Assembly: GCA_001775475.1 (NCBI GenBank)
Contig: MEWW01000017.1
Coordinates: 1-43,214 of the forward strand
Direction: 5' to 3'
Length of the DNA stretch: 43,214 bases
Source: Candidatus Adlerbacteria bacterium RIFCSPHIGHO2_12_FULL_53_18
GTDB taxonomy: Bacteria; Patescibacteriota; Minisyncoccia; Phycocordibacterales; SBAW01
Shown: piece by piece, positions 1-43,214 of the stretch
How the letters are laid out: each line of letters begins with the position of its first letter
How positions within the stretch are numbered: the stretch's first letter is position 1
Translations under genes and position numbers: made by a program
Notes under the pieces: model-generated
What the model was told of the DNA's origin: nothing
What the model saw: only the letters and a program-made list of their open reading frames with translations
Database searches by the model: none

Positions 1-2
1 TC

Positions 3-86
3 TGCCAGTACTGCGTGCTATCGGCGGCTATTACCGCTCTGCTGTTTGGCGTGGCACTTTGGCATGTACGCTCTAGCGGTACCTAG
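3..86 (+). CDS. C-terminal fragment of a membrane protein, possibly vitamin K epoxide reductase (VKOR)-like
   Basis: Open frame from the window edge reads CQYCVLSAAITALLFGVALWHVRSSGT*; a CxxC at the start of a hydrophobic helix resembles the last TM of VKOR/DsbB-like proteins. Only 27 aa visible. Confidence 0.4.
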   Translation, partial: CQYCVLSAAITALLFGVALWHVRSSGT

Positions 87-837
87 GTCTTCGCATGCGT
101 TTGTAGAGCCGCCAGAGGAAGTAAAAGAAGGCGATTGCCAGCACGGGGTAGAAAATACCCGCATTGTTCAACAACCACTTGAGTGCCGAAAATAGATAGA
201 GGAGCAGTGTTGCAACTAACCCCATCACCGTGCCTGCTATGCCGCTCGTCTCGGAGCTCTCGCCCGCGACTTCTCCCTGACCCGCTTTTGTTTTTGCCCA
301 CGCTTCACCTGTCTCAAGCGCTCTTACCCCTTTTTCTCGCAGTGAGTCTATCGTTCCAAATACCGGCGCCGCGGCGCTTGCTGCCTGAGGTGAGATGCCC
401 GCAATAGTTTCTTGTATCCCTTTGGAGGACTCGACGCTTGTCGATGCCGCGGCTTCTTCTTCAGTATCCGCTTCAGGCCGCTCCTCAATCACAAAGGTTG
501 CGCTCGCACTTTCCACAACCGTGCCGTCGCCGGCAGTAAGCTCGGCTGTCACAGAGTGCGAGCCCTTCGCAGGCTGCCACGAAACGGAAGTTGCCTCCGC
601 GCCGCCGGGCGGCAGAGTGACGGCGACAGCTCCTATCCGCACATCGCCGTCTTTAAACACCACTTCGCCCGCAAATGCAGCATCGCTGTCGTTCGTTACG
701 ATGGCATGAATAAACACCGTCTCGCCCTCGGTAACGGGGCTTTTGGAGAGAAACAGAGACTCTTTGGCAAAGCCGGCTGCACCCGCAGCAAGGGGAGTAA
801 TCAACAATAAACCAAGCAAAATAGATCTAAACCACAT
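73..837 (-). CDS. Secreted/membrane-anchored protein with CARDB-like beta-sandwich domain and C-terminal TM
   Basis: 254 aa ORF with signal peptide, motif ETVFIHAIVTNDSDAAFAGEVVFKDG, C-terminal TM and basic tail. Confidence 0.75.
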   Translation of the reverse strand: MWFRSILLGLLLITPLAAGAAGFAKESLFLSKSPVTEGETVFIHAIVTNDSDAAFAGEVVFKDGDVRIGAVAVTLPPGGAEATSVSWQPAKGSHSVTAELTAGDGTVVESASATFVIEERPEADTEEEAAASTSVESSKGIQETIAGISPQAASAAAPVFGTIDSLREKGVRALETGEAWAKTKAGQGEVAGESSETSGIAGTVMGLVATLLLYLFSALKWLLNNAGIFYPVLAIAFFYFLWRLYKRMRRPRYR

Positions 838-851
838 GCTAGTATTATACT

Positions 852-1898
852 ATGGACTTTTTTTGGGAAAGGCTGAGGGGATTATTCAGAAAAATACACG
901 GTTACGTTATCCCTACCAGACACAACGCGTATCGTCCCCGCCTTCTCCATACCTCCTGGCTCATCTTCTTTTTAGCGTTGATACTTACGTCCGAGGCGGT
1001 GCTTCTTACCAACGTTTTTGCGGGGCAGTCGGCGCGAGATTACCTTGCGGCAGTGCTGCCGCTCGACATTGTCGAGCTTACCAACCTTGAGCGAGGTTTT
1101 AACAATGTAGCGACCGTCAAGGAAAACTCGCAACTCACTGCCGCCGCCGAGGCCAAGGCGCGTGACATGGCAGAAAAAAGCTACTTTGCCCATACGGGTC
1201 CCGACGGCAAAGAGCCGTGGGCGTGGATTAACGAGGCCGGCTATCGCTACGGCGCCGCGGGAGAAAATCTGGCCGTGCGCTTTAACGAGTCTGCCGACGT
1301 AGTTGAAGCATGGATGGCTTCACCGGGCCATCGTGCCAATATGGTTAAACCTACATACTCGGAGATCGGTGTTGGCGTAGCACAGGGCGTATACAAGGGC
1401 GCGCCTGCGATGTTTGTGGTGCAGTACTTTGGCAGACCCTCAGCCGCTGCCACCGCGGCGCAAACCGCTGTGGTGCCTGCAGTGGAAGAGCAGTCGCCGC
1501 AGGTGTTGGGTGCCGCGGCCGAAGCGCAGGCTAAAGAAGATGCCGTTAAACTTGTCGCGGGCGTGGGTGCGGTCCCTACCGTGCAAGCGTTTAGTATCTT
1601 GGCCGGAGCCGCCGCGTTTATGATTGTTATAGTGCTTCTTACGTTTGTAGTAAATCCGCAGGTCCAGCCGGTCGACCTCCTGCTTGGCGGCGGAGGTGTT
1701 GCTGTGGTTGCCGTGGCACTGCTTATACTCAACTTTTCGTTTGTCGGGCCGGTTATCAACACGCCGCAGGCGGCGAGTGTTATCGGTGCCACACAGCCCG
1801 GCGTTCTTGTTGGCGAGGACGGCGCGTTTACTCCTCTCGAAAATGAGGGGATAGAGGACTTGCCTCCGGCAGACACGGAGGGTACGCTAAACTCATGA
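852..1898 (+). CDS. CAP/SCP (YkwD-like) domain membrane protein
   Basis: Contains TNLERGFNNV...HTGPDGKEPWAWINEAGYRYGAAGENLA...WMASPGHRANMVKPTYSEIGVGV, typical of CAP domains; TM segments on both sides. Confidence 0.9.
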   Translation: MDFFWERLRGLFRKIHGYVIPTRHNAYRPRLLHTSWLIFFLALILTSEAVLLTNVFAGQSARDYLAAVLPLDIVELTNLERGFNNVATVKENSQLTAAAEAKARDMAEKSYFAHTGPDGKEPWAWINEAGYRYGAAGENLAVRFNESADVVEAWMASPGHRANMVKPTYSEIGVGVAQGVYKGAPAMFVVQYFGRPSAAATAAQTAVVPAVEEQSPQVLGAAAEAQAKEDAVKLVAGVGAVPTVQAFSILAGAAAFMIVIVLLTFVVNPQVQPVDLLLGGGGVAVVAVALLILNFSFVGPVINTPQAASVIGATQPGVLVGEDGAFTPLENEGIEDLPPADTEGTLNS

Positions 1899-2350
1899 GT
1901 AACAAACAATTTACGGCAGGAGTGGCGGTGGTAGCGGCGGTCGCGGTCGTACTTCTCTTTTTTGTGTTTGGCAATCCGTTTGCAGCGGTCGAGCAAGGGC
2001 TCACGGCAAATACGATAGGCAGCGTGGGGGGCCAGCTCCTCGTACAGGACGAGGTTGTTGGTACCGGAGCGGAGGCCTCGATAGGCAGCATCGTCTCAGT
2101 GCACTACACCGGCATGTTTCAGGACGGTGCGGTGTTTGACAGCTCGGAGGGCGGTCAGCCGTTCCAGTTTGTGATAGGGGCGGGGCAGGTGATACCGGGG
2201 TGGGACCAGGGCCTGCAGGGTATGAGGGTCGGCGGTACGCGGCTCCTTGTTATCCCGCCCGACCTCGCTTACGGTGCACAAGGCTACGGACCGATACCGC
2301 CAAACGCAACACTCGTATTTGAAGTTGAGTTGATTGCTATTGAAGAGTAA
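1895..2350 (+). CDS. FKBP-type peptidyl-prolyl cis-trans isomerase, N-terminally anchored
   Basis: VSVHYTGMFQDGAVFDSSEGGQPFQFVIGAGQVIPGWDQGLQGMRVGGTRLLVIPPDLAYG; ATGA overlap with the upstream gene. Confidence 0.95.
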   Translation: MSNKQFTAGVAVVAAVAVVLLFFVFGNPFAAVEQGLTANTIGSVGGQLLVQDEVVGTGAEASIGSIVSVHYTGMFQDGAVFDSSEGGQPFQFVIGAGQVIPGWDQGLQGMRVGGTRLLVIPPDLAYGAQGYGPIPPNATLVFEVELIAIEE

Positions 2351-2369
2351 CGAAGGCACACTTCGTCCG

Positions 2370-3623
2370 ATGCGTCCGATTTCGTTTGAGATAACAAAAA
2401 GTGCCGGCCCGCTCTCTAGGGCCGGTGTTTTGTACACTCCGCATGGGGCTATCGAGACGCCTGCGTTTGTGGCCGTTGCCACCAAAGCCAACGTCAAAGG
2501 AGTACCTTCAACCGCGTTTCAGGCGCTTGGCGTACAAGGGATAATTGCCAACACCTACCACCTCTACCTCTCCGGGCTCGAGGCTATTGAAAAAGCCGGC
2601 GGGGTGGGGAAGTTTATGGCTTTTAGCGGCCCCACCATGACCGACTCGGGGGGATTCCAGGTATTTTCGCTGGGAGTGGGGTTTGGCAAAAAAATATCAA
2701 AGTTCCTTCCGGAGGAGAACCCTTTTCTCCGGAGAGATGAACGGCACTCCTCCGAAAAGGGTTCTCCTCCTCCAGCAGTTTGGGATGAGGATTTGGCAAC
2801 AAGCCATGGCAAGCTCGCAATTATAGATGAAGAAGGAGTTTCCTTTACCTCTCACCTCGATGGCACCCTGCATCGCTTTACCCCCGAGCGCTCAGTTGAA
2901 ATACAACACCAGCTTGGCGCCGACATTATTTTTGCCTTCGACGAGTGCACCGCCCCCGATGCCGAGTACGACTACCAAAAAGAGGCGATGGACCGGACGC
3001 ACCGGTGGGCGGAGCGCTCTCTCAAAGCGCACCGACAGAACGTACAGAAAAACAATGAACAAGGAATCTACGGCATCGTACAAGGAGGGCGGTATGCCGA
3101 CTTGCGTGTGCAAAGTGCCAAAGAAATTGCGGGGATGGACTTTGACGGCTTTGGCATTGGTGGTTCTTTCAGCAAACAGGATATTTTAGGGATTTTAGAT
3201 AAGGTCAACAACGAACTACCAAAAGAAAAGCCGCGGCATTTGCTTGGCATCGGCGAGCCCGAAGATATTTTTATCGGCGTTGCCGCAGGCTGTGATACGT
3301 TTGACTGTGTCTTGCCAACTCGCAACGGCCGCACGGGCGGCATCTATACGCGCGGGGGTAAGATTCAAATTCCAAACGCCGAGTACAGAGAAGACTTTTT
3401 GCCGCTCGACAAAGGCTGCGGGTGTCCAGTATGCCAGACGTACACCCGCGCCTACGTTCACCACCTTTTTCGCACCAAAGAGTTGCTCGGGCCCGTGCTT
3501 GCCAGCCAGCACAACCTCTACTTTTTGACCAACCTCGCCAAACAGATTCGTAATGCGCTCCTTGACGGAACATTCGAAAAGTTTCGGGATGATTTTTTGG
3601 CAAAGTATCGGTTGACGAAGTAG
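2370..3623 (+). CDS. tgt: Queuine/archaeosine tRNA-ribosyltransferase
   Basis: TDSGGFQVFSLG, DGTLHRFTPERSVEIQHQLGADIIFAFDEC, YGIVQGG, FDGFGIGG, zinc CxCxxC region (CGCPVCQTYTRAYVHHL). The upstream ORF start 2334 is possible; ATG 2370 preferred. Confidence 0.93.
   Translation: MRPISFEITKSAGPLSRAGVLYTPHGAIETPAFVAVATKANVKGVPSTAFQALGVQGIIANTYHLYLSGLEAIEKAGGVGKFMAFSGPTMTDSGGFQVFSLGVGFGKKISKFLPEENPFLRRDERHSSEKGSPPPAVWDEDLATSHGKLAIIDEEGVSFTSHLDGTLHRFTPERSVEIQHQLGADIIFAFDECTAPDAEYDYQKEAMDRTHRWAERSLKAHRQNVQKNNEQGIYGIVQGGRYADLRVQSAKEIAGMDFDGFGIGGSFSKQDILGILDKVNNELPKEKPRHLLGIGEPEDIFIGVAAGCDTFDCVLPTRNGRTGGIYTRGGKIQIPNAEYREDFLPLDKGCGCPVCQTYTRAYVHHLFRTKELLGPVLASQHNLYFLTNLAKQIRNALLDGTFEKFRDDFLAKYRLTK
2711..2770 (+). 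repeat. Palindromic element translated in frame within tgt
   Basis: GGAGGAGAACCCTTTTCTCCGGAG - AGATGAACGGCA - CTCCTCCGAAAAGGGTTCTCCTCC; outer 16-bp arm is perfect. Encodes an extra loop compared with typical TGT. Confidence 0.85.
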
Positions 3624-3748
3624 GGTATGAGGCTATAGTGAAGAAGTTGGCTGATCTTTGATTCGGTTTTTCCTCCCTCCGGGTTGGAGGTTAGCCGACT
3701 GTTCCCCTCTGGAAGGTGTTTGCCGTTCAGGTTGTTGACGCGGCAAGA

Positions 3749-3799
3749 ACTGCCGGGTTTCACTTCGCGCGTTGCGATTTGGACCCGGCAACTTTTTTT
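3749..3799 (+). terminator. Probable intrinsic terminator downstream of tgt
   Basis: TGCCGGGT...ACCCGGCA followed by CTTTTTTT. Confidence 0.6.
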
Positions 3800-3819
3800 A
3801 AATCTGCTAAAGTAACCGG

Positions 3820-5844
3820 GTGGCCGATTTTAAAATCAAATCAAAGTACAAGCCCGCCGGCGACCAACCGAAGGCTATTTCAGCTTTAGTTAAGGGTCTT
3901 AAGGCGGGGGAGCGCCACCAAACCCTGCTCGGCGTCACCGGCTCCGGTAAGACCTTTACCGTTGCCAATGTTATAGAGGCGCTGCAGCGGCCGACCCTGG
4001 TTATCGCCCACAACAAAACGCTTGCGGCGCAGCTGGCGCAGGAGTATCGCGAGTTTTTCCCCGATGCGGCGGTGCACTACTTTGTCTCCTACTACGACTA
4101 CTACCAACCAGAAGCCTATATTCCGCACAGCGATACCTATGTTGAAAAAGAAGCGCAGATAAACGAAGAAATTGAGCGCCTGCGCCATGCCTCTACCCAA
4201 GCGCTCTTAACGCGTAAGGATGTGATTGTAGTCGCGTCGGTCTCGTGCATCTACGGCCTCGGCAACCCGGCAGAGTATGCTAAGTACCTGGTTGAGCTTA
4301 AGGTAGGGCAGAAGAAAAACCGCGCCGAGCTTATCCGCGAGCTTATCCATTTGTATTTTACGCGCACGACTGCCGATCTAACGCCGGGCGAGTTTAGAGC
4401 GCTCGGCAACTCGGTCGAAATACAGCCCGCCGGCGAGCGTGTGATCTACCGGATTGAGTTTGAAGGAGAAACAATTGCGAAAATCAGGATTATAGATGCG
4501 ATTACGCGGGTGGAGCGGGAGGAGAAGCAGTCGCTCACCCTATTCCCCGGCAAACACTACGTGACGCCGGAAGACGAAACGAAGCGCGCGATGGGGGAGA
4601 TTAAGCACGAACTTAAAGAGCAGTTGCTGAAGTTTGAACGGCAGGGCAAGGTGCTGGAGGCCGAGCGGCTCAAGCGTCGCACCAACCACGACCTGGCACT
4701 TATACGCGAGCTTGGCTACTGCAACGGGATAGAAAACTACTCAAGACACTTCGACGGTAGAGCGCCCGGCGAGCCCGCGTATTCGCTTTTAGACTACTTC
4801 CCGAAAGACTTTTTGACTATCATAGACGAGAGCCACGTCACCGTGCCGCAGATAGGCGGTATGTATGCTGGCGACCGCGCGCGCAAGGAAAATCTGATTG
4901 AGTACGGCTTCCGCCTGCCTTCTGCGGTCGACAATCGGCCGCTCATGTTCGAAGAGTTTGAAAAAAAAGTCGGGCAGGTTATATACACTTCTGCGACTCC
5001 GGGGCCTTATGAACGCGAAAAATCGGGCAAGCATATCGTCGAGCAGATTATCCGCCCGACCGGCCTGGTTGACCCACAAATAGATGTACGGCCTGTCATA
5101 GGCAAAGACGGCGTGAAAAGCCAGGTCGAAGACGTACTTGAGGAAGCGACAAGTACCATAGACCGTGGCGCGCGAGTGCTTATTACGACCCTCACCAAAA
5201 AAATGGCCGAAGACTTATCAGAGTTTCTTAAAGACCGGGGCTACAAAGCAGCCTATCTCCACAGCGACATTGAGACCCTGGAGCGGATTACAACTTTAAC
5301 CGACCTGCGTAAGGGTACGTACGACGTGTTGGTGGGCGTTAACCTCCTGCGAGAGGGGCTGGACTTGCCGGAGGTGGAGCTGGTGGCGATTTTAGACGCC
5401 GACAAAGAGGGCTTTTTGCGCAGCGAGGTGTCCCTGATACAAACTATTGGCCGCGCGGCGCGCAACGTGGCGGGGCGAGTCATCCTTTATGCCGACCAGG
5501 AAACGCCCTCGCTTAAAAAGGCGGTCGGGGAGACCAACCGACGCCGCGCGGTGCAGGTTGCCTACAACAAAGAGCACGGCATCACGCCACAAACTATAAA
5601 GAAGAACATCAAAGACATTACCGAAGAGCTCCGGAGCGAACACGGCAAGGCGGTGCAAGAGATGATTACGATTGAGCAGAAGCTCTACAAAGAAAACCCG
5701 CGCAAATTCTTGAGCGAAAAACGCACCCAGATGGCCGAGGCGGTCAAAAACCTCGACTTCGAAACTGCAGCTTTAATCCGTGATGAAATTTATGCTCTGA
5801 CGGGAAGGGAAAAGAAGAAAACCGCTAGTAGACGCGCTAAATAA
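3820..5844 (+). CDS. uvrB: UvrABC system protein B
   Basis: 674 aa, GTG start; LLGVTGSGKTFTVANVI, YYDYYQPEAYIP, IDESHVT, TSATPGPYE, GVNLLREGLDLPEV; C-terminal UVR motif. Confidence 0.98.
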   Translation: MADFKIKSKYKPAGDQPKAISALVKGLKAGERHQTLLGVTGSGKTFTVANVIEALQRPTLVIAHNKTLAAQLAQEYREFFPDAAVHYFVSYYDYYQPEAYIPHSDTYVEKEAQINEEIERLRHASTQALLTRKDVIVVASVSCIYGLGNPAEYAKYLVELKVGQKKNRAELIRELIHLYFTRTTADLTPGEFRALGNSVEIQPAGERVIYRIEFEGETIAKIRIIDAITRVEREEKQSLTLFPGKHYVTPEDETKRAMGEIKHELKEQLLKFERQGKVLEAERLKRRTNHDLALIRELGYCNGIENYSRHFDGRAPGEPAYSLLDYFPKDFLTIIDESHVTVPQIGGMYAGDRARKENLIEYGFRLPSAVDNRPLMFEEFEKKVGQVIYTSATPGPYEREKSGKHIVEQIIRPTGLVDPQIDVRPVIGKDGVKSQVEDVLEEATSTIDRGARVLITTLTKKMAEDLSEFLKDRGYKAAYLHSDIETLERITTLTDLRKGTYDVLVGVNLLREGLDLPEVELVAILDADKEGFLRSEVSLIQTIGRAARNVAGRVILYADQETPSLKKAVGETNRRRAVQVAYNKEHGITPQTIKKNIKDITEELRSEHGKAVQEMITIEQKLYKENPRKFLSEKRTQMAEAVKNLDFETAALIRDEIYALTGREKKKTASRRAK

Positions 5845-5874
5845 TTTTAGCTACTCTACATTTTTGGCTAATGG

Positions 5875-5909
5875 CTCCGGGCGGCGCGGCAGCTGCCCGG
5901 AGATTTTTT
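5875..5909 (+). terminator. Intrinsic terminator after uvrB
   Basis: CTCCGGGC...GCCCGGAG followed by ATTTTTTA. Confidence 0.85.
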
Positions 5910-5952
5910 ATGCTATTATTAGATAAACAAATCAATACATTTTTTAGGGACT

Positions 5953-6393
5953 ATGATACCAAAAAAAATCGTAGCAGTGTCAGGAGGTTTTGATCCTATA
6001 CATATTGGGCACGTACGCATGCTTGAAGAGGCCAAAAAGCTCGGCGACGAGCTTGTGGTTATACTCAACAACGACCACTGGCTTGTAAACAAAAAGGGTT
6101 TTGCGTTTATGCCGGAGCATGAGCGCAAGGAGGTGATAGAGGCAATTAAACATGTCGATCGCGTTATAATTTCTGACCATACGCTCGGCGATGAAGACCG
6201 CAGCGTTTGCCGTATCTTGCGCGACCTTAGACCCCATATTTTTGCAAACGGAGGCGACCGCAAACCAGATGGCGACCCGGTGCCTGAGGTAATGCTTTGT
6301 GAAGAACTTGGCATTGAGATGATTTATAACGTAGGTCGCGACGGCAAGGTGCAGTCGAGCTCGTGGCTCACCGAGCGCGTGAAGAAAAAGTAG
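5953..6393 (+). CDS. Cytidylyltransferase-family nucleotidyltransferase (RfaE-C/GCT-like)
   Basis: VSGGFDPIHIGHVRMLEEAKKLGD..LNND..K (HxGH); FANGGDR; SSSWL. Confidence 0.9.
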   Translation: MIPKKIVAVSGGFDPIHIGHVRMLEEAKKLGDELVVILNNDHWLVNKKGFAFMPEHERKEVIEAIKHVDRVIISDHTLGDEDRSVCRILRDLRPHIFANGGDRKPDGDPVPEVMLCEELGIEMIYNVGRDGKVQSSSWLTERVKKK

Positions 6394-6461
6394 TTTTGTG
6401 CTATATTTAAGTTGTGTATAGGTACCCCCCAGAGCAGCTGCGGGGGATTTATCGCGTATAT

Positions 6462-9041
6462 ATGCAAGACTCGATCAACATCAAAGGGGCTAAGACCCAC
6501 AATTTAAAAAACATCTCGTTGACGATACCTCGCAATAAGATGGTCATTTTTACGGGGCTTTCCGGCAGCGGCAAGTCTTCTTTGGCGTTCGACACCATTT
6601 TTGCCGAGGGCCAGCGCCGCTACGTCGAGAGCCTTTCTGCCTATGCCCGCCAGTTCCTCCGCCAGATGCAGAAGCCCGATGTCGAGGAGATTACCGGCCT
6701 CTCTCCGGCGATTTCTATCGATCAAAAAAGCCGCTCCAACAACCCGCGCTCAACCGTGGCGACCATTACAGAGATTTACGACTATCTGCGCGTCTTGTAT
6801 GCCCGTGTGGGCAAGCCGCACTGTCCGGTGTGCGGCCGCGAAATAAAAAAGCACTCAAACGAAGAGATTATCCAAAGCGTTATCCAAAGCGTTACAAAAA
6901 ATGCGCCCAAAAAGACCAAGAAAGTAATGGGAGTTGAAATTAATGAGGACACCGTGCGCATTTTTGCGCCGGTTGTCGTGGGCCGCAAAGGCGAGTACTA
7001 CCAGCTCTTATACGACTTGCTGGGCAAGGGGTTTGAGAAGGCCAAGATCGACGGCGAGATTAAAAGCTTGCGTGAGCGGGTTACACTCTCTAAGTATAAA
7101 AAGCACGACATTGATGCCCTAGTAGACGAAATTTTGGTAACCGACTTCGCAAAGCAGAAACAAGCCGCACTCGAGCGCCTCTCTGAGGCGGTAGAGCGCG
7201 CTCTCCACGAGAGCGACGGGTTGGTAAAGATAGAGGACACACAGGGCTCGCGGCTTATATCGGCCAAGTTTATGTGCCCGTATGACGGGTTTTCTTTCCC
7301 CGAAGTGGAGCCGCGGCTTTTCTCCTTTAACTCACCCTACGGCGCTTGCCCCGAGTGCAACGGCCTCGGCACCAAGCACTTTATGGGCTCGGAGCCGTGC
7401 CCCGTATGCAAGGGCGCGAGGCTCCGCCCGGAGGCGCTCAATGTCTGGCTAGGAGAAAAAATAAACATTGTAGACGTCTCTTCGCTTTCTATAAAAGACG
7501 CCTACGACTTTTTTGACAAACTAAAACTTTCCAAAAAAGATCAGGAGATTTCGAAGTCCGTAATCAGGGAAATCACCTCGCGGCTAAGGTTTATGCTCAA
7601 CGTGGGGCTCGACTACCTCACCCTCGACCGTCGCGCCAACACGCTCTCCGGCGGCGAAGCGCAGCGCATAAGGCTCGCCAGCCAGCTCGGGAGTGGCCTC
7701 GTGGGTGCGCTCTACGTCTTGGACGAGCCGACCATCGGCCTCCATCAACGCGACAACGAGCGGCTGATTAAAACCCTTCTCAACCTGCGCGACCTTGGCA
7801 ACACCATTTTAGTCGTCGAGCACGACGAGGACACTATTTACTCGGGCGACTACCTGGTGGACATCGGTCCGGGCGCCGGTATCCACGGCGGCGAGATAGT
7901 CGTTGCGGGCGAGCTCGACAAGCTCTTAACCGCTAAAAAAAACGATAGCGGCTCTGTTACACTCGCGTACCTGCGCGGAGAGAAGGCAATAGCGGTGCCT
8001 GAAGAGCGTCGCGAGAAAGACAAAGGGTTTTTAAAAATTGCTGGTGGCAAGGCGTACAATATCGAAAATTTGAACTGCGAAGTGCCGCTTGGACGTACGG
8101 TTGCCGTAACCGGTGTCTCGGGCTCGGGGAAGTCGACGTTTCTCTACGATATCTTGTACGAAAACCTGCGTGCCCGTTTTGACAAGCGTTACCGCACCAA
8201 CAAGGTTTACAATGCGGCGCGCTTTGAGGGCACGGAGCACCTTTCGCGCGCGATTTTGATTGACCAAAGCCCTATCGGCCGCACGCCTCGTAGCAACCCG
8301 GCAACCTATACCGGTGCCTTTACCTTTGTACGAGACCTTTTTGCCGAAACCGCCGAGGCGCGGGCGCGCGGATGGAAGTCTAACCGCTTTTCCTTTAACG
8401 TGCCGCAGGCACGCGGAGGTGGGCGTTGTGAGGCGTGCGAGGGCAACGGTGTTATCGCGGTTGAGATGTCCTTTTTGCCCACGGTCTACGTTACCTGTGA
8501 CCTCTGCAACGGGAAGCGTTTTATGAAAGAAACCCTGGAAGTGAAGTACAAGAAGAAAAACATTTATGATATTTTGGAGATGTCTATCGAGGAGGCAATT
8601 GCGTTCTTTCAGGACATACCTGCGATTTATGACCGGCTCCGCACGCTCGAAGAGGTGGGGCTGGGCTACTTGAAGCTCGGGCAAAGCGCCACGACCCTTT
8701 CCGGCGGCGAAGCACAGCGGGTGAAAATCTCTTCCGAGCTCTACAAGCCGCACCTGCAAAAAACTATTTATCTTCTTGATGAGCCGACGGTTGGTCTGCA
8801 CTACGAAGACGTGCAAAAGTTGATAGACATCCTGAATCGCCTGGTCAATGCCGGCAACTCTGTCGTGCTTATCGAGCACAACATGGACATTATTAAAAAC
8901 GCCGACTGGCTCCTCGACTTCGGCCCCGAGGGTGGGGTAGGGGGTGGCAAGCTCGTTGCTAAGGGGACGCCGGAAATGATAGCAAACAGCAAACACTCAC
9001 ATACAGGAAAATATTTGAAGCGGGTGTTAGGAGGAAAATAG
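6462..9041 (+). CDS. uvrA: UvrABC system protein A
   Basis: GLSGSGKSSLAFDTIFAEGQRRYVESLSAYARQFL, CPVCGREI zinc finger, LSGGEAQRIRLASQ and LSGGEAQRVKISSE. ORF is open from 6414; ATG 6462 preferred. Confidence 0.97.
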   Translation: MQDSINIKGAKTHNLKNISLTIPRNKMVIFTGLSGSGKSSLAFDTIFAEGQRRYVESLSAYARQFLRQMQKPDVEEITGLSPAISIDQKSRSNNPRSTVATITEIYDYLRVLYARVGKPHCPVCGREIKKHSNEEIIQSVIQSVTKNAPKKTKKVMGVEINEDTVRIFAPVVVGRKGEYYQLLYDLLGKGFEKAKIDGEIKSLRERVTLSKYKKHDIDALVDEILVTDFAKQKQAALERLSEAVERALHESDGLVKIEDTQGSRLISAKFMCPYDGFSFPEVEPRLFSFNSPYGACPECNGLGTKHFMGSEPCPVCKGARLRPEALNVWLGEKINIVDVSSLSIKDAYDFFDKLKLSKKDQEISKSVIREITSRLRFMLNVGLDYLTLDRRANTLSGGEAQRIRLASQLGSGLVGALYVLDEPTIGLHQRDNERLIKTLLNLRDLGNTILVVEHDEDTIYSGDYLVDIGPGAGIHGGEIVVAGELDKLLTAKKNDSGSVTLAYLRGEKAIAVPEERREKDKGFLKIAGGKAYNIENLNCEVPLGRTVAVTGVSGSGKSTFLYDILYENLRARFDKRYRTNKVYNAARFEGTEHLSRAILIDQSPIGRTPRSNPATYTGAFTFVRDLFAETAEARARGWKSNRFSFNVPQARGGGRCEACEGNGVIAVEMSFLPTVYVTCDLCNGKRFMKETLEVKYKKKNIYDILEMSIEEAIAFFQDIPAIYDRLRTLEEVGLGYLKLGQSATTLSGGEAQRVKISSELYKPHLQKTIYLLDEPTVGLHYEDVQKLIDILNRLVNAGNSVVLIEHNMDIIKNADWLLDFGPEGGVGGGKLVAKGTPEMIANSKHSHTGKYLKRVLGGK

Positions 9042-9043
9042 AA

Positions 9044-9067
9044 AAGAGCCGGCGGATTCCGGCTCTT
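9044..9067. terminator. Hairpin between uvrA and the convergent small ORF
   Basis: AAGAGCCGG-cggatt-CCGGCTCTT with an A-rich left flank (T-rich on the minus strand). Confidence 0.6.
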
Positions 9068-9084
9068 CGTTCTGCATGAGCAGT

Positions 9085-9270
9085 TCAGGCATGCAATTCA
9101 GAATCTCCCTGTTCCTGCGCCTGAAGTGCTTTTTTTGCCTTCCGCCATATTCGTGCGGGCTTCTTCTCCCGCAGAAGTTCTTGGCGGCGCTTCCGAATCA
9201 TTGCTGAGGTCGGCTCTCGCCCAAAAGGTTGGCGAAAAGCAATCTCTGCGACATCTTTTTTGATGCTCAT
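9085..9270 (-). CDS. Small hypothetical protein
   Basis: MSIKKDVAEIAFRQPFGREPTSAMIRKRRQELLREKKPARIWRKAKKALQAQEQGDSELHA; GGGAG ribosome-binding site before ATG 9270 (ORF open to 9315). Confidence 0.55.
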   Translation of the reverse strand: MSIKKDVAEIAFRQPFGREPTSAMIRKRRQELLREKKPARIWRKAKKALQAQEQGDSELHA

Positions 9271-9337
9271 GACATGTGCTCCCGTTATGGTGAAGTGAAG
9301 ACCAAATTCATACACAAAGTATCACTCTTATGGTACA

Positions 9338-10678
9338 ATGTCAAATATAGCCTCTATGACCCTCGAGCAATTCAAGAAAATAGCCAAAAAAATGCCTGAC
9401 ACGCCGGGGGTGTATTTCTTTTTGGATAAGGCTAAAAAAGTGCTCTACATCGGTAAGGCAACCAGCCTGCGCGACCGCGTGCGCAGCTACTTTGCTAAGG
9501 ATCTTATCGCTACCCGCGGGTCGCTTATCACCTCCATGATAGAAAAGGCACACTCAGTTGACTGGCGCGAAGTGGACTCGGTATTGGAGGCGCTTATTTT
9601 GGAGGCAAACCTAATAAAAAATTACAAACCGAAGCACAATACCGACCTCAAAGACGACAAAAGCTGGAACTACGTCGTTATTACGAAGGAAGACTTTCCG
9701 CGGGTGCTTCTTGTGCGGGGGAAGGAGCTAGCGGAGCAGAGGCTCCGCAAAGGTCCTCCGCTTAGGGGAGATAAACGGCACCCCTTCGCGAAGGACTTTG
9801 CTTCGCCGTCATATACAACGTTACATACTTTTGGCCCCTTTCCTCATGGCCTACAGCTCAGAGAGGCGATGAAGCTTATTCGCAAGATATTTCCATATCG
9901 CGATACCTGCATCCCTTGCGAAGTTTTAACGAAGCAGGGCAAACCTTGCAAACCATGTTTCAATGTTCACCTCGGCCTCTGCCCCGGTGTCTGCTCGGGT
10001 GAGATTTCAAAAACAGAGTACCGTAAAATAATCCGCAATATTTCACTCCTTTTTCAGGGCAAAAAGAAGACACTGGTAGTGGTGCTCAAGAGGGAAATGA
10101 AACAGGCGGCTAAAAGTGAACGGTTTGAGGAGGCGGCGCGGCTGCGCAAGCAGATTTTTGCGCTCGAGCATATCCGCGACATTTCGCTTATTAAAGAGGA
10201 GTATCGGCGCCCTCAGATAGAACTCGGGGTAAACCGAATTGAGGCCTACGACATCGCGCACCTGCGCGGCTCGAGCAACGTGGGCGTGATGACAGTGGTG
10301 GAGAACGGTGAGGCGCAAAAAAATGAGTACCGTAAATTCAGAATCCGCACCGCGAATGCAGGCGACGACGTAGGAGCTCTGCGCGAGGTGTTGACCCGCC
10401 GGCTCGGGCACGACGAGTGGCCTATGCCGCGCATTATTGTGGTAGACGGCGCTGCGGCGCAGATAAACGCTGCAGAGCGTGTGCTGAAAAGTTATGGAGT
10501 GGCAATACCAGTAGTTGGGGTGGTAAAAGACGAAAAGCACCGCCCGCGCGACATCCGCGGCAACCGAGATTTAATTAAAGGTCGCGAGCGCGACATCCTT
10601 CTTGCCAACGCCGAAGCACACCGGTTTGCAATAAGCTATCATCGCAAGAGCTCCCGTGCGCAATTTAATCCTCAATAA
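9338..10678 (+). CDS. uvrC: UvrABC system protein C, lacking the C-terminal (HhH)2 domain
   Basis: PDTPGVYFFLDKAKKVLYIGKATSLRDRVRSYF (GIY-YIG), UVR motif, RNase H-like domain RIEAYDIAHLRGSSNVGVMTVVENG...IIVVDGAAAQINAA; ends at AHRFAISYHRKSSRAQFNPQ. ATG 9356 is an alternative start. Confidence 0.95.
   Translation: MSNIASMTLEQFKKIAKKMPDTPGVYFFLDKAKKVLYIGKATSLRDRVRSYFAKDLIATRGSLITSMIEKAHSVDWREVDSVLEALILEANLIKNYKPKHNTDLKDDKSWNYVVITKEDFPRVLLVRGKELAEQRLRKGPPLRGDKRHPFAKDFASPSYTTLHTFGPFPHGLQLREAMKLIRKIFPYRDTCIPCEVLTKQGKPCKPCFNVHLGLCPGVCSGEISKTEYRKIIRNISLLFQGKKKTLVVVLKREMKQAAKSERFEEAARLRKQIFALEHIRDISLIKEEYRRPQIELGVNRIEAYDIAHLRGSSNVGVMTVVENGEAQKNEYRKFRIRTANAGDDVGALREVLTRRLGHDEWPMPRIIVVDGAAAQINAAERVLKSYGVAIPVVGVVKDEKHRPRDIRGNRDLIKGRERDILLANAEAHRFAISYHRKSSRAQFNPQ
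9747..9801 (+). repeat. Palindromic element translated in frame within uvrC
   Basis: GCAAAGGTCCTCCGCTTAGGGG - AGATAAACGGCA - CCCCTTCGCGAAGGACTTTGC; the loop matches 11/12 nt of the tgt element. Confidence 0.85.
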
Positions 10679-10684
10679 AAACAA

Positions 10685-10704
10685 GGCGGCGCCGAAGCGC
10701 CGCC
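10685..10704. terminator. Bidirectional-type terminator hairpin between convergent genes
   Basis: GGCGGCGC-cgaa-GCGCCGCC with AAAAAC on the left. Confidence 0.75.
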
Positions 10705-10712
10705 AGTACGAA

Positions 10713-10904
10713 CTAGTATCGCCTTTGCCAGTTCTGCCACTTGCTGTTTGCGAAATAGAGGAATGAGAGAACAGAGAGGGGAGCAAGCGAAGACCACCAC
10801 ATTACCGTTATGGCCTGCTCCGTGACTTTATCGTCGGTGCCGATAAGCCATAGAACGCAACTCACACCGAACATGAAAAGAGAGCCGCAAATCCCAACCG
10901 CCAT
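10713..10904 (-). CDS. Small two-TM hypothetical membrane protein
   Basis: 63 aa, MAVGICGSLFMFGVSCVLWLIG...APLSVLSFLYFANSKWQNWQRRY. Confidence 0.5.
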   Translation of the reverse strand: MAVGICGSLFMFGVSCVLWLIGTDDKVTEQAITVMWWSSLAPLSVLSFLYFANSKWQNWQRRY

Positions 10905-10986
10905 GGGATATTCCTTTAGTTAAGAGCATGGCCGGCCTCTGGCCACGGACACTGTACTAGCATATTTTTGCGTTATAATAAAGGCC

Positions 10987-11964
10987 ATGCGCACCGTAGT
11001 CGGGGTACTCCGTGGCGGGCCCTCAAGCGAGTACAACGTGTCGCTCAAAAGCGGCGCGAGTGTTTTAAACGCACTCGACCGCGAACGGTACGACCCGCGC
11101 GACATCTTTATCGACCGCCAAGGTGCCTGGCATATGCACGGTGTTGAGGCCACTCCTGCACGGGCGCTCCGCGGCGTGGATGTTGCGGTAAACATGATAC
11201 ACGGCGAGTATGGCGAAGACGGCTCGCTCCACCAAGTACTCGATGCGCTTGCGGTGCCGTATACCGGCTCCTCGGCGGCAGTTTCCAAACTCGTATTCAA
11301 CAAGCATCTGACCAGGGAGGCGGTGCAAAAGTTTGGCGTTAAAGTGCCGCATGGGGTTGTGGTTAAGTACCCTAAGCGCGGCGCCGAAGATTTGGAAGAG
11401 CTGGCACGCCGGTTGTTTACCCGTCTTCCGCAGCCCTCTATCGTTAAGCCTGTCACCGGAGGCTCTTCGGTTGGCATGACCATAGCCGAAGACTTTCATA
11501 CCCTGCTGTGGGGGCTGGAACATGCGTTCCAATACTCGCCGCAGGTCTTAGTAGAGGAGTTTATCCGCGGCCGTGAGGCCACTGTGGGAGTGATTGACGA
11601 TTTTCGAAACGAAAAGACCTATACACTCATGCCGGTCGAGATTATCCCGCCACCACACCACAAGTTCTTCAGCTACGACGCCAAGTACAGCGGCGAGACC
11701 CTGGAGCGCGTGCCGAGCCACTTTACCCACGAACAAAAGCAGGATCTGATGAATATCGCCAAGGCCGTGCATGAGAATTTGGGGTTAAGTCACTACTCGC
11801 GGAGCGACTTTATTGTCTCGCGCCGGGGAATTTACTTCTTGGAGATCAACAACTCGGCCGGAGTGGGGATGACCGAGGAGTCTCTGATGCCCAAAGCGAT
11901 TAAGGCAGTCGGCTCCAAACTCTCCGAGTTTTTCGAGCATGTTATCAACCTGGCGCGGCGGTAA
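10987..11964 (+). CDS. ddl: D-alanine--D-alanine ligase
   Basis: GVLRGGPSSEYNVSLKSG, HGEYGEDG, PYTGSS, FNKHLTRE, IVKPVTGGSSVGM, EINNSAGVGMTEESLMPKA. Confidence 0.93.
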   Translation: MRTVVGVLRGGPSSEYNVSLKSGASVLNALDRERYDPRDIFIDRQGAWHMHGVEATPARALRGVDVAVNMIHGEYGEDGSLHQVLDALAVPYTGSSAAVSKLVFNKHLTREAVQKFGVKVPHGVVVKYPKRGAEDLEELARRLFTRLPQPSIVKPVTGGSSVGMTIAEDFHTLLWGLEHAFQYSPQVLVEEFIRGREATVGVIDDFRNEKTYTLMPVEIIPPPHHKFFSYDAKYSGETLERVPSHFTHEQKQDLMNIAKAVHENLGLSHYSRSDFIVSRRGIYFLEINNSAGVGMTEESLMPKAIKAVGSKLSEFFEHVINLARR

Positions 11965-12299
11965 TGTCTGAACTCTCCAAAAAAAGATGTATACCGTGCG
12001 AAGGCGGTGTTACAGCCTATACGCCGCAAGAAGCACAAAAAATGATGAAGGAGCTTGCCGGAGGCTGGATGCTTATCGATGGCGCACACCTGTTGATTAA
12101 AGAATTTCAGTTTAAAAACTTTAAAGAAGCTCTCGCCTTTGCCAACAAAGTGGGCGAAATTGCCGAGGCGGAGCAGCATCACCCGGACCTCTCGGTTGGC
12201 TGGGGCAGGGTCTCTGTGGAGCTCACTACCCACGCGATAGACGGCCTGTCGGAGAATGACTTCATTGTAGCGGCCAAGATAGACGAGATTGCGAAATAA
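11964..12299 (+). CDS. phhB: 4a-hydroxytetrahydrobiopterin dehydratase (PCD/DCoH)
   Basis: CxxCEGG..., FKEALAFANKVGEIAEAEQHHPDLSVGWGRVSVELTTHAIDGLSENDFIVAAKID. Confidence 0.93.
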   Translation: MSELSKKRCIPCEGGVTAYTPQEAQKMMKELAGGWMLIDGAHLLIKEFQFKNFKEALAFANKVGEIAEAEQHHPDLSVGWGRVSVELTTHAIDGLSENDFIVAAKIDEIAK

Positions 12300-12319
12300 T
12301 GTTTAAATAGGCCACGCAC

Positions 12320-12395
12320 GGGCCCGTAGCTTAGTTGGTAGAGCGCCTCATTTGCAATGAGGAGGTCACCGGTTCGAATCCGGTCGGGTCCACCA
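12320..12395 (+). tRNA. tRNA-Ala (anticodon TGC), CCA encoded
   Basis: Cloverleaf GGGCCCG...CCTCA-TTTGCAA-TGAGG...GGTTCGAATCC...CGGGTCCACCA. Confidence 0.97.
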
Positions 12396-12396
12396 C

Positions 12397-12469
12397 GCAC
12401 TCTTAGCTCAGTTGGTAGAGCACACCCTTCACACGGGTGGGGTCGCAGGTTCGAGTCCTGCAGAGTGCA
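12397..12469 (+). tRNA. tRNA-Val (anticodon CAC)
   Basis: GCACTCT...CACCC-TTCACAC-GGGTG...GGTTCGAGTCC...AGAGTGCA. Confidence 0.95.
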
Positions 12470-12580
12470 CAAGTCGTGTGGGGCACGACTTGTGAGCCGG
12501 AGGTGCGACGGCACCGAGGCGGGGTCGCGGAAATTTTCAGCAGAAAATTATCTGTGACCCTGTGCAGAATTATTGACAAA
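12468..12580 (+). repeat. Inter-tRNA spacer containing successive hairpins
   Basis: CACAAGTCGTG-tgggg-CACGACTTGTG (11-bp perfect stem), then GGTGC-gac-GGCACC, then GGGTCGCGGAAATTTTC/GAAAATTATCTGTGACCC. Confidence 0.6.
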
Positions 12581-12582
12581 AT

Positions 12583-12656
12583 CGGGGTGTGGTATAACGG
12601 TATTACGTACGATTCGGGTTCGTAAAATCCGAGTTCAATTCTCGGCACCCCGACCA
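12583..12656 (+). tRNA. tRNA-Pro (anticodon CGG), CCA encoded
   Basis: CGGGGTG...TACGA-TTCGGGT-TCGTA...GAGTTCAATTCTC...CACCCCGACCA. Confidence 0.93.
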
Positions 12657-12683
12657 GGTTTTTGATATAGTATTTGGCGATTA

Positions 12684-12754
12684 GGGCCTGTAGTAAAGTG
12701 GTATTACGCGGCATTCGCATTGCCGAGTCGCGAGTTCGATTCTCGCCAGGTCCA
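12684..12754 (+). tRNA. tRNA-Ala (anticodon CGC)
   Basis: GGGCCTG...CGGCA-TTCGCAT-TGCCG...CGAGTTCGATTCTCG CCAGGTCCA. Confidence 0.92.
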
Positions 12755-12785
12755 CATACACAAAATATGCTATCCTGGCAGGGCA

Positions 12786-13391
12786 ATGGCAAAAGGTAAA
12801 AATGTTTACCGAAAAATCGTCAACTTTTTCTACGAAGTGGGCACCATGCGCCGGCTGCCGCGCATCCACCGGCAAACGCTTCTGGTAGATGACGTCACCG
12901 ACACAATTGCCAGTCACTCCTACCGCGTGGCATTAATAGGTTGGTTTTTGGCAAAGGAAGAAAAGGTAGACCCATACAAAGTGGTGATGATGTGTCTTCT
13001 GCACGATGTGGGCGAGGTGCGCACCGGCGACCACAACTGGGTACACAAGCGTTACATAAAGATTTTTGACGATGAGGTTATAAAAGAACAGTTGGGCGAC
13101 CTGCCGCACCAAGAGATTTTCGAGATTGCTGAGGAGTACCATGCCCGCAAGAGCAAGGAGTCGATAGTGGCCAAGCAGGCTGATGTGCTCGACCAGCTTT
13201 TGCTTCTTAGGGAGTACGAGTGGCAGGGTATCAAAGAGGCACCGGAGTGGATCCGCGGGCGGCCCAAAGACGGCGTCGCCAACAAGCAGGGGGAGCTCAT
13301 CCTGCCGAGCTCGCGCAGGCTCGGCAAAGAGATACTCACGACGCGCCCTTCGGAGTGGTGGGCTAACCTTCAGACCAGCAAAAACCGCTAG
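12786..13391 (+). CDS. HD-domain hydrolase (YfbR/HDDC2-like)
   Basis: SHSYRVALIGWFLAKEEKVDPYKVVMMCLLHDVGEVRTGDHNWVHKRY: H...HD...D pattern. ORF is open upstream through tRNA sequence; ATG 12786 preferred. Confidence 0.88.
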   Translation: MAKGKNVYRKIVNFFYEVGTMRRLPRIHRQTLLVDDVTDTIASHSYRVALIGWFLAKEEKVDPYKVVMMCLLHDVGEVRTGDHNWVHKRYIKIFDDEVIKEQLGDLPHQEIFEIAEEYHARKSKESIVAKQADVLDQLLLLREYEWQGIKEAPEWIRGRPKDGVANKQGELILPSSRRLGKEILTTRPSEWWANLQTSKNR

Positions 13392-13460
13392 TTGCGGCGC
13401 GAGACGGAGCGCGGTAAAACTAGGCAGACAGAGCAGTATTATTTTTATCGAACAAGTTGT

Positions 13461-14039
13461 ATGAGCTTTAATTTACTTTTGGGCATTGTGGCGGCAATTG
13501 TGGTTGTGGGCGGAGGTGCCTATGTCGCCATGAATCCGGAGATTATAATGAGCATTAGCGGCGGCAGTGCGGAAGAGGGAGAGGAGGCAATGGAGAATAA
13601 AGAAGGCGCCTCGGTAGGCAACACCTTTGCCAACCTGGTGGCCTTGGGCCAGAGCGTTACATGTACCTTTAGCCACGACGACGGCGCGGGCAGCCGCTCC
13701 TCGGGCACGGTGTATATGACTGGCGGTGCCACGCAGATGCGCGGCGACTTTACGGTTGAGGCAAGCGGCACGGCACCGGTTGAGACCTTCATGGTCCGCA
13801 CGGGCGGCTACACCTACATTTGGAGCGATGCTTCGCCGCAGGGAATCAAGAGTCAGGTCATCAACGAAACAGAGCTCATGAGCGACGACCAAAACGGCGG
13901 TATCGACGAGGACACAGAGTTTAGCTGCCAAGCGTGGAGTGTAGATACAGCCAAGTTTTCACTCCCGAACGGCATTCAGTTTACAGACATGAGCGCGCAG
14001 ATAGACGCCATGATGGAGGCTTCGGGCATCATTCAATAA
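13461..14039 (+). CDS. Membrane-anchored extracytoplasmic hypothetical protein
   Basis: N-terminal TM (MSFNLLLGIVAAIVVVGGGAYVAM) then a soluble domain; directly precedes cyoA. Confidence 0.7.
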   Translation: MSFNLLLGIVAAIVVVGGGAYVAMNPEIIMSISGGSAEEGEEAMENKEGASVGNTFANLVALGQSVTCTFSHDDGAGSRSSGTVYMTGGATQMRGDFTVEASGTAPVETFMVRTGGYTYIWSDASPQGIKSQVINETELMSDDQNGGIDEDTEFSCQAWSVDTAKFSLPNGIQFTDMSAQIDAMMEASGIIQ

Positions 14040-14057
14040 TCGCGTTATTATACAAGG

Positions 14058-14867
14058 GTGTCAGACATCCTAAGCGCTTTTGCCGTGCTTGACCCAAAGG
14101 GTGCCATTGGGGCCGCCGAGTTGCAGCTCATGGTGCAGGCGATGCTTTTTATGCTCATCGTCGCGGTGCCGGTGTTTGTCCTGCTGTTTTTCTTTGCCTG
14201 GCATTACCGAGCGGGCAACAAAAAAGCCAAGTACCTGCCGGAGTGGGAGCATGCAAAAATTGACGAGCTTATCTGGTGGGCGATACCGTTTGAAATTGTG
14301 TTGATATTAGGCGCCTTAACCTGGACAAGCACCCACGAGCTCGACCCGCCGAAACCCTTAGAAGGCGAGCCCGCACTCGTAGTGCAGGTTGTTGCACTCG
14401 ACTGGAAGTGGCTTTTTATCTACCCCGAAGAGGGGGTAGCCACAGTTAACTACCTTGCAATACCGGTTGGCCGGCCAGTGCAATTTAACATCACTTCCGA
14501 CGCGCCGATGAACGCATTTTGGATACCGCAGCTCGGCGGAATGCTCTACGCCATGACCGGTATGACCAACACGCTCCACTTAGTAGCCGACGAAGCGGGG
14601 GAGTATAAGGGCCTTTCCGCCAACTACAGCGGCGAGGGCTTCGCTCAGATGAAATTCGTCGCCGAAGCAATGCCGGCTGAGGAGTTTGAGACATGGACGA
14701 TAGTGACAAGATCCTCTTCGCGGTACTTGTCGTGGCAGGAGTACGAACACCTTGCGGAGCCGAGTGTCGAGGAAAGACCTACGTACTACGCGGGCGTTGA
14801 GAATAACCTTTACAATACAATCGTGATGCAGTTTATGGAAAGCGGCACGCACGCCGAGGCGCATTAA
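14058..14867 (+). CDS. cyoA: Quinol oxidase (bo3-type) subunit II
   Basis: DWKWLFIYPEEGVATVN...FNITSDAPMNAFWIPQLGGMLYAMTGMTNTLHLVADEAGEYKGLSANYSGEGFAQMKF; CuA ligands absent, as in CyoA. Confidence 0.95.
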   Translation: MSDILSAFAVLDPKGAIGAAELQLMVQAMLFMLIVAVPVFVLLFFFAWHYRAGNKKAKYLPEWEHAKIDELIWWAIPFEIVLILGALTWTSTHELDPPKPLEGEPALVVQVVALDWKWLFIYPEEGVATVNYLAIPVGRPVQFNITSDAPMNAFWIPQLGGMLYAMTGMTNTLHLVADEAGEYKGLSANYSGEGFAQMKFVAEAMPAEEFETWTIVTRSSSRYLSWQEYEHLAEPSVEERPTYYAGVENNLYNTIVMQFMESGTHAEAH

Positions 14868-14889
14868 TTATTTGTGGTATAGTGCTTAT

Positions 14890-15072
14890 ATGGCTGTTAT
14901 CACTATTCCAAAAAAGCTGGCAAACAAGGGCGATTTGGTGGTAATCCCTAAAAAGGAACTAGAAGCCCTTATTGAACGCGCTGGAGAAGAAGTAACCGAA
15001 CGGGATATCCTACGTTGGTCAAAAGAAGCAAAACGTCTTCGTCGCGCCGGTAAACTTCGAAAACTCTCTTAG
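14890..15072 (+). CDS. Antitoxin-like small protein (type II TA)
   Basis: MAVITIPKKLANKGDLVVIPKKELEALIERAGEEVTERDILRWSKEAKRLRRAGKLRKLS: AbrB/RelB-like N-terminus, basic C-terminus, immediately upstream of the toxin. Confidence 0.8.
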   Translation: MAVITIPKKLANKGDLVVIPKKELEALIERAGEEVTERDILRWSKEAKRLRRAGKLRKLS

Positions 15073-15091
15073 TCGCCCACTCCAGTTGGCT

Positions 15092-15355
15092 ATGACGATT
15101 TATCTTTTTGGCCGCTATCGTCGTAGCTATAAACGCCTTGATCCGCAGTTACAACGTCTAGCAACGGAGCGAATAGTTCTCTTTGAGCGCAACCCGTTTG
15201 ATCCACGTCTCGACACGCACAGCCTCCACGGTAAACTTAAGAAGCAGTGGAGCTTTTCCGTAGACAAACGATACCGGATACTCTTTGAGTTTCTCGACAA
15301 GAACAAAGAGGAGGTCATCTTTTTAGATGTAGGTTCTCACTCGATATACCGATAA
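15092..15355 (+). CDS. RelE/ParE-family toxin
   Basis: MTIYLFGRYRRSYKRLDPQLQRLATERIVLFERNPFDPRLDTHSLHGKLKKQWSFSVDKRYRILFEFLDKNKEEVIFLDVGSHSIYR. Confidence 0.88.
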   Translation: MTIYLFGRYRRSYKRLDPQLQRLATERIVLFERNPFDPRLDTHSLHGKLKKQWSFSVDKRYRILFEFLDKNKEEVIFLDVGSHSIYR

Positions 15356-15358
15356 CCT

Positions 15359-17254
15359 ATGTTTGGCAGACTTACACTAGACGCATTCGTGCATGCACCG
15401 GTTGAGACCGGCGCTCAGCTTATGGTGGTGGGCGGTGCTGTGGCCGTGGTGCTCTTGCTGACCTACTTTAAAAAGTGGGGATGGCTCTACCACGAGTGGT
15501 TGACCTCCCTCGATGCCAAAAAAATCGGCATCATGTACCTCGTCTTAACTGCTGTGATGTTGGCGCGCGGCGCCGCAGACGCCTTTATGATGCGCGCCCA
15601 GCAGGTAGTGGCGGTGGGGGAAGGGGTAGGATATCTACCGCCGGATCACTACGCACAAATTTTCAGCGCGCACGGCGTCATTATGATTTTCTTCGTCGCG
15701 ATGCCGTTTATGTTCGCGCTCCTCAACCTCATCGTACCCTTGCAAATCGGCGCCAGAGACGTTGCCTATCCTTTTTTAAACTCCGTTTCGTTCTGGCTCA
15801 CGGCCGTGGGTGCCATACTCATCAACCTCTCGCTCGTGGCGGGGGAGTTTGCTGCAACCGGCTGGCTGGCTTACCCGCCCTTGTCAGGCTTAGAGTACAG
15901 CCCGGGGGTTGGGGTCGACTACTGGATATGGGCCCTGCAGATTTCAGGCATAGGTACGCTTATCTCCGGCATCAACTTCTTTGTCACCATACTTAAAATG
16001 CGCGCGCCGGGGATGACTCTGATGCGCATGCCAATCTTCTGCTGGACGGCTCTCGGCTCGATGTCGCTCGTCATCTTTGCCTTCCCGATTTTGACGGTGA
16101 CCTTGAGTCTTCTCGCTCTCGACCGGATATTTGGCATGCACTTTTTCACCACCGACATGGGCGGCAACGCCATGCTCTACGTCAACTTAATCTGGGCCTG
16201 GGGACACCCCGAGGTTTACATTCTTATACTGCCCGCGTTCGGGATTTTCTCGGAAGTGGTGGCCACTTTTTCACAGAAAAGATTGTTCGGCTACACCTCA
16301 ATGGTCGTGGCGACCATGGCAATCGTCGTGTTGTCGTTTATCGTCTGGGTACACCACTTTTTTACCATGGGTGCGGGTTCAGACGTCAACGCATTTTTCG
16401 GCATTATGACGATGACAATAGCCATTCCGACCGGCGTCAAAGTGTTTAACTGGCTCTTTACCATGTTCCGCGGCCGGATTATCTTTGCGACGCCCATGCT
16501 GTGGTTTATGGGCTTCTTAACCACGTTTACCTTGGGCGGGATGACAGGGGTCTTAATGGCCATACCGGGCGCCGACTTCCAGCTCCACAATTCGCTGTTT
16601 TTGGTCGCACACTTCCACAACATGATTATAGGCGGCGTACTCTTCGGCTTTTTTGCGGGGCTGACCTACTGGTGGCCAAAAATATTCGGCTTCACATTAA
16701 GCGAGCGGCTCGGCCGGTACGCCTTTTGGAGCTGGATTATCGGATTTCTCCTTGCGTTTATCCCGCTCTACTTACTCGGTCTGATGGGCATGACCCGGCG
16801 GCTCAACCAGGTAGACGAGATATTCCAGCCGCTCCTTATAGTCGCGGCAGTGGGGGCGTGTGTTATTGCGCTCGGGATTTTCTTTCAAGTTCTGCAAATT
16901 GTTCACGGCATATGGAACCGGAAGAAAAACATCGCGGGCAGTGACCCGTGGAACGGGCGCACGCTCGAGTGGGCCACTTCCTCGCCGCCGCCAGAGTATA
17001 ACTTTGCAACAATCCCGGCTGTCGAAGGCCGTGATGCGTGGTGGCTTATGAAGCGGCAAGGTAAAAAATTAGAGGGGCGCGAGGAAAAGATTCATATACC
17101 GGCAAATACCCCGTTTGGACTTTTTATTGCGGGATGCACTTTGTTGCTAGGGTTCGGGATCATCTGGCACATGTGGTGGCTGGCCGTCCTTGGTGTTGTG
17201 GGGTGTATTGTTTTGCTTATGGTTCGATCTTTTATGTATGAAGGAGAACACTAG
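15359..17254 (+). CDS. cyoB: Quinol oxidase (bo3-type) subunit I
   Basis: [52 protein letters not shown]: haem and CuB ligands present. Confidence 0.97.
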
Positions 17255-17255
17255 C

Positions 17256-17828
17256 ATGCCTGCGCATGCAGGCGACAAAGTACTATTCGGCTTTTGGGTC
17301 TACCTCATGAGCGACGTGGTCTTGTTTGCGTCGCTTTTTGCGACCCACGCAGTCTTGCAAGGCCAGACTTTCGGAGCCCCAAGCATCGCCGAGCTCGCGA
17401 ACCTGCCCTTTGTGTTGTGGGAGACTCTTATCCTTCTCACATCAAGCTTTACCGTGGGTTTGACAGTGTATTTCGCTGCAAAAAAGAGAAAAGTGCAGAC
17501 TTTTTTGGCCTTAGCAGCTACATTAGCGCTCGGTGCCGCGTTTCTCTCGATGGAGCTGTATGAGTTTGCTCACTTAGTCAAAGAAGGCCACGGCCCGTGG
17601 GCAAACGCTTCATACTCGGCCTTCTTTACTCTTGTCGGCACGCACGGCCTGCACGTGTTTTTGGGTACGGTGTGGGGCATGTTGCTTGTGGTTCAGCTGA
17701 TGGTGTGGGAAGCACATGCAACAGTAGCGCGGCGGCTTATGTGCTTTAGCCTGTTTTGGCACTTCCTCGACGTGATTTGGATTTTTATCTTTACCTTCGT
17801 GTACCTGTTCGGCGCACTACAAGTATGA
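17256..17828 (+). CDS. cyoC: Quinol oxidase subunit III
   Basis: FGFWVYLMSDVVLFASLFATHAVL..., GTHGLHVFLGTVWG, FWHFLDVIWIFIFTFVYLFG; AAGGAG before ATG 17256. Confidence 0.94.
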   Translation: MPAHAGDKVLFGFWVYLMSDVVLFASLFATHAVLQGQTFGAPSIAELANLPFVLWETLILLTSSFTVGLTVYFAAKKRKVQTFLALAATLALGAAFLSMELYEFAHLVKEGHGPWANASYSAFFTLVGTHGLHVFLGTVWGMLLVVQLMVWEAHATVARRLMCFSLFWHFLDVIWIFIFTFVYLFGALQV

Positions 17829-17829
17829 G

Positions 17830-17907
17830 TCCCGTTAGAGACCCGCATATACACTATGTCTGATAAAATTTCACCACAAAGAAAAAGTTCCTTAGTCTCT
17901 AACGGGA
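17830..17907 (+). promoter_or_regulatory. Inverted repeat spanning the cyoD translation start
   Basis: TCCCGTTAGAGAC (17830-17842) and perfect complement GTCTCTAACGGGA (17895-17907), ending at the second in-frame ATG. Confidence 0.65.
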
Positions 17908-18269
17908 TGAGTACGTTACAGAACTATAGTATCGGCTTCCTGCTCTCAATCGCGTTTACGCTCGCGGCTTTTTGGCTCGTGTGGCAGCACGTACAGGGCG
18001 CGGCGCTGTTCTCTGCAGAAAAGCTTGTCGTGCTGTTGGTGGGGCTCGCCGTAGCTCAGCTCTACGTCCAGCTTATCTGCTTTTTGCATCTGGGGGCCGA
18101 GAAGCAGAGGCCGCGATGGAGCCTCATCATTTTTGCCTTTGCCGCGGTTGTCGTTGTGGTGCTCGTGGGCGGCACTATCTGGATTATGTACCACCTAGAC
18201 CGGGGTCATACTGATCTTTCGGAAATTTATCCAAGCGGCACGGTTTCGCCCCAAACCCAGGATGATTAG
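17856..18269 (+). CDS. cyoD: Quinol oxidase subunit IV
   Basis: YSIGFLLSIAFTLAAFWLVW...QLYVQLICFLHLG...; follows cyoC. Internal ATG 17907 is an alternative start. Confidence 0.85.
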   Translation: MSDKISPQRKSSLVSNGMSTLQNYSIGFLLSIAFTLAAFWLVWQHVQGAALFSAEKLVVLLVGLAVAQLYVQLICFLHLGAEKQRPRWSLIIFAFAAVVVVVLVGGTIWIMYHLDRGHTDLSEIYPSGTVSPQTQDD

Positions 18270-18957
18270 TTCCTACTACGAGCTGGTGAAGCCGCGCATG
18301 GTGCTGATGAATGTCTTGGTAGCTGTGGCGGTGTTTATCTTTGCCTCACCCGAGGTTATTAGCTGGGAGGCACTGAGCGTTATGGCTTCCGGCCTTGCTT
18401 TTGTGGTGGCGAGCGCATGCGTCTTCAACAACTACGCGGACCGGCACCTCGACGCCAAGATGGAGCGCACCAAGAACCGCGGCCTGGTGACCGGCGCAGT
18501 GACGCCCGCGCATGCGCTTGTCTTTGGCGGAGCGCTGCTGGTGTGCGGCGTCTTGCTACTGTATACGGTGCACCCCTTGGCTCTTGGGGTGGCACTCTTC
18601 GGGTTTGCGGTCTATGTGTTTGTCTACACGCCGCTTAAACCAAAAACCGGCTACGCGCTCTATGTGGGTGCTGTCGCGGGCGCCGCACCGCCCCTGGTAG
18701 GCTACGCGGCCGCGGCGCACACACTAGACTATATGGCACTGGCGCTCTTTGCTCTTTTGTTTTTGTGGCAGGTGCCGCACTTTTTGGCCATAGCACGTTA
18801 CCGCTATGATGAGTACTCTGCGGGCGGCGTACCGCTCTTGGTAGAGCGGCCAAAAAGCGCAGAGGAGCGCCAGCGTGCGCGAACAATCTTTTACCTGTCG
18901 CTCCTCGTGCTGCTTTTGTTCTGCCTTATCCTGATAGTCCAGAGGTGGATCAAGTAG
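18262..18957 (+). CDS. cyoE: Protoheme IX farnesyltransferase (haem O synthase), C-terminally short
   Basis: VKPRMVLMNVLVAV, NNYADRHLDAKMERTKNRGLVTG, VYTPLKPKTGYALYVGAVAGAAPPLVGY, DYMALALFALLFLWQVPHFLAIARYR; 231 aa. Confidence 0.93.
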   Translation: MISSYYELVKPRMVLMNVLVAVAVFIFASPEVISWEALSVMASGLAFVVASACVFNNYADRHLDAKMERTKNRGLVTGAVTPAHALVFGGALLVCGVLLLYTVHPLALGVALFGFAVYVFVYTPLKPKTGYALYVGAVAGAAPPLVGYAAAAHTLDYMALALFALLFLWQVPHFLAIARYRYDEYSAGGVPLLVERPKSAEERQRARTIFYLSLLVLLLFCLILIVQRWIK

Positions 18958-19442
18958 GGGATTATCGAGCCGATAAGAAAAGCGCCGAACGCGCTTGTGG
19001 CGAGCGTCAGTGGCTTTAGGTTGTGGAAAATCACGGTCGTGAGCCCCACGAAGTTAATCAGTATGAGCGCGCCCATCACGGAGTAAAAGTTGATTAAGCT
19101 CCACCAGTTGACCTCGTCTTTCTCGACATGGATGTGGGCGAAATGCTTGAGATAGTGTTGAAGACCCTCGGTACGGACGCGCTGCTCTGCGGCGCGCACG
19201 CCAACAAGATACCCTGCGGCAACCCCCACAATGCCGGCGGGGATAGTGTAGGGAAGCGTCGCAAAGAAAAACTCCCAGTAGGAAATAGTGAGAGTCAAAA
19301 CGATAAAGCAAAAAAACGCGGTCATAATAAACCGCATCCGGATAAAATCGTCTTTGACCGCGTACTTGAGGACAAGGAGGAGCGAGAGAAAGAGGGTCAA
19401 GACGGCGATAACAACGATGATTGAGTTCGGAAGCGCCTCCAT
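18891..19442 (-). CDS. Multi-TM hypothetical membrane protein, convergently overlapping cyoE
   Basis: MEALPNSIIVVIAVLTLFLSLLLVLKYAVKDDF...; about five hydrophobic helices; 67-bp overlap with the 3' end of cyoE. Confidence 0.65.
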   Translation of the reverse strand: MEALPNSIIVVIAVLTLFLSLLLVLKYAVKDDFIRMRFIMTAFFCFIVLTLTISYWEFFFATLPYTIPAGIVGVAAGYLVGVRAAEQRVRTEGLQHYLKHFAHIHVEKDEVNWWSLINFYSVMGALILINFVGLTTVIFHNLKPLTLATSAFGAFLIGSIIPYLIHLWTIRIRQNKSSTRSDR

Positions 19443-19470
19443 CCCGCAGATTTTATCATGTAAAAGAAAT

Positions 19471-19503
19471 CGCCGCCCTCGACCAGTGTGGTCTCGGGCG
19501 GCG
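19471..19503 (-). terminator. Repeated intrinsic terminator, copy 1
   Basis: CGCCGCCCTCGACCA-gtg-TGGTCTCGGGCGGCG with AAAAGAAAT on the left (T-rich tail on the minus strand). Confidence 0.7.
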
Positions 19504-19522
19504 TATTCGCGGTGAAGGACGG

Positions 19523-20164
19523 TCAAGACGGCCGGCGCTGGATGGGGAAAATCCTGGGCAGGAGCTCGAACTTGCGCAGGTAGCTCTCCACCCTGCTGAC
19601 GTGGTAGTTGTGCTCGCGACGGTCGTAGATCAGCAGATGCCAGAAGCAGTAGCCGATCAATGTCAGCAGGATGCCGCCAAACGTTTTTTCTGCCCAGTGG
19701 GCGCCAAAGAGCATACCTACGCCGAGCGCGCATATCATACCCAAAAGAAGGAGGGTTGCCGGACCGGTGTCAGCCAGCTGGCGACGTAGCGACCAGTACT
19801 CGAGGTTGTTCCAGGCCAGGTCGAACACCCGTTCGTTGAGAGGTCTTGCGAGATTCTCCCTCAACCCTAAGATAGTCGGTGTCGCCTTGCCGTCGCAATT
19901 CTTCGCCGTGACGAAATATTCATAGAGCTGAGGTTTGCTGGGCGTACGATAGACAGAAATGACGTAGTCCCTGTACTCTTTGGCGCGCATTACTGCTGCC
20001 AGTACCTCATCGCGGTCAGGCTCGTTCTCAAGCAAGTCGTGGAGCTCGGCAAAAGCCTGATCGTAGCCTTGAGCGACCGGAAGTTCAAGCAGGAGATATG
20101 GATTGAGTGCTGCTCTAATAACCTCTTGCTCTTCTTCGCTAGAAAATTCACTTATGTGGGGCAT
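19523..20164 (-). CDS. Hypothetical protein with C-terminal TM pair
   Basis: 213 aa; ATG 20164 with GAGGAG upstream on the minus strand; LLLLGMICALGVGMLFG...GGILLTLIGYCFWHLLI. Confidence 0.7.
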   Translation of the reverse strand: MPHISEFSSEEEQEVIRAALNPYLLLELPVAQGYDQAFAELHDLLENEPDRDEVLAAVMRAKEYRDYVISVYRTPSKPQLYEYFVTAKNCDGKATPTILGLRENLARPLNERVFDLAWNNLEYWSLRRQLADTGPATLLLLGMICALGVGMLFGAHWAEKTFGGILLTLIGYCFWHLLIYDRREHNYHVSRVESYLRKFELLPRIFPIQRRPS

Positions 20165-20264
20165 TTTCTCCTCGCAAAGTTGGGGAGTACTCTCCCGGTG
20201 ACTTTTCTAACGTTAGTGTACCGCCCCGACACATATTTCGCAACAGGTTTTATAAAAAGGGAAG

Positions 20265-20297
20265 CGCCGCCTTCGACCAGTGTGGTCTCAGGCAGCG
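20265..20297 (-). terminator. Repeated intrinsic terminator, copy 2
   Basis: CGCCGCCTTCGACCA-gtg-TGGTCTCAGGCAGCG; same family as 19471-19503 with a C-G to T-A compensatory change; AAAAAGG flank. Confidence 0.7.
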
Positions 20298-20310
20298 CAG
20301 AGCGCGGCAG

Positions 20311-20658
20311 TTAGTGGCCGTCGTATATCCATGTGTGCCACTCTTGAGCGGTCTTCTTTTCGACAAAATACAAATAGTGCACTGGGTAACTCGTCCAGCC
20401 TATGCTGATAATGCGACCGACATATTCCATGTCGGCAATGTCCAACCACGCGCAGGTGGTTCACAGCATTTTGTCCAGTTTCTTGATGCCCAGAAACGCC
20501 CTCTTGTCCTCGGGGACAAGTCCGTAGCGGATTACCCAACGCATGTCGGTGGCCGAGTGACAAAAAACACGCTCGTCTGAGGACAAGGAAGCCGGAGATG
20601 AAGCGGCACTTACAAGCGTCATCAGACTCACGGCCGTTACTGTACCGAGGTTCAACAT
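20311..20658 (-). pseudogene. Secreted small protein, paralog of 23960-24316, interrupted by an in-frame TGA at 20461-20463
   Basis: MLNLGTVTAVSLMTLVSAASSPASLSSDERVFCHSATDMRWVIRYGLVPEDKRAFLGIKKLDKML*TTCAWLDIADMEYVGRIISIGWTSYPVHYLYFVEKKTAQEWHTWIYDGH*; similar to the intact paralog on both sides of the stop; GGAGG before the start. Confidence 0.65.
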
Positions 20659-20701
20659 GAGTGCCTCCTGTAATAATGTACGCGCCAGTTTCCCTTATCA
20701 T

Positions 20702-20731
20702 CCACTATGCGCCTGAAATAAATGCTGTCAA
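20702..20731 (-). promoter_or_regulatory. Promoter of the TTGACA-N16-CATAGT class
   Basis: Minus strand TTGACA gcatttatttcaggcg CATAGT GG. Confidence 0.6.
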
Positions 20732-20780
20732 CTTATGCTACACTACGGATATTACAAATATTCGTTAACTGTAAGTCAGT

Positions 20781-21503
20781 ATGAAAAAACTGGTTTTGGG
20801 CGCGGCATTGGTAAGTATGTTCGGGTTTGCTGGAGTTGCGTTCGCGGCGTATTCATTTTTTGGCGATGCGTCTGTGGTGGCGGGTGGTAATCCAGGTAAC
20901 GCAGCTGAGATTGTCTCGGATGCAACGGGCGCAGCGTTTGGCGGGGTGCTTATCCCTCTTGCAGCACCGGTTGCATGGGCAGACTTCGATACTTTGAGTC
21001 TCGATTACAACATAACGGACGATAACTGCGGCGGCGGCTCACCGCGTGCACAGGTACGTATAGACACTACCGGCGACGGCGTCTCGGACGGTTCTGTTCG
21101 CATTGCACTTGGTCCATCACCAAACTTCACGGGTTGCGCCGCTGGGTGGCAGAGCACAGGCAACCTTATAGGCAATGAAGATGCTGGACGCTATGATTAC
21201 AGCGTATTCGGCGGGTCGCCATTTACGACTTACAGCAATGCACCTGCAGTAGTTACAGCTGGACAAGTTGTTGGCGTTACAGTTCTTGTCGACGGCAGTT
21301 GGAGCGCGGCAGCTACTGGCGGTGACAGCGAGCAGACCACTCTTGTAGATAATATTAATGTAAACGGCGAGATTGAGACCTTTGATCCGCCTCCGGGCCC
21401 CGAAACGAAAGACGACTGCAAGGATGGCGGTTGGGAAGGGTTTGGCTTTGAGAATCAAGGCCAGTGTGTTGCTTCGGTGGTGAGTCAGAGCGAAAACCAC
21501 TAA
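20781..21503 (+). CDS. Secreted protein with C-terminal KDDCKxGGW...FxNQGQCV motif
   Basis: Signal peptide MKKLVLGAALVSMFGFAGVAFA; C-terminus TKDDCKDGGWEGFGFENQGQCVASVVSQSENH. Confidence 0.85.
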   Translation: MKKLVLGAALVSMFGFAGVAFAAYSFFGDASVVAGGNPGNAAEIVSDATGAAFGGVLIPLAAPVAWADFDTLSLDYNITDDNCGGGSPRAQVRIDTTGDGVSDGSVRIALGPSPNFTGCAAGWQSTGNLIGNEDAGRYDYSVFGGSPFTTYSNAPAVVTAGQVVGVTVLVDGSWSAAATGGDSEQTTLVDNINVNGEIETFDPPPGPETKDDCKDGGWEGFGFENQGQCVASVVSQSENH

Positions 21504-21521
21504 GGTACATCCGATTAGTTC

Positions 21522-21552
21522 AACAAAACCGCCCTCAAGGGGCGGTTTTGTT
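21522..21552 (+). terminator. Strong intrinsic terminator
   Basis: AACAAAACCGCCC-tcaag-GGGCGGTTTTGTT. Confidence 0.9.
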
Positions 21553-21568
21553 GTGCTATGCTCGAGGT

Positions 21569-22294
21569 ATGAAATACGCACCTTATGTAGCTCTCGCCAG
21601 TGGGCTTTTTATTCTTTCTGCAGTTGGGCTTAGTGCAGCGACCGAAGTTATTCCCAACCTTAAGGCACTACCGGCAAGCGACATCAGGCTCGCACAAAGC
21701 GGTAGCTCGACGTTGCTGCGTTTTAGCACCACAGGGTGGAACGACGGCGTAGGGCCACTCGAGGTTTTCGCGGGAGAGATAGATAGAGAAAACGGCAAGC
21801 AAAACGTCTATCAGCGCATCTATAACACCGACGGTACGGTTTCTCGAGAGCCGTTGGTCGGCTCGTTTATCTGGCACGAGGCGCATAATCATTTCCACTT
21901 TGAGGATTACGCGACCTACACGCTGCAGCTTGCAGGTGCACCCGGCGCTTCAGACCGGTTTGGCCAAAAAACCACCTTCTGCATCATGGATACGACGAGG
22001 ATGAACACCAAACTCTCCGGAGCGCCAAAGCGCCCCGTGTATGACACGTGCGGAAGCGTGGTGCAGGGTATGTCAGTTGGTTGGGGCGACACCTACGGCT
22101 ACCAGCTTGCAGGGCAGGAGATTGATGTAACCGGCCTTGCAGACGGTGACTATAAGCTCATCATCGAACTTGATCCTAAAGACAAACTTGACGAGACAAA
22201 CGAAGGAGACAACGTAAGCATAATAGACATCCGCATTTCAAACGGCACGGTAAGCGTCATCGGCGGGGGAAGCCGCGGGCGCGGCAACCACTAG
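21569..22294 (+). CDS. Secreted lysyl oxidase-family (copper amine oxidase, LOX) protein
   Basis: WHEAHNHFHFEDYATYTL (copper talon), FGQKTTFCIMDT (LTQ Lys), GMSVGWGDTYGYQLAGQEIDVTGLADGDYKLIIELDPKDKLDETNEGDN (LTQ Tyr region); signal peptide. Confidence 0.9.
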   Translation: MKYAPYVALASGLFILSAVGLSAATEVIPNLKALPASDIRLAQSGSSTLLRFSTTGWNDGVGPLEVFAGEIDRENGKQNVYQRIYNTDGTVSREPLVGSFIWHEAHNHFHFEDYATYTLQLAGAPGASDRFGQKTTFCIMDTTRMNTKLSGAPKRPVYDTCGSVVQGMSVGWGDTYGYQLAGQEIDVTGLADGDYKLIIELDPKDKLDETNEGDNVSIIDIRISNGTVSVIGGGSRGRGNH

Positions 22295-23109
22295 CGGCTG
22301 TTGCGGCTCTCGCGCTCTCTAGGCTCTGCCCAGAAGACGTGGGTAAAGACGCTATCGTTGCCGCCCAACTCAAGCTCAAAGAGTGACGCGCGGCCGTCTG
22401 ACGAGCGGCGGACTTCGCGCCCCCAGTGTGTGGGGTCGTCGCCAAGGTCGTCCTGATTTTTCCCCTTGTTTGAGCTTGTGCTCTGCACAAGGGTCGTTGT
22501 GGTGTCGAGGTGTGCGTAAATTTCCTCAAGCATTTCGTAGTCGTGAGCGTTGGGGTGCTGGTTAGGGTTAGGGTCGCTTGAATAATCCATACACGTGCCG
22601 AGCGGCGTATTGCTAAAGTTTTCGTCCTGATGGTCAAGGCCAAAGATATGTCCTATTTCCTGGCACATCACCAGCGCGCGCCAGGTCGGCTTGTTGTAGG
22701 TGCTCATGCCAAAGTACGTGTCGTTCATCTTAACGAGCCCCTTGGTGATGTGGTTGCTGGAGATCCAGATTTGTGCCACGCCAAGCCAGCCGGTACGGCC
22801 ATATTTTTTGGCGCATACCTCTGCTCGGCCAGTCTGTGCGGTGCAGCTGGTACCCGCTTTGCCGGCGACAACACTGGTGTCTAACACACTCGAGACGCTC
22901 CAGTCGGTTGAGGCGGTGCGCAGGTAGCTGTCCCACGCGCTTCCGACATTGTCGCCCAGCTGTAAGGTAAAGGGGTTGCTTGTGCGCGCCCAGTGGTAGG
23001 CACCGGAAACGTTGCCCCACACATGGTCTGCAGAAGCTACTGATGCAAGTAACGTCAGACCTAAAACACCCGCCGCTAATGCACCGAGAGCACGTTGTCT
23101 AGGAGTCAT
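22291..23109 (-). CDS. Secreted matrixin-like (metzincin-related) putative metalloprotease with Gln in place of the first zinc His
   Basis: Signal peptide; LVMCQEIGHIFGLDHQDENFSNTPLGTCMDYSSDPNPNQHPNAHDYEMLEEIYAH: QExGHxxGLxH plus downstream CMDYS Met-turn. Confidence 0.85.
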   Translation of the reverse strand: MTPRQRALGALAAGVLGLTLLASVASADHVWGNVSGAYHWARTSNPFTLQLGDNVGSAWDSYLRTASTDWSVSSVLDTSVVAGKAGTSCTAQTGRAEVCAKKYGRTGWLGVAQIWISSNHITKGLVKMNDTYFGMSTYNKPTWRALVMCQEIGHIFGLDHQDENFSNTPLGTCMDYSSDPNPNQHPNAHDYEMLEEIYAHLDTTTTLVQSTSSNKGKNQDDLGDDPTHWGREVRRSSDGRASLFELELGGNDSVFTHVFWAEPRERESRNSR

Positions 23110-23150
23110 ACGGTAAAAGCCTTAAGGATAATTCGATTCTATACTAACAC

Positions 23151-23180
23151 GTACTATGCTCCGCAGAAAAATTCTGTCAA
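23151..23180 (-). promoter_or_regulatory. Promoter of the TTGACA-N16-CATAGT class
   Basis: Minus strand TTGACA gaatttttctgcggag CATAGT AC. Confidence 0.6.
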
Positions 23181-23188
23181 CAAGGCAT

Positions 23189-23219
23189 TTGACACGGCTT
23201 TGTAGCAGGAACATAGTGT
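23189..23219 (+). promoter_or_regulatory. Promoter with TTGACA and CATAGT
   Basis: TTGACA cggctttgtagcaggaa CATAGT GT (N17), upstream of 23280. Confidence 0.55.
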
Positions 23220-23279
23220 ATTTTAGATGAATCTGTGCTCTCCATGGGGAGAGCCAGCACCGGCAAGGAGGTTAAGGGG

Positions 23280-23849
23280 ATGTTTACAATGCGCACGTTG
23301 CTTGCGGTAGCCTTTGTCTTTGGCGGTGTCTCTTTTGGCAAAGCCGAAGAGCCAGAAGCGGGCCTCGGCACGCTCTGTATGGCCGACTTCCTGTACAAGG
23401 AGGTCAACTACCGAGAGAGTCAAGAGGGTTATCTGAGGCTGCTCGCAGTGCAGGAGATCAACAGTATTGCAGGCGTCACCGTCTGCGACAACTACCTCTA
23501 CAAGTACCTCAAGATTCGGCCAGTTGGTCTCATCAGCGTGCATGGGGCTGTGCACGAGCTATGGCAACTGCGCATAACCTTTCTGCTTTCTACGACGCTC
23601 ATCTATGTGCAGCACCATCCGAGTCAAATTTTCTATCTCTACGGTGCAATCGCTGCGGAAGGGCCGCTGATACCGATACCGGTCCCGCGGCCGGACCTGT
23701 CAGAGCGTGTACAAGCCCCCGACACAAACGAACCCGCTCCCGAGCCGAGGCCTCCAATCGACGACGAACTGCCGGAGCCCGACCCCTGGCTCCCGCCCGA
23801 TGAGTTTGACGTGCTCTCGCCTGAATACCTGCACGAAATTCGGTTCTGA
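23280..23849 (+). CDS. Secreted protein with proline/acidic C-terminal tail; possible distant paralog of the two-Cys family
   Basis: SD AAGGAGG, signal peptide MRTLLAVAFVFGGVSFGKA, C-x35-C spacing, tail PVPRPDLSERVQAPDTNEPAPEPRPPIDDELPEPDPWLPPDE. Confidence 0.7.
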   Translation: MFTMRTLLAVAFVFGGVSFGKAEEPEAGLGTLCMADFLYKEVNYRESQEGYLRLLAVQEINSIAGVTVCDNYLYKYLKIRPVGLISVHGAVHELWQLRITFLLSTTLIYVQHHPSQIFYLYGAIAAEGPLIPIPVPRPDLSERVQAPDTNEPAPEPRPPIDDELPEPDPWLPPDEFDVLSPEYLHEIRF

Positions 23850-23870
23850 GCCGCCTGATGCCCACTTTCG

Positions 23871-23900
23871 GCCCCGCAAACCATCGCGGGGCTGTTTTTT
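23871..23900 (+). terminator. Intrinsic terminator
   Basis: GCCCCGC-aaaccatc-GCGGGGC-TGTTTTTT. Confidence 0.85.
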
Positions 23901-23913
23901 ATAAAAACAAAAG

Positions 23914-23941
23914 CGCCGCCCAAAGAAATGCCTGGGCGGCG
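23914..23941 (-). terminator. CGCCGCCC-type minus-strand terminator
   Basis: CGCCGCCCA-aagaaatgcc-TGGGCGGCG with AAAAACAAAAG on the left. Confidence 0.7.
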
Positions 23942-23959
23942 GGCAATGTTGGCCGAAAC

Positions 23960-24316
23960 TCACGGGAGACGGAACCACGTCCAGGTGAACCATTTCATTC
24001 CGGTCCTTGCCTCGATGTAGCTCAGACGTCTGACAGGCAGGCGTCTCTCGTTGATAGTGCTGTTGTCCGCCCGGTGATAGACCATGTCGGACATCTTGCG
24101 CCACTCGCAGCTTCCGAGCAGGAAGTCATACCATGTACGCGTAGTGAAGAATGCCAGAAAATTATCGGCGTCCACGACGTAGCGGACGGCGATATCCATG
24201 TCCATACGTGAGCGGCAAAAGACCCGCTCCTCCGGCACCATCCCGGTCTGCTCTTCGTGAGGAGCCGCGGTGAAAGTGACAAGCCCCACCACAGCGACTT
24301 TAACAAGGTGCAGCAT
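23960..24316 (-). CDS. Small secreted two-Cys protein
   Basis: MLHLVKVAVVGLVTFTAAPHEEQTGMVPEERVFCRSRMDMDIAVRYVVDADNFLAFFTTRTWYDFLLGSCEWRKMSDMVY...; AGGAGG upstream; own promoter and terminator. Confidence 0.7.
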   Translation of the reverse strand: MLHLVKVAVVGLVTFTAAPHEEQTGMVPEERVFCRSRMDMDIAVRYVVDADNFLAFFTTRTWYDFLLGSCEWRKMSDMVYHRADNSTINERRLPVRRLSYIEARTGMKWFTWTWFRLP

Positions 24317-24354
24317 CGCACTCCTCCTGCGACGTTAGGCCCCTAACCCTATGC

Positions 24355-24384
24355 CTACTATGCCAGCGGGATACAAGATGTCAA
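24355..24384 (-). promoter_or_regulatory. Promoter of the TTGACA-N16-CATAGT class
   Basis: Minus strand TTGACA tcttgtatcccgctgg CATAGT AG. Confidence 0.6.
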
Positions 24385-24440
24385 TAAAAGGAATGGGGCT
24401 GTTTTATAATTTTATAATTTCAACAATAGTAATACACAGA

Positions 24441-24456
24441 TTTCGCACGTGCGAAA
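24441..24456. promoter_or_regulatory. Perfect 16-bp palindrome
   Basis: TTTCGCAC|GTGCGAAA; no coding explanation. Confidence 0.5.
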
Positions 24457-24473
24457 AAAGTGAATAAACGCGC

Positions 24474-24511
24474 ATACACCACTCTTAAGCTATAGCGTAA
24501 GAGTGGTGTAT
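24474..24511. repeat. 38-bp palindrome centred on GCTATAGC
   Basis: ATACACCACTCTTA-aGCTATAGCg-TAAGAGTGGTGTAT. Confidence 0.8.
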
Positions 24512-24599
24512 AGAGGTAGAGCCTAAAAAATAAAAAAACGCGCCGCCAAGACTAGGAGGTCAGGGTGGCGCGGAAGCGTACGAAGAGAGGGGAGCCGGA

Positions 24600-25253
24600 T
24601 CAAGTCGGGCTTCTGGTTCGGTGGTAGTGGGTGACGCTCCCTGGCGGGAAGAGATCTTCCGGCGGATACAATATGTTCTGCAACTTCTTCTTATTCTTTT
24701 GGATTGAGAAGGGATAGTAGAAGAAAGCGCCGGCCAGACCGAGCATAAACATAAGGAAGCCGGTGAAGTAGGTGGCCACCAAGCCATCGAGCGGGGTGTA
24801 GAAGTGTTGCCAGCCGCCCGCCCACATGAGTATCGCCAACGCCACCATGAGAAACAGCAGCCCAAAAATGACCGAGATATGGTTCTTCTCCTCGGAGATC
24901 TCCAAGTAGCTCATGTTTTCGAGCTGCTTTTCGGCCAGCTTACGGAGCTCCTCGTCGCCGACAATGTCGTGGCCGGCGGGGTAGGCAAGCCACCGCGCTT
25001 TCGATTCTTTGTGTTTGACGACTACAAGATGGCGCATGCCGAACATGAACGGATAGACACGAGCAGTGGTACCGCCCTTGTGCATGATTTCCATTTCGAC
25101 GACGTTCTGCACTACTTTGGGCAGGCGCAGCAGGTCGGTTGCAAAGCCGATCGGTTTTGGCTCGCGTTGAAAGATGATAGGCGTGAGGTCGGCAACTGCC
25201 GCATTGAGAACACGCGTTCTCGAATATCCGGTTAACAGATGGTCTTCCGACAT
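24600..25253 (-). CDS. Hypothetical membrane protein with cytosolic N-domain and C-terminal TM pair
   Basis: 217 aa MSEDHLLTGYSRTRVLNAAVADLTPIIFQREPKPIGFATDLL...; two hydrophobic segments. Confidence 0.7.
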   Translation of the reverse strand: MSEDHLLTGYSRTRVLNAAVADLTPIIFQREPKPIGFATDLLRLPKVVQNVVEMEIMHKGGTTARVYPFMFGMRHLVVVKHKESKARWLAYPAGHDIVGDEELRKLAEKQLENMSYLEISEEKNHISVIFGLLFLMVALAILMWAGGWQHFYTPLDGLVATYFTGFLMFMLGLAGAFFYYPFSIQKNKKKLQNILYPPEDLFPPGSVTHYHRTRSPT

Positions 25254-25326
25254 CGAACACTCCCGTGGTTGTGTTGAAGATCGTTCATGTTTACATAGCT
25301 AAAATTCCGGCACAAAGTCAAATTTG

Positions 25327-25362
25327 ATATTGACGCTCTTCATGAAGAAATCTCGAATATTT
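25327..25362. repeat. 36-bp direct repeat, copy 1
   Basis: ATATTGACGCTCTTCATGAAGAAATCTCGAATATTT; upstream of the minus-strand gene 24600-25253. Confidence 0.85.
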
Positions 25363-25376
25363 GTAGAAAAATAAAA

Positions 25377-25399
25377 GGGCGGGGTCGAAGACCCCGCCC
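25377..25399 (-). terminator. Strong intrinsic terminator
   Basis: GGGCGGGGTC-gaa-GACCCCGCCC, left flank AGAAAAATAAAA. Confidence 0.85.
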
Positions 25400-25425
25400 T
25401 TGACACCTAGTCGGTGCCGCCTTCT

Positions 25426-25689
25426 TCAGCCGCAGCTTGCAGCCGGCTGGCCGCTCGCGTCGACGCGCTTCTCGCACTCCTTCTTGGTGATGCAGATTTC
25501 CTGCACTACGCCGCCGATCTCGGCCTGCACGACATTGCCGTCGCATGGACTGCTGTTCGTCGCGTAGCTCCAGAGGCATCCGCACCCAATGATTGCTGCC
25601 GCAATGGGCAGCCGCAGCGCTCCGTGGGCCAAAGCACCCACGGGGTCGCAGACAAGTCCCGCGTTAAATGACAATGTACTTCTCCTCAT
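25426..25689 (-). CDS. Small Cys-rich secreted or lipoprotein-like hypothetical protein
   Basis: MRRSTLSFNAGLVCDPVGALAHGALRLPIAAAIIGCGCLWSYATNSSPCDGNVVQAEIGGVVQEICITKKECEKRVDASGQPAASCG; terminator follows. Confidence 0.5.
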   Translation of the reverse strand: MRRSTLSFNAGLVCDPVGALAHGALRLPIAAAIIGCGCLWSYATNSSPCDGNVVQAEIGGVVQEICITKKECEKRVDASGQPAASCG

Positions 25690-25723
25690 GTTGTGCGCTT
25701 ATGCGCAGGTGGAAGTTCAGGCG

Positions 25724-26575
25724 TCAGTTCTGTGCCGACAGGCTCGGGATCGCCCGCAGGGCGTCCTTCACCGTTACGGCTTCGACTGCTCCCTCGAGGA
25801 CCTTGCCCAACGTACAGCGGGCAATTTGCTCGAAGTTGTCGGTCGACACTTCATACTTGTTTTCGTCGCTCTGGCCCGGTTCCGGCACGATATCGTGGAA
25901 GCCGAGCACGAGCCAAGAGCGCTCTTTTGCTGCACGGCCGACGGCCGCACAGACGTCTTTGACCGCCGTGTCGCGGGTGACGATGAGGCGGTTCACCTGA
26001 TAGTGGTCGATGCCGGTAAGTGGGTTTTGCCCCTCGCCGGCGTCGCTTTCTCCCCAGGCGCCGACCTGATTGTCGTAGAGATTTTTCACCGTCTCGAGCA
26101 CCGCGTCGTTGTAGTCGCCGGACGGCGAAGCAAACGACGTGGGATAGAAGCCGAGGTTGCGATACATCACCGCCGCCGGATAGCCCAGCTCTTCACGCAG
26201 CTGATGCTCGTCGACAGACGTCAGCATCGGGTGCGAGTGAGAATGAGAGCCCACCTCCCAGTGCATGTCGGTCCAACTCCGAACCTGCTCCCAACTCATC
26301 GTCGCCCCTCTCTCGCCGACTCCGGTTGGGGTGTCGGCAATCCCATCGGTGTTGATGAAGAGCGTACCCGGCAGTCCGTACTTCCGCACGATAGCGCGGC
26401 CGTACTCGTACTGGCTGAGAAGCCCGTCGTCAAACGTGATCGAGACCTTGCCCGTGGGGGTTGGCCGAGGCGCCGGTGTAGGCACCTGCGGTTGTGCCGC
26501 GAGTGCAACGGTAGCAAACACCGCTGCGAAGCACGTATGTGCAAAGCAAGCGGTAATGAGGCGTAGAATCCGCAT
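25724..26575 (-). CDS. Secreted polysaccharide deacetylase (NodB homology domain, CE4)
   Basis: VSITFDDGLLSQYEYG, EVGSHSHSHPML, SFASPSGDYND, LVLGFHDI. Confidence 0.93.
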   Translation of the reverse strand: MRILRLITACFAHTCFAAVFATVALAAQPQVPTPAPRPTPTGKVSITFDDGLLSQYEYGRAIVRKYGLPGTLFINTDGIADTPTGVGERGATMSWEQVRSWTDMHWEVGSHSHSHPMLTSVDEHQLREELGYPAAVMYRNLGFYPTSFASPSGDYNDAVLETVKNLYDNQVGAWGESDAGEGQNPLTGIDHYQVNRLIVTRDTAVKDVCAAVGRAAKERSWLVLGFHDIVPEPGQSDENKYEVSTDNFEQIARCTLGKVLEGAVEAVTVKDALRAIPSLSAQN

Positions 26576-26613
26576 GAGTAAGTTCTCCTCTCTTGTGCGG
26601 GTTGGTAGGGAAG

Positions 26614-27783
26614 TCAGTGACCTTTATCCCACGAGTGGAGCTTGTCCCGAAGGATCCACTCCTTCCAGATGGAATACAGGTATACGCCGAAGCTTACATA
26701 CTGCGTCACTAGAGTGGCGGGCAAGCTTGCCAGGGCCGTCGAGAACATGCCAAGCCGATATGCCCGCCACAGCGCCGGCACTCCCATGGTGATCATCTGG
26801 AGTGCCATCATCCATCCAATCGCCGAGACAACCCCGTAGCCTGCCCACAAGAGCATCACAGGCAGCATCATGGGGCCGATCAGAAACCACACGACATACA
26901 CGTAGATGAGCAGCTGGAGACGCCAGCTGCCGAACTTGTAGAACTTACGCACGGCGATGTTCTGCAGGAATCCGCGATACCACCGCGAAAGCTGCTTCAC
27001 ATAGATGCCGAAGGTCGGTGGGTCTACCGGGTAGCACTTGGCTTCAGGGGCAAAATACACGTGATACCCCTTGCCGGTTGCTTCCCAGGTTAAGTCCAGG
27101 TCCTCCGCCATTGTCCGTTCGTTGAAGTGGCCGAACTCCTCGAGCGTTTCCTTGGTACGGAAAACGCTGAAGCAGCCGGAGGCGACAAGCACCATCCGGT
27201 TGTGGTTCTGCGCCGGCTTGATAATCGTGAGGCCGTAGAGATATTCGATAAACCGGCCGCGTTCCCACAGTGTTTGTATCTTCTGCGGGACAACAAAGCC
27301 CGAGACAATGAGCGTTTTCGGATCGTTGAAGTAGCGGATGGTCTTCTCGACTGCATCGGGCGCCACAATCGTGTCTGCATCCACCGTGACGAACAAGTCC
27401 GTCTTGACGAATGCTAGAGCAAGATTTTGCGCCTGCGCCTTGGTGCCGCGGTTCTTCGGCGTGCGATACACCGCGGCGCCGAGCGACCGGGCGATGTCGC
27501 CCGTGCGGTCGGTAGAGCAGTCGTCGACGACGATGATTTCGTCGAGACGGTAGGTCTGCGCCTGGAGGCTTCTGATCGTTGAAGCGATCGAAACTTCTTC
27601 GTTGTAGGCCGGGATTATTGCTGTAATAGACAATCGCCCGCTACTCGGGCGATTGAAGGCCACTTCTTTCGGTGATAGCCCGAGGAACCAGCGCCCCCCG
27701 TCTATCAGGTGTTCTCTCAGCGCCATCTCTTTGGCCTTTCTTGCGGTTGGATTGACAAAAAGGAGAATAATTACAATGTCCAA
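26614..27783 (-). CDS. Family 2 processive glycosyltransferase (PgaC/IcaA/NodC-like)
   Basis: ITAIIPAYNEEVSIASTIRSLQAQTYRLDEIIVVDDCSTDRTGD, VDADT, EDLDLTW, QLSRWYRG, C-terminal TM helices. ATG 27726 is an alternative start. Confidence 0.93.
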   Translation of the reverse strand: MDIVIILLFVNPTARKAKEMALREHLIDGGRWFLGLSPKEVAFNRPSSGRLSITAIIPAYNEEVSIASTIRSLQAQTYRLDEIIVVDDCSTDRTGDIARSLGAAVYRTPKNRGTKAQAQNLALAFVKTDLFVTVDADTIVAPDAVEKTIRYFNDPKTLIVSGFVVPQKIQTLWERGRFIEYLYGLTIIKPAQNHNRMVLVASGCFSVFRTKETLEEFGHFNERTMAEDLDLTWEATGKGYHVYFAPEAKCYPVDPPTFGIYVKQLSRWYRGFLQNIAVRKFYKFGSWRLQLLIYVYVVWFLIGPMMLPVMLLWAGYGVVSAIGWMMALQMITMGVPALWRAYRLGMFSTALASLPATLVTQYVSFGVYLYSIWKEWILRDKLHSWDKGH

Positions 27784-27845
27784 GTCTCTCGCAATTTTAA
27801 CCTATAAAACATGTTTTGTAAATGAAGCTGATTTTGCCTATTTTA

Positions 27846-27881
27846 ATATTGACGCTCTTCATGAAGAAATCCCGAATATTT
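27846..27881. repeat. 36-bp direct repeat, copy 2
   Basis: ATATTGACGCTCTTCATGAAGAAATCCCGAATATTT; 35/36 identical to 25327-25362; contains palindrome CTTCATGAAG. Confidence 0.85.
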
Positions 27882-27945
27882 TGTGCACATTTTGTCCACG
27901 CGTTACCCACGGGTTGTACACAGCTTACCAACAGGTTTACCCACA
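27881..27945 (+). promoter_or_regulatory. Array of six DnaA-box-like 9-mers, 11-nt phased (candidate replication origin or DnaA-binding control region)
   Basis: TTGTGCACA (27881), TTGTCCACG (27892), TTACCCACG (27903), TTGTACACA (27914), TTACCAACA (27925), TTACCCACA (27937); start-to-start spacing 11,11,11,11,12. Confidence 0.65.
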
Positions 27946-28107
27946 AAAGGTGCTAAAGTGGAAATAAGGAAACCAGCGCGTGTGCTAGCGTTCACAGACG
28001 TGTTTTGTATTTCGAACGAAATATAAGGCGCGGGTTCTGCTCGTTCGTACATATTACTCATGGTGCAACCGAGACTCTTTAATGCATCGCGCGCGGGACT
28101 CTCAACG

Positions 28108-28160
28108 AGAGCTGCTTTTGCTTCTTGCCTAAAAAGCGAGTAACAAGAGCAGCTCTTTTT
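28108..28160 (+). terminator. Attenuator/terminator-like hairpin in the leader of the TasA-like gene
   Basis: AGAGCTGCTTTTG...CAAGAGCAGCTCT followed by TTTTGTTTG, about 150 nt upstream of ATG 28310. Confidence 0.55.
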
Positions 28161-28309
28161 GTTTGAGATCTGCGAGGTTGGTCGGTCAGCGACACTAAAG
28201 AGCAGGGCTTCACTGAAAACACCTTCAGGTAAATTTCAGGGGGCTTAACGGCACAATGATAGAGGTTTATCCATTAGTAGCTTATTAACTAGCAAATTAT
28301 TAAAAAAAT

Positions 28310-30016
28310 ATGAAACGACTTTTAGTTAGCGCAGGTACGCTGATCTTCATCGGCGCAGTTGCAATCAGCGCAACAGGCGCATTCTTTAGCGACACTGAAA
28401 CGTCGACAGGGAACACGTTTGCAGCAGGAGAGCTCGATCTCACGATTGACAACACCAGCTACGGGTTTGATTGGAACGATCCGTTAGCTACAAACCCGAC
28501 AGGTGTATGGGGACTTAACGCAGCCAACTCATGGCAACTCGCAGACCTCACGAACCAGCTATTCTTTAGCTTCGATGACCTTAAACCGGGAGATTACGGT
28601 GAGGACACCATCTCGCTCCATGTGCAAAACAACGCATGGGCATGTATGGCTCTTGATCTCACTGGAACACCAGAAAATGGTGTCAACGAGCCGGAAGCCG
28701 ACTTCCCAGACCTTACTGTCGGTGCTGACGAGGGTGAGCTCCAGAATTACCTCTCGTTCCTCTTCTGGAACGACGACGGCGACAATGTTCTTGAGACTGG
28801 AGAGACGGTAATTCCGGAATTAAGTGGCCTTCCGGGCTCTGCCTTTACTGGCAACTGGCTCGCGATTGCAGACCAAGGCGACACGCCACTTCAAGCTGGC
28901 ACGACGACGTGGATTGGCAAGGGTTGGTGCTTTGGCACGATGACCCCAAATCCAGTTGTGCAAGACAATGCATCCTCAAGTCCTCCTGTGGCGCCGGATC
29001 GCATCGGCTTTACCTGCAACGGTGCAGGCGACCACAACATCGCACAGACCGACGGTATCGTTGTAGACGTCCACTTCTACGCAGAGCAGTCAAGAAATAA
29101 TCCAAACTTCTTGTGCTCACAACTCCCTCCGCCTGATGGTCGCCAAGTCGTTGGTGCAGCAGCTGCAACATATGACGATCCTGCAATCTGTAATGTAACA
29201 GTTGACCTCGGCGAATCGCTCCAAGCTGCTATTGATGTGGCTGCTCCGGGAGACACAATTTGTGTTGATCCGACATATACAGGTGTGGGTGACGTTGCAA
29301 GTGTGATTGAAGTTAATGAACTTAATCTAACCATTGCAGGTCTTGGCGCAGCGGGCGCCGCAACGGTCAGCAAGGGTCTTCACATTGACGCAAATGGTGT
29401 AACGATCAAAGGCTTGACACTCAACGCGCACCCTCTCATCGAGGCTAGCGAACAAGCGGCGATCTACATTAATTCTGCGATCACAGGTACTACTATCACT
29501 CATAACCTGATTGATGGTCCTCCAGGCGCTATCGCGGCCAATGCTAAGGGCATCATCACGGAGATCGGGAACGATGGAACAGCAGGTGCTTCTGGCATCC
29601 TGGTTGCCCACAACCTGATTCGTGGCTGGAATCAGGGCATCTTCTTCAACACAGCAAACGCTGAAGTTAGATTCAACGACATCTATGCAAACACAGTGGG
29701 TGTTGCAAATGATGGCCCGCACAACACAACAATTCACCACAACGACTTCGACGGTAACACTGCCGAGGCCGTTGGTGTAGCTCCTTCCGCCAATAACGGA
29801 ACAGCTAACAATGGTGACTTGGATGTAAATACAAACAACTTCACTCCGGCGGGAGCAGGGAATAATGTAAATCATTATCTTGCTTCAGTTGTAGGAGGTG
29901 CAGATGTAAATGCTACGAATAACTTCTGGGATAGTGAAGTCGAAGCAGATAGGACAAATGTTCCTGCTGAGGTAGATACTTCATCTCCTGCAGCAGTAGC
30001 GTTCCCTGAAAACTAG
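28310..30016 (+). CDS. SipW-dependent (TasA/camelysin-like) surface protein with C-terminal right-handed beta-helix
   Basis: MKRLLVSAGTLIFIGAVAISATGAFFSDTETSTGNTFAAGELDLTIDN...; DLKPGDYGEDTISLHV; C-terminal repeats typical of parallel beta-helix proteins. Confidence 0.88.
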   Translation: MKRLLVSAGTLIFIGAVAISATGAFFSDTETSTGNTFAAGELDLTIDNTSYGFDWNDPLATNPTGVWGLNAANSWQLADLTNQLFFSFDDLKPGDYGEDTISLHVQNNAWACMALDLTGTPENGVNEPEADFPDLTVGADEGELQNYLSFLFWNDDGDNVLETGETVIPELSGLPGSAFTGNWLAIADQGDTPLQAGTTTWIGKGWCFGTMTPNPVVQDNASSSPPVAPDRIGFTCNGAGDHNIAQTDGIVVDVHFYAEQSRNNPNFLCSQLPPPDGRQVVGAAAATYDDPAICNVTVDLGESLQAAIDVAAPGDTICVDPTYTGVGDVASVIEVNELNLTIAGLGAAGAATVSKGLHIDANGVTIKGLTLNAHPLIEASEQAAIYINSAITGTTITHNLIDGPPGAIAANAKGIITEIGNDGTAGASGILVAHNLIRGWNQGIFFNTANAEVRFNDIYANTVGVANDGPHNTTIHHNDFDGNTAEAVGVAPSANNGTANNGDLDVNTNNFTPAGAGNNVNHYLASVVGGADVNATNNFWDSEVEADRTNVPAEVDTSSPAAVAFPEN

Positions 30017-30033
30017 TCCTCTCTAGCCGAATC

Positions 30034-30082
30034 CAGCACTAACACTTAGTGCTGGGCGGGCTAGGTGGGATTTATTCCTAGC
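30034..30082 (+). repeat. Tandem hairpins between two SipW-substrate genes
   Basis: CAGCACTAA-cac-TTAGTGCTG then GCTAGG-tgggatttatt-CCTAGC. Confidence 0.65.
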
Positions 30083-30118
30083 GTCGTTGGATTAATTAAT
30101 AGTTTTTACTAACTCAGT

Positions 30119-31618
30119 ATGAAAAGGATACTCTTGGGCACAGTTACGATAGTAGGGGCACTTGCAGCAATGTATATCGGGGTGACGGGCGCGTTTTTTA
30201 GCGACACAGAGACAAGTACCGGCAACACCTTTGCCGCCGGCGCGATTGACCTCTTGGTTGATAACGAGTCGTACTACAACGGCAATGTATGCGCCGAGAC
30301 GGCTCCTGACAGCGGCATTTGGCAATGGCAAGGCAATGCATTGTTTCCTGTCCCCGGCACCGAGTGCGACACGAGCTGGGAACTCGACAACTTAACCGGA
30401 CACCTCTTCTTTAACTTTACCGACATCAAGCCTGATGATGAAGGCGAAGACACTATCTCCCTGCACGTAAACACCAACGACGCTTATATGTGTATGAACA
30501 TTGCTCTCACAGAGAATGATGACAATAACACAACCGAGCCCGAGGGCTTGGTAGACCCAACCGCCAACCCCGACACCGAATGGGATGGCGAGCTCGCGCA
30601 GACTCTACAAATGGTCTGGTGGGCTGACGACAGCGACAATGTGCTGGAGCACGGCGAGACAATACTTACGGGCGACGGAACCGTTGTCGGCGGTGTTGAA
30701 ACCTTGTTTAACCTCGCCTCAACCAGCGGGCCGTTTGTGGTGGCGCTGGCAGACTCTGAAAACAATGTATGGGACCCACAGAATCCGGGTCCAGTACCGG
30801 GTGAAGAAACTCGCTACATCGGCAAGGCATGGTGCTTTGGCACACTGACTATCAGCCCTGTTCCATTTGACACTGGAGTGAGTCCTGCAGTTGACCCAGG
30901 GGTGTTATGCGACGGAACATTGCTTGGCAACGAAACCCAGACCGACAGCGCTCTGCTCGACGTGACGTTTGACGCAGTGCAGGCGCGCAACAATCCGGAT
31001 TTTGTGTGTCTCGAAGATGAGTGCACCTTCAACGAGCAGGTAGACCTGCTTGTTGCAACCGCTAAGTTTGAGAATCCGGAGGTAACTACCGCTCAAAACT
31101 GGGACGTCTTCGGCTCGCCGGTAGACGGCTGGAACGTTGATTGGCGCGGCGATATACCAGCAACCTTTGGCCCGCAAAATCGTCCGGCAGTCGCCAACCT
31201 TGAGTACCACGAAGGTGTCCTTGGTGCGGCGTTTGAGGGCGACCAGTATGCTGAGCTCGACTCCGACTGGGGAGGCCCTTCAGACGCGGGCACTGGTGAA
31301 CCGGCTTCTGTAAGTATCTATCGCAACTTTGTAACGGTGCCGGGTGCGCAGTACTTGCTCAAGTATCACTTCTCGCCACGTCCTAACACTCCAGCAGCAG
31401 ATAACAATCTTGAAGCAAAAGTAGAAGGTGTTGCACTTAACACCACGGGCCCAACTGCGGGCGGTGGAGCAATTGCATGGAGTGAAATTGTGGTCCCATT
31501 TATCGCTGGTGATGCAAGCACTGAAATCCGCTTTACCGACCTTGGTACCGCAAACTCGCTCGGTACATTCCTCGACAATGTTCGCTTGTACCAGATCAGC
31601 TGTCCGGTGGTGCAATAG
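30119..31618 (+). CDS. SipW-dependent TasA-like protein with C-terminal DUF642-like carbohydrate-binding domain
   Basis: GAFFSDTETSTGNTFAAGAIDLLVDN, DIKPDDEGEDTISLHV; C-terminus ENPEVTTAQNWDVFGSPVDGWNVDW...FLDNVRLYQ. Confidence 0.87.
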   Translation: MKRILLGTVTIVGALAAMYIGVTGAFFSDTETSTGNTFAAGAIDLLVDNESYYNGNVCAETAPDSGIWQWQGNALFPVPGTECDTSWELDNLTGHLFFNFTDIKPDDEGEDTISLHVNTNDAYMCMNIALTENDDNNTTEPEGLVDPTANPDTEWDGELAQTLQMVWWADDSDNVLEHGETILTGDGTVVGGVETLFNLASTSGPFVVALADSENNVWDPQNPGPVPGEETRYIGKAWCFGTLTISPVPFDTGVSPAVDPGVLCDGTLLGNETQTDSALLDVTFDAVQARNNPDFVCLEDECTFNEQVDLLVATAKFENPEVTTAQNWDVFGSPVDGWNVDWRGDIPATFGPQNRPAVANLEYHEGVLGAAFEGDQYAELDSDWGGPSDAGTGEPASVSIYRNFVTVPGAQYLLKYHFSPRPNTPAADNNLEAKVEGVALNTTGPTAGGGAIAWSEIVVPFIAGDASTEIRFTDLGTANSLGTFLDNVRLYQISCPVVQ

Positions 31619-31650
31619 TTCTACCCGCTAATGTTCTCTCAACAATCTGA

Positions 31651-32667
31651 ATGAGAGCCGCAACCCACAAATCTTTGGTGGCGAGAGCACTCCTTGTAGC
31701 AGGGGTACTCTCGCTTGCATCCGGATTGTTTGTAGTGCGTGCGCAGGAGCCAGAGAGCACCTATGCCCGCTCGTACAGCTATCACAGTTTTGACCTTACC
31801 GTAGACAGTGAGGCCTCTTACAACGGGGTGCCGTGGCCTGATGGCACGTGGGACTTAAAAGACCTAAAGCCGTGGAAGGACAAGTTTTGGAACTTTGGCG
31901 ACATCAAGCCGGGCGACAAGGGGGAGAACACGATTAGCCTCCATGTAAACAAAGACGCCTGGGTGTGTCTCGAGTTCTTAAACTTAAAGGAGCAGGAGAA
32001 CGGCGAAAACGAACCGGAGTCTTTAGACGACAACAGTGCGCCCAGCGAAGGCGAGCTAGCCGACCAGATGGAGTTTTTTGCCTGGCACGACGACGGCGAC
32101 AACATTTTTCAAGTAGGGGAGATACCGATTTTTGGCACGACGACCCAGGCCGCCACGCAAGTGTTAAACAACAAGGTGTACCCTATAGCCGACTACACAC
32201 ATGGCCCGGCAATCCCCAAAAACCAGACCAAGTACTTCGGTGTGTATTGGTGCGCGGGCAACCTCACGGTTGACGTTGCAACGGCTTTTCTAGCCTGCGA
32301 CGGCTCTGCCATGAACAACGACTCGCAGACCGACAGCATGTCGGTGGATGTGCAGCTGGTTGCCGTGCCCAAAAATGACAAGCCGAAGTTTACCTGCGAC
32401 AAAATCGTAGTGCCGCCGCCGGGCGAGCAGTGCGAGGTGGGCAAGGTGGAAATAAAGGTGGAGAACAACGCCGTAATCATCAACAACACATCCTCAAACA
32501 GCAACACTGGAGACAACTCGGCGGGCCCGGGCGGCACGGTAACTACCGGCAATGCGAGTTCAAATTCAAATACGATCAACGTGGTTAACACGACCATAAT
32601 CCAAAACGGGGGCACCAGCACTTCGAGCATCATCAACATCCTGCAAAATATGATCAGACGGCGATAA
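31651..32667 (+). CDS. TasA-like paralog with Asn/Thr/Ser-rich C-terminal repeats
   Basis: YSYHSFDLTVDSEASYNG, DIKPGDKGENTISLHVNKDAWVCLEF; C-terminus SSNSNTGDNSAGPGGTVTTGNASSNSNTINVVNTTIIQNGG. Confidence 0.82.
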   Translation: MRAATHKSLVARALLVAGVLSLASGLFVVRAQEPESTYARSYSYHSFDLTVDSEASYNGVPWPDGTWDLKDLKPWKDKFWNFGDIKPGDKGENTISLHVNKDAWVCLEFLNLKEQENGENEPESLDDNSAPSEGELADQMEFFAWHDDGDNIFQVGEIPIFGTTTQAATQVLNNKVYPIADYTHGPAIPKNQTKYFGVYWCAGNLTVDVATAFLACDGSAMNNDSQTDSMSVDVQLVAVPKNDKPKFTCDKIVVPPPGEQCEVGKVEIKVENNAVIINNTSSNSNTGDNSAGPGGTVTTGNASSNSNTINVVNTTIIQNGGTSTSSIINILQNMIRRR

Positions 32668-32669
32668 GT

Positions 32670-33263
32670 ATGAAAACCCTCGGCAAAATAATCTACGGAC
32701 TTTTTGTGACAGCGCTGGTTGGCGTTGCGGCACTGCTCTTGGTCTCGCTTATGCCGATAACGGGCAACCTCGAACTCAAGATTGTAAAATCCGGCTCAAT
32801 GGAGCCCTCGATACCAACCGGCTCTATCGTGGTGGTGATGCCGCGCGCGAGCTACCAGGTGGGGGATGTGGTGACCTTCGGTAAGGACACCCCCCGCGAA
32901 ATACCGACCACGCACCGCGTTATTGCCAAGCGGGTTGAAAACGGGCAGACGGTCTTTACGACCAAGGGCGATGCCAACGAAGAGCAAGACCCGCGCGACA
33001 TCGCGCTCCGCGAGGTTATCGGCGGCGTACTCTTCCACGTGCCGTACCTGGGCTATGTGCTCGACTTTGCCCGGCAACCACTCGGCTTTGCGCTCTTAAT
33101 CGGGCTGCCAGCGACCATGATTGTCGTTGACGAGGCACTTAATATCGCTAGGGAGGTGGCGGCATTGCGCCGTCGGCGACATCAAGGTTCGACCTTGATG
33201 AATATGCCGGTGCCGCAGAAACCCCGAGTATTTTCTGAAAGAACGCGCATACCAACGCTATGA
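32670..33263 (+). CDS. sipW: Signal peptidase I, SipW/archaeal type (Ser-His)
   Basis: KIVKSGSMEPSIPTGSIVVV, TTHRVIAKR, TKGDANEEQDP; N- and C-terminal TMs. Confidence 0.92.
   Translation: MKTLGKIIYGLFVTALVGVAALLLVSLMPITGNLELKIVKSGSMEPSIPTGSIVVVMPRASYQVGDVVTFGKDTPREIPTTHRVIAKRVENGQTVFTTKGDANEEQDPRDIALREVIGGVLFHVPYLGYVLDFARQPLGFALLIGLPATMIVVDEALNIAREVAALRRRRHQGSTLMNMPVPQKPRVFSERTRIPTL

Positions 33264-43214: not shown

What the first reader, a model, noticed from the sequence alone, without database searches (positions are those of the whole stretch)
21569..22294. Bacterial lysyl oxidase with conserved copper talon and LTQ residues
HNHFHFEDY matches the LOX copper site, and the Lys in FGQKTTFC and Tyr in WGDTYGYQ align with residues that form lysyl tyrosylquinone in animal LOX (GHKASFC, CYDTYG). 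A predicted O2- and copper-dependent amine oxidase in a CPR-like cell fits with the copper-containing oxidase upstream. Prokaryotic LOX are known but poorly characterised; function here is unknown.
Basis: partly seen in the sequence, partly recalled or inferred. Interest (0 to 1): 0.7.

Follow-up and report, generated by a model that had tools for sequence, protein, structure and literature searches.

The report
Second, horizontally acquired lysyl oxidase
A tiny, reduced (CPR-type) bacterium carries a secreted copper enzyme of the same family that cross-links collagen in animals; it keeps the residues known to matter for the enzyme's copper site and cofactor, appears to have come from unrelated bacteria, and is one of two different copies in this genome.

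Summary
Window 21569-22294 (+) encodes a 241-aa exported lysyl oxidase: Pfam PF01186 E 1.4e-15, the only family matched. A confident AlphaFold model (pLDDT 90) matches only human LOXL2 (5ZE3) in the PDB with E<=0.001. H106/H108/H110 (copper) and K134/Y176 (LTQ precursors) align with the LOXL2 residues and are invariant in 40 of 40 sequences compared. Bacterial and even Parcubacterial LOX were already reported, so the enzyme is a new member of a known family.

(1) The genome has a second LOX (contig 10), ~38% identical. The window copy groups with Chloroflexota/Betaproteobacteria/Nitrospira LOX (up to 60-63% identity), the other with Patescibacteria. The window copy sits in a ~15-kb stretch between cyo and ATP-synthase operons, about 1 kb apart in a same-genus genome. 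(2) The Patescibacterial type directly precedes a PQQ-type aldose dehydrogenase (GSDH) gene in 11 loci, appears fused to it in two more, and all 9 LOX-bearing genomes of 297 in the order have GSDH (p 2.5e-8). (3) Some relatives fuse LOX to half a YceG/MltG domain.

The suggested link with the neighbouring cytochrome oxidase is not supported. Substrate and role remain inferred.

The parts
21569..22294 (+). Lysyl oxidase, 241 aa, exported; PF01186 match at residues 98-230
21569..21643 (+). Probable Sec signal peptide (residues about 1-24, cleavage near LSA-AT)
   Evidence: read from the sequence; no signal-peptide predictor was run; low model confidence in residues 1-20 agrees
21884..21898 (+). 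Copper-talon His triad H106-N-H108-F-H110 (H103, aligned to LOXL2 H623, just before at 21875-21877)
   Evidence: 40/40 conserved; aligned with LOXL2 H626/H628/H630
21968..21970 (+). K134, predicted LTQ lysine (LOXL2 K653)
22094..22096 (+). Y176, predicted LTQ tyrosine (LOXL2 Y689)
21524..21554 (+). GC-rich inverted repeat followed by a T-rich tract (ACCGCCC..GGGGCGGTTTTGTT) just before the start codon: possible terminator of the upstream gene 20781-21503
   Evidence: read from the sequence; not listed by the consensus scan, so tentative
19734..35042 (.). About 15-kb accessory stretch between the cyo operon and the ATP-synthase operon that holds the LOX gene; about 1 kb in same-genus genome G666

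Best explanation
The gene encodes an exported, copper- and O2-dependent amine oxidase of the lysyl oxidase family (PF01186). Cu(II) held by H106, H108 and H110 would let O2 convert Y176 to a quinone that K134 attacks, giving the LTQ cofactor (inferred from LOXL2). The mature enzyme would then turn primary amines, such as lysine side chains of surface proteins or small amines, into aldehydes with release of NH3 and H2O2. The gene was most likely gained horizontally from a bacterium of the Chloroflexota/Betaproteobacteria/Nitrospira LOX lineage, into an accessory stretch between cyo and atp, in a CPR cell that also carries the Patescibacterial LOX type next to a PQQ-type sugar dehydrogenase. Shown here: family, fold, conserved residues, two lineages in one genome, absence of LOX from the other genomes of the genus searched. 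Inferred: export, LTQ formation, activity, direction of transfer. My leading guess for role is oxidation of extracellular amines (surface-protein cross-linking about 35%, small-amine or host-derived amine use and H2O2 release about 35%, other 30%). The confidence given is for the enzyme identity and chemistry, not for the physiological role.
For: PF01186 E 1.4e-15, no other family. LOXL2 is the only PDB sequence hit and the only PDB fold hit with E<=0.001 (6e-11, TMq 0.62) for a model with pLDDT 90.2 and pTM 0.83. Copper His, K and Y invariant in 40/40 homologues. LOXL2 mutagenesis shows that these three His are essential for LTQ biogenesis (PMC9694262), and a prokaryotic (haloarchaeal) LOX is active as a recombinant enzyme (PMC6452851). 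Transfer: best identity 60-63% to Chloroflexota and 50-58% to Betaproteobacteria, Nitrospira and Nocardioides LOX, against about 38% to the LOX on contig 10 of the same genome. The tree puts the window copy on the non-Patescibacterial side with 100/99 support. Among 35 same-genus genomes only this one has LOX. The neighbourhood is an accessory stretch, and the contig is truly of this genus.
Against: No activity, copper or LTQ data. LOXL2 H652, whose H652Q mutant keeps under half of the LTQ, is Gln here (GQK for GHK), so LTQ formation could be less efficient or differently assisted. Only two Cys remain (C138, C161), fewer than in animal LOX (prior knowledge). Transfer: an AU test rejects grouping the window copy with the Patescibacterial clade in the 40-row set (p 0.005) but not in two reduced sets (p 0.15 and 0.27), so its exact attachment is unsettled. 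GC content matches the host genome (54%), so any transfer is old or came from a donor of like composition.
Confidence: 0.85

Rival explanations
1. A catalytically silent or cryptic LOX-fold protein: the fold and residues persist but the cell makes little or no active enzyme, as proposed for the haloarchaeal LOX.
For: Cultured Haloterrigena turkmenica showed no detectable amine oxidase activity although its LOX is active when refolded (PMC6452851). LOXL2 H652 equivalent is Gln here. No consensus promoter directly upstream of the gene.
Against: H106/H108/H110, K134 and Y176 stay invariant over 40 sequences down to about 30% identity, which speaks for selection on catalysis; frame intact, GC like the host's.
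Confidence: 0.15
2. The LOX works with the neighbouring cyo-type oxidase as part of an aerobic or copper-handling gene set.
For: cyo genes lie 3-8 kb upstream on the same contig; both enzymes use O2 and copper.
Against: No co-occurrence in the order: only this genome of 9 with LOX has COX1 (p 0.24; none of the other 8). In same-genus G666 the cyo and atp operons lie about 1 kb apart without LOX. At least two same-genus genomes share the cyo genes, none shares LOX.
Confidence: 0.05
3. Vertical inheritance: both LOX copies descend from one ancestral Patescibacterial gene by duplication, and the window copy only looks foreign.
For: AU test does not exclude it in two reduced data sets (p 0.15 and 0.27).
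Against: 60-63% identity to Chloroflexota LOX against 38% to the paralogue; 100/99 bipartition; AU p 0.005 in the 40-row set; no other LOX in 35 same-genus genomes.
Confidence: 0.08
4. Assembly or binning artefact: the LOX gene or its contig belongs to another organism.
For: The gene's nearest relatives are non-CPR and its direct neighbours have few same-genus matches.
Against: The same contig carries, on both sides, genes with homologues in conserved order in same-genus genomes (mostly 54-89% identical; AtpA 69-88% in 33 of 35); the adjacent protease-like gene has same-genus relatives at 52-60%; base composition is uniform.
Confidence: 0.04

Closest known systems
Human LOXL2 / LOX (PF01186, PDB 5ZE3)
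   Same: Catalytic domain fold, WHxxHxHxH copper motif, K653 and Y689 LTQ precursors, FC and DxY motifs
   Different: No SRCR domains; two Cys only; H637 and H652 not conserved (T and Q); about 26% identity over the core
Haloterrigena turkmenica LOX (PMC6452851)
   Same: Prokaryotic, hydrophobic signal peptide plus LOX domain; conserved His, Lys and Tyr; shown active on lysine polymers and many primary amines after refolding
   Different: Archaeal; not compared residue by residue here; has an inhibitory N-terminal stretch not evident in the shorter window protein
LOX of Chloroflexota, Variovorax, Gallionellaceae, Nitrospira and Nocardioides (L026-L037)
   Same: Closest relatives, 47-63% identity, same active-site motifs
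   Different: Many carry C-terminal extensions (total 340-388 aa), whereas the window protein is the bare domain; hosts are not CPR
Patescibacterial LOX (own contig 10 copy, L040-L051); Parcubacterial LOX were noted in PMC6452851, group 'short'
   Same: Family and active-site residues
   Different: About 38% identity; followed by a GSDH gene in 11 loci, apparently fused to GSDH in two others (L021, L023), or fused to half a YceG domain; the window copy has neither

Membership tests
Lysyl oxidase family (PF01186) | Pfam profile above curated cut-off | tested here: met
   57.9 bits against 20.4
Lysyl oxidase family (PF01186) | HxHxH copper triad | tested here: met
   H106/H108/H110, aligned to LOXL2 and invariant 40/40
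Lysyl oxidase family (PF01186) | LTQ precursor Lys and Tyr at homologous positions | tested here: met
   K134 and Y176
Lysyl oxidase family (PF01186) | LOX catalytic fold | tested here: met
   AlphaFold pLDDT 90.2; only 5ZE3 matched with E<=0.001
Lysyl oxidase family (PF01186) | Exported protein | tested here: inconclusive
   Signal-peptide-like N-terminus by eye; no predictor available
Lysyl oxidase family (PF01186) | Copper binding, LTQ formation, BAPN-sensitive amine oxidase activity | not testable with these tools
   needs protein
[quoted passage not shown]
   Gln133 in the window protein (GQK); an accessory residue, not one that defines the family
TPQ copper amine oxidase family (Cu_amine_oxid) | Pfam match to that family | tested here: not met
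   PF01186 is the only Pfam match
LOX-GSDH gene pair of Patescibacteria (described here) | GSDH gene adjacent or fused | tested here: not met
   For the window copy: the only GSDH of the genome lies on contig 10 next to the other LOX

The most novel reading that the evidence does not exclude
In Patescibacteria LOX works as half of a surface-located pair of quinone-cofactor enzymes: a Cu/LTQ amine oxidase and a PQQ-type aldose dehydrogenase encoded together, sometimes fused in one chain, sometimes with LOX tethered by a YceG-derived domain, that modify amines and sugars of the cell's own envelope or of a host cell. This genome would carry that pair on contig 10 plus an independently acquired second LOX in the window.
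Probability: 0.35. Interest if true: 0.65.

Novelty: new member of a known kind. Interest (0 to 1): 0.42.

Why it matters
Animal LOX builds the extracellular matrix, yet no physiological role for any prokaryotic LOX was found in the papers read. A reduced-genome bacterium that holds two LOX genes of different ancestry suggests that the activity is useful to such a cell. The LOX-GSDH linkage found in its relatives gives a testable lead to a partner enzyme, and the YceG fusions point to the cell envelope as the place of action.

Tried and rejected
Viral contigs hold no relative, and plasmids only distant Streptomyces and Gemmatirosa LOX at about 30% identity, so no vehicle of transfer was found. 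No NCBIfam model matched the LOX. The adjacent secreted protease-like gene has no Pfam match and only marginal PDB hits, and no near neighbour of the window LOX recurs beside the other LOX loci. Co-occurrence of LOX with COX1 was tested and not found. Lysine content of nearby exported proteins is unremarkable (0.8-5.3%) and names no substrate. Library searches pairing lysyl oxidase with Patescibacteria, or with sorbosone dehydrogenase, found nothing. A second tree without long branches had L052/L053 pulled into the Patescibacterial side on a long branch and is less trustworthy; a smaller, cleaner set was used instead.

Full report
Observation. It encodes 241 aa beginning with a signal-peptide-like stretch. 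A longer frame from GTG 21464 exists but would put the signal peptide inside the protein and run back through the inverted repeat at about 21530, so ATG 21569 is preferred. Pfam gives Lysyl_oxidase only, E 1.4e-15. No NCBIfam model matches.

Active site. phmmer against PDB sequences returns only human LOXL2 5ZE3 (E 4.2e-9), with the LTQ Lys and Tyr and the His cluster aligned residue for residue; an 11-sequence alignment agrees. Over 40 homologues H106, H108, H110, K134, C138, C161, D174, Y176 and Q183 are invariant, and H103 is kept in 38. One homologue (L049) with an insertion was outside that set. Grau-Bove et al. (PMC4448552) report that the first His of the motif is absent from bacterial sequences; it is present here and in most relatives examined. 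LOXL2 mutagenesis shows the three copper His are essential for LTQ, while H623 (H103 here) and H652 (Gln here) help (PMC9694262). The AlphaFold model made from 32 sequences is confident (pLDDT 90.2, pTM 0.83), and Foldseek against the PDB finds LOXL2 alone with E<=0.001 (6e-11 and 3e-10).

Host. G000 is a draft genome of 540 kb, 89% complete. AtpA from the same contig is 69-88% identical to homologues in same-genus genomes, with matches in 33 of 35 including the genome itself. Genes from about 6 to 19.7 kb and from 28 to 43 kb have homologues in conserved order in G207 or G666 of the same genus.

Two LOX genes of different ancestry. The genome has a second LOX on contig 10, 37-38% identical to the window copy. 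A scan of 84,980 species genomes found 35 related loci. The window protein is closest to a Chloroflexota protein (60-63%) and then to Gallionellaceae, Variovorax, Nocardioides, Nitrospira and other Betaproteobacteria (50-58%), while the contig-10 copy sits among Patescibacteria. In a 28-row tree the split between Patescibacterial LOX and the rest, window copy included, has 100/99 support, with the window copy beside Chloroflexota at 93/87. An AU test that forces the window copy into the Patescibacterial clade gives p 0.005 in the 40-row set but 0.15 and 0.27 in reduced sets. Foreign origin is therefore well supported by identity and branch support, but the exact attachment is not fixed, and the direction of transfer is inference. 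No other of 35 genomes of the genus has any LOX, and only 9 of 297 genomes of the order do.

Insertion context. In G666 the cyo operon and the gene that follows it lie about 1 kb from the ATP-synthase operon; in the window about 15 kb intervenes (19.7-35.0 kb), holding LOX, a secreted protein (20781-21503), a secreted protease-like protein (22291-23109, convergent with LOX and overlapping it by 4 bases), a glycosyltransferase, and SipW/camelysin-type exported proteins with a signal peptidase. G207 has the SipW set beside its ATP-synthase genes, so this stretch is modular. GC content of LOX (54.0%) equals that of the window.

Cytochrome oxidase. cyo genes at 14058-18957 are confirmed, and cyo-type oxidases in Parcubacteria are known (PMC5220378). 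LOX and COX1 do not co-occur in the order beyond this genome (1 of 9; Fisher p 0.24). Both need O2, but no link was found.

LOX and GSDH in relatives. Directly downstream of the contig-10 LOX lies a 380-aa protein with a hydrophobic N-terminus, of the glucose/sorbosone dehydrogenase family PF07995 (E 1.4e-79), closest in the PDB to 3A9G, 3DAS, 2ISM and soluble quinoprotein glucose dehydrogenase, with the HxGGR, HRN and DGRG motifs kept (that these serve PQQ binding is prior knowledge). Ten further Patescibacterial LOX loci have the same gene in the same place, one of them cut by a contig end, and in two more the LOX polypeptide continues into a region with the same GSDH motifs (L021, L023, read by eye, not scanned separately). 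Of 297 genomes in the order all 9 with LOX have GSDH against 37 of 288 without (Fisher p 2.5e-8; 3e-11 if only strong GSDH matches count). These counts treat genomes as independent; the nine belong to eight family codes, and in G003 and G142 the GSDH gene is not adjacent to LOX, which argues against mere co-transfer. The strong-match cut was chosen after seeing the data. The link is with the Patescibacterial LOX type; the window copy has no GSDH neighbour.

YceG fusions. Four relatives (L014, L015, L016, L018) carry before the LOX domain a match to about the first half of YceG/MltG (profile positions 1-140 of 275 at most, E 8e-9 to 4e-16), and a fifth (L019) a weak one. The rest of MltG, where I understand its catalytic residue to lie (prior knowledge), is missing, so the piece may serve as an envelope anchor (inference).

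How it probably works. Exported apo-enzyme binds Cu, self-processes Y176 with K134 to LTQ in the presence of O2, and oxidises primary amines to aldehydes with H2O2 and NH3. This is established for animal LOX; one archaeal LOX is active on a wide range of amines (PMC6452851). For this protein it is inferred from the residues and fold. The physiological substrate is unknown; surface-protein cross-linking and use of small or host-derived amines are about equally likely on present evidence.

Verdict. A correct observation of a genuine LOX; the enzyme is a new member of a known family, and LOX in Parcubacteria had been mentioned (PMC6452851, legend of its Figure 6). The added interest lies in the double, differently derived LOX set and in the LOX-GSDH pairing, for which no report was found in the held library.

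Noticed in passing
window 22291-23109 (-): Secreted protein with CQEIGHIFGLDHQDEN...LGTCMDYS: a metzincin-like zinc site with Gln in place of the first His of HExxHxxGxxH. No Pfam match, marginal PDB hits; relatives at 52-60% in three same-genus genomes.
   Followed up: partly
window 28310-33263 (+): Two SipW/camelysin-type exported proteins, a third related exported protein and a signal peptidase S26: looks like a TasA/SipW-type fibre set; present beside ATP synthase in same-genus G207.
   Followed up: partly
L011:6659-7801 and ten other loci; L021, L023: PQQ-type aldose dehydrogenase (GSDH) gene directly after the Patescibacterial LOX gene, apparently fused to it in two genomes.
   Followed up: yes
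L014, L015, L016, L018, weakly L019: LOX fused to the N-terminal half of a YceG/MltG domain in Patescibacteria.
   Followed up: partly
L011:1468-1995, L031:5121-5771, L039:3617-4330: Peptide methionine sulfoxide reductase (MsrA) or a relative within about 4 kb of LOX in three unrelated genomes, next to it in Nocardioides; could relate to H2O2 damage or be chance.
   Followed up: no
G294 C9:6235-7572 and C7:6251-7588: COX1 genes with 7-8 in-frame TGA codons in a genome of the same order: recoding, decay or contamination.
   Followed up: no
L054:1823-3687: Two tandem LOX genes in an actinobacterial MAG.
   Followed up: no
window 20781-21503 (+): Secreted protein ending in a TKDDCKDGGWEGFGFENQGQCV motif; weak relatives in two same-genus genomes; no Pfam family.
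   Followed up: partly
window 9338-10678 and 6414-9041 (+): UvrC (446 aa) and UvrA (875 aa) look shorter than usual.
   Followed up: no

Follow-up and report, generated by a model that had tools for sequence, protein, structure and literature searches.

A phased array of DnaA boxes as a predicted regulatory site of a SipW/TasA-like operon in Candidatus Adlerbacteria

In the genome of Candidatus Adlerbacteria bacterium RIFCSPHIGHO2_12_FULL_53_18, six DnaA-box-like 9-mers stand in a row upstream of an operon that encodes secreted proteins and a SipW-type signal peptidase. This array probably serves the SipW/TasA-like operon as a regulatory site that is bound by DnaA, which would assemble there as a cooperative filament. 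The stretch of DNA analysed (43,214 nucleotides of contig MEWW01000017.1, hereafter the window) had previously been described from its letters, and either a replication origin or a phased DnaA-type regulatory array had been proposed for the site. The regulatory reading is now favoured by three lines of evidence: the conservation of the array with the operon, its agreement with the 2–3 bp gap rule of DnaA, and its identity with boxes of the genus's dnaA promoter.

The array and the operon downstream

The phased array occupies positions 27881–27945 on the plus strand and was located both by pattern search and by a scoring scan. Its boxes are TTGTGCACA (27881), TTGTCCACG (27892), TTACCCACG (27903), TTGTACACA (27914), TTACCAACA (27925) and TTACCCACA (27937), and they differ from the bacterial DnaA box TTATNCACA at 1, 2, 2, 1, 2 and 1 positions, respectively. 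All six starts and these mismatch counts agree with the preliminary description. The 11-nt register given there applies to the first four steps, each of 11 bp, but not to the last, which is 12 bp with a gap of 3 bp instead of 2. The boxes all lie on the same strand, with gaps of 2, 2, 2, 2 and 3 bp, and their starts are one helical turn apart. Three of the six carry C at position 4, a poor base for DnaA.

The surroundings are as first described. The flank 5′ of the array (27750–27880) is 69.5% AT, compared with 46% across the window; array flanks are fairly AT-rich in most relatives too, and intergenic DNA is AT-rich in general. Genes diverge from the array: a glycosyltransferase of family 2 is encoded to the left (minus strand, 26614–27726, ATG at 27726) and a protein with a SipW-dependent signal to the right (plus strand, ATG at 28310). 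The genes dnaA, dnaN and rpmH are all absent from the window. The glycosyltransferase gene was tried as a synteny anchor in relatives, which are not syntenic here, and gave no useful result.

The operon reads along the plus strand. Its first gene (28310–30016) encodes a secreted protein with a SipW-dependent signal (TIGR04088) and weak similarity to camelysin, and the second (30119–31618) another secreted protein with the same type of signal (TIGR04088), for which a single-sequence structure prediction was unusable (pLDDT 33). These are followed by an exported protein without a family match but with an orthologue in G017 (31651–32667), a SipW-type signal peptidase I (32670–33263; TIGR02228, 106 bits) and an exported lamin-tail-domain protein (33260–34336). 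The TIGR02228 and TIGR04088 matches are above their cut-offs, and the gene set fits a SipW/TasA-type secretion operon. A DUF5667 gene on the opposite strand and then ATP synthase genes lie 3′ of the operon. Elsewhere in the window, a heme-copper oxidase cluster (COX2, COX1, COX3 and a UbiA-type prenyltransferase) was observed at 14058–18957, in a genome of 540 kb.

The leader that separates the array from the first gene has an unusually stable fold (z = −4.3) and contains a strong plus-strand hairpin followed by a T run (28107–28160), a possible terminator, attenuator or short-RNA end. Because the hairpin is followed by a U run in the transcript, early termination may provide a further level of control. 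Terminator-like hairpins resembling this one were seen by eye in G006 and G011. An Rfam search of the leader and its relatives returned nothing above the gathering score, and a search for sigma-70 promoters upstream of the operon returned none above chance. In several genomes, candidate −10 elements follow the array at a distance of about 40 bp (TGCTAGCGT in the window's own, TAGAAT in G011, and one in G211 with TTGACA); these elements are weak, and most do not exceed what chance would give.

The array within its genome

Phased arrays were scored with a DnaA-box matrix, with units chained at 10–12 bp. Since the matrix was built from known DnaA boxes, the composition of the boxes does not by itself count as independent evidence, whereas their spacing, position and strand do. 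The window array, with a score of 46.2, ranks above every other phased array in the genome (540 kb, 18 contigs). The top score in 12 simulated Markov genomes of the same dinucleotide content, scanned on both strands, was 17.9, and the array is therefore not attributable to chance. It is also the sole place in the 540-kb genome where at least four 9-mers of a relaxed form cluster within 150 bp.

The scan was blind to gene content, and the second-ranked site was the intergenic region between rpmH and dnaA (score 27.0), while the dnaA–dnaN gap ranked fifth (14.8). These two ranks identify the array motif as the lineage's own DnaA box. The rpmH–dnaA boxes of this genome are CTATACACA, TTCTCCACA and TTGTGCACA, likewise 11 bp apart. 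In 60 relatives, a search for pairs of exact TTNTNCACA boxes in 11-bp register, with the pattern read backward as a control, found such pairs mostly between rpmH and dnaA, in 15 genomes (14 of the genus, including the window's own, and G048). Further pairs lie at the SipW operon of G007 and at a small number of other sites. The control matched once across all 60 genomes. From the rpmH–dnaA matches it follows that TTGTGCACA, with which the window array begins, is a box of the genus's dnaA promoter region. The encoded DnaA retains intact RPRQ and GGRDHTTV motifs, which read the DnaA box.

As a separate observation, an extra short protein with the C-terminal, box-binding domain of DnaA is encoded in G007, G009, G012, G016, G019 and G023 and is absent from the window's genome.

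Box spacing and conservation in the order

Single boxes were also called free of any spacing assumption, upstream of SipW operons and in control DNA. Upstream of the operons, box-to-box distances fell at 11–12, 21–24 and 32–35 bp with almost nothing elsewhere, and the control DNA had practically none. In E. coli, DnaA prefers double boxes whose members are 2 or 3 bp apart and binds much less well when they are farther from each other (PMC11317965), and the weak boxes of E. coli oriC are set 2 bp apart (PMC6070618). At the level of sequence, the match to this gap rule is the strongest argument for DnaA as the predicted binder.

A SipW-type peptidase was found in 44 of the 397 genomes of the order, and 36 operons had enough upstream sequence for a conservation count, with an array called at a score of at least 12.5. 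A same-orientation phased array precedes the first SipW-signal gene in 17 of these 36 operons, spread over ten families, and precedes internal paralogues in none. All five same-genus operons have it, with scores of 44 (the window's genome), 32 (G007), 29 (G006), 28 (G011) and 16–19 depending on the background model (G017). The array was thus kept in each of the four same-genus relatives where a SipW operon was found, and its loss was not seen. Each array of the first pass scored higher than all of the 100 sequences made by dinucleotide shuffling of the region in which it lies; that of G042 (score 10.1, 2 of 100 shuffles) is below the threshold. On the operon strand, 16 matches fell in the 25 kb of upstream DNA and 7 in the remaining 347 kb of the loci (one of the 7, in G060, in fact precedes the operon's first gene), while the other strand of those 347 kb gave 0.

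At the same threshold, 19 of the 36 operons are without an array, G341 among them, its genus mates G211 and G274 having one; the link between array and operon is thus frequent rather than universal. The strict pattern TTRYNMACR in three copies retrieved, among the relatives, only the window's own site and two in G047. Upstream gene neighbours vary among genomes, so the operon and the array are kept as a pair while the rest of the neighbourhood is not.

Phased boxes in other settings were recorded in passing. In G195 (L142, reversed, around 3601), a three-box array with a score of 24.8 is followed, at a distance of about 540 bp, by an ECF-sigma-like gene and does not precede the TasA-like genes. 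In Saccharibacteria, the coding frames of homologous genes (a glycosyltransferase-like gene in L190, L196 and L197, a methyltransferase-like ORF in L201 and L206) contain dense clusters of TTTTCCACA-like boxes in 11-bp register; these clusters are far from any detected dnaA and may be a titration site or an origin. A triple phased DnaA box was also seen in L185 (Patescibacteria, around 4856), between an rsmH/mraW-like and a divergent dnaB-like gene.

Alternative explanations

DnaA might bind the array and yet leave the operon unaffected, the site acting on DnaA supply through titration or nucleotide exchange. datA and DARS are known DnaA-box sites outside oriC. Many boxes away from oriC would suit such a role, and clusters of DnaA boxes are known in Bacillus (PMC12371093). 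We regard this as unlikely, as the array is tied to the first gene of the operon and to its strand while the upstream neighbours differ, and the array of G211 is far from the origin. A fixed chromosomal place, independent of a neighbouring promoter, is what marks datA and DARS, and the array does not have one.

The repeats might instead be bound by another regulator, for instance a response regulator of the OmpR/PhoB type. Regulators of this type use 11-bp direct repeats, with which the spacing of the array agrees, and the window's genome encodes one of them (C8:22288) together with a kinase. The family is, however, absent from 6 of the 16 array-bearing relatives, including G211 with one of the strongest arrays, which rules it out as the general binder and general explanation, and the array motif is the same as that of the boxes conserved in the dnaA promoter of the genus. 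A different regulator at these repeats is thus quite improbable.

A chromosomal or extra origin, at which DnaA would bind and melt the AT-rich flank, is very unlikely. The array is a box cluster, its 2–3 bp gaps and density recall E. coli oriC (PMC6070618), the 69.5% AT flank adjoins it, and triple boxes in the same register are, worldwide, often near dnaA or dnaN (46 of 116 stretches). GC skew in the window is, however, positive or flat to both sides of the array without a change of sign, and the array is not linked to dnaA, dnaN or rpmH. The genome's dnaA was located on contig C16, in the standard rpmH–dnaA–dnaN layout with boxes and with a dnaA–dnaN gap of 64% AT; skew on this contig is mostly negative up to the contig end, where these genes lie. 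In G023, of the same genus, the skew minimum is at dnaA (254–259 kb), where skew passes from negative to near zero or positive. The array of G211 (contig C2, 220 kb covered) is at 171.2 kb, where skew is uniformly negative; the cumulative-skew maximum, which resembles a terminus, lies at 120 kb and thus about 50 kb away. Moreover, the array keeps its strand and position relative to one operon. Because the usual place of oriC, the dnaA region, is present and fitting and the array lies elsewhere, the origin proposed in the preliminary description is not upheld; the case against it is strong but, for a draft genome, not final.

A functionless product of chance or of a decayed tandem duplication, which the varying box sequences and the 19 of 36 operons without an array might suggest, has a negligible probability given the score of 46 against at most 17.9 in simulation and the retention of core positions and register in ten families while other bases vary; it is also contradicted by the arrays that relatives have kept ahead of the first gene.

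Proposed mechanism and significance

For the array as a DnaA-binding site that regulates the operon, the following sequence of events may be envisaged. ATP-DnaA would nucleate on the better boxes TTGTGCACA and TTGTACACA, and the weak neighbouring boxes would then be filled cooperatively, giving a head-to-tail ATP-DnaA filament of one orientation with gaps of 2–3 bp. From its place ahead of the first gene, such a filament would act as a transcriptional switch for the secreted surface proteins and the signal peptidase, and the switch would follow the level of DnaA-ATP, that is, the replication state. We infer DnaA binding, filament formation and operon regulation alike from the arrangement of the boxes and genes. 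Activation is slightly favoured as the sign of control, since the presumed −35 seems to be located downstream of the array; repression, which is what known dnaA promoters show, would be nearly as likely.

These observations suggest that surface-protein production may be tied to the replication state of the cell. The broader proposition is that, in a whole order of small-genome, Patescibacteria-like bacteria, DnaA directly and cooperatively controls an operon for secreted fibre or surface proteins, so that the surface, and possibly attachment to partner cells, would be switched with replication by the initiator and not by a dedicated regulator. We consider the chances of this to be evenly balanced. 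If true, the cell surface would join the processes that DnaA regulates, in a lineage that has few regulators. Remodelling of the surface could then be connected with replication state in a testable way in hard-to-culture bacteria, and same-strand boxes at 11 or 12 bp would provide a signature by which DnaA targets could be recognized from genomes alone.

Comparison with known systems

Known transcriptional targets of DnaA include genes of replication, repair, nucleotide synthesis and the cell cycle, as well as some developmental genes (PMC8203912; PMC11317965). A literature search, largely of openly available papers, returned none linking DnaA boxes to SipW/TasA operons or to gene regulation in Patescibacteria, and within the same scope no description of such an array was found for Patescibacteria or the Candidate Phyla Radiation, whether in connection with TasA, SipW or camelysin or with oriC and DnaA boxes.

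The closest likeness is to the DnaA-regulated double-box promoters of E. coli (PMC11317965; reviewed in PMC8203912), which share with the array the same 9-mer, same-strand boxes, gaps of 2–3 bp and a place upstream of a gene; the genome's own dnaA promoter carries such boxes as well. The array differs from that regulon in having six boxes where the promoters there have two, with up to eight units in relatives, and in its predicted target, an operon of secreted surface proteins rather than replication, repair or nucleotide genes. With the low-affinity arrays of E. coli oriC (PMC6070618) it shares one-way rows of weak boxes, 2 bp apart, beside better ones, but it is not at the origin, shows no skew change and precedes an operon. 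Dense DnaA boxes outside oriC are also a feature of datA, DARS and the Bacillus box clusters, whereas the window array tracks one operon and its orientation and not a chromosomal place. Finally, the tapA-sipW-tasA operon of Bacillus likewise has a SipW peptidase beside SipW-dependent secreted proteins. That operon is controlled by SinR and AbrB, and replication acts on it indirectly; in the window, by contrast, DnaA boxes lie directly upstream of the operon.
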